NCBI GenBank assembly: GCA_009829735.1
Contig: CM020618.1
Span: 12,243,119-12,307,118 of the forward strand
Length of the DNA stretch: 64,000 nucleotides
Source of the DNA: Pyropia yezoensis
Lineage: Eukaryota > Rhodophyta > Bangiophyceae > Bangiales > Bangiaceae
Direction: 5' to 3'
Below the pieces are notes generated by a model that did not search any database, was not told the origin of the DNA, and was given only the letters and a program-made list of their open reading frames with translations. Shown piece by piece: positions 1 through 64,000 of this stretch (position 1 is its first letter; every line of letters starts with the position of its first letter). The translations under genes were made by a program, and so were the position numbers.

Positions 1-124
1 TGGCGTATGGGTGCCTTTTGCAGTGCTGTGCGCGATGAGAAAGCGCTTGTCCCAAAACTGCCACTTTGAGGGGTCGCACGACCACCCTCTCATCGCTTGC
101 GGGACTTCGTGACGCCATGGGCGT

Positions 125-187
125 TGTGGCAAAAACCACTCGCACACGCGACACCCAAGTTGGGGCGGTGCGCAAGGGCTGCCTCCC
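125..187 (+). repeat. 63-bp dispersed repeat, copy 1
   Basis: Starts TGTGGCAAAAAC, carries CCCAAGTTGGGG in the middle and ends GGGCTGCCTCCC. The same 63-bp block occurs at 5201-5263 and, reverse-complemented, at 10210-10272. Similarity between unit 1 and unit 2 begins exactly at this block. Confidence 0.75.
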
Positions 188-1389
188 GTGTCGGGAGAAC
201 CGGAAGAAGTGCAAGTCGCACACACTCTGTCCCAGTTGTGGGGCAATCCCCCCACTGACAAACAAGAAGATGGTGTGTGGGCTAACAGTTTCTTGGTCGG
301 GACGGGGAAGCGAGGCCAAGCCCCGCTGTCCCTCCCCTTATCCCCCCAGGGTCCCCTCAGAATCTCGCCACTCAGAATCTCCCACCCCAGCACCTGCCCA
401 CCGGGCCACACGAAAATTCAAGACGATAAATGCAGAGAACCCTCAAATCCACGTTGGACTTACTACTAAGCTATCAACCCCAACTTAGAGAATATGGACC
501 CAAATGCAGGGGAAGGAACGGGTCAGGCTAGTGGCCTGCCGCCCCTTGCATGGCACGTGTTGCCCCCCTACCTGGGGGTATATACTGCCACACTCCCCTC
601 TCCTCAGTTCCGACCGACCCGGTCGGCCCTGCGAGGGGGCGTAGAAACGCACATCGCGGCGTTGGGGGCGCGACTTGCTGTCCCCCCGGTACGTCAGGTG
701 GACTTGGAGGCGGTCACGTAGACCGCCCCTCTCCTCAAGCTAGCCCATTTGGCAGCTTGCTCTTATCGGTACTCACCTCACTACCACCAACACATCCTCT
801 TCACCTTACCCTGGGCCGCCCCACGCTGGGGAGGCCACCCATCTACCCGCGATCCGAGCCCCCCTCAACTCGAGGTGGGTCTCGTGCAGCTGCAACCCCT
901 CAAGTTTCCGAGACTCCTCAACTTGAGGAGCGCGTTCGTACTGTTGTGGCGACCGCGAGTTGCGAGTCGGTAGCGGGATTCATGACGACCGAGTTGGCTC
1001 GTATTTGGTCGATTGTGCCCCAGCCGGCCCCACTTGGGCGTGTCAAGCGTCGGGCAAGCCGGGCATACTCGCCTCCTCGCCGTCGTCGCCGTCACTCGCG
1101 GCGATCTCCCTCTGTGTCGGAAGACGAGTTGTCTTATTCCGTTTCGGAGTCCTCTACTCTGTCGGAGACGGAGTCGGTCCGGCGTCTGCGTCGCCAACTT
1201 GCACGCAAGACCAAGCAGAAGAGTAGCCGCAGTCGTCGCCACTTTCGCGACCGTGAGGGGCGCAACGGTTCCGACTTGGAGCCTCCGCCCCCACCGACGG
1301 GTGGGGAACGTTATCGACGTGGGTCTCGCCGCTCGCCTCCACGTGAGGGCGAGGGCCGTGGTGTTGGGGAGTCTAGCATGCGTGCCTAG
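188..1389 (+). pseudogene. Truncated plus-strand gag-like ORF of the chromovirus, unit 1
   Basis: Nearly the same sequence as 5264-5965 plus 7452-7952 of unit 2, with the middle 1.5 kb missing. The last third encodes an arginine/serine-rich tail (PPRRRRRHSRRSP, then RRLRRQLARKTKQK and a GGERYRRGSRRSPP stretch) suited to nucleic-acid binding. The upstream part is open in more than one frame. One frame around 177-300 carries a cysteine pattern C-x2-C-x6-C-x5-C-x2-C-x12-C, like a binuclear zinc cluster, but unit 2 breaks this pattern. I regard this as a deletion derivative and not a working gene. Confidence 0.6.
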
Positions 1390-1500
1390 TTGGCAGCTGC
1401 CCTTGTTGTGAGAATGTATGGGTTAGGGCTGTAGTTAAATGCCACTCTGCGTACCACTTCGACTTGAAGCACTCTCTTGGCACTGTTACCCGGCCTTCCC

Positions 1501-4034
1501 TCACGTTGAGGAAGAGCAGTTAGGGTCGATATCATTCCGGGTGCAGTATGCCCGTACCTTCTCAGCCGGAAGATCCTCCACGTAATCCCACGTATCATCC
1601 TTCGCCTGAGAGCCGAACCAACGCACCCTCAACATGAGGCGGTTAGTGTTCTCATCCCACCCGTGGTCGATGAACTTATTGAACACGTACTCCTGCGGGC
1701 CCTGTTTGGCCGTAGGTTGCGAAGGCAGACGCCACGCTTTCAGCGCACGCGCCCAAGCCGGGTCGCCTACAGAAAGTGGTGCAACTTTTACCACGCCCTG
1801 TCCGTTTACTGCGCGGACCCCATCGTCACTTTAGATGGTAAACCGCCGTCCATCTGTACGAAGGACCTGGTATGGCTCCTTCGTCTGGAACACCGACCTA
1901 CCCCCAGTTGGGGTGTGTGAGTGAGCCAGCACCCAGTCACCCTGCTCGGGGACGTGCTTAGCATTACGCACCTTTTTGTGAAAAGTACGCTTGTAGCGCT
2001 GTTGCGCTTTGTCCATCTCAGCCCTGACTTTAGGGATGAGTTTTTCAAGCCTGGCAACGAACTCCGCCTTACTCTCAGTGGGAGTAGGAGTACTACCATC
2101 GGCCTCCCTAGCTGGGAGCGGCCGCCGCACGGCGATAGACCGCACGCGACGGGGGGTCACAAAAGCGAGGGGTACTTCCCCGAGGAGGAGTGAACCTGCG
2201 AATTGTAGGCAGTCGTAAGAATAGAAATGTATTGGTCCCACGTTTTCACGTGCTCACTCACATAGTGGCGCAGCTGCCGAACAATAGTTTTGTTGAAGCG
2301 CTCCACCTGCCCATTAGTTTGTGGGTGGTAGGGGGTGGCATAGTTTGCCTTAACCCCCAACATATCCAACACTCCCTGAAACAGTACGGACGCAAATTGC
2401 GGTCCGTTGTCCGATAGTGTACTGTCCGGGATGCCATACGTGGCAGCCCAGTGATCTAGGAAGGCTGACACGACCGACATGGCCGTGATCTCTGCCAGCA
2501 GGATCGCTTGCAGAGTTTCGTGAAGCGATCGCAGGTGACCAGGAGGTACTGGTTGCCCTCCTCGGTCACTGGCAGTGGCCCAAGGATGTCCATTGCCAAC
2601 GCGGCAAAGGGCTCCTTGGCCGGGAACAGTAACATAGCCGTAGTAGGCCGCCGTTCCATCAGACGGTTCTGCGCACAACTTGTGCAGGCAGCTACCCAAC
2701 TGTAGATGTCCACCACCATGGACGGCCAGTAGTACCTGGTCCTCAGGGTCTGGTACAGTGTACTAGACCCCAGGTGTCTACCTGTGGGAGAGTTATGCTC
2801 CCTCTCAAGGATACTATCCTTGAGGGATGCGGGGACGACAAGTTGTTCAGTCCCCTGGATTACCCCCCTCATCAAGGGGAGGCCATCGTCTCCAATGAAG
2901 AACCGCATCTCCGCCACCGTATCTTGGGTATCCCTCTGCGACTTGCTGAAGGAATCTTCGGCTTGGGCCTTCACCACCTTGTCCAGGGACAGGGGCAAGT
3001 ACTTCTTGTTGCCTGGCGCCTCGGGGTCCAACGCCTGACCCGAGCGCGTGACTACCCCCACGATGGGGATGTCCTCATCGACTGAGTTAATGTCCAGCCC
3101 CTCGTTAGGTACCCGAGAAAGGCCGTCGGCTAGGGCATGTTGCCTGCCGGGACGGTACTCAATATCAAAGTTGAAGGGTGCCAGTCGCACCCTCCACCTG
3201 TTGAGGCGGGTGTTCGTGCAATCCGTCTTGAAGATGAACTGCAGCGCGCGGTGGTCACAGCGGATGAGGAACTTCTCACCCTCGAGGTAGTGACAAAGTG
3301 ACGTCACCGCCCACACCACTGCGAGTCCTTCCAACTCGGTGACTCCATAGTTCTTCTCAGCCGAGTTCAGCCCCTTGCTGAAGTATCCCGCCGGCAAGTA
3401 CTCCTTGTCCGGCTGCTGCTGAAGCAACACACAACCAAGTTGGTCGTAGCTAGCGTCCACATCCAGGATGTAGTGGCCTCCCAACCTGGGAATCGCCAAG
3501 ATAGGGGGCTTCAGCAGAAGGTCCCGAAGAGTCTCGAAGGATTCCTGCTCCACCCGACTTGGGGGAGGCAGGTTCTTCGGTAGCATCGAGCTAACTAGCT
3601 CATTCAGCGGCTTCGCCACCTTGGCGAAGTCCTTGGTGAAACGTCGGTACACGTTACACACCCCGAGGAAGCTCCTCATCTGGGTCTGGGTCCGAGGGTA
3701 CTGAGCCTTACGGATGGCTCTCAAGTTCTTCTCATTGGCACTGAGGCGCCCCGGACGGACAGCATGTCCCAAGTACCTCACCTACTGAGTAAAGAGGTGG
3801 CACTTGCTCGCCTTCAGTGACACACTAGCGTCAGCAAGTAGCTTGAACACCTGACCAAGATGGCCAATGTGCTCCTCCGGACTTCGGGAGAGCACAATGA
3901 TATCGTCTAGGTACAGAAGACAGATCTGCCACCGTACTCCGGCAAGAATCATGTCCATGGCGCGCTAGAAAGTTGCCGGCGCGTTGCATAGTCCTAACGG
4001 TAGTCGTTTGCACTGGCAGGTACCTGTAGCACAA
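1501..4034 (-). pseudogene. pol: Chromovirus pol: RT, RNase H, integrase, chromodomain (broken)
   Basis: Retroelement polyprotein that would copy and integrate the element. In order on the minus strand: an RT palm piece with PLGLCNAPATF and the YLDD catalytic box (3902-3913); RNase H with acidic residues in DVDASYDQLG, TELEGLAVVWA, RCDHRAL and ADGLSR (about 3520-3120); integrase HHCC zinc finger (HLGSSTLYQTL ... CTSC, about 2870-2730); integrase core with MDILGPLP, SDNGPQFAS and PYHPQTNGQVERFNK giving D,D-35-E (about 2620-2270); and a C-terminal chromodomain-like segment RVRWFGSQAKDDTWDYVE (about 1650-1510). Breaks: in-frame TAG codons at 3965-3967 and 3782-3784, a frameshift inside the integrase near 2510, and another before the chromodomain. 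Protease and the RT N-terminus are missing. The chromodomain places it among chromoviruses. Confidence 0.9.
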
Positions 4035-4060
4035 TAGGTATCCGCTGCACGTCCACTCTC

Positions 4061-4975
4061 AGGGAACACTCACCAAGGGGGATCGGCACCAACGTCACCG
4101 GGAGACCAAGGTTGCTGTCCTTGGAGCGCAAGCCACGGGACCAAGATGGGAGCCCAAATGGGAGGGGTTTGTTGTTCTACCTTGGCCGGCGGTGGATTCG
4201 CCGCCGGCCCCATCGTTATAAACCCTCGGAGACACTACTAACTACCCTCCACCCCAAGATGCAAGTCCCTCTGGTCATACGTAACTTATAGATACCGTGA
4301 CCAGTACGGACTCCCAAACTGAAAGTTAAGGGTTAGAAGTAGCCCCCCTAGTATAGGGTCACAATACGGTCAACCATATTGCTACAGATCCCCCCCTTAG
4401 ATTCGGCCCGTCCTCGGGTCGAGTTGCATTCGGGTTACCGAATGTAAGTGGGTCGCGTGACCGTTTGCCAGTCGGGTGGGGCTTTGCGCCCTGTCGCGAC
4501 AGACACCCGTTTTCGAGGTTGTCTGAGGGGGGTGCCCCCCTTTGTGTGGTACACACACGATCCGCTTTCCGGACCGTTGAATTCCCGATGCGGGCTGTTG
4601 TTCACGACCCCCCTTTCCGAGGGGTAGTGCAAGCGGATCCGCCACCAGGCGTCTGGTGGTAGGAGGGGGGCCCTCTCGCGGGACGATTGAGTGGGGGGCG
4701 GGGGCGGCCCGCGTTGCGTGAGGGCGGTTGGGGGTGACCCCCCTTGATTACCCCCTCTGGGGGGGCGTGGCCCCGATCCAGGTGCCTGGGTGGAGCGTCC
4801 TCGTAGCTCGGCTGGCGCGGGTCGTCCCGCGCTGCCGTATCGCCCGTGCTGAGCTGTGTGGTCATAAGCGCGGGTGCCCGCGCTTCCCTGGCTCGTCCGC
4901 GCGAGCGCTCCTTGTACTGGGTCGAGCCGGCTGCGGCTTTTTGGCACGGGGCGCCCCTGCTACCCCGGCTCCACC
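4061..4975. other. Non-coding stretch between the two chromovirus units
   Basis: Contains 5' leftovers of unit 1 (a weak protease/RT-like reading on the minus strand to about 4140), then no coding frame I can support. A possible TATA-like TTATAAA occurs near 4216. No direct repeat marking an LTR was found. Confidence 0.5.
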
Positions 4976-5545
4976 ATGTCGGACCCCCAGGTACCCGGGG
5001 GCGAGGACGACCTCCTGCTTGAGGAGGAGGAGGAGGTGATGCAAGACGACGTTCCCGTCTCTGGCACCGCTGCCGAGTGCTTCTTGGCGAGCTCGTCGGA
5101 GGACGAAGGCGACCGGGTAACCGTCCGTGTGGCCCCGAATGGCGCGCCGGGCGGATTTTCGTCCGTGTGCAGCGGCACGACGGCTCCGTCGGGTGGCGGT
5201 TGTGGCAAAAACGTCGTGCACACGCGACACCCAAGTTGGGGCGGTGCACAAGAGCTGCCTCCCGTGTCGGGGGAACCGGAAGAAGTGCAAGTCGCACACA
5301 CTCTATCCCTGTTGTGGGGCAATCCCCCCACGGACAAACAAGAAGATGGTGTGTGGTCCAACAGTTTCTTGGTCGGGACGGCGAAGCGAAGCCAAGCCCC
5401 GCTGTCCCTCCCCTTATCCCCCCAGGGTCCCCTCAGAATCTCGCCACTCGGAATCTCCCACCCCAGCACCTGCCCACCGGGCCACACGAAAATTCAAGAC
5501 GATAAATGCAGAAAACCCTCAAATCCAAGTTGGATTTACTACTAA
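4976..5545 (+). CDS. Acidic leader ORF of the chromovirus plus-strand region (uncertain)
   Basis: 189-codon frame starting at an ATG in good context. Its N-terminus is strongly acidic (GGEDDLLLEEEEEVMQDD), followed by a Ser/Glu/Asp stretch SSSEDEGD. From 5201 it runs through the 63-bp repeat and a region shared with unit 1. A competing frame (5127-5711) carries a partly broken zinc-cluster-like cysteine pattern, so the true frame after 5200 is unclear. No family recognised. Could be the N-terminal part of the gag-like product or a separate short protein. Confidence 0.35.
   Translation: MSDPQVPGGEDDLLLEEEEEVMQDDVPVSGTAAECFLASSSEDEGDRVTVRVAPNGAPGGFSSVCSGTTAPSGGGCGKNVVHTRHPSWGGAQELPPVSGEPEEVQVAHTLSLLWGNPPTDKQEDGVWSNSFLVGTAKRSQAPLSLPLSPQGPLRISPLGISHPSTCPPGHTKIQDDKCRKPSNPSWIYY
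5201..5263 (+). repeat. 63-bp dispersed repeat, copy 2
   Basis: Direct copy of the block at 125-187, with the same TGTGGCAAAAAC start and GCTGCCTCCC end. Confidence 0.75.
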
Positions 5546-6008
5546 GCTAACTATCCCAAACTTAGAGAATATGGCCCCAAATGCAGGGGGAGGAACGGGT
5601 CAGGCTAGTGGCCTGCCGCCCCTTGCATGGCACGTGTTGGCCCCCTACCTGGAGGTCAATACTGCCACACTCCCCTCTCCTCAGTTCCGACCGACCCGGT
5701 CGGCCCTGTGAGGGGGTGCGCAAACGCACGTCTCGGCGTTGGGGGGCGCGACTTGCTGTCCCCCCTCGAGTACGTAACGTCGACGTGGAGGCGGTCGCGT
5801 TGACCGCCCCTCTCCTCAAGCTTGCCCATTTGGCAGCTTGCTCTTATCGGTACTCACCTCACTACCACCAACACATCCTCTTCACCTTACCCTGGGCCGC
5901 CCCACGCTGGGGAGGCCACCCATCTACCCACGATCCAAGCCCCCCTCAACTCGAGGCGGTTCTCGTGCAGCTGAAGCCACGGCGTCTCTCCCTAACTTGG
6001 GGAGAGCC

Positions 6009-7952
6009 ATGGCGACCCCGGGGGTGGAGACTGACTCTCTGGATGAACATATGGAGGACACGTCCTACGGTGCAGCGCCCGCCGGGACTTCCGGCGGGGG
6101 CTTCGCGATCGCTCCGGGGGATGGGACTCCCGCGTCACCCGGCCTTGGGTTGACGGCGGGATCTCCCCCGGAAGAGGGCCAAGTCGTCCCACGTGAGGCC
6201 TTGGGGCGGTGGTTCTACCCCGCTTGGCCTCTGTATGAGGAGGGGTTGACTGTTCTTCGCTGTGGCCGACTTGGCACAGCGATTGGTCGGGTAGGGGACC
6301 GCCTACGGGAGAAGTATCCCCGTAGGGTCGGGTTCCCTGCCGGCTTCAGGACGGACCAGTTTGCCTTCTTGGACGATGAGGAAGTCGGAGACATACAGCG
6401 GGCCAAGGCCATGGTGGACCGCGGGGGAGCTATCCCGGGTCCCGGCGACTTGCCGACCTTTACTTGGGACGCGGTGGCAACTCGCCCCCCGTACCTTCAC
6501 GAGGCTGACCCGCACACTCATCACTTTGATGTGCGGATGGAGAAGGACTTCCGGCGAGGTCCCTACTTGGTGACCTCGGCTCAACTTGAGTTTCCGCAGC
6601 AGTCCGCTGCCAGTAAGGGGCAGTACTACCCGAAGAAGCCCGAGTGGTGGCCTCAAGTTGAGGTCCCCTACGGGTTCCCTGTGTTGCTACCCCGGTTGTT
6701 CGACCACTTCGGCTCCGTCATGTTGACGGCTAGCCCAGATCACCTGGTGTGGGCCATGTTGGCCACCCAGTGGCTCCTCGAGGTCATGTCGACCTGGGTG
6801 TCTTGTGTTCAGCGGCGGAGGATGCTCTGGCATGTCCCCCTTCGGCTTATCTAAGGTTTGGACCAGCTCGCCCCTCAGCTAGTTGCTGAGGGGTGCTCAT
6901 CAGGACAACTCACTCTACTTGAGGAGATGCTCCGCCTCCACAAGTTCATTGAGTGGGAGAGCATCGAGCACAAGTTGCGCCGCCCCACCCGCGGGCCCAA
7001 GGACGATGGCGCACTTCGCCAGTTCGTATGGGTCGCTCGTGAACTTCACGACGGCCGTGTGGTACTTCGAGAGGGGCTGGGCATCGGGGACTACCCGTAT
7101 GCCCCGGGGGTGGATCGCTACACTACGCCACCCCCGGAAAAGGCCATAGTTATGGCCGTGCCCTCTCACGATGACCATATGAATCAACCCACTGCGGGGG
7201 CCCCGAGTAGGGGTCGCAGTTACACTCGGGCACCGCCACCTCGGCGTGCCCCTCCGCTTCCTCCTGTCCCCTACTAGCCGCACGGGGACATCCCGATTAG
7301 CGTGGCCGTTGAGTCGTCCACCCCGGTGTCCCCCAACTGGGGGGCCACTCTTCTGACGGTTTACCCCAAGTTGGTGTTACCGGCGACGCATCTGACCTCA
7401 GAGATGATGATCACCACGTTCGTGCGCACCATTTCCTGGTTGGCCGCGTCGACCGCAACCCTTCAAGTTTCCGAGACTCCTCAACTTGAGGAGCGCGTTC
7501 GTACTGCGGTGGCAACCGCGAGTTGCGAGTCGGTGGCGGAGTTTATGGCGGCCGCGTTGGCTCGCATCGGGGCTATTGTGCCCCAGCCAGCCCCACTTGG
7601 GCGTGGCAAACGTCGGGCGAGCTGGGCACACTCGCCTCCTCGCCGTCGTCGCCGACGCTCGCGGCGCTCTCCCTCCGTATCGGAAGGCGAGTTGTCTTAT
7701 TCCGTTTCGGAGTCCTCTACTCCGTCGGAGACGGAGTCGGTCCGGCGTCTGCGTCGCCAACATGCGCGCAAGACCAAGCAGAAGGGTAGCCGCGGTCGTC
7801 GCCACTTTCGGGACCGTGAGGGGCGCGACTGTTCCGACTTGGAGGCGCCGGCCCCGCCGACTGGTGGGGAACGTTATCGGCGTGGGTCTCGCCGCTCGCC
7901 TCCACGTGAGGGCGAGGGCCGTGGTGTTGGGGAGTCTAGCATGCATGCCTAG
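6009..7952 (+). pseudogene. Gag-like plus-strand ORF of the chromovirus, two in-frame stops
   Basis: A single reading frame of 648 codons starting at the ATG in GCCATGG and interrupted only by TAA at 6852-6854 and TAG at 7275-7277. No frameshift is needed. Segment 1 has a structural look: Trp/Pro-rich, with repeated aromatic residues such as EWWPQVEVPYGFP. Segment 2 has a leucine-rich start. Segment 3 ends in an Arg/Ser-rich tail (SPPRRRRRRSRRSP; RRLRRQHARKTKQK), as expected of a nucleic-acid-binding Gag C-terminus. No zinc knuckle or protease motif was found. It lies antisense to pol and downstream of the chromodomain, a position like the antisense ORFs known from plant Ogre/Grande-type elements. 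Gag-like function is inference from position and the basic tail. Confidence 0.55.
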
Positions 7953-8063
7953 TTGGCAGCTGCCTTTGTTGTGAGAGTGTGAGGGTTAGGGCTGTAGTTA
8001 AAAGTCACTCTGCGTACCTCTTCGACTTGAAGCACTCTCTTGGCACTGTTACCCGGCCTTCCC

Positions 8064-10207
8064 TCACGTTGAGGGGGGGCTGTTAATGTCTATCTCATTC
8101 CGGGCACAGTATACCCGGACCTTCTCAGCGGGAAGGTCCTCCACATATTCCCACGTATCATCCTTGGCCTTATGGCCGAACCAACGCACCCTCAACATGA
8201 GGCGGTTAGTGTCCTCATCCCACCCGTGGTCGATGAGCTTATCGAACACGTACTCCTGCGGGCCATGGTTGGCCGCGGGCAGCGAGGGCAGGCGCCATGC
8301 TTCCAGCGCACGCGCCCAAGCTGGGTCGCCTGCAGGCGGTGGTGCAACTTTGCCCACGTCCTGTCCGTTTACTGTGCGGATCCCATCGTCACTTTCGATG
8401 GTAAACCGCCGTCCATCTGTACGAAGGACCTGGTACGGCCCCTTCGTCTGGAATACCAACTTTCATTCTACCAGTTGGGGTGTGTGAGTGAGCCGGTACC
8501 CAGTCACCCTGCTCGGGGACATGCTTAGCATTACGCACCTTTTTGTGAAAAGTACGCTTGTAGCGCTTTTGTGCTTTGTCCATCTCAGCCCTGACTTTAG
8601 GGATGAGTTTTTCAAGCCTAGCAGCGAACTCCGCCTTACTCTCAGTAGGAGCACGCGTACTGCCACCATCCTCCCTAGTAGGGAGCGGCCGCCGCACGGC
8701 GATAGACCGCACGCGACGGGGGGTCACAAAAGCGAGGGGTACTTCCCCGAGGAGGAGTGAACCTGCGAATTGTAGGCAGTCGTAAGAATAGAAATGTATT
8801 GGTCCCACGTTTTCACGTGCTCACTCACATAGTGGCGCAGCTGCCGAACAATAGTTTTGTTGAAGCGCTCCACCTGCCCATTAGTTTGTGGGTGGTAGGG
8901 GGTGGCATAGTTTGCCTTAACCCCCAACATATCCAACACTCCCTGAAACAGTACGGACGCAAATTGCGGTCCGTTGTCCGATAGTGTACTGTCCGGGATG
9001 CCATACGTGGCAGCCCAGTGATCTAGGAAGGCTGACACGACCGACATGGCCGTGATCTCTGCCAGCAGGATCGCTTGCAGAGTTTCGTGAAGCGATCGCA
9101 GGTGACCAGGAGGTACTGGTTGCCCTCCTCGGTCACTGGCAGTGGCCCAAGGATGTCCATTGCCAACGCGGCAAAGGGCTCCTTGGCCGGGAACAGTAAC
9201 ATAGCCGTAGTAGGCCGCCGTTCCATCAGACGGTTCTGCGCACAACTTGTGCAGGCAGCTACCCAACTGTAGATGTCCACCACCATGGACGGCCAGTAGT
9301 ACCTGGTCCTCAGGGTCTGGTACAGTGTACTAGACCCCAGGTGTCTACCTGTGGGAGAGTTATGCTCCCTCTCAAGGATACTATCCTTGAGGGATGCGGG
9401 GACGACAAGTTGTTCAGTCCCCTCGATTACCTCCCTCCTCAAGAGGAGGCCATCGTCTCCGATTAAGAACCGCGTCTCGCCACCGTATCCAGCGTATACC
9501 TCTGCGACTTGCAGAAGGGGTCCTCGGCCTGGGCCTTCACCACTTCGTCCAGGGACAGGGGCAAGTACTTCTTGTTGCCTTGCGCCTCGGGGTCCAACGC
9601 CTGACCCGAGCGCGTGACTACCCCAACGATGGGGATGTCCTCATCGACTGAGTTAGTGTCCAGCCCCTCGGTCAGTACCCGAGACAGGCCGTCGGCAAGG
9701 GCATGTTGCCTGCCAGGTCGGTACTCAATATCAAAGTTGAAGGGTGCCAGTCGCACCCTCCACCTGTTGAGGCGGGTGTTCGTACAATCCGTCTTGAAGA
9801 TGAACTGCAACGCACGGTGGTCACAGCGAATGAGGAACTTCTCACCCTCTAGGTAGTGACAAAGTGACGTCACCGCCCACACCACTGCGAGTCCTTCCAA
9901 CTCGGTGACTCCATAGTTCTTCTCAGCCGAGTTCAGCCCCTTGCTGAAGTATCCCGCCGGCAAGTACTCCTTGTCCGGCTGCTGCTGAAGCAACACACAA
10001 CCAAGTTGGTCGTAGCTAGCGTCCACATCCAGGATGTAGTGGCCTCCCAACCTGGGAATCGCCAAGATAGGGGGCTTCAGCAGAAGGTCCCGAAGAGTCT
10101 CGAAGGATTCCTGCTCCACCCGACTTAGGGGAGGCAGGTTCTTCGGTAGCGTTGAGCTAACTAGCTCATTTAACGGCTTCGCCACTTTGGCGAAGCCCTT
10201 GGTGAAA
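8064..10207 (-). pseudogene. pol: Chromovirus pol, unit 2 (RT end, RNase H, integrase, chromodomain)
   Basis: Almost identical to unit 1 from the RT C-terminal thumb (FTKGFAKVAKPLNELV) onward. RNase H lies at about 10060-9680 (DVDASYDQLG, TELEGLAVVWA, RCDHRAL, ADGLSR), the integrase zinc finger at 9440-9290, the D,D-35-E core at 9190-8830, and the chromodomain segment at about 8210-8085 (RVRWFGHKAKDDTWEYVE). Frameshifts occur near 9463, within the integrase near 9075, and between integrase and chromodomain. The RT catalytic palm is absent because pol stops at the 63-bp repeat at 10210. Inactive. Confidence 0.9.
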
Positions 10208-10209
10208 CG

Positions 10210-10272
10210 GGGAGGCAGCCCTTGTGCACCAACCCAACTTGGGTGCTGCGTGCGGGAGCGGTTTTCGCCACA
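10210..10272 (-). repeat. 63-bp dispersed repeat, copy 3 (inverted, at the pol break)
   Basis: The reverse complement of this stretch matches 125-187 and 5201-5263 over its full length with scattered differences. It sits exactly where the pol reading frame of unit 2 is lost. Confidence 0.7.
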
Positions 10273-12930
10273 CAAACGGAGGATCTGAGATTTTTTCAGG
10301 GGATTTTCCGACCACATTGGCACCAGTTGCTCCGACGAACAGATTGATGTACTACCGTGTCTCCGGTACAGATTTGAACAGGAACAAAGAACGTGTACCT
10401 GCTCCTTAGTTCTGAAATGTCGCTGCCACGCATCCTCTTGCAACGAATTCGAAGCTCTTGAACGACGGGGCGGCGTCCCCATCTGGCCGTGGTGCGGCTC
10501 TCATGCCGGCGACAAACAACCAAGATCGTTCCTTGGTGAGCCCCTCCTCGGATAGAGAGGCCTCGATGCCCGTGGACTGCTTCGCGGCTTGCGAAAGGCA
10601 GATGACCCATCGCCTGCGGTGCCAGATGTCACGGCCGCATAGCCGAGCGCGGCTCGCCCGTGAGGCTTCCAAAAGGCGAAGGCGGCCTTGTGCGGCGGTT
10701 TACTTCAGATCTCCCATTATTTGAGGCACTTGAACGTTGTCGTTTGAGAACAGCACTCGATGCAGCTCGTGGAACTCTATCTTCTCGTGCTGTTCGTTTT
10801 TTACCCTCTCCGGTTGTCCCTGCTTTGTACGCCTCTTTCTCTCTCAGAATGTCACGTATCTTACAACGGACGGTCAGAGAATGTCAAGTACTTTCGGAAC
10901 TAGGCGGGCTACCTTCTGGAAACTGGCACCATTCTCGTTTGTTTCACGCCTCCGAGCCAATCGAGAGGTGTTCCCGAACGCAAGTAGTCCAATGAGCGCG
11001 CGCGGACAACTGCTGTGGCCGGCTACTTTGTGCGTCGAGTATTTTTGGAGACGCCGTCTTCAGACGCCTCTATCTCCGTTCGACCGACCGCAAGTAGAGT
11101 GAGAGTTCTGCAGTAAGCCGCCATATGTGCCGACGCTGGAGCCACTGTCGAGCGGTTGGCCAAGTTGGTCACTGGCGTCAAAGAGACAACAACGGCATAT
11201 ACAAGCGAAAAGCGGACTTCGCCTGAATGGCCCGTTGCATCAGGCTTGTAAACATGCTAGATAACGGAGCCGAAAGCAGACCACCTTTCGAGACCTTCTG
11301 TGCACGACCAGGCAGACCAACACCCCTGCTCACACATCTGTGCCCCTGCAGCAGCGTACGCAGAGAGAGGTCCGTGACACAGCAAGCGGTAGTAGTGCCG
11401 GCGGCCCAGCGAGCGTCCTTCATGAGGAAGACGAGGAGTGACCTTTGAGAGGTTGACTGTGTCTGCTACGCTTTTCATGCCGAGTGTGCACAAAGTTTCT
11501 TCAGTGCTTGTCTGTGTAGGCTAGCGAGCGAGTGCGTCGAGGGCATTACCTGTCGCCCGGGAAAAAGAGTGGCCAAGAGCGTTGCATTCCATGCAGGACG
11601 TACCCGGCGGAGGACATGAATGATCTGGCGATCGCAGATAATATAACAAAGAGGGCTGTGGAGGGCCACGGTGATGTCAAGTCTTTGGCTGCTGACCGAC
11701 CACCAAACAAATGCCAGCAGTAGAGGTCTCCGGCCACCAGCGCCTCGCAGGAATGCATCGCCAGCGTGCCGTCCTTCGGGGTGCGATACTGCCCCTTGTA
11801 CGCTGGGGGACAGTTCATCGACTTGATATTTGTAGTGGTTTTACGTACCTTACGCGCGTAGCACCCAGAACACACAAAGAAACAACCCACCCAGAGCGCG
11901 GGGAGACAGGAGAGATAGCGAACCGCCGACCGCCTGGCTGTATCACGCGGGGATCTACGACCAGGACGACAGTGTTCAAGCACACGCAAGTCTGTTTTTT
12001 TCGAACGGGGAAGCGACGGGGACCCCCACGCAGACTCTTACCCCCTCTCACCCGCACCCAGCAACCCTCCACACCGGGCCACGTGCGGGCTAATCTAAAT
12101 TCCCCAACATCTCCGGAGGGCCTCCTCCCCCACGGATCATTCCTGCCAGCGGGGCAGGAGTCTCCGCGGTACGGGGAAGACAAGCCCCGCCGGACATCGG
12201 TGCCATCACAGAATATCTCCCCAGTCTCGCAATCACGCGAAATACAGGCTCGACGTCCAAACCCCAATTGCATCCTATCATGGGTTGTTGACCAAAGGCC
12301 AATTCCGGTCAGGGGAAAACCCCGTACACTGGGACTCCTAAGATGGGCCCCAGAACCAGTGGCGACCCGGTCCCATCTCCATAGGAGAGAACGAGTGGGA
12401 AGCCAGTAAAATCCCAAGGGGCTGATTCGGCCACATCCTCCTCGCTAGAAGGGTGGGCACAGGGGTCCAATGCGATCTCTACGAGGTTCCCCCACGTGGA
12501 GGGCCCTTAGGGTCGCTACAATTTTCATGCAGCCCACAGACCTCATGCACCCTGGTAGAACGCGAGCAGCAAGACGTTCCGTCACGGCTGTCAGTTCAAC
12601 TGCGGTAGAGAGACCATTGAAAAAGCGAGCCCCCCACCGGGACCGCATAGCACGGGAAAAACTCCAAAGGTGTATCGTAGCGCTTCCACGGGCATGCGAG
12701 AACGGTCATCAAGATCACTCAAAAAGCGGCCCGTTGCAAGAAGTCGATGCGCATCCAAAATCCTTACATGAACGGGATGGCCTCGCCGGCCTGTACCTCC
12801 GCGAGAGGTAAATCTTGCTCCAGGACATGGTAAAGGCGGATGGGAGTTCGGAACACATCCCGGGAGTGGGAGGACGTGTACCTTGGAGACGCTGACAGGT
12901 AGTCAGTATACCAGGGAGAAGCACAGCGCT
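10273..12930. other. No supported gene
   Basis: Lower GC than most of the window. Several short frames exist on both strands (for example minus 11546-11989 and 11815-12417), but none shows a recognisable domain, consistent codon use or splice structure. It may be older transposon debris. Confidence 0.5.
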
Positions 12931-14756
12931 CGATATATACATGCACTTCTTTTTTTTTGCCGGCCGACCCTACTTGTCTCTCACGCCGCAACACAGGATC
13001 TTGGGCATGAACATTTCCGCCGCGGCAGAAGCAGCCGCCGTACACACGTTGCTGTGCCCTCGAAACCGCCGTCGCGGACTTCCCACTTCAGCGTGGTAAC
13101 ATGCGTGCGTCGTGCCTTGCACACCCTCCCACAGCTGCCGCTGACCCACACTTTGGGTCTGAAAACACACAAGCGCTTGCGCGCACTGGCACGGGATCAC
13201 TGCGGGCATGCGCTGTTATACAACGAGGTAGGCTTTGGCTGATGCTTCACATCCATCTCTTCGGGGCATGTCGCAGGCGTCCTCTTCCGCGACGTGCAAA
13301 CGCATGTAAAAGCGTGCAGAAAACTCGCTACAAGCGCTTGCGCGGGCTCATCAAGCTTGAGCAATCCTTTTGTGGGGCGTGGGATGCATCGCCTTTTGCT
13401 GCTTCCTGCGAGATAATGTAATTTGAGATAAAAGTCCCCAGGCGTCGACAAGCATTTGGTGCACTCCAGTCGCCAGTAGGCCGGGGGAGGGAGGGGCGGG
13501 AGGCTGGCTGACAGCGTCGTGGCTGGGTGTCGGCGGGGAAGAAGGGATCAGGGCTTTGACGGGGGGCCACAGACGTCTCTCGCCGCCACCGCTTGACGAC
13601 CCTGAGCTCGTACTGTCAATCAACCGGGACACCTCTAATTCAATCGACGCTGAGAGGGAGATATACTGCATGGCAGGAGGCTTCTTTGCTTTTCTCTTGG
13701 TCTGAGCTTGTTCTTGCACCGATCTGGCGCAGCGAAGCGACGTGGAGCACTTTAGACGGAGGTGCGCACATCGCCGCGCCAGCGATTTTGACAAGAAAAG
13801 CAAGAGAATCCGGCCTTGCGCGCGACGACGGTTTAGTGGGCACAGCGCGTGCACCACGACCTCCTCCGTGTCGTCATCGCTCAGTAAGTGAGCAATCATC
13901 TCAACCCTTGAAAAAGAGCGGGGGTGGTGAGAGCATGGTGGACGTGTGGAGCGCGTGACGGCGCACGTCAGATTGGGGCGGCGGCGATGTCGGCACGGTT
14001 CCAGGACCGCATGAATTGAATATCAAGTCGACCGGCATGAATTAATGAAATGAGATCCAGCCAGAAGTAAGTGGACTGCAATGCCCCACGCAAGTGCTAT
14101 TGCTTAAAACATTGTGGCTGAATGGGTTGGGGCTTTCGCGCCACCGATATTAGGATTCTTATGTGTGGATGTATTTACCAGCGACTGTTCGTTCTCCATT
14201 CAATCTTCTCGCTCGGCAGACAGAACTGCTCCTGACAGTCACCTTTTCTATTTTAGGGTTTCATTGCATCACTGCCGAGTCGTGGGAGGATTTCCCACCC
14301 TGTCTGTGCTCCCTCACGGATAGCCCGGCCCTGGCCGACAACCTGACGACACAGTGGACCCGGCGGGGGCTTGCGACGCCGCTCTCGGCGACGCGCCTCT
14401 CACTTGTGTCGCGGAGCGGACCCCGCCGCTTGGTGTTTTGGACTCGCCGCTTGGTGTATGGCCTCATCGCTTGGTGGTCGGCCTCGTCTCGTGGTGTTTG
14501 ACCTCATCCGTTTGTGTTCTTCCCTGTCCTGAGCTCCTCTGCATAGCAAGAGAGGAAGGGGGAGGGGGAGGGGGAGGCGGGGGGGGGGGGGACGACGGGG
14601 ATATTCGAGGAGGCATTGTTCCACTACCAGACTCCCTGCCGCCCCCGGCGCTTCCTTAGCAACACTCTCCTTTCCCCTCGACGCCCTCCCCGCCCCCCCC
14701 CCCCTCCGCACAGAGCCCCCCCTCGACCTACATCCGCTGTCTTTTGATTCTGGACG
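12931..14756. other. No supported gene; one weak minus-strand ORF
   Basis: Minus 13351-13899 (182 codons) has a basic, hydrophobic N-terminus and a Ser/Gly/Pro-rich tail but no family I recognise. Codon use gives no help. A CGATATATAC TATA-like element occurs near 12930. A run of about 14 G lies near 14578. Confidence 0.4.
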
Positions 14757-16832
14757 ATGCCTCCCCACCCCCTCCCCCCCATCCCCGGTGCGCTCCGGGC
14801 GCTGGCGCCGCTGAGTCCCGCCCAACGCCGGTGGCTGCTCGCCACGGACGGGGCGGTGGAGGCGGGCTTGACGCCCGCCGGCCTGGCCGCGGCGGCCACC
14901 TGGGCCCACACCGAGGCGGTGTCGACAGAGCTGCTCGCCGCCCTCGTCCCTGGTGCCGTCGCGGTGACGCCGCCGGCGGATGTGCCGGGCTCGGCACTCA
15001 TGGTGGACATTGCTCACCTGGTATGTGGAGTGAGGTGGGTTGCTTAATCGCGAACAGCTGCGCGGGGGGAGGGGGGGGTGGGGCGTGAAGGGGGGGGGGG
15101 GCAGGGTAAGGAGGGTGGGGGGGGGGGGGAGGGAGGAGGGGCAGCGCAGGTGGTAGTGGGCAGACCCGCCGACGGGTTAACATGAGCGGCAGCGTCCGGG
15201 GCAGTGGCCCCGACGACCGTGTCTGCGCTGTTATTGATGGTGTTGCTCCTGTTCCTCACACTCTGGCTGTTTCGACATTGCTACTTCTGTCGTCCGCTCC
15301 TCTGCTTGACTTTCTGTGGCAACGATGTTGTCGTGATGGCCGCCGCTGCTCCCCGACACCATGAATGGCTGCGCCTCCTCACCGCCGACGACGCCCGCAT
15401 TTGTTAGTTTGTCCCTTACGCGTCGGTGAACGGCGTCACCATCGGCCTTGTGACCACCACCATTCGTTTTTGGGTGTACCAACACTCGGCTGACGGCCCC
15501 GTAGCGGTTCCAACAGGCGGCCCCCACACCACCTCCTCGTGTGGGCGCTACGCGTCGCCGCTGCCGACGGCCCCTCGGTCAATTGACCTTGGGCGCTTCC
15601 TCCTCAACGAGGCCACAGGGGAGCTCTACTACCGCGTCCGCCTTGCGGGGGCGCTGAGCATCAAGCGGGTGTCCCCAAACCGGGCCCGTGGCCTCGGTGC
15701 CCGCACGCGCACGTTTTCCCTCTTTGAGCCATCCCCCGCGGCTGCGGCGGAGGGCCTCCCCGGCGTCAGCGTCAGCCATGTGGTGATTGAGGACACACCC
15801 CTTCTCAGCCGCGGCCCAGGCGGCCGCCTGCGTATTGGCAGCGGCGGCGGGCAGGGCGTGTATGGGGACTGGCGCAACCGGCCGCTGACAAGTGTCATTG
15901 ACTTCACCGGCTTTGCCGCCGCCCTTGGGCGCATGGCTGGCCTGTTTGGCGCGTGCCTCCGCGGCGCGCTCAGTGGCATTGACGTGGGCATCCTCGCTGA
16001 CAGGGGGGGGCGGGCGGGGCCATTCCCCATCCACACCTGCGACACGATATTGCCGCTGGAGGAGGTGTGGGGGGCGCCCCGCCCACGGGGGGGCACCGGC
16101 TTTGGGGGGGATGAGCTCGCTTCGGTGGTGGCGGTTGTGGCCGCGGCGGTGACGCACCCGGGCGGATGGGCGGCCGCCTGGGCAGGCACATGGGCGGGTG
16201 ATGGAAGGGGGGAATGGGGGACACCGAGCGGGGAGGAGGAACGGACGCCGGCGGCGGCGGCTGCGGGCAAGCCGCCATCGGCCGCGTCCTCGGCGGTGCT
16301 GGCAGCCAAGTCGGCGGCAGAGTCAGCCGCCAGGGCAGGGTCTCCGTCAGCGGCAGCAGCAGCGGGGGCGGCGGAGGCCAATCCCGCGGCGGCACGCACC
16401 CTCCCGCCAAAGCGCGTGGCGTCCGGCCAGCGTCGCAGCCGGCGGCACGCTGAGCGGATTGCCGCTCGCGCAAGGCGGGCTGCTGCCGCGGCGCGCCCAC
16501 CAGGGGCGGTGGAAGACACATCCGCCGCCGTGGCGGACGGGTCGCCGGTGGTCGCCCCCGCCACCGCCACCGCCGCCGGCACTGCGGCCACCGCGGACGG
16601 GGATGCTGCGAGTGAGAGCGATGGTGGTCACCGCCATCCACACCGGGGCCCTCGTGACAGGGGCGACGGCACCGATGCCGCCTCCGCCGCGGCCGCGCGG
16701 GCCCCGCTCGAGGGCGCTGTTGCTCCTGTAGAGGACGTAGAGGAGGCCGAAGCCAACCTGTCGGCGCGGCACGTGCGAGCATTTGCCAGTCTCTTCGAAG
16801 GGTCGGACGAGACGGTACCGCCGCCGACATGA
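14757..16832 (+). CDS. Two-exon gene, unknown function, Ala/Arg-rich C-terminal half
   Basis: Exon 1 (14757-15020, 88 codons, true ATG) ends at CTG|GTATGT. The next usable acceptor, TTGTTAG|TTT at 15407, restores the same frame and opens 475 codons to TGA at 16830-16832. The joined product is about 562 aa. Across the junction the reading stays protein-like (DIAHL|FVPYASVNGVTIG). Residues 1-90 are helical and Ala-rich; about 90-330 form a mixed region with no motif I can name; from about 360 on it is low-complexity Ala, Arg, Gly and Pro, ending in an acidic helix (VEDVEEAEANLSARHVRAF). The 387-nt intron contains G-rich tracts and in-frame stops. No homologue recognised. Gene reality rests on the length of the frame and the phase-matched intron. 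Confidence 0.6.
15021..15407 (+). other. Predicted intron of the 14757-16832 gene
   Basis: GT-AG boundaries GTATGT ... TTTGTTAG, phase 0. It contains poly-G runs and stop codons in the exon frame. Shorter acceptors near 15182-15206 all lead to a stop in the required frame, which is why the distal acceptor was chosen. Confidence 0.5.
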
Positions 16833-18439
16833 CGTGGGGTAGCACCCCGGGGGGGGGGGTGTGCGGCGGGAGGGGAAGGCGCTGAGCCCGGGGAGGGGAG
16901 GGGGGACGGGGGTGCGTACAACTCGTGCGCCCCCCCCCCCCTTCTCCCCGCTCCCCCGGCCACCCTCTCCCCCCTCACGCCACCACAGGTTCCCCCCCCC
17001 TTACCCCCATTCACTCGGCCAAGCCGGCCGGGAGAGGCGGAGGGGAGGGTGGGTACAGGATGCTGCTCGGGTCGACGCCAGGCCACCGCGGCCTCTGACC
17101 GGGGAGGCACGGGCGATGAACGGGGGAGGCATGGGGGGAGGCACGGGAGACGGACGAGGGGGCGGACAGCGGTAGAATCGGGGTGCCGACGCCGCCGAGT
17201 GCCTGGAGGGGGGCGCAAGGGCGAGGGGGGAGGCGCGTGTGTGGGGGGGAGGGCCGGTGTGGATGGGTCCGTTTGCCCTGGGTGAGATGTCGAGCGTGAG
17301 AGGGCGGTCGTGCGCGTGTGGGCTGCGGGAGAGCGCGGCCGAGTTTATGAGGGAGGGAGAGGGGGCCGGGGATGTGTGAGATTCCAAAACATGTGCCAAC
17401 CGTTAAGCCAGGTCTAGCGCTCATGCACCGACGCACGCACCAAGGTACAATGAGTCACACAGAAATATTCACACGGGACAGCACGCGGGGACAGTCCACA
17501 CCATCTTCACGTAGCACCATCCTCCCCACTCAACAGGTGCCACCGACTTGCCCCTTCCCCCCCCCCCTACCTCATTCTCACACGTGTCTTTCGCCCCTTT
17601 GCAATGGCGGGGAGACGGGACGGCTGGAGTGATGGGTGCCGCCGGTGGTGGTGGCACCCACGCGGCGGACGGATGCTACCCGGGTGGCTGGGGTGCAAAG
17701 GGCGAGCAGATGGACAACACGACGGCGTCTGCCTTTTTTTTATGGCTGCGGCGCCAGCCGCAGGACGGGCGGTGAGAGGCGCCACGCCTGCCCACCATAC
17801 GGGTGGACAGGACGGGGAGGTGCGTGGAAGGCAGGCGGGCGGGCCTGCCAGGCAGGTCGGGTAGCCTGCCCAGTCGGATGGGCAGGCGGCCGACAGGAGG
17901 GACCTGCCACACGGGCGGGTCCAACGAGGGGGCGGACGCCACGAGGGTGGTCGTCGCCGACAGGGGCGTCAGAGGGGTGCCACCCGGGGAGTAGCCCCGG
18001 CTAGTGTTTTCTTGTATCGTCAATGGGGGGAGGAGTGGGGGGGGGTGATGAAGCGGGAGCGCGCCCACGCGGCGGGGTGGCGTGGCTGTCCCCCCGGCAA
18101 TGCCGCGGCGGCGCACTGGGGAGCATTGCCGACTCCCTCACACGCTTGGTTGGGGGTGGGGCCCACCCCCTGTTGGTGGGGGGCTGCTGCCGTTGGCCAG
18201 GCCGCCCGGGGGGGGGCGCTGTTGGTGGGGGCGGCTACCACTACCGAGGCCACCCAGGCCTGCTGGAGGGTGTCTGCGCGGTTGGCTGTCGCCTTTCTAG
18301 CACGAGGCTATTTTTGTGCAAGTAGGCGGGAGGGGCGGCGGCCGGGTATGGCTGCTCGCGCGACGACAACACGCGATGGATCCGCCGCGGCAGCCACCGG
18401 AGCCGGTGGCAGGAAGAGGGATGGGCGGCGGTCGGTCGG
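16833..18439. other. No supported gene
   Basis: Very G/C-skewed sequence with many short overlapping frames on both strands, all composition-driven. Nothing was found beyond homopolymer runs and GC-rich imperfect palindromes such as the CCTGCC/GGCAGG run near 17840-17900. Confidence 0.5.
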
Positions 18440-18860
18440 TTGATCGCGCGGCCGCTCTCCGCTCTTTCCCCCCCAAAGCAGGCGAGTCAAAAAAAACCGG
18501 TTCGCACTGCCTATGTAAAGAACAAGGCAAATATCGGGACCAAAAAGGGAGGCCAACAATCGGGGCGTATGTACATACGTAGGGAGGGGCGCCTACATCA
18601 GAACAGAAAATAAGCCTCGCAGTCCTATGTATAGCGTGAAAGGAGCAGCTACTCTCAACGTTCAAGCGATTGGTGGGGTGGGGCGGCGGTTTGATTCGTT
18701 CGTCGCGTGGCCGTGGGGCCGCTCTCCCCTCGTTCACCCCGACGGAGGCGAGTCAAAACACCAGCCCAGTGGCCAAATGAGCCCTGTCCTGGGGGAGAGG
18801 ACGGCAGAGCAGCCGCGCGGACGCCAAGAAAATCTTGCCCATACGGGCATCGCGGCGGTA

Positions 18861-19446
18861 CAGTCACCTAGCAATTTTATCCGCACACCTGAAAAGTCTA
18901 ATCCGTACAAATCCAATTGCCTCAGCAGCACCATCGTTTCCCAGTGATGTGCTCGTCAGTACTTGGTGCTGGCACCATCCGCCGCCAACACGCCCTGCAC
19001 TCGGCGAGGCATCGACTCCACGAGCTCCTTGAAGAAGGACTCAGGGATCGCCTCCCACTCCTCGCAGAGCGCTGAGAAGAGCTCGTCCTTGGTCTTGGGT
19101 GCGCTCGTGCGCAGTCGCAGGCGGCGCTCCAGCTCTGCCCACGCGTTCTCAATCGGGTTCAGGTCCGGGCTCTGCCCCACCCAAGGAAGAACGCGCAGAC
19201 CAAGCGCCTCCTTGACGTCCTTAGACACCTTCGCCGTGTGGCACGGCGCCAGGTCCTCCTGCAACCACGCCGCCTCTGGCGCGCCATAGTCGGCGCATAT
19301 CTGGTGGGCCACACGGTTTTCCAGGACAGCAGCATAGGAAGAAGCGTTCATGGAACCGACGCAGCGCACCAGGGGGGTTCGGCCTCGCGCCGAGAAGCCT
19401 CCCCAGACCATCACGCTCTGGCGCCCGCTCTTAAACGTAGGGCGCA
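18861..19446 (-). mobile_element. Tc1/mariner fragment inserted in the 350-bp repeat
   Basis: The repeat unit is interrupted after GGCGGTA and resumes at TACTGACC, so a TA dinucleotide flanks both sides (18859-18860 and 19447-19448), as expected for Tc1/mariner. The left end starts CAGTCACCTAGCAATTTTAT, like a Tc1-type terminal repeat. The right end shows no matching inverted terminus and the transposase N-terminal half is missing, so one side has been lost. Confidence 0.75.
18956..19446 (-). pseudogene. Tc1/mariner transposase, C-terminal half
   Basis: DDE transposase remnant of about 163 residues, against roughly 340 for an intact protein. Visible motifs are VMVWGGFSARGRTPLV, the second catalytic aspartate region WLQEDLAPCHTAKVS, and the third acidic residue in SPDLNPIENAWAELE. 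The N-terminal paired-type helix-turn-helix and the first catalytic aspartate are absent. The open frame continues 22 bp into the flanking repeat. Non-functional by truncation. Confidence 0.9.
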
Positions 19447-20700
19447 TACTGACCCACAGGCGCCCCACACTCGGGACTATTGGCGGTTTGCTCTACCAAA
19501 AATAACAGGCCAAAGATCGGGGCGTAGGGAGAAGCGACTACATCAGAACAAGAAAACAAGCCTTGCAGTCCTGTAGCGTGAGAGGAGGAGCTACTGTCAA
19601 CGTCCAAGCGATCGGTGTGGTGGGGCGGCGGCTTGATTTGTTGGCCGCGTGGCCGCGCGGCCGCTCTCCCCTCGTTCACCTCGATGGAGGCGAGTCAAGC
19701 AATAGCCCAGTGGCCATAAACGCCCTGTCCTGGGGGGGAGGACGGCAGAGCGGCCGCGTAGCCACCAGTAAAATCGTGCCCGTGCGGGCACCCTGGCGGT
19801 ACTGACGCACGGGCGCACCACACTCAGGACTACGGGCGGCTTGCTCTACAAAACAGCAGGAGAATGCTTGGGGCGTTAGGGGGTGCCCCTTCAAAAAACC
19901 ACAAAAATGTTACGCCACCCACTGATATGGCGTGAGAGGAGGAGCCCCTCCCAACGTCCATGCGTTCGGTAGGGTGGGGTGGGTACTTGGTCTGTTGGCC
20001 GCCAGACCACTCTCCCCTCGTTCACCCCGAAGCAGACGTGTAAAAAAAAATAGCCCAGTGGCCAAACGCGCCTTTTCCAGGGGGGGAGGACGGCAGTGTG
20101 GCCGTGCGGCCACCAAGAACAGCGTGGCCATGCGACCGCCGTAGCGGTACTTCCTCACGGACGCGCCGCACCTAGGACTACTGGCGGTTCGCTCTGCCAA
20201 AATAGCAGGCAATCTATCGATGCGGGGAGCGCATACGAAAAAACAAAACATATGCCAGCCAGGGACCAGCGCAGTGCCTGCTAAACAGTGTTCACGAACA
20301 AGCGGCTCTTCCGGTGTGATCCGGGCACACAAGACTCTCGTGCCCCCCCCCATGACGTGCTGGGCCCCGGTTTTCCGTATTTCTTCTCGACAAGCGCTCT
20401 ACCCATCCCCTTAGGGAGGCGTGCAAAAATAAAGAGCCCTAATTCGCTCTGTGGCAAAAAGCGCTCTCTCCTGGGGGGGAGGACGGCAGCATGGCCGCGC
20501 GGCCACCAAGAAAATCGGGACCGTGCGGGTGCCGTGGCGGTACTTCCCCACGGACGCCTCACACTCGGGACTACTGACAGTTTGCTCTACCGCAAAAGAC
20601 AGGCCCATATTCGTAGCGTTGGGCGGGGCGCCGAGGCACACCAAAGCCCAAAAGACAAGCTTCGCAGGTGATACACCGGTAGCGTCAGGGGAGGAGCCAC

Positions 20701-23587
20701 TTTCAACCGCAGCCGCCTCCCGGCGCTCCAACGCGCGCCGCGGCGAGCGGCGGACGCGGGCGCCCGCTCCGGCGCGCCGTGCCGCGCGTGAGCGCCGCGG
20801 AAGCGGTACCGCCACGCCGGCCACCCCCGCGCCGTGCCGCCGCCGCTCACGCGACACCCGCTCCCCTTCGCCGCCGCGTCCGCGCGTGCCCCCACTCGCG
20901 GGCAGCCCGCGCTGCGCGCCGCGTCCCCCCTCGAGGGGGGCGCACAGCGCGGGAGGCCTCCCACCGACGTCGCCGCCCGCCTGCGGACCCCGTTCCACGC
21001 GCCGTCCACCGCCGCCTGCGCTCTACCCCGCGGGCGTCGCCGGATATCCGCCCGCCTCCCTCGCCCAGCCACCCGCCTTCACGGTCCGTCGGCCGGCCGG
21101 CCGGGCGTGCTCCCCCGCGCCCTCGCCCCCCCCCGGGCCCATGCCCCCCGTTGCGTCATGCCACGCAACGTCTGGCCCTTCTCTCTCGCCCTTCCCCTCT
21201 GCCTTGTGAGAAGACGCCTCTGTTGGCCCTTCCCCCCCCTATAGGCCCGCCCCCCCCCCCCCCCGCGCCCCGCCTCTCCACCCAGCCGTGCGCACCCATT
21301 GCGCTTCGTGGCTGGCTGGCAGCGGCTGCCAGTGCGACCCCGCCGCGGACGTCCCGCCCCGCTACGGCCGCGGTCCCACACTGCGGCGGGGGGCCGCCAC
21401 GGGGGATGCGATGTGCAGGCCGCCCCCCGGGGGTGACCGACGTCGTATCGGGATGATGCCCCCCCCCTCCGAGGCGCAGTCCGCCCCCCACCTCCCACCC
21501 CGGTTTGCATGCTGCCTATGCGCCGGCCGCGGGGCCACACCGCCCCGCCCCCCGCCACTCCCCCCCCCCTTATTCCCCAGCTGCGTATGGGAGTGTCTGT
21601 GGCGCGGCTGCCACTCCACGGGCGACTGTGGCGGGGGAGGCGGGGGGGGGCGTCAAGAGAATATTCGCTGGTGAACGGTACAGTACAGTACAGTAGACCG
21701 GACGGCGGGGGGGCTCCACGCATGAGTTCCCTCCATTGCACGGGCGGCCGGGGCAGTCAAAGACGAGCCCGTATGCATGGGTGCAGGAATAGTCAAACGA
21801 AACCGGGCTGACGTTACCAGAGAGGGGAGGGGCCCCCCCCGCCTACCGTAGGTACCTACTATATAGTACACCCACCCAAAGGGTTCCACCCGCCTCCCGG
21901 TTCCCACCCTGCACCGTTTGTCCCAGCGGCCGGGATGAGGTGGCCTGGGGCGAGGCGCAGGCGGCGCTCCCCCGGGACCTCCCCCCCACCGCATCCCGGC
22001 TCCTCCCCTGCCCGATGGGGTGACGCACACGACGGTCGCTGCCGCCGTGTGCCCCCCATCTCCCCCCCGTTGGGCCAACGTCACCCATTGGGCGAGCGAT
22101 CTTTGTGCCCGCAACCCCGCGGGGAGGGGACCCCCTGTCTTGGCAAGACCGCCAGCAGGGGGGGTGACGAGGGAGGGGAGGGAGCCCCGCCCATGCCGTG
22201 CGCGCTTGAGGGGGTACGTAGGCGGCGGCCAGAAGGGGTGCGACAGCCGCGCCCACCGCGGTGAGCAGTGGTGGGAAGGGGTGGGCGTGTCGCCGTTGTG
22301 CTGCAGCGCGTCCCCGCAGGGGTGTGGCGGCATGGGACGCCCCAGCCGCCTCCCCTCAACCCCCTCCCCCCCCCCCCCCCCCCCCCCCCCCCTTCACTCT
22401 CCTCCATTCACGCCGAAACTCCCCCCCACCCCCTCCCCCCGTTATCACCCGCCTCGCCCGCCCGAACTTGAGGCGTGGAAGTCGTCCAACCCGAGGGTGG
22501 CTGTAGAATGGCCGTTGAGGTTGAGGGGATCCCACCCCAGGGCGTCAGTCGCCTGGCGAAAAACGGGGCTGACCGGACATTCTTTTTCGCGCCTGCCCCC
22601 AACCCACACCCCCGCTCAAGAGAGAAACCAGCTGCCTGCCTGGCGCCGCACATCCCACCCGTCCTGCCTGTTCAGTACATACCCCCAGGACCCCCCCCCC
22701 CCCCCCCCCCTAAGCACCACCATCCCCCCCCCCCGCGCCCCACGGCGGCATCGGCGTCGTCGAGGCTTGCAGTGTCCTGCCAGCTGCGCCGCCACCCGAC
22801 GGGAGGAGGCCCCCATCGGCCGACCACACCGCCGCCGCCGTACCGGGCCACCTCGCTGCCGCTGCCGACCGGGCCTCCGGCCGTCCGCAGCCGCCTGGCA
22901 GCGGCCGTCCCGCGCGCGGCTTTCGCCGCGGTGGCCGCGTCGCGCCGCTGCTCCCCCCCCCCGGCACCGCTGTGAATTCAGCGGGAGACCAGCAGCGGCC
23001 GCGGCGGGCGGGGGCAGTGGCGGTGGCGGCGGCGGCGGTGCGACAGCCCTTCCCCACACAGCCCCGCGGCCGCAATGGTACTCAGGGCGGGTGGCTCCCG
23101 GCGTCGCCGGCAGTTGGCGCACAGCAAAGCGTATGGGTCGCGGCATCGGACGCATCCCAGGTGCCCCGCAGGCGCTGCCGCTTCCAGGGCCGTTGACGCG
23201 ACCGGGCCGACGGCGGCGGCAGCGGAGACCGCCCCACCCATCTCGACGGCGTGCAGCACGGACGGCAACGGGGCGCGGTTGCCCCCGCAGCGGCGGCTGC
23301 CACCGCGGGGATCGTCGGGGAGCGACCTCGGCTGCCACGTTGACCTCGTCGACTTTTGCCCATGCTAGCCGTTTCCCCTCGGGGGGGGGGGGGGGGGGGA
23401 GGGCTTGCCGCTCCCCGGGGCGGGGGGGGGCACGCGTTTATTGCCCTTCTTCTCCAGTGGGCCACGGTGTAGCCCCTCCTGCAGCTGCAATGGCCACCGT
23501 CGCTGCGCGCAAGCGACGCCGCTTTACCCCCCCTTTCCCGGATACCGCCGCCCCAGCAGGGGTGGCGGAATGGGATGCAGCTTGTCC
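20701..23587. other. No supported gene; long composition-driven ORFs
   Basis: Extremely GC-rich. Plus-strand frames up to 553 codons occur (22020-23681) but consist of Pro/Arg/Gly repeats read through poly-C and poly-G. A minus-strand frame at 22978-23268 has two CxxC pairs (CVRC, CANC) but no further support. A poly-C run of about 27 lies near 22366-22392. ACAGT repeats lie at 21676-21695. Confidence 0.5.
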
Positions 23588-24741
23588 TCATCGATTGACG
23601 GCAGAAGAGGCGCCGTCGGAGGTGCTCGGCGTCACCCCCTCCCAGCTGTACAGCAGGCCTGACGGCAAAGACGGTGGGTAGCCCGGCTTGTCCACAGGCG
23701 GTCCCGCAGGGACCACAGGGACCGCCACCATCGCCGTCGTCACGGGCGACGACGGGGGGGGGGGGTATGGCGGCACGGACGCCCCCCCACCACGCCCGGG
23801 GGGGGCCTTCATCGAAGCTGCCGCCGAGGACCTCTGGGCGGGCGGCCCCGGCGGCCTCGGGACAGGCCCGGCCCAGACGCCTGGTGACGGCCCGGCGCTG
23901 CCACCGCCGCCCCGACCACCGCCGCTGGCCCCGCCGCCGCCACCGTCGCCGCCGCCGCCGCCTCGGTGGCTTCCGCTGCCTCGCGAGGCCGCCCACCGGC
24001 GGTAGCCCAAGGCGGTCGCCGCTGCCACCGCCACTGCCACCACCGCTGCCCCCATGGCAATGCCCACTACAGGACCAGCGGAGAGGCCGCCGCCTCCATC
24101 AGACAGCCCGGCCTCCCCGCCCGGTAGTGACCTGCCCTCGCCGGGCGACGGCTTGGGACCCCTGAGGATGCACATCACGCGGCTGTCGGCAACAATCATG
24201 ACGTGTGGGCGGCCGCCCTCGATCGCTACACTCTTCTGCCCAAAGAAGACGCCCCACTCGACACTGCTAACAGCATGACGGTGGTGTTCACCCACTGGAG
24301 ATTTTTGCCACACCTCAAGCTCTCCAGGCCTACCCCAACCGAGTCGGACCACTCCAGCAAGCGGAGGTGGTTCTGTGTGCGGTTGATGAGGAGCATCTTG
24401 TCGTCCAGGTCCCAACGTGCCCTGAACTGAGCGCTGAACAGGGACAGTGTGCGGATGACCTCCAGCTTGCCGCTGTCACAGCGGGTGTCGCCTAGGGAAA
24501 TGCTCCCGCTCAGAACGTCCACCAAACTTACGGGATTAACACCGGACCTCAGCGTGGGACTGCCCAGCGTCAGACTCGCGGGGCACGCAGTCGCCTGGAC
24601 GTCCTGGTCTCCAAAGAGTTTGTACGTGCCGGAAACGGCATTGGGAGACAGTCGCCGTGAAAGAGCTACGGGAAGGGCGGCGGCCAGTACCACCAGCACC
24701 GCGCCCGCAGCGACCAGCCAGGCACACCGATAGGCCCTCAT
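23588..24741 (-). pseudogene. Membrane-protein family, copy A (one-base frameshift)
   Basis: Close relative of the intact copies at 26341-27546 and 59396-60667. Start MRAYRCAWLVAAGAVLVVLA gives a signal anchor or signal peptide; then an ectodomain with LSPNAVSGTYKLFG, a glycosylation site of N-x-T type, and the conserved cysteines in ACPASLTLG, TRCDSGKLEV, LRCG and VMCILRG. A second hydrophobic segment GPVVGIAMGAAVVAVAV precedes RRWAASRG and a Gly/Pro-rich tail. Near 24265 the frame breaks: where the paralogues read MLFG, this copy reads ATGCTGTTAGCAGT, one base short. Both halves are otherwise open. Either a recent pseudogene or a sequencing deletion. Confidence 0.75.
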
Positions 24742-25352
24742 GGCGGGCGGTGGGGCGCCCGAGCTGCCACACGGGCCTCTCACCGTCGACTCCACAAGGG
24801 CGTGAGGCGGACTGGGTGGGTACCGCCGCTAGTAGAGGATAGGTGCGCGCCCCGATGGGGGGGGCTGCTGGCAGCAGCGGGGGAGGGGGGCAGGGTGCCG
24901 GAGTGCTTGGCCACGGGCGAGGATGCGCCCCCAAAGCTCGTTGAGGGAGGAAGGGGCTGGCCGCTCCCAGTGCGTGAGTGTCCCTTCGGTGAGCGTGTGT
25001 GGGAGAGCCTTATGGTTCTGGTCACGTGCACCGGAGGGGCTCTGAAGGGGGCCTTCGATTTCCTGCACGTGCGCGGCTGGCCGGCCTCGGCCGGTGGAGG
25101 GCGCAGTACGCGAGCATAGCGCCGCAGGTGGGGGGGTGCAAAGCCCGGACGGGGGCGACCGGCCCGTCCCCCGGGGTGCGTTACGCACCAATGATTGCTA
25201 CCCGACGTCGGGCGCTGTGCTGGCTTTTGACGAGGCGTGGGAGTGCTTGCCAACAGCGTCAGCAGCTGGTTTTCTTGCCAGAACCGAAGGCAGTTCCGGT
25301 GGGGGACCCGTGACGCGGCACCTCCCCCCGCGCTACCGTCACAGCACATCAT
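24742..25352. other. Upstream region of copy A, no gene
   Basis: Only short frames without support. Contains the presumed promoter region of copy A, but no core element could be assigned. Confidence 0.4.
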
Positions 25353-25439
25353 GAGCTGGATGGATGATCCGGCCCGGGCCCAGTTGCTGGATGATCCAGC
25401 AACCGGGCCCAGGCCGGATCATCCATCATGATCCAGCTC
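25353..25439. repeat. Long near-perfect inverted repeat (hairpin), 87 bp
   Basis: The outer arms are GAGCTGGAT and ATCCAGCTC; the next arms pair GGATGATCCGGCC with GGCCGGATCATCC; the inner core is GTTGCTGGAT, one base, ATCCAGCAAC. The only breaks are a six-base insertion in the right arm and single mismatches next to the GGGCCC blocks. Such a structure would extrude as a cruciform or fold as RNA. It is not explained by any neighbouring gene. Confidence 0.85.
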
Positions 25440-26340
25440 CGAGTCGGCAGGAAGCTTGCCAGACCACAGCTGTGGACCGTGTCCCTCGTCGTTTCAGGTT
25501 TGCCGCCTCCCACTGACCAAGGACGATCAGGTGTAGGCCTCGATTGTAATGTAAAATGGATTGATTGACCAGTGCCGTGTGTACAGGTCAATACAGTACG
25601 TCTGTACTGTACATGCGGTACACGCGTACTGTTTCCTCCTCTGTCCTCCTTCCCTCTCTCGCCTCCTGCCCCGTGTTTTTCTTTCCTCTTCCCCTCACCA
25701 CGCTTACCACCGCCACGCCCACCCCTGTCGACTGTCCCACGAGCACCACCACCGCCACCGTCGCCACGCCATGCCACCTGGCCGTACTCCCCGCCGTTGC
25801 TCGCGGCACTACCGAGACCAGCGCCGACCGCTCCCCCCGCGGCAGGAAGGTGGAGGTGTGGCACGCGGCGGTAGAGATGGCGGCGGCGGCGGCGGCGACA
25901 GCAGTGGAGGCGGTCTGTCGCCTTTGCTTGAATGTGTGGGACTGTCGGGGGGCGGCCTCGCCTGCCGGGTAAAACACGTCGACATCCGACACTGCCTATC
26001 TGCCGTCGGGGGGGGGGGAAGGGGCCTGAGCTCGTTGCTCTTTCTGGGTGGCGGCTTGTCATACCGCATGCCACTGGCAGCGGCAATAGAGGCCACCGTC
26101 GTTGCGCACAGTTGTGCGAGCGGCGTCGCCCGTACAAGGGCGATGCAGCTCTATTCCCCTCTTCTCCAGCCCCGCCACCTCTACCCGTTGCACGGGATGA
26201 GGCGCGCTGCGTGCCCCGCACTCGCAGGAAAGTGTGCTGGCAGCCGTCGCCCCCAACCCCCCCGCTCCCACTTCTCCCGCCCGCGCACCCCCCCGCGGCG
26301 AGTGGAGACACGCAACCGCGCCGCACCCATTGCCCGCCTG
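25440..26340. other. Region downstream of copy B, no supported gene
   Basis: Contains a cluster of GTAC/CAGTACA elements at 25586-25632 and composition-driven frames on both strands. No homology recognised. Confidence 0.4.
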
Positions 26341-27546
26341 TCAACTGACAGGCGGGGGAGCGGCGTCGGAGGTGCTCGGCGTCACCCCCTCCCAGCTGTA
26401 CAGCAGGCCTGATGGCAAAGAAGGCGGGTGGCCCGGCTTGTCCACAGGCGGTCCCGCAGGAACCACAGGGACCGCCACCATCGCCGTCGTCACGGGCGAC
26501 GACGGGGGGGGGGGGTATGGCGGCACGGGCGCCCCCCCACCCACTACGCGGGGGGGTCCCACCGACCCTGCCGATGGCGGAGCCCCCCCCCCGCCCATCC
26601 CGTAGGGCACTTCCATCGAAGTTGTCGCCGAGGACCGCCAGGAGGGCGGCCCCGGCGCCACCGCGGCCGGCCCGGCCCAGACAACAGGATACGGCGGACC
26701 ACCGCCACCGTCGCCGCCGTTGCCGCCGCTACTGCCCCCCCCGCCCCTGTCGTTGCTGCTTCCTCTCGTGGCCGCCCACCGGCGGCAGCCGAGAGCCACC
26801 GCCGCCGCCGCTGCCGCCCCCACTACCGCCGCTCCGACGGCAATGCCCACAACGGGACCAGCGGAGAGGCCGCCGCCACCGTCAGACACACGGGCCTCCC
26901 CCCCCGGAAGCGAAGCGTCCTCGCCCGGTACATTCGGTCTCGGCGTCGGAGTGAGGCCCCGTAAGACGCACACCAATCTGCTCGCGTCGACAATCATTAT
27001 GTGTGGGCGACCGTCCTCAATTTCCAAATCGTCCGCCTCCCCTCCACCATCGACGCCCCACCCGTCGTTGCCAAACAGCATGATGGTAGCGTTGCCCCAC
27101 TTGAGGAGGTCGCCACAGGTCAAGCTCTCCATGCCGATCGCCACCGAGTCAGACCACGCAAGCGAGTGACGGTCGTCGTTGGTCTTGTTGAATAGGAGGA
27201 ACGCTTCGTCCAGGTTTAATCTCGCCCTGAAGCGCTCGTCTACGAAAGCCATCGTACGCATGACCTCCAGCTTGCCGCCTTCACAAGCGGTGTTGTCTCG
27301 GGAGATGCTCTCGGCCATGTAGTCCACCATCCATATGGGATTCACACCGGACCTCTGCGTGGGAGTGCCCAGCGTCAGCTTCTTGGGGCACACCCCCGAC
27401 GTGTCGTCCTGGCCTCCGTAGATCTCATACGTGCCGGTTACGGCGCTGGGCCGCAGCCGCCGGGATAGAGCGGCAGGGATGGCTGCCACAAGCACCACCA
27501 GCAAAGCGCCGGAAACGACCAGGCACCGCAACCGCGGAGCTCTCAT
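26341..27546 (-). CDS. Single-pass membrane protein, lineage-specific family, copy B
   Basis: Intact 401-aa frame from a true ATG. Residues about 9-27 form a hydrophobic signal peptide or anchor (LVVSGALLVVLVAAIPAAL). The ectodomain to about 230 has four cysteines shared by the family: VCPKKLTLG, ACEGGKLEV, LTCG and LVCVLRG. It also has N-glycosylation-type sites (NKT, NAT). A second hydrophobic segment at about 237-258 (AGPVVGIAVGAAVVGAAAA) is followed by CRRWAATRG and a Gly- then Pro-rich tail with PPYPPPPSSPVTTAM and a conserved C-terminus LLYSWEGVTPSTSD. The predicted layout is outside ectodomain, one membrane span, low-complexity cytoplasmic tail. Function unknown. Paralogues lie on both sides, and the C-terminal 100 codons are nearly identical to copy A, which suggests recent duplication or conversion. 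Confidence 0.8.
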   Translation of the reverse strand: MRAPRLRCLVVSGALLVVLVAAIPAALSRRLRPSAVTGTYEIYGGQDDTSGVCPKKLTLGTPTQRSGVNPIWMVDYMAESISRDNTACEGGKLEVMRTMAFVDERFRARLNLDEAFLLFNKTNDDRHSLAWSDSVAIGMESLTCGDLLKWGNATIMLFGNDGWGVDGGGEADDLEIEDGRPHIMIVDASRLVCVLRGLTPTPRPNVPGEDASLPGGEARVSDGGGGLSAGPVVGIAVGAAVVGAAAAAAVALGCRRWAATRGSSNDRGGGGSSGGNGGDGGGGPPYPVVWAGPAAVAPGPPSWRSSATTSMEVPYGMGGGGAPPSAGSVGPPRVVGGGAPVPPYPPPPSSPVTTAMVAVPVVPAGPPVDKPGHPPSLPSGLLYSWEGVTPSTSDAAPPPVS

Positions 27547-28699
27547 GGTGGGTGGTGGGGCGCCTCAGCTGAGTTGCTGCAGCGGCCTCACGGGCGTCTC
27601 ACTCGGGGGTAAGAGCCTGGATAGCAGGGGGATTGTCGGCAGCAGCGGGGGAGGGGGGGCGGCGCGCTAGAGTGCTGAGCCAGTCGCGACGCTGGCGCCC
27701 GCAAATCGCCGTGCAGGCGGACAGTTCTGGCAGCGCGCAGCGCGTGGGATCGCCCCCGGGTGTGTTCGAGGGCGAGCTGTCTACATAACTATTTGATCAC
27801 ACCCAGCGCTGGGGCTCTGCGGGGGGCCCGCGTCTTTCTTCGCGTGCTCGGCTGGCCGGGCCCGCCGCGGCCTTTAGCGGCCGCAACGCGCGTGCGCAGC
27901 GCCGCCGGTAATGGGAGCGCGGCCGAGGTCGCATTCCTGCTGCGATGGTTGGTGCACAGAGCCTGTGTCAGTACAGGGACCGGACGGGGCGAACTAGGTG
28001 GCCCGCCTTAAAGCGATGCGCCGGTCAGGCATGAGGCTTGGGCGTCCTAGCCAGCAGCTCGCGTCTGGGTGGCGGTGTGTCCCGCACGAAACCGGGGACG
28101 ATTGTGTGCGGTGGTCCCCAGATGCGGCTGCGTACCCATCCTGGTTATCTGCTCCCCCCCCGTCCAGCCTGGCACTGCTGGGCTGGCTAGGATGACTGGT
28201 GCCCTCCATCAGGAGGGGGTGCGGGCGAAATGCCGGCGGGCAGCGCAACGCGATTGGCGAGAATGCGTTTGTGGCACACCGCAGACCAGGCGGGTCGTTC
28301 CCGATTGCCTGCCACCACTGACGTTGGACCACCCGTGGTGGGCCCGCTCTAATATAGTGCGTCCCGTAAAAACGTGGTCGCCATTCGCGCGCCCGCTGCG
28401 AGCCCCACGGCGGCTGAGCCGCCCGTTTACCAGTCGCGCGCCAACACGCCCAACAGCCCAGGGAGCACACTCTCGCACAGCGGGCGGCCAGTCCCCCGCT
28501 CAAGGCGCATTGCGCTGGCGCTTCCCGCGCCGGTGGCCGAACGGCTCGGCGAGCCCTCCGCACCCCACCCTTCCCGCCTTCTCTCTTTCCGCTCCCACCT
28601 GCCGCTGCCATACCGTCTCATCCCGCTGCCCTCCCTCGGCAAGCCGGCTGTGCGACGCGCACGCTTGGAGGCCCGTGCGGGCGGCACCACTGCGCCGTA
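27547..28699. other. Intergenic region between divergent copies B and D
   Basis: No supported gene. The two family members on either side are transcribed away from each other, so their promoters should lie here. No specific element could be assigned. Confidence 0.4.
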
Positions 28700-29326
28700 A
28701 TGGCCCGCTGGTGCTCGTCGCTGGTCGCTGCCGCCGCGGCGCTGGTGCTCCTGGCTGCCCCGCTGCAGCCTGCAGCTGCGGATCGTCCCGGCCCCATCCC
28801 ACCGAGCGCCCCCGGCGGCACGGTGCCACGCTCCGGGCGTCCCGTGCATAGCGACGCTGCTGATGTCGCCCTCCCTGCCGCCTTGTCCCGGCGGCTCACC
28901 CCGCAGAACGTCTCGGGCACGTACAGTCTCTTCGCAGACCAGGACCCTAAGATGTTCGGGTGTCCGACTACGCTGACGCTCGGCGATTCCAAGCCTAGGT
29001 CCGGGGTATCCCCCACCTGGCTGCTGGACTTCCCCGGCGAGAGCATCACCGAAGACGGCGCGCGCTGTGCGGGCGGCAATCTGGTGGTCATCCGCTCCAT
29101 GGTCGCGGCAAAAGCGGCGTCGGCAGGCAGGCGGCGGCCGGCGGGGAGAGCAGGCGACGGCCGCTCGCTGCCGGAGGCCGACGGCGCCAAGCGCGCCGGC
29201 GGGCGGCGGCAGACGCGGACCGCAGCCATTATGGTTCCCAGGATGCCAGACTTCCACCAGTCCTGCGAGGAATTACTCGAAAGGTCATCATCGTCTCGAC
29301 TTTTTCTGAAAATGTCTAGACGATGA
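28700..29326 (+). pseudogene. Membrane-protein family, copy D (truncated, opposite strand)
   Basis: Begins with a plausible signal peptide (MARWCSSLVAAAAALVLLAA), then an extra segment of about 45 residues not seen in the other copies, then the family ectodomain start: ALSRRLTPQNVSGTYSLF, GCPTTLTLGDSKPRSGV, LDFPGESITEDGARC and NLVVIRSMV. Family similarity stops after about residue 136; the rest is Arg/Gly-rich and unrelated. The last two conserved cysteines and the membrane span are missing. Probably a truncated pseudogene, although a short secreted form cannot be excluded. Confidence 0.65.
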
Positions 29327-30588
29327 TGTCGACTCGTCGGGTATCTATGCTCGCCCTCCCCTTTCACCGCATCCGACAGTGGTCCCCCGCATTCAAGGGA
29401 ATTGGGTCCACCAGATGGGGTGCTACAAGATCGATAAGACCGGAGTTCGGTAGCGAATATGCGATACACATCGTTGACGCCGTCGCTACCAGCGTAATGC
29501 CCTCGGCCTTAAGGCGGGAGTGTCGTCGTTGGCTTCGCGGCGGACGTCGTCGGCGAGGTGGCGGGCGTGGCGCTGTCCGAGTTGCGGAGGGCGAAGCCCT
29601 TTCCGCGTCCGGACGGGTGCAGCGCTGTCGGCGTATCGTCTGTTGCATCCACACAATCGGTCGTGGGGCCGTTCAAAGGCCTGTTGAGTGGTGCCTTGGG
29701 CGAGACAACTACATCCCGGTGTCAATGCGAATGAGGCAGCGGCCGCCGTTTGGTGACGTGGCTGCCGGCCGCACGGCGTCCTGCCTCTTCGACAGAGGCA
29801 CCTTGTGGGGAACAGCGGTGGTGGTGGTGGCTGCGGTCGCGTGCCTAAATGGTTTTAGACGCCGTCACCGCCGCCACCACCGCTGCGGTCGCCGCCCGCC
29901 GGCCAGTGCATCCTCTAGTCGCGACTGAGTGGTCTTCTTAGGGAGTTCGTTTGGCGGTCGAGGTCCTGACCGCGCGGCGGCGGCGCAGTTGGCGGCTCGT
30001 GATGCCGCAACAGGAGGCGACGGCTGGCTGGGCGCCGACGTGGCCCCTTCGTGCCGCGTTGCTACTCACGCTTCCGGCGGCAACGCGAGCGCGCTGCCAA
30101 GCACCCTCTGTCCGGCCGGCTACCCTCTTTGTGCAGCAATGGGTGGGAGTGGTGCTGCTCGTGCTAGCGGCCTCATCGACTCATTCGTACATACCTCGTT
30201 TGCCGATCATGTGTAACCACATGGGGAACTAACCACGGAAAATACAGAAATAAATAGACACATCCAATGATCGTGGACATCAAACCAGTCTCAAAAAAAA
30301 AACACGTCTTGATGACCCACCCACCGCTGCTGGCGCTGCGCTCGCCATCCCGCCCGTCGCTGCTGAAGAGGCCCTCCGTGGGCTGCCGCTGCCGCCACTG
30401 CCGCCGCCGCCGCCGCCACTGCGGTCAGCCGCCGCCGCCGGTAAAGGCCTCCTCGCTCTCCGCCGCCGACTTGCGCAGCGCCGCGTCCAGCTTCGGCGTT
30501 AATGGCCGTAGCCACCTCCTCCACCCTTCACCACCCCTCCCCCGTCCGGCCGACTGGGACCCCCCGCCTGGGGCCTCTCCCCATCCGC
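29327..30588. other. No supported gene
   Basis: Lower GC than its surroundings. Short frames only. An AATAAATAGACACATCC stretch near 30248 could be a polyadenylation region. Triplet (GCC)n-like repeats occur at 30380-30430. Confidence 0.4.
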
Positions 30589-33500
30589 TCATGCGGTCGA
30601 TCCGCCGGCTGCTACCGGGTCGCCGCTCGCCACCGACCCCCCAGCCACCGACATCGCCGTCCCGTCTGCTCCCGTCCCGACCGAGTCGCTCGCCTCCCCT
30701 GGCTCTTGCCCCCGCCCACGCAGAAAAGCCGCATTGATGCGTTGCGCATGATCGAGGGACACGCCCCCGTAGCTCCGGATCGTAAGCTCCCACCTGCAGC
30801 GCAAACGGTTCTCTGCCATCCTCTCCTTCAGTTCGGCACCCTGAACGCGCTTGTCGCAACGCTTCGGTTGTTGCCACCGAACTGGCATGTCACCATTGTG
30901 GTTCTCCAACCAAGTGATCATGTCCTTAACGACAGGCCATTGCCGCAGATGCAGGGATCGCTCTGCACGACTTGCACGATCCGCCTCCCACTGAAAGCCC
31001 TGGTCCGTGAGCCACTGCTCCTCCGCCGGGTCACCAAGTCCACGCTGAAGCCGCACGTGGTGCAATCGGGTACGGGACGCCCCATGATGTTCAGCGACCC
31101 GCAGGTCCCCGTGTTCCTCCTTGCACGTCTCGAGCGCGGCGCGTTGCTTTCGCCACTCGCGAGTGTCCCTAACAATAGGGACAAGCGGGACAGCCGATAA
31201 CGACGGCGTCTTGTTGTTGAGTGCCGCCATGCCGTGTCCCTCCAGCAACCGGTAGACGGCTCGCTCCACCGCGGCCACCGCCATGCGAATGGGAATGTCC
31301 CCATCCGGGCCCGTGTAGTAGTAGACGATTGTCCGCCAAAAATCTTTTGGGTGTCGTCGATAGTGGATATCAAACGGGGGCGGGGTGTCTTGTGTATCAA
31401 CAGCATCGTAGTGTACGTCGTCCCGGCTGTTGAAGGCACGCTGCACAGTCGTAAATGAAAAAGTATCCAGGCAGCTCCGCTTGCCGACGTAAACCGCTTT
31501 GACGCACGTCTTGCAACGACCCTTGACATAGACGTAGACATAGACAAGCTTTCCTCTGCTCTCCTCCGACCGTACCTTTCTGGCTGCCGGGTCGGTGGCC
31601 ACCGTTTGAGGATGTTGTGCGCCTTCGGCCGCCGCACGCGCGGCCTCTTCCAGAATCGTAGGCATCGCCCTCTTGAGCAGCCGCATCACCTTCCTCCACT
31701 TTCGTTTTTCGGACCGGGTTGCCCCGGGTGGGAAAGCGTGACACCCCGACCGATCCGCCTGGCCGTCGAGTGACACCCAAGGGGCTGTCCGTGGGTCATC
31801 ACCCAAAGTGGCGAGCGCGTCAGATCGCATGGCAGTCGTCCTGGTGCGGAGCGGGACGCGCATCTCCCCGAACACACCGTCGTTCTTGCTGTACCTCGAG
31901 AGGGGCAGGGTCAGTTGTCCACTGCGCCGGGCGCGCACGCAGCCACTTGATGGATTTGGTGGCTGTGCCTTGTCAACGTCCCCCGGGGCGCCACTGCTGC
32001 TCCCGCCGTCGCCGTCGCCACTGTCGTCGTCGTCACTGTCAACGACGCTCCAGTCGACTCCCCGCCGCGGCAAAAGGTCTTCCTCACCCAAGCCTTCCAT
32101 GTAGTCGTCGGCGCCACCAGCAACGACGTCTTCCTCCGCACAGGCAGCACCGCCAACGGGCGCGGAATTTCTCCCTGTCCCTGCTTCCCATACAGCGGGG
32201 GAGACCTCTCGGGAGCCACGCCGGAGTCGTCGCTTGCGAGACCGCCTGACGGGGACGATTTCCTCACCCGACGAGTCTTCAGACATACGAGCCGACGACC
32301 AGCGCGAGGCAGACGTGGTCGGAGACCCCCCCACTGGGCGGGACGACGCGGGCGGTGAGGCGGAGGAGGTAGACGAATCACCAATCAGGATGACGGGGGA
32401 TGCCGGCACAGGGGCAGACGCGGCAGTCACCCGTGTCCCCGCAGTGTGTTCAATCGACGGTCGTCCGGCTCGTGGGCTGGTAGGCGGGTGTCCACCTGCG
32501 GTGGGCTCCACACGCATGACCGTCGTGTTGGCCTCGTGCTCGGCCAGCCATTCATTCATGGCCCGCTCCAGACGCGCTTCTGCCTCCTCGTCCACCCCAC
32601 CACCCTCTTTGTCGTCGTCGGTCGGTGTGGCTGTGGCCAGCGGACGCGCTTCTGCGTCCGCGTCCACCCCAACACCCCCTTTGTCGTCGTCAGGGGTCGG
32701 CGTGGCACTGGCCACGGCGCCGCCAGCCGCCGCACCTCCCCGGCTGCTGCCCCCGGCCGCTGCAAGCACATTGTGCCGTTCGTCACGGCCGCCGCGCCCA
32801 CTGGGGGAGCGCGTGCCTCTGCGCATAGTGCTTGCAGCAGGAGGCCGCACAGTAGGTGGGACACCTTCTGCGGTGCGACGGAAACGAGCCCCGTGGGCGC
32901 CCCTCCCCGCATTCCCCGCTGACCCCACCCAGCCTTGTGCGCCGGGGGGGGCAGCTGGGAACCTGGGTGGAAAGCCATAGTAGACACCCGGGCCAGGGGG
33001 AAGACCGCGTAAATCCGGAGGATAGTGCGGACCCAGGGGAGGGGCGTGGGTCCACGGTTGAAAGCCTTGAGGGGCAACGGGGAAGATCCCTGGCCCAGGA
33101 GGGAAGGCATGCGGCGCCGGCGCATGCGCGCCAGGAAGGACGCCATGCGGACCAAGAGGGAGGGTGTGCGTCCATGGTACGCCACCGTGATCTACTGGGC
33201 CACCGTGACCTACTGGGAAGCCGTACGGACCGCCGGAACCGTGTGGGAAGGCGTGTGGACCGCCGGGACCTTGTGGGAAGCCGTACGGACCGCCGGAACC
33301 ATGTGGGAAGGCGTGTGGACCGCCGGGACCTTGTGGGAAGCCGTACGGACCGCCGGAACCATGTGGGAAGGCGTGTGGACCGCCGGGACCATGTGGGAAG
33401 GCGTGTGGACCGCCGGGACCTTGTGGGCAGGCGTGTGGACCGCCGGGACCTTGTGGGAAGGCGCGCGGCCCCGGCACAACGTTGTAATGACCAGCCGCTG

Positions 33501-33663
33501 GAGAGGCGTGAGGTCCCGGTGTGAAGCCATACCCGCCATGTGGGAGGGCAGGCAGGCCAGTGGACACACCTGAATGACCAGAAGCAGGTAGAGTGTTGGC
33601 ACCGCCAGAGGCACGACGGCTGCGCTTTCGTCCACCCTTCCGCAGTGACGTCGTATGAGGCAT
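30589..33663 (-). CDS. GIY-YIG nuclease-like protein with Gly/Pro decapeptide repeats
   Basis: 1024-aa frame from the first true ATG (the open frame extends 26 codons further to a GTG). Residues about 60-160 are ten-residue repeats of the type GPGGPHAFPH and GSGGPYGFPQ. Residues about 220-600 are Gly/Ser/Asp-rich and probably disordered. Residues about 706-820 resemble a GIY-YIG nuclease: LVYVYVYVKG for the first strand, KAVYVGKRS for the second motif, an Arg in VQRAFNSR, a Glu in AAVERAVYRLLEG and an Asn in MAALNNKTPS, in the family's order and spacing. The C-terminal 150 residues are rich in Trp, Arg and charge (WLTDQGFQW ... WPVVKDMITWLENH), vaguely like helicase-associated repeats. The nuclease assignment rests on motif reading only. 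Its N-terminal part is seen again at 39934-41209 beyond the gap. Confidence 0.65.
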   Translation of the reverse strand: MPHTTSLRKGGRKRSRRASGGANTLPASGHSGVSTGLPALPHGGYGFTPGPHASPAAGHYNVVPGPRAFPQGPGGPHACPQGPGGPHAFPHGPGGPHAFPHGSGGPYGFPQGPGGPHAFPHGSGGPYGFPQGPGGPHAFPHGSGGPYGFPVGHGGPVDHGGVPWTHTLPLGPHGVLPGAHAPAPHAFPPGPGIFPVAPQGFQPWTHAPPLGPHYPPDLRGLPPGPGVYYGFPPRFPAAPPGAQGWVGSAGNAGRGAHGARFRRTAEGVPPTVRPPAASTMRRGTRSPSGRGGRDERHNVLAAAGGSSRGGAAAGGAVASATPTPDDDKGGVGVDADAEARPLATATPTDDDKEGGGVDEEAEARLERAMNEWLAEHEANTTVMRVEPTAGGHPPTSPRAGRPSIEHTAGTRVTAASAPVPASPVILIGDSSTSSASPPASSRPVGGSPTTSASRWSSARMSEDSSGEEIVPVRRSRKRRLRRGSREVSPAVWEAGTGRNSAPVGGAACAEEDVVAGGADDYMEGLGEEDLLPRRGVDWSVVDSDDDDSGDGDGGSSSGAPGDVDKAQPPNPSSGCVRARRSGQLTLPLSRYSKNDGVFGEMRVPLRTRTTAMRSDALATLGDDPRTAPWVSLDGQADRSGCHAFPPGATRSEKRKWRKVMRLLKRAMPTILEEAARAAAEGAQHPQTVATDPAARKVRSEESRGKLVYVYVYVKGRCKTCVKAVYVGKRSCLDTFSFTTVQRAFNSRDDVHYDAVDTQDTPPPFDIHYRRHPKDFWRTIVYYYTGPDGDIPIRMAVAAVERAVYRLLEGHGMAALNNKTPSLSAVPLVPIVRDTREWRKQRAALETCKEEHGDLRVAEHHGASRTRLHHVRLQRGLGDPAEEQWLTDQGFQWEADRASRAERSLHLRQWPVVKDMITWLENHNGDMPVRWQQPKRCDKRVQGAELKERMAENRLRCRWELTIRSYGGVSLDHAQRINAAFLRGRGQEPGEASDSVGTGADGTAMSVAGGSVASGDPVAAGGSTA
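33193..33480. repeat. 30-bp coding tandem repeats (Gly/Pro decapeptides)
   Basis: About nine 30-bp units inside the GIY-YIG-like gene, alternating GGPHAFPH and GGPYGFPQ forms. Repeated at 40742-41030 in the duplicate. Confidence 0.9.
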
Positions 33664-34018
33664 TATGACAGCCACACAGTCCGTCGGTATGTACCGGGGA
33701 TGGCAGGTGTTACACCGCACAACACCTCGCACTGCCGACACAGATAGCGATCACCAGGCGGACAGGGACACACCGCACCTTCTCAGCACTCCAAGTGGGA
33801 CCCAGTCGAGAGCGGGGGGAAAGGCAGACGAGGGGCAACCGGGCTACGCACAGAGCGTCACCGGTTGAAGGCCACCTCTAGCCTGCTTCTCCCAGCGCAC
33901 GCCGGACCGGAGGACAGGCGGAGGAACCGGTGAGTGGCGGGGAGGGGGGGAGGATAAGGGCGGAAGGGGGGGGGGGGGGGGGGGGGTGGTGGAAAAATAG
34001 ACTCCCCCAGGCGGGCAG
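33664..34018. other. Upstream region of the GIY-YIG-like gene
   Basis: No gene. Contains a short copy (about 33800-33865) of the dispersed GGCAGACGAGGGGCAACCGG repeat found at 37.7, 45.3 and 49.5-50.2 kb, then a run of about 20 G at 33967-33986. Confidence 0.6.
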
Positions 34019-34700
34019 GAGCTCACCGCACCGCACGGCACACCACACCACCGAGTCAGAGGGCGACCGCGCCCAGGCGGGCAGAGGCACGCCGCACCAC
34101 ACGCCGCACGACACCACCGAGTCAGGAGCTCACCGCACCGCACGGCACACCACACCACCGAGTCAGAGGGCGACCACGCCCAGGCGGGCAGAGGCACGCC
34201 GCACCACACGCCGCACGACACCACCGAGTCAGGAGCTCACCGCACCGCACGGCACACCACACCACCGAGTCAGAGGGCGACCACGCCCAGGCGGGCAGAG
34301 GCACGCCGCACCACACGCCGCACGACACCACCGAGTCAGGAGCTCACCGCACCGCACGGCACACCACACCACCGAGTCAGAGGGCGACCACGCCCAGGCG
34401 GGCAGAGGCACGCCGCACCACACGCCGCACGACACCACCGAGTCAGGAGCTCACCGCACCGCACGGCACACCACACCACCAAGTCAGAGGGCGACGACGC
34501 CCAGGCGGGAAGGGGCACACCGCACCCCACCACCAAGTCAGAGGGTGACCACGCCCATGCGGGCAGGGGCACACCGCACCACCAAGTCAGAGGGCGACCA
34601 CGCCCATGCGGGCACGGCACACCACACCACCAAGTCAGAGGGGGACCACGCCCAGGGGCACGGCACACCACACCACCAAGTCAGAGGGCGACCACGCCCA
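34019..34700. repeat. 107-bp tandem repeats, four full units plus degenerate tail
   Basis: Unit starts GAGCTCACCGCACCGCAC at 34019, 34126, 34233, 34340 and 34447, each exactly 107 bp apart. Inside each unit CACCACCGAGTCAG occurs twice. Beyond 34447 the units shorten and diverge. Frames through it encode only repeats. Confidence 0.95.
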
Positions 34701-34713
34701 CGCCGGTCCATCC

Positions 34714-35718
34714 ATGGCCAACGGGACCAAGGGTAGCTCATGGGGCGCCTGTGAAGCGCTGAATGTGGGCGGTGAATGGGCCGCCATGCAATGGCTGCGA
34801 AAGCAGGAGATGGTGACGCCAAAGCACGCCCAGGCACCCACGCGGGCAGTTTCGGGACGGCGCACCGCACCCGTTCGCCCGTCCGCCCACCTACGTGCCC
34901 GTCGGCCTGCCTGCCCGCGTACCCGCCCGCCCACCCGCCCACCCTGCCAAGCACCCGCGGGCATCGACCGGCACACGGTACGAATAGGAAAGTACGGGGC
35001 CGGCCGAAACGTGATATGTTACGATATGCATATTGAGTCTGTGAGCACCTTCCAGGTGAGACGTATACAGTAGCGTGGGGGTCGTGGCGAGTCTGTGCAA
35101 ATCCTCGGGCGCCCACAGCCGGGAGATTGTGGTCTGTGAGGTTCGTCCGCGGAGAAATTAACAAGGCTCACGGACAAGGCCCTCGGACAAGCTTTGCTTC
35201 TGCAGTGGAGCCCCGTATGTTACCGTACACCGTCCTGACAGACCGTTCCACAAACCACAACTTTTGGGCCGAAGCGGGCACCGCAACGTGCGATCTGCAC
35301 GCCCATACCCATACGTTATTGCCCGGTCCTGGCCCGTACCCACCAGTTAAGGCCCAGTCCTGCATGCCACATACCCACAAGTTACGGCGCTGTCCTGCCG
35401 CGCTGGGTCGTTCCTTGTCTCGAGACGAGCTCCTGGCGATACCCCCCCCCCCCCCCCCTTCACCCCCCTCTCTCCTCTCACCCCGTGGGTCACCTTCCCC
35501 GTATCATCTCGGAGGTGCCGCGGCCGAATGCGGCACGCGTCTATGTCTATGTAGCACAAGTGTCAGCAAGAGACCTGTGTGGCGGGGGACCAAATCGTTT
35601 GCGCCACACCCGACGTCACCCACGCCGGAAGACGGGCTGCCACAAGTGCAGGGACACTCGCCTCCCGTGTGTAATATGCACGCGCCTGCACCCAGCATCG
35701 CTCTGTCGCGTTTGGTGA
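34714..35718 (+). CDS. Possible two-exon gene with C-terminal cysteine cluster
   Basis: Exon 1 34714-35055 begins at an ATG in context CCATGGCC (MANGTKGSSWGACEALNV) and ends at TTCCAG|GTGAGA, phase 0. A downstream acceptor TCTCGGAG|GTG at 35514 keeps the frame and opens 67 codons that end at TGA 35716-35718. Exon 2 carries CHKC-x6-CVIC-x8-C, a zinc-binding-like arrangement, after a basic stretch NRLRHTRRHPRRK. The intron includes a poly-C/pyrimidine tract whose length differs between the duplicates. The acceptor was chosen by phase and is not well supported otherwise. No family recognised. Confidence 0.3.
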
Positions 35719-35758
35719 TCACATAATACCATGTCCGCCTCTTCGCTTCCGCTGCCGG

Positions 35759-35950
35759 CGGCCTGCTGCTACAATACATACGGTGCCTTTCGCCCCTTGC
35801 AAGGCCCTCCCGTGCATGTGTGGGCCTCGGAGCCCGGGTGGCCTGCTGCTACAATACATACCGTGCCTTTCGCCCCTTGCAAGGCCCCCCCGTGCATGTG
35901 TGGGCCACCGAGCCCGGGTGGCCTGCTGCGATCACGGCGTCGCAGGGTCA
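35759..35950. repeat. 80-bp tandem repeat, two full units plus a partial one
   Basis: GCCTGCTGCT occurs at 35761, 35841 and 35921, spacing 80 bp, with AATACATAC and CTTGCAAGGC landmarks. Same structure at 43309-43480 in the duplicate. Confidence 0.85.
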
Positions 35951-36435
35951 GTCACGTATGAAGCCGCGGCTGTCCCTCTTCCGTCCACGGAACTGTCATG
36001 CGGCACCGGTCGGCAACATGGGACCGACGGATTCTGTGACGGGGCGACCAGCTCACAATTCAGACCACAGGTTAGATCGGGAAATTGGGAGGGGGGGGGG
36101 AGGGGCGAGGGTGGGGAGAGGGTGGGGAGAGGAAAAAGGCACCGACTAGAACCCCTCTGCAGCACCTCCTTTGCTTTGGGGGAGGCCACGCGCCCCCAAA
36201 TACCACAGACGCGAGCAGAGGACGATCTGCCCGGGACTGGCGGCGCAAGGCAACACGACTTCTGCGACTGGCTGGCAGGTCTGGTAGTGACCTGGTAGTG
36301 ACCGCCGGTACACCATCGTACACCACCGCTCACCGCCCGCCCGCCCCCTTTCCACATTGCCCGCATCTCACCCCGCGTCTGCCTACTTTCCCCCCAATCA
36401 ACAAGGAATCCGGCTCGTGTCGTCTTTGGTGTACC
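35951..36435. other. 5' region of the HIRAN gene
   Basis: No gene is assigned. A protein-like reading around 35925-36070 ends at a possible donor CCACAG|GTTAGA, so an upstream exon cannot be excluded. The pyrimidine-rich stretch before 36436 may be the 5' untranslated region. Confidence 0.35.
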
Positions 36436-37009
36436 ATGTCTGGGTCGGGCCAGGGGCTGGTTGATTCCCGCACCGTGACCCTGGTGGGTCGCTACTACTA
36501 TCCCGACAGCTGGAATCTGCGTTTGGTACGCGGTACACCCGTGAAGCTGGTCCGGAATCCAAAGAACAAGGTGGACCCGTGTGCTGTGGAAGTGTACGTC
36601 AACGGTACTATGGTAAGTGGGCAACGCGTTTCACATGGGGTCACAACGCTTGCCTTTTTTTATGTGATGACCACTCTGGGGTACTGACTGCCACGCCAAT
36701 GCACTCCCCATCCTCCTCCCGCCCCCCCTTTATGGTGGCTCGACCGGCTGGCCCGACACCTTTGCCCCGCACGGCGGTCCGACGCTCGTCACCGTGATTG
36801 GCCCTCAATGTGTATTGGAAACTCACTGATTCCCTATTTATCCTGCACAGGTTGGCCATGTGGCTCGGGTATACGCTGGTTGCCTGTCCTCCCTCATGGA
36901 CAACATGCCTCCCGAGGTACACCTGACAGCTGAGCTCGGTGGTGTGTGTGGTGACCGGGGCTGGATGGTGCACCCCGACATGGACATTATTGTGTCGCTG
37001 TGGGGCTAG
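36436..37009 (+). CDS. Stand-alone HIRAN-domain protein, two exons
   Basis: Exon 1 36436-36612 (59 codons) ends ATG|GTAAGT; intron 36613-36850 (238 nt) ends CTGCACAG; exon 2 36851-37009 ends TAG. Phase 0, product 111 aa. The spliced protein matches the HIRAN fold: VTLVGRYYYP, the typical loop VKLVRNPKNKVDPCAVEVY (equivalent to the LVREPxNxxDpnAVxV signature) and, across the splice, NGTM|VGHVARVYAGCLSSLM, the usual VGHxPR-type helix. In HLTF and Rad5 this domain holds 3' ends of single-stranded DNA; stand-alone versions also exist. Here no helicase or nuclease is fused to it. The C-terminal 35 residues are specific to this protein. The splice joins the two halves of the domain, which strongly supports the model. 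Confidence 0.85.
36613..36850 (+). other. Intron within the HIRAN domain
   Basis: GTAAGT donor, CTGCACAG acceptor, 238 nt, phase 0. The HIRAN motif is complete only after its removal. Confidence 0.85.
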
Positions 37010-37679
37010 ATTGACATCGTCTTGGTCCCCTGTAGTGGGCTCGGTCGTACAGGGTGGGTGGTCAACAACCGTAAACCCTTCCTCGGCCGGGTAGCTGGGC
37101 ACACCTTTGCCTCAATTGACGAGGAACTGGGGAGCAGTCAGGAGAACAGACAACAAGGGCCTCACCGCAGCGCCGACCGAGCCGGTGTTGGTCCGCCCCA
37201 CCCAGCTCGGCTTGCAACGCTCCGGCCACAGCCTGATGGCGGCGCGCCGTCCCGGTACCCTCCCCTTCCCCCCTCCCACAGCCACCCACGGGTACACCGC
37301 CGGCTCGGCCGCCACCACACCCACCGACGCCGGCACGGCGGCCGGCACGGCGCCCAACCTGACCGCCGCTGCCACAAACTCCATCGCATCCACCTGCAAA
37401 GCCACCGGCACGGCGGCCTTCACGGCCACCGGCACGGCCGCCTTCACGGCCGCCGTCACGGCCGCCTTCACGGCCGCCGTCACGGCCGCCTTCACCGGCA
37501 CGGCCGCCAAAGACGGCACACCCACCAGTGCGGCCGCCAACGCGGCCGCGGCCGCTTTTCCGGCTCGGCCGCCGACACGGCCGGCGCACCCACCGAAGCG
37601 GCCGCCAACGCAGCCGCTCCTTGGGCCGGCCGCATTTCCGGCACGGCCGCCGAGGCCGGCACACCAGGCGGAGGATCTA
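37010..37679. other. Downstream of HIRAN gene; Ala/Thr-coding simple repeats
   Basis: 37107 onward is open on the plus strand with a low-complexity Ala/Thr/Gly tail produced by CACGGCCGCCTTCACGG-type repeats (37400-37510). Convincing splice links to the HIRAN exons were not found. Treated as non-coding or untranslated repeats. Confidence 0.4.
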
Positions 37680-38240
37680 GGTGGGAGAGGGGGGGAAGGA
37701 GTGGGCAAGAGCGGTGGGCGGGCGGGAAGGGGCAGACGAGGGGCAACCGGTCCCCGCACAGGGCGTCGCCAGTTGAGGGCCACCTCTAGCCTGCCTCTGC
37801 CCACGCACGCACCGCCCTATACCCACCTTCCCACCCTTCCCCACCACCTCCTCAACCCCACGATCTCCTTAACACCCCCCCCCCCCCCCCCCCCCCCACT
37901 CTTCTTACCTTGGCCGGGACGTGGCGACAGGGGCGGGCGCGTGCAAGGCGATGGGGCGGGCACTCTTCATTGTGGCAAAGGGGGTGCGCCTCCACGAGCG
38001 GCGGCGGTGAACAGTGCGGAGGCAGCGGTGAACAGTGCGGAGGCGGCGGCGGTGGCCGCGTTGGCGCCATGGCGGCGGCGGCGGCGAGGGTGCCCGTGTG
38101 AGGCCCTTTCACAGGTCCCACACCTTCACATGTGATGACGGCCCCTTTCACATGTCCCGACGGCACCCACAAAAAAGCTCGGTCGTACATACCGTCACAG
38201 CAGAATATGGAGTACATAATGTTTAGTCGCCATTTCCTGG
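37680..38240. repeat. Dispersed ~560-bp module, copy 1
   Basis: Composed of GGGCAGACGAGGGGCAACCGG, a poly-C tract, CTTACCTTGGCCGGGACGTGG, GCGGTGAACAGTGCGGAGG and a block ending GTACATACCGTCAC ... ATGGAGTACATA. The same series recurs at 45230-45775 (the gap duplicate) and, diverged, at about 50100-50620. Confidence 0.75.
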
Positions 38241-38899
38241 GACGCCGCGCCAGGGCCGCCACCCGCCGGCGGGCTCCCGCAGGGCTCCCACAGGGCTCCC
38301 CCCCCGCACCCCCCCCTTTCACATGCCGCCGTCGCCGCCACAGTCGCCACCCCACGCTGGCTCGCGGGCCACGGCAACGCTGCGGTCGGGGCTCCCGCGG
38401 GCGCGCCCCCCTCCCAAACCTTCTCCCCCCCTGTCGCCACCCCGCTCCGCGTCGCCGACGCGGCGGGGGCGCCGCGCGAGGCTGTCGTCTCCCGACCGGG
38501 CACCGGCCGTCAGGGGGGAGCGGGGCACCGGCGCGCCCGACGCCACAGCGCTCCCACCCGCCTGCCCTGCCGCGCGGTTGCCGGCGGGCCGCCGCGACAG
38601 GCTGGCGGGCGGGCCCTGCCGCGCGGCTGCCGGCGGGCCGCCTCCGCGACAGGCGGGCGGGCCACCCGGCTCAGGGGGGTTGCCGCGGCGGTGGCCGAAA
38701 AGCACCCCCTCCTGTTCCCGCTCCTGTTCCCGCTCCTGTTCTCGCACCAACGCGGGTGGCGGGGCGCTGCCGTTGCCGCGGTCGCAGCGGCGACGCCCGC
38801 CGCCTCCGCCCATACCGTCACGGCACCGCAGCCGGGCAATCTCGGCCGGCGGCGGTGGCTACCGGCCTCCTCTGATCCAATTGAGCGTCAGTAACTGTC

Positions 38900-39302
38900 G
38901 CATGGGCGCATTGCCGCAAGCACGCGCCGGGTCTGGCATCGGATTCAATGGGGTGTTTGCAGTGTTGACGTGGACCATGGGCATTGACCCGCGGTCCCTC
39001 GTTGGGCGTTTGATTCCGACCTCCCACCGACGGGGAGCTAGCTAGGCGCACGCAGGCGGCCTGGCACACGGAAATTTTACAGGCTACACGCGCGGACGTC
39101 ATTGGTGCCCTTTGTCAGATCGCACAAGCCATCGTTGCACCGTCAGTCGGACTGCACCCGTGCCGCTCGCGCGAGTGCGTTGTCCCGTGCGCGACGTGTC
39201 TTTCCCACCAGTTGCGGCCCACCCTTGTGACGAGTATGGCCGTCTGTTTTGTATTACCAGAGACAAATCCGCTCGCGTCTACAGGCCGGTTCGCTCTGTG
39301 AC
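38900..39302 (+). other. Possible coding stretch with a frame break (left copy)
   Basis: See 46448-46844 for the better copy. This version has extra bases (GACCCGCGG, GCGTTTGATT) relative to the right copy, which break the first frame earlier. Confidence 0.25.
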
Positions 39303-39433
39303 GCGGCTAGACGTCATGGCCCCGGTCGACCTGTTTCTCGGGTCGACCACGCGCTCTCACGGGTAGATGCTTCCAGGAGCGCCCCGCCGGCCCCATGCCG
39401 CGCGAGGGTTCTCGCCCAACGTGGGCGACGTGG

Positions 39434-39933
39434 NNNNNNNNNNNNNNNNNNNNNNNNNNNNNNNNNNNNNNNNNNNNNNNNNNNNNNNNNNNNNNNNNNN
39501 NNNNNNNNNNNNNNNNNNNNNNNNNNNNNNNNNNNNNNNNNNNNNNNNNNNNNNNNNNNNNNNNNNNNNNNNNNNNNNNNNNNNNNNNNNNNNNNNNNNN
39601 NNNNNNNNNNNNNNNNNNNNNNNNNNNNNNNNNNNNNNNNNNNNNNNNNNNNNNNNNNNNNNNNNNNNNNNNNNNNNNNNNNNNNNNNNNNNNNNNNNNN
39701 NNNNNNNNNNNNNNNNNNNNNNNNNNNNNNNNNNNNNNNNNNNNNNNNNNNNNNNNNNNNNNNNNNNNNNNNNNNNNNNNNNNNNNNNNNNNNNNNNNNN
39801 NNNNNNNNNNNNNNNNNNNNNNNNNNNNNNNNNNNNNNNNNNNNNNNNNNNNNNNNNNNNNNNNNNNNNNNNNNNNNNNNNNNNNNNNNNNNNNNNNNNN
39901 NNNNNNNNNNNNNNNNNNNNNNNNNNNNNNNNN
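39434..39933. other. Assembly gap, exactly 500 N
   Basis: A run of 500 N, a round placeholder length. It is flanked by the two copies of the 7.05-kb duplication. Confidence 1.
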
Positions 39934-41209
39934 GATGACGGGGGGATGCCGGCACAGGGGCAGACGCGGCAGTCACCCGTGTCCCCGCAGTGTGTTCAAT
40001 CGACGGTCGTCCGGCTCGTGGGCTGGTAGGCGGGTGTCCACCTGCGGTGGGCTCCACACGCATGACCGTCGTGTTGGCCTCGTGCTCGGCCAGCCATTCA
40101 TTCATGGCCCGCTCCAGACGCGCTTCTGCCTCCTCGTCCACCCACCACCCTCTTTGTCGTCGTCGGTCGGTGTGGCTGTGGCCAGCGGACGCGCTTCTGC
40201 GTCCGCGTCCACCCCAACACCCCCTTTGTCGTCGTCAGGGGTCGGCGTGGCACTGGCCACGGCGCCGCCAGCCGCCGCACCTCCCCGGCTGCTGCCCCCC
40301 GGCCGCTGCAAGCACATTGTGCCGTTCGTCACGGCCGCCGCGCCCACTGGGGGAGCGCGTGCCTCTGCGCATAGTGCTTGCAGCAGGAGGCCGCACAGTA
40401 GGTGGGACACCTTCTGCGGTGCGACGGAAACGAGCCCCGTGGGCGCCCCTCCCCGCATTCCCCGCTGACCCCACCCAGCCTTGTGCGCCGGGGGGGCAGC
40501 TGGGAACCTGGGTGGAAAGCCATAGTAGACACCCGGGCCAGGGGGAAGACCGCGTAAATCCGGAGGATAGTGCGGACCCAGGGGAGGGGCGTGGGTCCAC
40601 GGTTGAAAGCCTTGAGGGGCAACGGGGAAGATCCCTGGCCCAGGAGGGAAGGCATGCGGCGCCGGCGCATGCGCGCCAGGAAGGACGCCATGCGGACCAA
40701 GAGGGAGGGTGTGCGTCCATGGTACGCCACCGTGATCTACTGGGCCACCGTGACCTACTGGGAAGCCGTACGGACCGCCGGAACCGTGTGGGAAGGCGTG
40801 TGGACCGCCGGGACCTTGTGGGAAGCCGTACGGACCGCCGGAACCATGTGGGAAGGCGTGTGGACCGCCGGGACCTTGTGGGAAGCCGTACGGACCGCCG
40901 GAACCATGTGGGAAGGCGTGTGGACCGCCGGGACCATGTGGGAAGGCGTGTGGACCGCCGGGACCTTGTGGGCAGGCGTGTGGACCGCCGGGACCTTGTG
41001 GGAAGGCGCGCGGCCCCGGCACAACGTTGTAATGACCAGCCGCTGGAGAGGCGTGAGGTCCCGGTGTGAAGCCATACCCGCCATGTGGGAGGGCAGGCAG
41101 GCCAGTGGACACACCTGAATGACCAGAAGCAGGTAGAGTGTTGGCACCGCCAGAGGGCACGACGGCTGCGCTTTCGTCCACCCTTCCGCAGTGACGTCGT
41201 ATGAGGCAT
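39934..41209 (-). pseudogene. Second partial copy of the GIY-YIG-like gene (N-terminal part)
   Basis: Equivalent to the N-terminal 420 codons of 30589-33663. It is cut by the gap, so the nuclease-like domain is missing. Several homopolymer indels shift the frame: an extra G at about 41155, one C fewer near 40140, one C more near 40300, one G fewer near 40495. Most likely the same locus read with errors. Confidence 0.7.
40742..41030. repeat. Decapeptide-coding repeats, duplicate copy
   Basis: Same 30-bp units as 33193-33480. Confidence 0.9.
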
Positions 41210-41568
41210 TATGACAGCCACACAGTCCGTCGGTATGTACCGGGGATGGCAGGTGTTACACCGCACAACACCTCGCACTGCCGACACAGATAGCGATCAC
41301 CAGGCGGACAGGGACACACCGCACCTTCTCAGCACTCCAAGTGGGACCCAGTCGAGAGCGGGGGGAAAGGCAGACGAGGGGCAACCGGGCTACGCACAGA
41401 GCGTCACCGGTTGAAGGCCACCTCTAGCCTGCTTCTCCCAGCGCACGCCGGACCGGAGGACAGGCGGAGGAACCGGTGAGTGGCGGGGAGGGGGGGAGGA
41501 TAAGGGCGGGGGGGGGGGGGGGGGGGGGGGGGGGGGTGGTGGAAAAATAGACTCCCCCAGGCGGGCAG

Positions 41569-42250
41569 GAGCTCACCGCACCGCACGGCACACCACACCA
41601 CCGAGTCAGAGGGCGACCACGCCCAGGCGGGCAGAGGCACGCCGCACCACACGCCGCACGACACCACCGAGTCAGGAGCTCACCGCACCGCACGGCACAC
41701 CACACCACCGAGTCAGAGGGCGACCACGCCCAGGCGGGCAGAGGCACGCCGCACCACACGCCGCACGACACCACCGAGTCAGGAGCTCACCGCACCGCAC
41801 GGCACACCACACCACCGAGTCAGAGGGCGACCACGCCCAGGCGGGCAGAGGCACGCCGCACCACACGCCGCACGACACCACCGAGTCAGGAGCTCACCGC
41901 ACCGCACGGCACACCACACCACCGAGTCAGAGGGCGACCACGCCCAGGCGGGCAGAGGCACGCCGCACCACACGCCGCACGACACCACCGAGTCAGGAGC
42001 TCACCGCACCGCACGGCACACCACACCACCAAGTCAGAGGGCGACGACGCCCAGGCGGGAAGGGGCACACCGCACCCCACCACCAAGTCAGAGGGTGACC
42101 ACGCCCATGCGGGCAGGGGCACACCGCACCACCAAGTCAGAGGGCGACCACGCCCATGCGGGCACGGCACACCACACCACCAAGTCAGAGGGGGACCACG
42201 CCCAGGGGCACGGCACACCACACCACCAAGTCAGAGGGCGACCACGCCCA
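41569..42250. repeat. 107-bp tandem repeats, duplicate copy
   Basis: Same number and order of units as 34019-34700, which argues for one locus seen twice. Confidence 0.95.
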
Positions 42251-42263
42251 CGCCGGTCCATCC

Positions 42264-43267
42264 ATGGCCAACGGGACCAAGGGTAGCTCATGGGGCGCCT
42301 GTGAAGCGCTGAATGTGGGCGGTGAATGGGCCGCCATGCAATGGCTGCGAAAGCAGGAGATGGTGACGCCAAAGCACGCCCAGGCACCCACGCGGGCAGT
42401 TTCGGGACGGCGCACCGCACCCGTTCGCCCGTCCGCCCACCTACGTGCCCGTCGGCCTGCCTGCCCGCGTACCCGCCCGCCCACCCGCCCACCCTGCCAA
42501 GCACCCGCGGGCATCGACCGGCACACGGTACGAATAGGAAAGTACGGGGCCGGCCGAAACGTGATATGTTACGATATGCATATTGAGTCTGTGAGCACCT
42601 TCCAGGTGAGACGTATACAGTAGCGTGGGGGTCGTGGCGAGTCTGTGCAAATCCTCGGGCGCCCACAGCCGGGAGATTGTGGTCTGTGAGGTTCGTCCGC
42701 GGAGAAATTAACAAGGCTCACGGACAAGGCCCTCGGACAAGCTTTGCTTCTGCAGTGGAGCCCCGTATGTTACCGTACACCGTCCTGACAGACCGTTCCA
42801 CAAACCACAACTTTTGGGCCGAAGCGGGCACCGCAACGTGCGATCTGCACGCCCATACCCATACGTTATTGCCCGGTCCTGGCCCGTACCCACCAGTTAA
42901 GGCCCAGTCCTGCATGCCACATACCCACAAGTTACGGCGCTGTCCTGCCGCGCTGGGTCGTTCCTTGTCTCGAGACGAGCTCCTGGCGATACCCCCCCCC
43001 CCCCCCCTTCACCCCCCTCTCTCCTCTCACCCCGTGGGTCACCTTCCCCGTATCATCTCGGAGGTGCCGCGGCCGAATGCGGCACGCGTCTATGTCTATG
43101 TAGCACAAGTGTCAGCAAGAGACCTGTGTGGCGGGGGACCAAATCGTTTGCGCCACACCCGACGTCACCCACGCCGGAAGACGGGCTGCCACAAGTGCAG
43201 GGACACTCGCCTCCCGTGTGTAATATGCACGCGCCTGCACCCAGCATCGCTCTGTCGCGTTTGGTGA
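42264..43267 (+). CDS. Duplicate of the possible two-exon Cys-cluster gene
   Basis: Exon 1 42264-42605 and exon 2 43064-43267 correspond to 34714-35055 and 35515-35718. Only the intronic poly-C length differs. Confidence 0.3.
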
Positions 43268-43308
43268 TCACATAATACCATGTCCGCCTCTTCGCTTCCG
43301 CTGCCGGC

Positions 43309-43480
43309 GGCCTGCTGCTACAATACATACGGTGCCTTTCGCCCCTTGCAAGGCCCTCCCGTGCATGTGTGGGCCTCGGAGCCCGGGTGGCCTGCTGCTA
43401 CAATACATACCGTGCCTTTCGCCCCTTGCAAGGCCCCCCGTGCATGTGTGGGCCACCGAGCCCGGGTGGCCTGCTGCGAT
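43309..43480. repeat. 80-bp tandem repeat, duplicate copy
   Basis: Same as 35759-35950 with one C fewer in a C run. Confidence 0.85.
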
Positions 43481-43983
43481 CACGGCGTCGCAGGGTCAGT
43501 CACGTATGAAGCCGCGGCTGTCCCTCTTCCGTCCACGGAACTGTCATGCGGCACCGGTCGGCAACATGGGACCGACGGATTCTGTGACGGGGCGACCAGC
43601 TCACAATTCAGACCACAGGTTAGATCGGGAAATTGGGAGGGGGGGGGGAGGGGCGAGGGTGGGGAGAGGGTGGGGAGAGGAAAAAGGCACCGACTAGAAC
43701 CCCTCTGCAGCACCTCCTTTGCTTTGGGGGAGGCCACGCGCCCCCAAATACCACAGACGCGAGCAGAGGACGATCTGCCCGGGACTGGCGGCGCAAGGCA
43801 ACACGACTTCTGCGACTGGCTGGCAGGTCTGGTAGTGACCTGGTAGTGACCGCCGGTACACCATCGTACACCACCGCTCACCGCCCGCCCGCCCCCTTTC
43901 CACATTGCCCGCATCTCACCCCGCGTCTGCCTACTTTCCCCCCAATCAACAAGGAATCCGGCTCGTGTCGTCTTTGGTGTACC

Positions 43984-44557
43984 ATGTCTGGGTCGGGCCA
44001 GGGGCTGGTTGATTCCCGCACCGTGACCCTGGTGGGTCGCTACTACTATCCCGACAGCTGGAATCTGCGTTTGGTACGCGGTACACCCGTGAAGCTGGTC
44101 CGGAATCCAAAGAACAAGGTGGACCCGTGTGCTGTGGAAGTGTACGTCAACGGTACTATGGTAAGTGGGCAACGCGTTTCACATGGGGTCACAACGCTTG
44201 CCTTTTTTTATGTGATGACCACTCTGGGGTACTGACTGCCACGCCAATGCACTCCCCATCCTCCTCCCGCCCCCCCTTTATGGTGGCTCGACCGGCTGGC
44301 CCGACACCTTTGCCCCGCACGGCGGTCCGACGCTCGTCACCGTGATTGGCCCTCAATGTGTATTGGAAACTCACTGATTCCCTATTTATCCTGCACAGGT
44401 TGGCCATGTGGCTCGGGTATACGCTGGTTGCCTGTCCTCCCTCATGGACAACATGCCTCCCGAGGTACACCTGACAGCTGAGCTCGGTGGTGTGTGTGGT
44501 GACCGGGGCTGGATGGTGCACCCCGACATGGACATTATTGTGTCGCTGTGGGGCTAG
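43984..44557 (+). CDS. HIRAN-domain protein, duplicate copy
   Basis: Exon 1 43984-44160, intron 44161-44398 (238 nt, GTAAGT ... CTGCACAG), exon 2 44399-44557. No coding difference from 36436-37009 was seen. Both the exons and the fast-evolving intron are conserved, so this is probably the same gene placed twice by the assembly. Confidence 0.8.
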
Positions 44558-45229
44558 ATTGACATCGTCTTGGTCCCCTGTAGTGGGCTCGGTCGTACAG
44601 GGTGGGTGGTCAACAACCGTAAACCCTTCCTCGGCCGGGTAGCTGGGCACACCTTTGCCTCAATTGACGAGGAACTGGGGAGCAGTCAGGAGAACAGACA
44701 ACAAGGGCCTCACCGCAGCGCCGACCGAGCCGGTGTTGGTCCGCCCCACCCAGCTCGGCTTGCAACGCTCCGGCCACAGCCTGATGGCGGCGCGCCGTCC
44801 CGGTACCCTCCCCTTCCCCCCTCCCACAGCCACCCACGGGTACACCGCCGGCTCGGCCGCCACCACACCCACCGACGCCGGCACGGCGGCCGGCACGGCG
44901 CCCAACCTGACCGCCGCTGCCACAAACTCCATCGCATCCACCTGCAAAGCCACCGGCACGGCGGCCTTCACGGCCACCGGCACGGCCGCCTTCACGGCCG
45001 CCGTCACGGCCGCCTTCACGGCCGCCGTCACGGCCGCCTTCACCGGCACGGCCGCCAAAGACGGCACACCCACCAGTGCGGCCGCCAACGCGGCCGCGGC
45101 CGCTTTTCCGGCTCGGCCGCCGACACGGCCGGCGCACCCACCGAAGCGGCCGCCAACGCAGCCGCTCCTTGGGCCGGCCGCATTTCCGGCACGGCCGCCG
45201 AGGCCGGCACACCAGGCGGAGGATCTAGG

Positions 45230-45775
45230 TGGGAGAGGGGGGGAAGGAGTGGGCAAGAGCGGTGGGCGGGCGGGAAGGGGCAGACGAGGGGCAACCGGTC
45301 CCCGCACAGGGCGTCGCCAGTTGAGGGCCACCTCTAGCCTGCCTCTGCCCACGCACGCACCGCCCTATACCCACCTTCCCACCCTTCCCCACCACCTCCT
45401 CAACCCCACGATCTCCTTAACACCCCCCCCCCCCCCCCCCCACTCTTCTTACCTTGGCCGGGACGTGGCGACAGGGGCGGGCGCGTGCAAGGCGATGGGG
45501 CGGGCACTCTTCATTGTGGCAAAGGGGGTGCGCCTCCACGAGCGGCGGCGGTGAACAGTGCGGAGGCAGCGGTGAACAGTGCGGAGGCGGCGGCGGTGGC
45601 CGCGTTGGCGCCATGGCGGCGGCGGCGGCGAGGGTGCCCGTGTGAGGCCCTTTCACAGGTCCCACACCTTCACATGTGATGACGGCCCCTTTCACATGTC
45701 CCGACGGCACCCACAAAAAAGCTCGGTCGTACATACCGTCACAGCAGAATATGGAGTACATAATGTTTAGTCGCC
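45230..45775. repeat. Dispersed ~560-bp module, copy 2 (duplicate of copy 1)
   Basis: Same as 37680-38240 apart from the poly-C length near 45422. Confidence 0.75.
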
Positions 45776-46447
45776 ATTTCCTGGGACGCCGCGCCAGGGC
45801 CGCCACCCGCCGGCGGGCTCCCGCAGGGCTCCCACAGGGCTCCCCCCCCGCACCCCCCCCCTTTCACATGCCGCCGTCGCCGCCACAGTCGCCACCCCAC
45901 GCTGGCTCGCGGGCCACGGCAACGCTGCGGTCGGGGCTCCCGCGGGCGCGCCCCCCTCCCAAACCTTCTCCCCCCCCTGTCGCCACCCCGCTCCGCGTCG
46001 CCGACGCGGCGGGGGCGCCGCGCGAGGCTGTCGTCTCCCGACCGGGCACCGGCCGTCAGGGGGAGCGGGGCACCGGCGCGCCCGACGCCACAGCGCTCCC
46101 ACCCGCCTGCCCTGCCGCGCGGTTGCCGGCGGGCCGCCGCGACAGGCTGGCGGGCGGGCCCTGCCGCGCGGCTGCCGGCGGGCCGCCTCCGCGACAGGCG
46201 GGCGGGCCACCCGGCTCAGGGGGGGTTGCCGCGGCGGTGGCCGAAAAGCACCCCCTCCTGTTCCCGCTCCTGTTCCCGCTCCTGTTCTCGCACCAACGCG
46301 GGTGGCGGGGCGCTGCCGTTGCCGCGGTCGCAGCGGCGACGCCCGCCGCCTCCGCCCATACCGTCACGGCACCGCAGCCGGGCAATCTCGGCCGGCGGCG
46401 GTGGCTACCGGCCTCCTCTGATCCAATTGAGCGTCAGTAACTGTCGC

Positions 46448-46844
46448 ATGGGCGCATTGCCGCAAGCACGCGCCGGGTCTGGCATCGGATTCAATGGGGT
46501 GTTTGCAGTGTTGACGTGGACCATGGGCATTGACCGCGGTCCCTCGTTGGGCGTTGATTCCGACCTCCCACCGACGGGGAGCTAGCTAGGCGCACGCAGG
46601 CGGCCTGGCACACGGAAATTTTACAGGCTACACGCGCGGACGTCATTGGTGCCCTTTGTCAGATCGCACAAGCCATCGTTGCACCGTCAGTCGGACTGCA
46701 CCCGTGCCGCTCGCGCGAGTGCGTTGTCCCGTGCGCGACGTGTCTTTCCCACCAGTTGCGGCCCACCCTTGTGACGAGTATGGCCGTCTGTTTTGTATTA
46801 CCAGAGACAAATCCGCTCGCGTCTACAGGCCGGTTCGCTCTGTG
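46448..46844 (+). CDS. Possible unrecognised protein, read in two frames
   Basis: First frame from ATG 46448: MGALPQARAGSGIGFNGVF, then VLTWTMGIDRGPSLGVDSDL, ending TAG at about 46583. Second frame, overlapping from about 46569 to TGA near 46844: ELARRTQAAWHTEILQATRA, then DVIGALCQIAQAIVAP and a Cys-rich stretch HPCRSRECVVPCATC. The two read naturally in series if one base is missing in ACGGGGAGC near 46575-46582. That is inference: a splice at GCACGCAG is another option. No family recognised. Confidence 0.3.
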
Positions 46845-47373
46845 ACGCGGCTAGACGTCATGGCCCCCGGTCGACCTGTTTCTCGGGTCGACCACGCGCT
46901 CTCACGGGTAGATGCTTCCAGGAGCGCCCCGCCGGCCCCATGCCGCGCGAGGGTTCTCGCCCAACGTGGGCGACGTGGCTGCCCGTCGCGCCCGCAAGTG
47001 GCGATGGATGTGCTTGACGGGAAATGCGGGCGGGGGGCCGGCCCTGGCCGGTGTACCACAGTGCCAAAAGAACTAGTCCAACGACGCCCGCGTTTTTCGG
47101 TCGCGGGTCACACGAACGATGCGGGCGGTGAGCGCTCCGACTCGCCTCCACGAGTCTGCCCACCCCCCGGCGGCGCCCTGCTATAATAGCTCGCAACGGG
47201 TGGGTGCTGGAACACCTGCTCTCAAGTGCCCCCCGCAAGGCGCTGCGTGGCAGCGCCGCCGCAGTTCACACGCCCCCGCCCCCGCCCCCGCCCCTGCCCC
47301 TGCCCCCGCCCCCGCCCCCTGCCCCTGCCCCCGCCCCTGCCCCCGCCCCCGCCCCCACCCCCAACACCACAGC
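46845..47373. other. No supported gene; (CCCCGC)n repeat
   Basis: Unique sequence resumes at 46979. A hexanucleotide-like run of CCCCGC and CCCTGC units spans about 47268-47355. Confidence 0.5.
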
Positions 47374-47901
47374 ATGTATGAGGTCTGCTGCAGCGGCGGT
47401 GTGGGTGGTGGTGCTGGCGGTCAAGCCCCGCACGTTCCAGAACTGACATGCCGGGTATGGCCGCCGCCAGAGGAGCCGCCGGCCCTGCTGTCACCGCCCC
47501 CGTCACCGCAGCCACCTCCTGAACTCTTGTGTTGCCTGGCGACCGCGGGGCCGTTGACCGTCCCAGGAGAGCGCCCGTCGCCCGCGTCGCCCGCGTCGCC
47601 CGCGTCGCCCCCGTCGCCCCCGTCGCCCCTGTCGCCACCCCTTACCGGCCTTTCGCCGGTGGTTAGACGGTCCCGGGTGGCAAGGCTCTCAAGACTGCCT
47701 CTACGACCTACGACACCGCCCTTGCCGTGTGCGTTGCCTCTTGTGCCTCTCGCACCACCGCCGTCTCCTGTTGGGCCGCTACCGACATCGCCCCTGCCGA
47801 TGGGGTCGCAAGAGTACCCGCCCGGGTGGTTCGACTATGACACCACACACGGACTTGGTCGTCTGTACCTGCTGTCCGGCCGCCGCAGCCCCACCCCCTG
47901 A
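47374..47901 (+). CDS. Proline-rich small protein (uncertain)
   Basis: 175-codon frame from ATG 47374, just after the CCCCGC repeat. The N-terminus MYEVCCSGGVGGGAGGQAP is followed by a Pro/Ser-rich core with nine-base repeats coding SPA and SPP (about 47577-47635), and an aromatic C-terminal patch EYPPGWFDYDTTHGLGRLY. That patch looks less compositional than the rest and is the main reason to list it. No family recognised. Confidence 0.3.
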   Translation: MYEVCCSGGVGGGAGGQAPHVPELTCRVWPPPEEPPALLSPPPSPQPPPELLCCLATAGPLTVPGERPSPASPASPASPPSPPSPLSPPLTGLSPVVRRSRVARLSRLPLRPTTPPLPCALPLVPLAPPPSPVGPLPTSPLPMGSQEYPPGWFDYDTTHGLGRLYLLSGRRSPTP

Positions 47902-48069
47902 AAGCTCGACCAGGATGGGACGGGGAGAAGCGTGCGGGGTGAGTGTGGGGGGAGCCGCCTTGGACCGGGCACGCCTCGGTGATAGTAGTTTTTCCGAGGG
48001 CCGCAAAAGGTAGAGCGAGAGTCACTCGTGTGTGGCAGGCGGGCATTGGTGGGGGGGGAGTGAGTGTGT

Positions 48070-48772
<703 letters not shown>

Positions 48773-48922
48773 CGGCTTATCCTCGCCGTCCGCCATCGTG
48801 ACTCTGTGTGCCGTAAGCCGGCCACTCGAGCCGCAGCATCAGTGTCAACGGCAGCGGGCTCACCGGTTGCGCGAAGGTGCGTCCAGCAGGCCACAGCAAC
48901 GAGAGGGGTCCTCGAGGAACAA

Positions 48923-49310
48923 CTAGGGCACGAGGACGACCAGGTAGCTCGAGGATGAACTCGTCGGCCCCGTCCGTGATCTCTGACCGCGGCCTGTACT
49001 TGCGCGTTTGGGACGGCAGGAGCCTGCCCGCTGGTGAGGTTGAGCACGGCCCCCCTCACTGTGGGTGTCGGCGATGTGCCCCAGCAGGCGCACCTGCGTG
49101 GGCCCCTCATTGACGCCCTTCGTAGGGTGCATCTCGAGGCCCAGCTCGCCAATGAGCCGCTCCGCGTTGCGGTAAGCGGCCGTGGCCGGTGCCTTGGTGG
49201 CCGGTCGACCCAGCAAGGCGGGCGGCGCGCCGTCAAGTCGTTCACGTAGGCGATGATGCAACAGCCCTGCTCGCACCCGCAGGCAGTACACGACGGGGCG
49301 CATCTCCTTC
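48923..49310 (-). pseudogene. Reverse-transcriptase fragment, frameshifted
   Basis: One frame gives QGCCIIAYVNDLTARRPP, where YVND stands for the YxDD box. The next frame gives AYRNAERLIGELGLEMHPTK followed by GPTQVRLLGHIADT, the palm-to-thumb segment of retroelement RTs. The P-TQ-xx-LG-xx-xDT form resembles DIRS-like and related elements more than the chromovirus pol in this window. Replacement of the first catalytic Asp by Asn and the frame changes mean it is dead. Confidence 0.65.
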
Positions 49311-49374
49311 GTCTAGGTGAGCGGCGCGTGCACGGTGATGGCCGGTGGGTGGCGGGCTTCACCAGCCTGAGAAA

Positions 49375-49379
<5 letters not shown>

Positions 49380-49407
<28 letters not shown>

Positions 49408-50360
49408 AGGGCGGGGGGGGGGGGGGGGAGGGGGGGGGAAGGAGTGGGCAAGCGCGGTGGGCGGGTGGGAAGGGGCAGACGAGGGGCAACCGGGCTACGC
49501 ACAGGGCGTCACCGGCGAAACGCCCGCGCGCTCGTCCGCCCCTCCCCACACACACACCGCCCTGTACCCACCTTCCCACCCTCCCCCGCCACCTCCTCAC
49601 CCCCCTCCCCCCCCCGCCCCCCCCCACTCTTCGTACCTTGGCCGGGATGTGGCAACAGGGGGCGGGCGCGTGCACGACCAAGGCGGGTGGCAGGCTTTAT
49701 CGGCCGGGGAAAGGGTGGGGGACGGGGTGGGGAAGAGAGACAAAGAAGCCCGGTGGGGGAGGGGGGGAAGGGTGGGCAAGCGCGGTGGGCGGGTGGGAAG
49801 GGGCAGACGAGGGGCAACCGGGCTACGCACAAGGCGTCACCGGCGAAACGCCCGCGCGCTCGTCCGCCCCTCCCCACACACACACCGCTCTGTACCCACC
49901 TTCCCACCCTCCCCCACCACCTCCTCACCCCCCCCCCCCCCCCGCCCCCCCCCACTCTTCTTACCTTGGCCGGGATGTGGCAACAGGGGGCGGGCGCGTG
50001 CACGACCAAGGCGGGTGGCAGGCTTTATCGGCCGGGGAAAGGGTGGGGGACGGGGTGGGGAAGAAAGGCAAAGAAGCCCGGTGGGGGAAGGGAGGAAGGG
50101 TGGGCAAGCGCGGTGGGCGGGTGGGAAGGGGCAGACGAGGGGCAACCGGGCTACGCACAAGGCGTCACCGGCGAAACGCCCGCGCGCTCGTCCGCCCCTC
50201 CCCACACACACACCGCTCTGTACCCACCTTCCCACCCTCCCCCACCACCTCCTCACCCCCCCCCCCCCCCCCCCCCCCCCCCTCTTCTTACCTTGACCGG
50301 GATGTGGCAACAGGGGGCGGGCGCGTGCACGACCAAGGCGGGTGGCGGGCTTTATCGGCC
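49380..50360. repeat. Three tandem copies of a 328-bp repeat
   Basis: The landmark GAGGGGCAAC lies at 49481, 49809 and 50137, spacing exactly 328 bp. Each unit has GGGCTACGCACA, GGCGAAACGCCCGCGCG, CACACACACACCGC, a long poly-C, CTTACCTTGGCCGGGATGTG and GGCTTTATCGGCCGGGGAAA. It is preceded by a G-rich run at 49376-49432. Related to the module at 37680-38240. Confidence 0.9.
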
Positions 50361-50620
50361 GGGGAAAGCGGGTGCGCTGCCACCAGCGGCGGCGGTGAAC
50401 AGTGCGGAGGCGACGGCGGAGGCCGCTTTGGCGGCGGCGGCAACGAGAGTGTCCGTGAGAAGTTCTTTCACAAGTCACACATCGTACATGTGACGACGGC
50501 CCCTTTCCCATGGCACACGCCGTCACATGTGACGACGGCACCTACAAAAACAGCTCAGCCGTACATACCGTCACGACAGAAAATGGAGTACATATTGTTT
50601 AGGCGATATTTCCCGATAAC
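50361..50620. repeat. Diverged copy of the 37990-38240 block
   Basis: Shares GCGGCGGTGAACAGTGCGG, CACATGTGACGACGGCCCCT-like elements, CCGTACATACCGTCAC and AATGGAGTACATA with 37990-38240. It contains two copies of ACATGTGACGACGGC. Confidence 0.8.
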
Positions 50621-51485
50621 CGGATGGCGCGACAGTGCAAGCTGCAGCCAGGCTGACCCACACCCCATCTGGCCTGCGCGACCAAAGACGGAAGGGTCGG
50701 CGAGGAGAGCTCTCCTAGCGTCAACTGTATGGGGATTGAGGCAGCCGGCGTGGGGGGCGTGGGGCATGGATGACGCCGCACCGGGCGGCGGCCGCCCGCC
50801 GGCCATGACGCCGCACCGGGCAGCGGCCGCCCGCCGGCCACGAGCGGCCCCAGTGCCACAAGCAACCAGACTGCCACGGCTTCCGGGGGGATCAGCGCCC
50901 ATATCCTCCTCTGGCGAGTAGGCCGTGACGGGACTCCCCGTGGCGCCACTGCGCCACTGCCTGGCGCGCGCTGGTGCACCACCGGCGGACGCGAATGACG
51001 GCGCCCGGGTAGCCACGGCAGCCAACGCCGTGGCGACACCGGGTAGAGCCATCAAGTTGACCCCGTCAGGGCGCCTGCGCCGAGGCTGCGCCGCGGCGCG
51101 CGCTGCGGCCTGCCGCAGCACCGTTCGGGGGCGACGGCCAAGGCGGCGCAATCCGCGGAGGCCAGTACAAGACCGCCTGCGGTGGGAAAAACACGGATGC
51201 TCCAACAACCCACCTGAAGACGACAGATGTGCGGAGCGTAGTCGCGCAGGGAGGTGGGCGGGAGGCGCGAAGACGACGGACGTGCCGGGCCGGCGAGAGA
51301 GTGAGAGCGGCGAGAAGCGGCGCGGGTTTTACATCGTCAGCCAATCGATCGGAGTCGGCCGGCGAAGAGGGCAAGTAACAAAGCAGAAGAAACCAGCTCG
51401 TGGACCCTCCCAGCTCTCCCCTTCCCCCAATGCAGTGAACACAGTGCCCACCAAGTCACAAGCACCCCAGCGACAGGCGCCCCTG
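50621..51485. other. No supported gene
   Basis: Short frames on both strands, no recognised domain. Two near-identical copies of GACGCCGCACCGGGC followed by GCGGCCGCCCGCCGGCCA lie at about 50771-50840. Confidence 0.5.
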
Positions 51486-52145
51486 CTAGTGGGCCCTCCC
51501 CCCAGCCGGTACATTGCCCACATGCACGAGATCCGCTCCACCCCACCGACCGCTCAAGACTCCCGCCCACCACGCATCCCACGGAGTGTCAGACTGTGCC
51601 ACATAGTCCATGTCCCCAACAACGTGGAGGTGTGCCTCTGCGCGCGACAACATGACGTTCATGCGGCGCCTATCCCCGGTAAAGCGCATCATGCGTGCCC
51701 GTGTCCGTCGGTCGTCTCCGGGGATTGAGCGGGCGAGTGATAAGAACACACAGTCCACGGAAGCTCCCTGGGAGCCGTCCACGGTTGACACGTCCACAGT
51801 GTACTTGTAGGGCGACTGCTGTGGGTGACGGATGGCCGCACGCACTCGCCGCACAGCCTCGACGAGCAACCGCCGCTGTGCCGTGTACGGGCTCAGCACG
51901 AGTACGCGTAGGTCACCCGTAGGATCGCACGCCCAGCCACGCAGAATGTTCCGCAGCTCGGCTTCCACCACGCGCACCTCCACCTCATTCGAAACAGCCT
52001 TGGTGTTTGGATTGAAGTGCTCTTGTCGATCTTGCGGTGGTAGCTGGGAGGTGCTGGTAATCTCAAGCGGCCTCCGAGACGCGCGTGCCAGCCAGTCGGG
52101 CCGTAGGGATGCAGCATTGTCCCATGACGCCTTGTTCCCCATCAT
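51486..52145 (-). pseudogene. UPF1-like SF1B helicase, C-terminal RecA domain only
   Basis: Superfamily 1B RNA/DNA helicase fragment of about 219 residues. Visible motifs in order: LVLSPYTAQRRLL (motif IV type), VSTVDGSQGASVDCVFLSLA (motif V, where the family usually has QGxExD; the Glu is Ser here) and RRRMNVMLSRAEAHLHVVGD (motif VI). The ATP-binding Walker A and DExx motifs that should lie upstream are absent; the sequence upstream instead encodes an F-box protein in another frame. Either a truncated pseudogene or the last exon of a gene whose other exons I cannot see. Intact frame over the conserved part. Confidence 0.8.
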
Positions 52146-52410
52146 ACCGACGCCAACAGGGATTAAAGGGTAAAACAGCCGGCGCCACCCCCGTGGGCGC
52201 CGCCGCCTCCCTCGCCGCCGCCGCTACCGCTGCGGCGGCCGCCCGCAGTTGTAGCGCCAGCAGCAGCTCCCACACAGACGGCGGCCCGGTCGTGGCCGCA
52301 GAAGTCGCGCGGCACACCGCGGCCAGGTGGCAGATGGAGCGGGGGGGGAGGCTCTTGGCAATCTTGGCAAGGAGGTCGGCCGGGAAAGTGTCCAGGGTGG
52401 GGGAGTCCAT
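52063..52410 (-). CDS. F-box protein, short
   Basis: 115-aa frame from ATG 52410 (27 further upstream codons start without better support). Residues about 6-50 match an F-box: DTFPADLLAKIAKSLPPRSI, then CHLAAVCRATSAA and SVWELLLAL, with the expected Leu/Ile spacing, the VCR motif and the Trp near the end. F-boxes recruit substrates to SCF ubiquitin ligases through SKP1. After an Ala-rich linker the sequence has FNPCWRRYDGEQG, and the frame then overlaps the start of the helicase frame by 83 bp on the same strand. No substrate-binding repeats are visible, so it is either a short F-box protein or an N-terminal exon. Confidence 0.7.
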   Translation of the reverse strand: MDSPTLDTFPADLLAKIAKSLPPRSICHLAAVCRATSAATTGPPSVWELLLALQLRAAAAAVAAAAREAAAPTGVAPAVLPFNPCWRRYDGEQGVMGQCCIPTARLAGTRVSEAA

Positions 52411-52999
52411 GGGTGGGGGAGGAGCTGGAGAGGGGCGCGGGCGCGAGGGTTGGCGGAGGGGTGGAGCGATTGGAGGCTGCAGTCTACACACTGTGCGTCG
52501 ACGACTGTTCGTTACTTTATGTCGACGATGGGTGGGGAGGGTGAACGGGGCGCACGAAGGGACATGCTGGTGTTGCCGCTTGGGGGGGGCGACGGGGCTG
52601 GGGGGCGCTGCCCGACCGCTGCCGCTCCGTGGACCGGGGCCTGGTTTGTCGCACGAACGGGTGCAGTGCGCAGCTCTCGGCTACCGGATGACCAGTGGGC
52701 GGCGGGTAGGTGCAGCTACGGGCCACTGAACACGCATCACGTCGGACGAGTACTATACGTTATGGCTTGTCTTTTTGCTACCCATGAGCTGCGCCATACC
52801 CTCGGGCTGCGCCATCACTGTCTACCGTCCCGTTGGAGGCGTTAGTCAACGTGTCTTTTGTGGAGTCGTTCGGCCTCACGGCCATGCCACCGCGAATCCC
52901 TCCGAGGTCCATCCCACGCATGGTGCGATACAGCCGGCACCCGGAAGTTGCTGGTCTGCCACCGTCTGTGCCGCCATCTCAACGTGATCGTCTGCCGGC
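52411..52999. other. No supported gene
   Basis: Intergenic between the end of the 53000-54240 gene and the F-box start, both on the minus strand. Nothing recognised. Confidence 0.5.
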
Positions 53000-54240
53000 T
53001 CAGTGGAGCCGCTTCTCGCTGATACGAAGGATATGCTTGGCCAGCACGCTGGCCGCCTCGATACCCTCCGCCGCCCCGAGCGCCTTGATCGCCTCATCAT
53101 GGCCGTCAGCCCACAATACACGGGGAAGTCTGGCCGAGATGCGGGAGAAAAGGTCCTCTGCCTCTGCCTCTTCGTCGTGCCCGTAGAAAAATGCCTCGGA
53201 ACGATCCGGGAAGCGCATGACCACCACCCGGCCGGCGGTAGAGACGGCCTTGTGGACGCAAGTATCACACAATGACAACTGGTCTGGGTCGCCCGACTTC
53301 ATGAGCACTACGTGTCCAGGCTCGGACATCAGCACCGCCCCGGCCATCGAGCCTCTCACCGTAGCCATGCGATACACCTTCGCGGCATAAGACAGCGAGT
53401 CATACGCCTTGGTCGTGACGTGCGTGAAGAAAGCGGTGCAGACCACCCAGAAGAGAGGTTCACCGGCGTCGAGCGACCCGTCCTCGAAGGGAATGTCTTC
53501 AGTAACAGCTGCGACAGCCAGGATGGCGCGCGCGAGGTCGTTGCAAAACCCGGTCCGCTGGACTGTGCCATGAGTGGCCATCGCCGCGGTGCTCTTGGCA
53601 CCCGACAGTACCTTCGTGTAGTTCTCGCTGATAGCCTGGAACTCGCTGGTAGCTTCCTTATGGGACGTGTGCATGTTCGCCTCGGCGAAGCCACCGTGAC
53701 GTACCACAACAAAGGCGGTATTCGCGGCGGCCGCGGTGACAGCTTCGAGCACCTGCTCAACCTCCGCGGCGTCCCCGGCAGAGTCGCTCATGTCATTGCT
53801 TGGCTGCGCCACCATCACGGCGATGCCCTGAGCAGCGGCGTTGTTAAAAGCCCGCTCGGCAGCACCCTGGCTCGCGTACGCCTTCAGGTTCCTGCGGCTG
53901 CAGCCCACGATCCAGTACGCAGTCTTGATGACATCGGGAACGGCCTTCACAGGCGTGGGCGGGGCACCAACATCAGAGGCAGAGGACAGGATAGCACGCG
54001 CGAGGTCGCTGCAGTACCCAGACCAACGTGCCATGCCGTACGTGGCCATCGCCGTGGTGCTCTGCGCCCCCCAAATTGCCTTGGCATAGTTCTTGCTGAT
54101 CGCGTCGTAGTAGCGGAAGGCTACGATCTCTCTCCGTCGTCTGATGTGTACATCTTGGCCTCGGCGTGGCCGACGTGGCGTGCCACTACGTGGGTGACGT
54201 TTGCGGCAGTCGCAGTGACGGCATCGAGCACCTCCTCCAT
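53000..54240 (-). pseudogene. Internally repeated protein (A-B-A-B-A), one frameshift
   Basis: From ATG 54240 the protein has alternating modules. Module A is seen three times: HVVARHVGHAEAKMYTS with AISKNYAKAIWGAQSTTAMA; FVVVRHGGFAEANMHTSHKE with AISENYTKVLSGAKSTAAMA and CNDLARAIL; and a diverged last copy VVVMRFPDRSEAFFYGHDEE with LAKHIL. Module B is seen twice: AYWIVGCSRRNLKAYASQGA and LFWVVCTAFFTHVTTKAYDS. Each A+B unit is about 130-150 residues. Near 54125-54140, in a GAGAGAGA run, the frame shifts by two bases relative to the second unit; otherwise it is open to the stop at 53000. No family recognised. Even composition and internal conservation argue for a real gene, broken recently or by a sequencing error. 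Confidence 0.7.
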
Positions 54241-56554
54241 ACATAAGGTCGCGGCCCACAACAAGCTTGCCGATACCATTGACAAAGGGCACTCAGGGGT
54301 GGCGTCTGCCGCTCGACTCAGTCGCAGCCTTGCAACAGCTGTTGGTCGGGGCGATGCAGAAGTTGTGTCCCAGCCGCCAAGGGTGAAAAATTGCATCGCG
54401 CTTGAGTGCACGTATGCGGGGCTGCAAGCAGGGCCCGCGGCAGGGCGCGAGGGTGAAGGAACGTGCGAGGCGGCAAGACGGAAGACACGGTCCGGGGAGG
54501 CAGGGGGGCGGGGGACGGAGCCGCAGCAGCCCCCTCCCACCACAGATGCGGCTCGGGAGGGGGAGAGAGGCAACCGTCCGCCCATCGTCCGCCAATGACG
54601 GCAGACCCGTGCCGCGGCAACTGTGGCAACAACCGGAAAGACAGGGTGAGGGGGGAGGTGGTGGGGGGAGGAGACTGCCGCAGCAGCAGGCTGCCGCCCA
54701 AGTGGCGGCCGGAAAACGCCACGGCTGGGGGAGGGGGCAGTAAGGTGCGCGTCGAGGCATGCTCCAGGGGGGCAGAGCGTGAGAGGCGCGGCGCTTCCCG
54801 CCCGACGCCGTTTCCAGCGCTTGGGTCCCCCCGCGCGTCTTTGCCGCCACCGCCGCTGCGGCTGCGGCAAGAGTGCCAAACGACGCGACGGTGGCGGTGA
54901 AGGCGGGCAAGGCGGCCACCACCGCTTGGACAGCGCGGCTGGCAGGGCAGCTGAAGGTGGCGCTAGATGCCATCCCCCCTCCCCTTGCGCAACGGAAGCC
55001 GACGAGGATGGCGGCATCGGCACCGGTTCAAACCGACCCCAACAGAGCGCCTCACACAGCGCGTGCGTACGCGTCCGTGCGCCATCAGACCCACCGCCAC
55101 CACCGCCGCGTCCTCAAACCGGGCTTGGCCGCGGCCACCTAATGGGCGCGTGCCCCATAGCGGGGCGAGCGCCCGCAGCCGCGCCCACGCATCGCGCTGC
55201 CGGGCAACGGCCGCAACCGCCAACGACACCGGAACGCCCGCCAGCGTCGCATCAAAACGGCGTGAGCGTGTTCGCAGTCACCCCCGCCAACACACATGCA
55301 GCGCCTATGACAGGCGAGAGGGGGGAGCAACACGCGCAAAAGCACCACGGCTGTCGCCGCCAATTGCCGCCGCCGCTGTGCGTCAGCCGGCTTGCGCCAG
55401 GGGAGGCGGCGGCCACGAGCTCCGCACGACTAAAGGGTGCTGCGGGAGCGGCGGTCGCCGATGCTGAGGCGACTGCCGAGTGGACCTCCCCCTGCTCCGC
55501 CGCCAATTCCAATACGACCGCAACCACAACCAGAATCGCCAACACGACCAGGGGGTGCCGGCGCAACCACGCCCCCCCCACGGGCAGCCACACCTGCCTC
55601 GCCGCGTAGCCCGACGGCGCCGGAGGCTGCGCCTTGAATGCCACGACGGTGACCCAGGCCGGGTCCCCCACGGACAGTCACTAGATGACCGCCTCAACGA
55701 CAGCGGTCACGCACAGCTGCCCGCCGTGGAGGTGCGCGCGGCGCACGCACCGGGGGGCGCCGGCGGCCAGGGCGGCCGCCGCGCGGGAAGCGTCAAGGCG
55801 CCGAGCGCCGCCGCCATTGCCGCCGCCGCCACCGCCGAGGCCGCCAACGCACAGCGGCACAACAGCGATGGCGTTCCCGGGGAGGACCGGCAGCAGACTG
55901 AGCGGGTAGAGGTCGGCGAGCGCCGCCCGCGCCCCACCCCTAGCGCGGCGCCCACCATCTAGATCCCAACGCCCATGAAAACGCCGCCGTCACACGATCG
56001 TACCGCACGGTCGGCCGGGTGGTAGTGCACGCCCAGCCCGTCGCTGGCGCGGCCGTCCACCGTCGCCGGTCGGCGCGCCAACGACGCGGCCGCGACAATC
56101 AGAGCGGGAGGCCAACTCGACCTCGACGTGGCGTGCTGCAATGCGACGGCCGGCGTCACCCCCCGTCAGCCGGTCAGAAAGGCAGACCTCCGCGAAAAGC
56201 ACAGCACCGTCCACCATGCCACCGCAAACGCAGAGGTGGCTGAAGTGCAAGCCCCGCAGGTGCGTGCTGTCTGGCGCCGCACCGACCGCCGCGGCGGCGA
56301 CCGCCGTGGCCTGCTCCCCGTCGGTGGCGGCGGCGCGACGAGCGCCTGGAGCGTCGACGCCCACCACACCGGCGCTGCGGTGCGGAACGGCTAGCCGCCC
56401 GTCACAGCCCCGCCGGTGGGGGCAGGTGCGCGCAGCGGCGACCGAAGCACGTTTTACTTGGAGCAACCAGCAGCTCCTCCACCGACGGGCGGCGGCGGGG
56501 GTCGTCGACAGAGGGACGGACCTCATGCGCCGTCCATGGGTGGCAAAAACATAA
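54241..56554. other. Low-confidence region; minus-strand membrane-like ORF pieces
   Basis: Minus 55252-55671 has a hydrophobic stretch HPLVVLAILVVVAVVLELAA and a later one VIGAACVLAGVTANTL. Minus 55990-56571 contains HLRGLHFSHLCVCGGMVDGA followed by a frame change. These could be exons of one unrecognised gene, but GC-rich sequence yields hydrophobic Ala/Val frames by chance and I found no consistent splice chain. No feature is assigned. Confidence 0.3.
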
Positions 56555-57110
56555 CGTTTTTTGATTTTCACTTGATTAATCTATAGATTCAATCAATACG
56601 TTTTTAGTTTTATTGCGTTAATCAAAGTTGATAAGTATAATATTTTTTAAGTCAGGTCCAGGATCGACTGAATTCGCGCTGTGGAGAGGTCCTTCTCAAC
56701 GCAGAAGTCTATCCACTCCCTCATCCGGAACAAGTTGACCAATGACAAGGTGGCCAAGCTATTGTTTGTGCACATGAACATCAAACTTGTGGACGGCGTG
56801 AACATGAGCGAGGACGACCTCGACTTCTTTGGTTCAGTTGCTGCAGAGGATGGGGAGAGTGGTAGTGCAACCGATATTGTGGGTGAGGGCGGGCGCGGTA
56901 TGGATGGGCTGGACTTTTGTGCGATGAGAAGGGTTCAGGTGAGACAACAGCCAGTCTCAGTCGAACAATTGTGGCCGCAATTGCCTCAGAAATCAGGAAT
57001 GTATGTGGTATCAATACAAGAGTTGTTCTTGATTAATCTAATAGCGCAGAGCCCCGGATAGATTAATCTGTAGATTAATATATAGATTAAAAAAGTTATA
57101 CGTATACGTT
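56555..57110. mobile_element. hAT transposon remnant in an AT-rich island
   Basis: The GC content drops sharply at 56555-56655 and again at 57030-57105. Both flanks carry GATTAATC and AGATTAATCT motifs (for example near 56572-56582, 57032 and 57060-57090), framing the transposase tail. No target-site duplication could be confirmed. Confidence 0.6.
56672..57061 (+). pseudogene. hAT transposase C-terminal dimerisation domain
   Basis: The segment VERSFSTQKSIHSLIRNKLT followed by VAKLLFVHMNIKLVD is the conserved hAT C-terminal motif (ERxFS, IHxxxRNxL, KLxFVxxN). After it comes an acidic, Gly-rich tail. The rest of the transposase (DDE core, BED finger) is absent upstream: a TGA precedes the conserved segment at 56669. 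Base composition is unlike the surrounding genome, which suits a foreign element. Confidence 0.85.
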
Positions 57111-57230
57111 TTTCTCGTGACAGCCCTGGCGCCGTCACGTGGGCCCAGAGACCTGCAGGTGGTGCACACACACAGGCACGGCCCGGTGAAACCCGCTCTC
57201 CGTTCAAGGGAGTACGTTGCACGAGCCCGG

Positions 57231-57886
57231 GTCGGCGCAGCACTGCTCATACCCTGTCAAGATACAAGCCCAATTTTGGCCAGATCTCTTGCTTCGTCGT
57301 GCACATTCTTGCCCTGCTCGAGCACGAAAATGAACGGCTCGAGCAGAATTTTGCTTTTCTGATCGAGGGGATGGGCTGAGGCCAATGAATCTCCCCAAGG
57401 ATGACCGACACGACGGCCGCTGTCGGTGTTCTGTCAACCAATGACACCGGCGGTGGCTCTGCTGTTTGCTGGACGGAGCGCTCCATTGGTCAGAATTCAC
57501 GTTGTAGATGTTGAGCAAGGCGGAGAGATTTTTCCGTGCAGACCCTCGAAAGCTGTCGTCGCGCAGGCTTTTGCTTAACCAGTGCGAGAGATTGCGCGGT
57601 TTTTAATCGCGTTTGTATAAACATTGCTCCCAAGCGTAGCGATGGTCGGTCGCTTCTTTGCGCTTCACGAGAGTGCTCTCCTGCCCCGTGCGCTTCCGGT
57701 CATACCTAGGGAGGTTGCGACTACCGATTGCCTGAGCTGTCATAGGCAGAAAGCAAGAAGCGGGGGTAGCGGTGTCTATGATGTCTTGAGGGGGGGTCGA
57801 TGCAGGTTTTATGCAGGGTTTTGCTCGAGAATTTCCCAAAAAAGCAAGAAAATTTTGACAGGCGATAAGCAGTGCTGCGCGGCCCA
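57231..57886. repeat. Inverted-repeat structure 1 (about 656 bp)
   Basis: The left end at 57231-57260 carries CGCAGCACTGCTCATACCCT; the right end at 57855-57886 is its reverse complement with few changes (AAGCAGTGCTGCG). The interior has no gene. It fits a non-autonomous DNA transposon (MITE), though no target duplication was identified. Confidence 0.6.
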
Positions 57887-57939
57887 CCCCGCAGCGTCAC
57901 GGCCGGCAGTGCCAATAGAGAGTCAGCAATTGATCCTAG

Positions 57940-59001
57940 GTATTGCAGTTTTCCGAATTTTGTCCCATGAGGACAAGAGCAAGAGCAAGTGTACAAGAGC
58001 AAGGGCCAATCGCATGCTCGCAGCTGAGGGCTTACCAATGGCGTGCTGCAACACGTCTGTCGGAAGAATCTGATGATTGGCAGTGGCCACAACTGCTCTC
58101 GCAACGAACGCTGGTTGGTCAAAACACTCTTGTTTTTTCATCGGATCTCGCCGGTTGGCCCTTTATCTCAGGTCATCTCTGTCCAGCACAGTCCGAAGCG
58201 CTCAGCCGGTGCTTGTTCTGCCCTCGAAGTGGTCAGAAATCCCGAGAGAACCTCCGATCACACCCACGTGACGGGAAGTGGATTGCAATATTTTCATTGG
58301 CGGGGAAGTCAGCACTTCCCAGGGTACATGTTCTTGACTCCATTCCTCCCAGCCCAGGTACACACTAAGCTAAGTTTGAAAAAAGGCGTTACCTGCCATC
58401 GTGCGCTGCCCTCTTTTTCCGTCCCCCTCCGCCTGAGATGCCCCGTCCTTCGGTTGGGCGAGCCGGCGGCCATTTGACTTGTGCCACAGGCGGCGCTGTG
58501 TTCGAGCTCGTTGCTGCACTGGAACGCCCCGCCGGTGGCAGTCGACGCGAAACCCCGCGCCTTATTAGCAATGCCACCCGTCAGGCGGCGACCGACGCAG
58601 CCGTCTCCGCCGCCGCCGTCACCCCCCCCTAGCTGCGCAAGCCGAGAAACGGCGACAAACGCCTTGGTCTTGGCCGCAGCCGTTGCCTCCACGGCGGTCA
58701 TGGTCGCAGGCGGGGCGGCAGAGAGACTGGAGGAGGGAAGCCGACGCCGCCCTCGCGTTGAAGGCAATAGATTCTTCGTTTAACTCTTGAGAACTTGACA
58801 CGCTCGAGCGCCCAGGGTACGGTTGCACTTGCCACGTGGAGTTCCCAGGTCACCACGTGGCTTCACACTGTTCGTACAACAAGGGACCCTCATGTAGAGC
58901 AGTCATTGGCCAGAGAGGCAGCATCTGAGTCATATCATTGGTCAAACACAGTTTGCTCTTGCTCTTGTCCACATGGGACAAAATTGGGAGAACTGCAATA
59001 C
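57940..59001. repeat. Inverted-repeat structure 2 (about 1.06 kb)
   Basis: The left arm at 57940-57988 (TATTGCAGTT ... TTGTCCCATG ... CAAGAGCAAGAGCAA) pairs with the right arm at 58953-59001 (TTGCTCTTGCTCTTG ... CATGGGACAA ... AACTGCAATA), with about five differences over 49 bp. The interior carries a weak minus-strand frame (58309-58767) with no recognised domain. A non-autonomous transposon is the likeliest reading. Confidence 0.65.
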
Positions 59002-59395
59002 TTCTATCTTCACTGGGAACTTGATCCGACCGCTGTGATTAGACAGAGGCATCAGACCCACAGGCGAGGACAAACAAAGCCGGCACACGCCCGTGCCTGG
59101 TAAATAAATATTCCAGCCTCTTTCCTCTTCCCCAGACCCCTTCCCCCCCCCATCCTTCCCCAACCACCGTCTCGCTGCCGGCCCGCTCTCCTCCGGAGCG
59201 CACCACCGCGTCAATGCTGTCCACATGCACGCACGGGCGCGGTCCTCTCTTCCGCCCTCCCCCCTTAGCTCGCGTCCCAATCCCCCAGAGGGCACACCAG
59301 GGTACACGTCGGCGGCCTGCCCCCCTCTCCCCCCCGTCCCCCGCACACTTGCCCCCCCCACAGCAAACCGGAAAGCAGACAGGGCACCGCCCTCG
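59002..59395. other. Downstream region of copy C, no gene
   Basis: Contains TAAATAAATATTCC at about 59101-59114. Nothing else recognised. Confidence 0.4.
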
Positions 59396-60667
59396 TCACC
59401 CCTGTACTTGTCGCCTTGCGGCTGGCGGGGCGGCGTCAGAGACGTTGGGCGGCACGTACTCCCAGCGGTACAACAGGCCCGCCGGCGGGGACGGCGGGCG
59501 GCCCGGCGCAGCCACCGGCCGAGTCGACGGGACCGCCACCATCCCGGTCATCACGGGCCACGACGGGGGGGGGGGGTACCACGGTGGGAAGGGCCCCCCT
59601 CCCGGCGCAAGCGGCGGTGCCCCCACCATCCCCGTCGTCACGGGCCACGATGGGGGGGGGGGGTACCACAATGGGAAGGGCCCCCCTCCCAGCGCAAGCG
59701 GCGGTGCCTCCGACGCAGCCGCCGGGGGGGGTCCCCCGCCCGGCGCGCGGGGAGGTGCTGTCAACGCCGCCGCCGGCGACTGTGGGGAGGGCAGCGGAGG
59801 CGCCCAGGCAGGCGCACCCTGTAACGGCACGTCGCCGCCGCCGCCGCCGTTGCCTCCACCACCACCGCGGCCTCTGCCGTTCCCGCCGGCTGCCCACCGG
59901 CGGTAACCAAACGCCACCGCCGCGGCTGCCGCCGCCCCCACCACCACCGCCCCTACTGCAATGCCGGCAACGGGACCAGCCGATATGCCGCGATCGCCTC
60001 CAGACCCGCCCCCCTCCCCCCCCGGCAACGACCTGTCTTCGCCGGGTGCAGTCACCCCCGCCGACGGCTTGGGGCCCCGGAGGATGCACCGTATATACCC
60101 ACTGTGGACAATGAAGGCGTGTGGGTGGCCGTCCTCTATAGTCACCAAATCCTGCTGAGCGACATCGTTGATGCCCCACCCGACGTTGCCAAACAGCATG
60201 ACGGTGGTGTTGTCCCACAGGGCAACATTGCCGCACCTCAAGCTCTCCATGCCAACGGCCACCGAGTCGGACCACGCGAGCCAGTGGAGAGCTGGATTGG
60301 AGCTGTTGAAGTTGGGGAACCTTGCCTCCAGGCCGTCGATCGCCGCCCTAAAACGTTCGCTGACCAACGCCATGGAGCGGATGACCTCCAGCTTGCCGCT
60401 TTCACAGCGGGTGCCGTCTTGAGAGACGCTCTCATTCGGAAAGTCCACCATCCATTTGGGTGCCACGTGGGCCCGCGTCGTGGGGACGTCCAGCGTCAAC
60501 GTCTTGAGGCACTCGTTCTCCCCGACAATCTGGCCTCCAAAGATGCTGTACGTGCCGGAAACATTGGCGGGCAACAGCCGCTTGGACAGCGCAGCAGGGA
60601 TGGCGGCCGTCAGCACCACCAGCGCCGCGCCGGCCAGGACTAGCCACTGGCACCGGGGGGATCTCAT
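59396..60667 (-). CDS. Single-pass membrane protein, lineage-specific family, copy C
   Basis: Intact frame of about 423 aa from MRSPRCQW. Residues 9-27 are hydrophobic (LVLAGAALVVLTAAIPAAL). The ectodomain begins LLPANVSGTYSIFGGQ and keeps the four family cysteines (ECLKTLTLD, TRCESGKLEV, LRCG, IRCILRG), N-glycosylation-type sites (NVS, NES, NSS, NTT) and the shared core LAWSDSVAVGMESLRCG. The membrane segment is AGPVAGIAVGAVVVGAAAAA, then YRRWAAGG and a Gly/Pro tail with two copies of a repeat containing GGGPFP, WYPPPPSWPVTTGM and AP. Compared with copy B the ectodomain is diverged while the C-terminal end (GLLYRWEYVPPNVSDAA) stays similar. Function unknown. The sequence shows a membrane-anchored surface protein, nothing more. 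Confidence 0.8.
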   Translation of the reverse strand: MRSPRCQWLVLAGAALVVLTAAIPAALSKRLLPANVSGTYSIFGGQIVGENECLKTLTLDVPTTRAHVAPKWMVDFPNESVSQDGTRCESGKLEVIRSMALVSERFRAAIDGLEARFPNFNSSNPALHWLAWSDSVAVGMESLRCGNVALWDNTTVMLFGNVGWGINDVAQQDLVTIEDGHPHAFIVHSGYIRCILRGPKPSAGVTAPGEDRSLPGGEGGGSGGDRGISAGPVAGIAVGAVVVGAAAAAAVAFGYRRWAAGGNGRGRGGGGGNGGGGGDVPLQGAPAWAPPLPSPQSPAAALTAPPRAPGGGPPPAAASEAPPLALGGGPFPLWYPPPPSWPVTTGMVGAPPLAPGGGPFPPWYPPPPSWPVMTGMVAVPSTRPVAAPGRPPSPPAGLLYRWEYVPPNVSDAAPPAARRQVQG

Positions 60668-63474
60668 GACCGGTGGTGGCGCGGCCTGGTGCGGCCGCCC
60701 GGGCGGCGCCCCGCCGACCACACCGAGGGAGGGAGGCGGGCGGCGCGGGTGCAGCCGCGGGCGTGCGTGGAGGGGTTGACACGACCCCTAATGGGGCACG
60801 GGGGGGGTGTTGGCAGCGGCCAAGCGCTTTGCAACGCGCTTGTACCCGTTGGCGGGCGCCGCGTGCGTACGCACGCGCGTCGGGGTGCGCACGGCCCCAC
60901 CCGCCGCGCCGTGCGCGAGCGGCTGCATACTGCGAAACTCACCCACGCGGCGGGTGTGCTTAGGCGCGGAGCGCCGCGCGTGCGCGCCGCTGGTGGGCGG
61001 GGGGGGGGGGGGGGGGCGCGCCGCGGCCCCGCCAACCCCTCCGCAGCGGGGAACGGTGCGTGGAAGGGGTGCAACAATGAGCTGCCGACCGGTACAGTCA
61101 TGTACGTCGCGGCCACCTTGCACGGGGCGCTGGGCTGGTGCGTGTGCGGCCGGGAGGGGGTTCTGGTCAGGAGCGCTGCAGCTGGCGGTGGATCCACCCT
61201 CATGTGAGCTGAGCTCTGTAGCTGGTGGTGGATCCTCCCTCATGCGAGCTCTGCGGCTGGGGCCCCGGCGGTAGGCACACCCTCATCATGCCGCGCGGGC
61301 GGGCATGATGCCCCCGCCCGCGCGGCGGACCGGCGTTGAGAGGATGATCGGTCCCAATGCGCGACAGCGGACGCGGTCCCCAGCCCCCTCTTCCCCACGC
61401 CCCCCCACCCTCCTCCTTCCGTCCTGACGCGCGCACTGGAGTGTCTGACAGAAGCGCCACGGGTGACAGCTCGTCCAGCACCGAGCTCTTTTTTTTTTTT
61501 TTTTTTTCTTCACCCATATGGGTTCATCATCATCATGGTGGCGACGGCCCGCACCGCGGCTGGGCCCGCGCGGCGCGCGCCCAACGGGAGATCATCTTGT
61601 GATCCCGATTCCGGTCGCCGGCGGGCCCGTCTCAGGACACGATGATGTGCTGGATTGGGACTGGCCGCCGCGGGGAGTCGCGGCAGCTGCAAGGCAGCCG
61701 CCTCAAGGTCAAGGTGGTGGACCACCCGCCAGCGCACCCCCGCGCGCGGCCACCACAGGAGGGGGGCGTGCACGGCCGGCTCATCGCCGGTGCGTCACCG
61801 GCGGGCGACGGCCCATTTGACTTCGGCTGGAATAGACACCAGGAGAGCTGCTACGGACAGAGGCCGCACGGGCTGGGTGGGGGGAGGTGCGTGCGTTTTT
61901 TGGGGGGGATGTAGACTTTGGGGGGGGGGGGACGTGGGTTTTGGGGGGGGGGGCATGAAGAGTCGCGCTCAGGCGGGGGTGGCGTGGGGCGGGGCTGACG
62001 ACCGACAAGGGGGGTCTACCGCCTACGTGGAGCACCCCCCCGCCTGTAGGCGCGTGGGATGGGTGGGTTGGGGAGGGGGAGGGGGCACAGCGGCAAACCG
62101 CCGCACCCGCCCACTCGCGCCCCCCTCCCCCCAAGACCACCGCCGACCACGTCGCCATCACCACGGCGGTTGCGCCGGCTAGAGGGGCGTTGACGAGCGC
62201 ACGGGGGACGAGGGCGGCACGAAGACAGGGGCCGCAAACAGCCGAGCCGGCCATGTCCCACTGGGGAAGAGCGGAGCGGCAAGGGAAGGGGGGGTTGACG
62301 ACCGCGGCGGGGGCTGCGCTCTGGATCGGGAGACAGGGACGCGGGATTGGGAGGGAGGGACGGCGCGACGCGGACCCATGGCAATGGCCGTCGTGGGGGG
62401 TATTGCAAGCGCCGCGGCGGCCGCTGAAAGGGAACTGCGGGGGGGTGGAGCAGTGATGAGGGGGGAGAGTAGAGGGAGAGGTTGGCCAAGGGGGGAAAGG
62501 CAGCCGGGGAAAGGAGCAGTCGGGGGGCGGGGGGGAATTGCCGGGAGAGCGTGCGAGAGGGCAGCCGGGCACCAGCGGCTTGCCAAGAGGATGGAGAGGA
62601 TGCTCCACTCCCCCCTGTCACCCACGCGCTCTCGCCCACGGCCCGCCCTTTGCCCACACGCGCCGAATACACAGGCTCTGCGCATGGACGTTCCCAGTCG
62701 CCCCCCCCCCCCCTCCTCCCCGCCATCCCCCGGCCCGCCCCCCTGCCCGACTTCCCCCGCCCACCATTGCACAGTTCCAGAACGGCTGGTACTTTTCCAC
62801 CTGTCGACGTCCCCCCCCAAACCCCCCCGCGGCCCCCACCTCAAGCCCCGAACGCAGCCGGGACTGCCACGGACAGGGCGCACGTCTCCTGCCTGAGGGC
62901 GTGGCGACGGGCTGCCACTTCCCACCGGGCGGCGGCAGTGGCGGCCGCGCACGTCAGAAAGGTAGGGGTCCCTCGCACGGAGCACGTCGCTGGGGACGGG
63001 CGGGCAGGGAAGGAGGCCAGGGGGGGGGGGTTGGGGGGGGGGGGGGGGGGGGGGGGGGAGGCAGCGACGCGCCCGTGCATCGTGCACGCAAGTAATGCCG
63101 CGGGCTGTGGCGCTGAGGCGGAGTGCGGCACACCCCGTGCGCGGCGCGTGTACGCGCCGCTGCCGCCGTATGGCCAATCGGTCGCAGAGGGGGGGGGCTC
63201 GAGGGGCGCCACTCCGCACGGCCGGCTGCAGCGTCGGCGGCGGGGATGGCCGTGGCCTGAGCGAAACCATGCCAGCTGCAAAGGTTTCGTGGAGGGGATG
63301 ACGACCGCCGCGGCGGTGCGGCAGCGGGAGCCAGCGGTCTGAAGCCTATGTTGTTGTGGCTGCCCCCCCCCCCCCCCCCGCCATATCCTCCCTGCGGGTG
63401 TACCGTACTCCACAGCATGCGGCCGCGTGCCCAAAACGTCACTGGTGACAACCTCCCTCGTGGTGGCTCTAACG
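60668..63474. other. No supported gene
   Basis: Composition-driven frames only. A local direct repeat of GCTGGTGGTGGATCC with CTCATG lies at about 61180-61245. A T run of about 17 lies at 61491-61507. G runs lie near 60999, 61920, 61940 and 63020-63058. Confidence 0.5.
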
Positions 63475-63840
63475 ATGCACTGTGCTCTACTGATATCCGC
63501 TGTCTGTTTCTATTCTACGCGCGTGGAGGGCGGGGGTGTGGTGGCCGAGTCTGGGCCCCGTGGCCCGCAGATGCCGTCGCTCCCCCCCCCCCCCCCTGGC
63601 CAAGGCTGTCCGATGGATTCCACACATGCCGAGACTGTGTGGGACGGGGAACCCTGTCAACCGGACAGCCGTCACCGGCACCGCAGTGCAGAGCCACAGG
63701 GATGGCAGCAGGCTCTCCACGGCAGCCGCCCACCCCCCTCCGCATCGAGGGAAGAAACCCGCAGCCTTTGCCCCCCCCAAAGCTTTGCATGGATACACTG
63801 GCAGGCGGGGTGGCGGGAAGTCGCGCCGCCGCGCAAGTAG
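63475..63840 (+). CDS. Possible small secreted protein
   Basis: 121-codon frame from ATG 63475 starting MHCALLISAVCFYSTRVEGG, a short signal-peptide-like N-terminus, followed by Pro-rich and Cys-containing sequence with no recognised domain. The open frame extends upstream 16 codons to a GTG. The rest is hydrophilic. Support is weak. Confidence 0.22.
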   Translation: MHCALLISAVCFYSTRVEGGGVVAESGPRGPQMPSLPPPPPGQGCPMDSTHAETVWDGEPCQPDSRHRHRSAEPQGWQQALHGSRPPPSASREETRSLCPPQSFAWIHWQAGWREVAPPRK

Positions 63841-63871
63841 TGCCCCGTCGGCGAGCCCCATGGCAGGGTGA

Positions 63872-63905
63872 TTATACTGTACGTACAGTACAATACAGTA
63901 CAGCC
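63872..63905. repeat. Cluster of GTAC/CAGTACA elements
   Basis: ACTGTACGTACAGTACA followed by ATACAGTACAG: four GTAC cores within about 30 bp, with palindromic spacing. Similar clusters lie at 21676-21695 and 25586-25632. Confidence 0.6.
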
Positions 63906-64000
63906 GCGGCGCGCGCGTTCCTGCCCATGTTTGCGTATGTATCCTGCGGGTGCGTGGGCAACCAACGCAAAAAAAAAAAAAATAGGGGCACGGCGGCGTC

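Follow-up and report, generated by a model that had tools for sequence, protein, structure and literature searches.

The window analysed here is a stretch of 64,000 nucleotides of the red alga Pyropia yezoensis (GCA_009829735.1, contig CM020618.1, here C1, at C1:12243119-12307118), and the genome searched with it amounts to 107.5 Mb in 11 pieces. Near the middle of the window, a segment of about 7 kb is present twice in direct orientation, once on either side of a run of 500 N. Each copy holds a predicted HIRAN gene and a 107-bp tandem array, and a long open frame runs across the outer edge of the left copy. The features are as follows.

32389-39433, plus strand: left copy, at the 3' end of the left contig (self-BLAST, aligned difference list)
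39434-39933, no strand: 500-N placeholder gap, the single N run of the window
39934-46978, plus strand: right copy, at the 5' end of the right contig, most likely redundant (self-BLAST, error polarity)
30589-33750, minus strand: open frame of 1,053 codons spanning the left edge of the repeat (ORF listing; relatives found genome-wide)
40235-41296, minus strand: counterpart of this frame in the right copy, stopping after 353 codons, short of the gap
34016-34530, plus strand: left 107-bp tandem array, 4.8 units
41566-42080, plus strand: right 107-bp tandem array, 4.8 units
36436-37009, plus strand: HIRAN gene of the left copy (exon 1 36436-36612, intron 36613-36850, exon 2 36851-37009; 111 amino acids)
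43984-44557, plus strand: HIRAN gene of the right copy, letter-identical to the left

Self-BLAST of the 64-kb window aligns 32389-39433 with 39934-46978 in direct orientation at 99.646% identity over 7,056 columns (bit score 12,872), with 7,045 bp in each copy. The final base before the N run is the end of the left copy and the first base past it is the start of the right copy. The copies therefore abut both edges of the gap, just as the copies of a homotype false duplication meet at contig ends or at an assembly gap. A first-pass annotation of this DNA had described an end-to-end match at these coordinates, with copy edges that are also the gap edges; self-BLAST reproduced the match exactly, and together with the aligned listing it bore out the position of the edges. 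The only join between the two copies is this N gap, which could hide sequence.

The aligned listing resolves the differences between left and right copy into 17 clusters. Fourteen are changes of one base in homopolymer length, in agreement with the earlier description of the differences as mostly of this kind, and the other three are a 4-base change within a long C run, a poly-G tract that includes a change from AA to GG, and a plain substitution (34069 G, 41619 A), which is the sole candidate plain variant between the copies. Counted as aligned mismatches, four are found in 7,034 columns: two in the poly-G tract, one beside the C run and the plain substitution. The copies had also been said to agree in the number of 107-bp units and in the HIRAN gene with its intron, and they do; the letter-identical segment 36432-37009, which contains gene and intron, recurs at 43980. 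The HIRAN splice is a prediction, one of eight in-frame GT-AG joins picked by eye, and Pfam scores the HIRAN domain at E 4e-13 in the predicted spliced protein versus 2.2e-05 in the unspliced exon-1 frame.

The duplicated stretch belongs to a dispersed repeat. At least 97 genome matches were obtained with a 3.6-kb probe; six, both window copies among them, are full length with an identity of 96% or more. The left edge was probed with 1 kb of sequence (31889-32888), which matches whole at nine other places with at least 99% identity, and whole or near-whole at further places with 79-92%; since the probe matches straight through elsewhere, the left edge is not a biological boundary. Among the 40 of 83 candidates that were scored, the probe across the right edge (46478-47477) has whole matches of at least 99% at least at C1:1.033 Mb and C1:1.274 Mb, at least six more whole matches of 86-90%, and at least two partial matches that cross the edge. 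In a direct comparison with individual copies elsewhere in the genome (labelled A to F), A, B, C, E1 and E2 continue without a break across the left edge, as do C and F across the right one. Copy C (C1:1.024-1.035 Mb), where the repeat is at least 11 kb long, joins both flanks via one copy and has no N between them. The start of the family varies by copy, at about window 29100, 29491 or 30043, and N runs are met by other copies at the equivalents of window 37423 (B), 48016 (C), 36093 (D) and 35736 (F). Literature searches combining HIRAN with GIY-YIG and transposon, or HIRAN domain with transposable element and alga, returned no title or abstract start on this repeat family.

It had been argued that a real old duplication would not begin and end at gap edges. 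The coincidence with the gap edges stands, but its decisive force does not, and the argument had been put too strongly, since identical edges arise when contigs end inside two real repeat copies. For a dispersed repeat whose copies meet gaps elsewhere, the edges alone were rejected as sufficient evidence. An unmerged overlap is also not a general habit of the assembly, since none of the six other gaps with both flanks at hand has an overlap across it (up to 15 kb per side, plus strand, shortest piece 1.8 kb). Five of the seven complete gaps examined, the window gap included, are exactly 500 N, in a set where some N runs may not be assembly gaps.

Paralogous copies of the repeat can serve as an outgroup that tells which of the two window copies is the odd one at each difference. 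Six of them were used (A, B, C, E1, E2 and F, each covering part or all of the stretch), and the odd copy was assigned per cluster by eye from the printed alignment. The right copy is odd at eight clusters, all within its first 3.5 kb (offsets 6, 207, 361, 556, 1221, 1576, 3070 and 3497), with a weaker assignment at 3070, where the paralogues are variable. The left copy is odd at six (offsets 1681, 6125, 6285, 6600, 6621 and 6931), five of which lie within its last 0.95 kb (6125-6931). Three of the 17 clusters carry no assignment (5487, 5920 and 6036); at 5920 and 6036, the left copy has the state of C, and the right copy that of A and F. The exact one-sided Mann-Whitney p for this polarity is 0.0013, and it is again 0.0013 when offsets 1681 and 3070 are left out. 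In the adjoining flanks, the window has no private indels on either side, with one private substitution on the left against A, B and C (2,585 columns) and three on the right against C and F (1,045 columns).

Because the errors pile up at each contig's own end and the flanks are free of private indels, the differences between the copies are, as far as the sequence allows one to judge, consensus errors at contig ends. The long frame that is broken in the right copy agrees with such errors. Differing consensus quality, with errors and not variants, is also what marks a homotype false duplication, and it is found here through the paralogues (at the p value above) and in the presence of one plain substitution only. 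That substitution, at 34069 (offset 1681), misfits the error pattern: the left copy is odd there, 5.4 kb from its contig end, and this is unexplained. The polarity shows that the differences are errors; alone it does not show that the two copies are one, because a true tandem left unresolved would also be expected to have poor consensus at the contig ends on either side.

To compare the layout of other loci, matches of the two junction probes were paired where they share a strand and lie within 30 kb of each other. The pairing used 24 of 33 left-probe rows, which start at probe base 1 or 2, and 9 of 55 right-probe rows, which start at base 1 and cross the edge. Among the right-probe rows omitted, two run from base 1 but do not extend past the edge (these are copy A and the window's left copy), and two others are partial but cross it, C2:26530003 (97%) and C3:9033468 (90%), with no same-strand left-probe match near either. 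Eight loci, the window included, carry both probes in order. In five of the seven others, the spacing is 7,050-7,488 bp, where one copy measures 7,045; in the remaining two it is 16,094 and 18,342 bp, and these are read as carrying insertions, from their spacing and because each has a single HIRAN exon-1 match. The window has a junction spacing of 14,589 bp and is the only one of the eight with two HIRAN genes. The genome holds 22 HIRAN exon-1 matches, and only the window pair lies less than 20 kb apart. Among the loci found by the junction probes and these 22 matches, no other has two whole stretches.

The two window copies are also closer to each other than to the rest of the family. At five gap-free columns, both carry an allele that none of A, B and C has, and with A and C as the only comparison the number is 14. 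Left and right differ by the four mismatches given above, versus 9-53 for either of them against the six fetched copies. Because of the error polarity, the shared private alleles and the one-copy layout at paralogous loci, the arrangement is very probably a homotype false duplication, in which two contig ends that overlap by 7,045 bp would have stayed unmerged and been set side by side. The second copy most likely has no counterpart in the real chromosome. Overlapping contig ends and two haplotypes had both been proposed as the cause in the first-pass annotation, and the same evidence makes the former the best explanation.

That the duplication is genuine and very young, in tandem or as close direct copies, with a unit of at least 7 kb that includes HIRAN and the rest of it hidden in the unsized 500 N, is improbable, although gap-edge boundaries are expected here too, from contigs ending inside the two copies. 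Adjacent copies do exist in the family. E1 and E2 (C1:19.93-19.95 Mb) are gap-free direct neighbours 10,028 bp apart, partial copies with the left part of the repeat and without HIRAN, and a second adjacent-copy locus without HIRAN has two ORF matches about 10 kb apart at C1:31.51-31.52 Mb. The E1/E2 tandem shares the repeat family and the direct orientation with the window pair; unlike that pair, it runs on without a gap and with a period of 10,028 bp, and 7 substitutions fall in its 2,979 aligned columns (23.5 per 10 kb). A BLAST piece of the same pair, 5,991 bp long and partly overlapping these columns, has only 6 mismatches, or about 10 per 10 kb, so the units of a young tandem can be very similar; other pairs of repeat copies have 16-102 substitutions per 10 kb. 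The absence of overlaps at the six other gaps and the substitution at 34069, off the error pattern, count against the false duplication. However, the single plain substitution in 7,034 columns compares with 16.5 expected at the E1/E2 column rate (P 1.2e-6 for one or fewer, 2.7e-4 for four or fewer) and 7.0 expected at 10 per 10 kb (P 0.007 and 0.17, respectively). These figures thus disfavour a tandem of the age of the closest part of E1/E2, though a count of four, if all the mismatches are real, would be nothing out of the ordinary (P 0.17). The window copies agree in array count, whereas the stretch in copy C, at 7,148 bp, is about one 107-bp unit longer than either. The want of a second locus with two whole stretches, and of another HIRAN pair within 20 kb, speaks against a young tandem as well.

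Two haplotypes of one locus placed in series, known as heterotype false duplication, would produce the same layout, a direct repeat around a gap. This version, which the first-pass annotation had left standing, is very unlikely: the published description of the assembly gives the source DNA as coming from homozygous thalli, not a heterozygous source, and takes three scaffolds to be the three chromosomes of haploid P. yezoensis (PMC7423979). The differences do not look like alleles either, being changes in homopolymer length concentrated at contig ends and not spread substitutions. A scaffolding error that joined contigs from two loci with different repeat copies would find candidates enough in the nine other places that match the whole left-edge probe, and the next genome copy comes near the right copy in bit score (6,406 vs 6,438). 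The four mismatches between left and right, only one of them plain, against 9-53 to the fetched copies, and the private alleles that left and right have in common make such an error the most improbable of these alternatives, hardly to be credited.

Under the preferred reading of unmerged contig ends, two neighbouring PacBio contigs would both enter one copy of a large, near-identical dispersed repeat and share 7,045 bp of it. The assembler would leave them unmerged, and the scaffolder would place one after the other with 500 N of fixed length between them; at the true locus, the stretch most likely occurs once. Repeat ambiguity and poor consensus at the contig ends may account for the failure to merge, and the 500 N are probably not a measured length. 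A length of 7,045 bp is plausible for an RSII read.

The P. yezoensis assembly is described as built with PacBio RSII, HGAP3, SSPACE, PBJelly2, Quiver, BioNano and Hi-C, with 48% of the genome called repeats (PMC7423979); a literature search by title found no newer nanopore or telomere-level nori assembly. The terms homotype and heterotype false duplication follow the usage of the Vertebrate Genomes Project (PMC8081667, PMC9516828). In these sources, homotype false duplications are described as often lying at contig boundaries and as being of about read length (PMC8081667), and a gap between the copies is, next to read depth below the single-copy level, a listed mark of false duplication (PMC9516828). 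The window case shares with them the contig boundary, the assembly gap between the copies and the consensus-error differences, and is unlike them in sitting inside a multi-copy repeat.

The reading drops one spurious HIRAN copy, one spurious 107-bp array and about 7.5 kb from a nori chromosome, and counts of this repeat family in the neighbourhood of gaps should be checked. It also offers a test that works without reads, in which paralogous repeat copies serve as the outgroup and the question is whether the private errors of each copy cluster at the end of its own contig. The estimate that the window is about 7.5 kb too long is upheld, the excess being 7,045 + 500 bp. The call to halve the gene counts held for HIRAN, which is counted twice, but failed for the GIY-YIG-like gene: its motif lies at 31483-31542, in the C-terminal part of the 1,053-codon frame and to the left of the repeat, and so is present once. 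Only the N-terminal end of that frame is duplicated (32389-33750), a loose six-frame pattern scan found no other such motif in 26-52 kb, and the 332-aa GIY-YIG-like region has one match at the window locus. The identity of the domain itself was not confirmed by Pfam, which at E values up to 10 had no match to the 336-aa C-terminal part (HMMER filters drop most weak matches), by phmmer against PDB, whose nine weak matches were all complement C3 chains (best E 0.029) and are taken as chance, or by the AlphaFold model of the GIY-YIG-like part, with a mean pLDDT of 40.4. Across 40 frames of the window, picked from lists of 52, 35 and 33, Pfam recognized a single HIRAN, RNase H and integrase together in one frame, and one GT87 below threshold.

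The dispersed repeat carries a small gene for a HIRAN protein, which is adjoined by a long open frame on the opposite strand:

36436-37009, + strand: small single-intron gene encoding a stand-alone HIRAN domain, within the dispersed repeat
30589-33750, - strand: open frame of 1,053 codons adjoining the HIRAN gene

Exon 1 of the HIRAN gene has 22 matches genome-wide, including 20 close ones (both window copies among them) and two distant ones. Stop-free reading is found in all 22 matches for exon 1 and in 20 of 22 for exon 2, in repeat copies whose DNA has diverged down to ~70% identity, which suggests that the protein is maintained by the repeat. The HIRAN-bearing repeat is possibly a mobile element.

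The C-terminal 332 residues of the neighboring frame have 44 matches, counting fragments and distant ones, and the residues VYVYV ... AVY.G.R ... E ... N are conserved in this part. We take this pattern to resemble GIY-YIG nucleases; such an identity was confirmed by no domain library.

Repeat copies start at window positions ~29100, 29491 and 30043, with three copies per start point, and a second comparison agrees within a few bases. The left boundary of the family is therefore not unique, and the different starts are either truncations or nested elements. Elsewhere on the same scaffold, at C1:19934817-19945840, two direct copies lie at an offset of 10,028 bp, gap-free across the fetched stretch, and both stop at window position 35468. 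This pair is a real tandem of the same repeat family as the window stretch.

The window also contains other repeats and domain matches:

892-3643 and 7455-10209: direct repeat, 94%
2456-3781, - strand: RNase H and integrase zinc-binding matches, with this direct repeat
49432-50368: tandem repeat of a 328-bp unit, 2.9 units, 97%

The direct repeat probably represents LTR retrotransposons. Separately, two short blocks (46613-46732 and 49024-49147) are found together at several loci, separated by ~2.2 kb; among the matches listed, none to the window falls between them there. They might be the termini of non-autonomous transposons belonging to one family.
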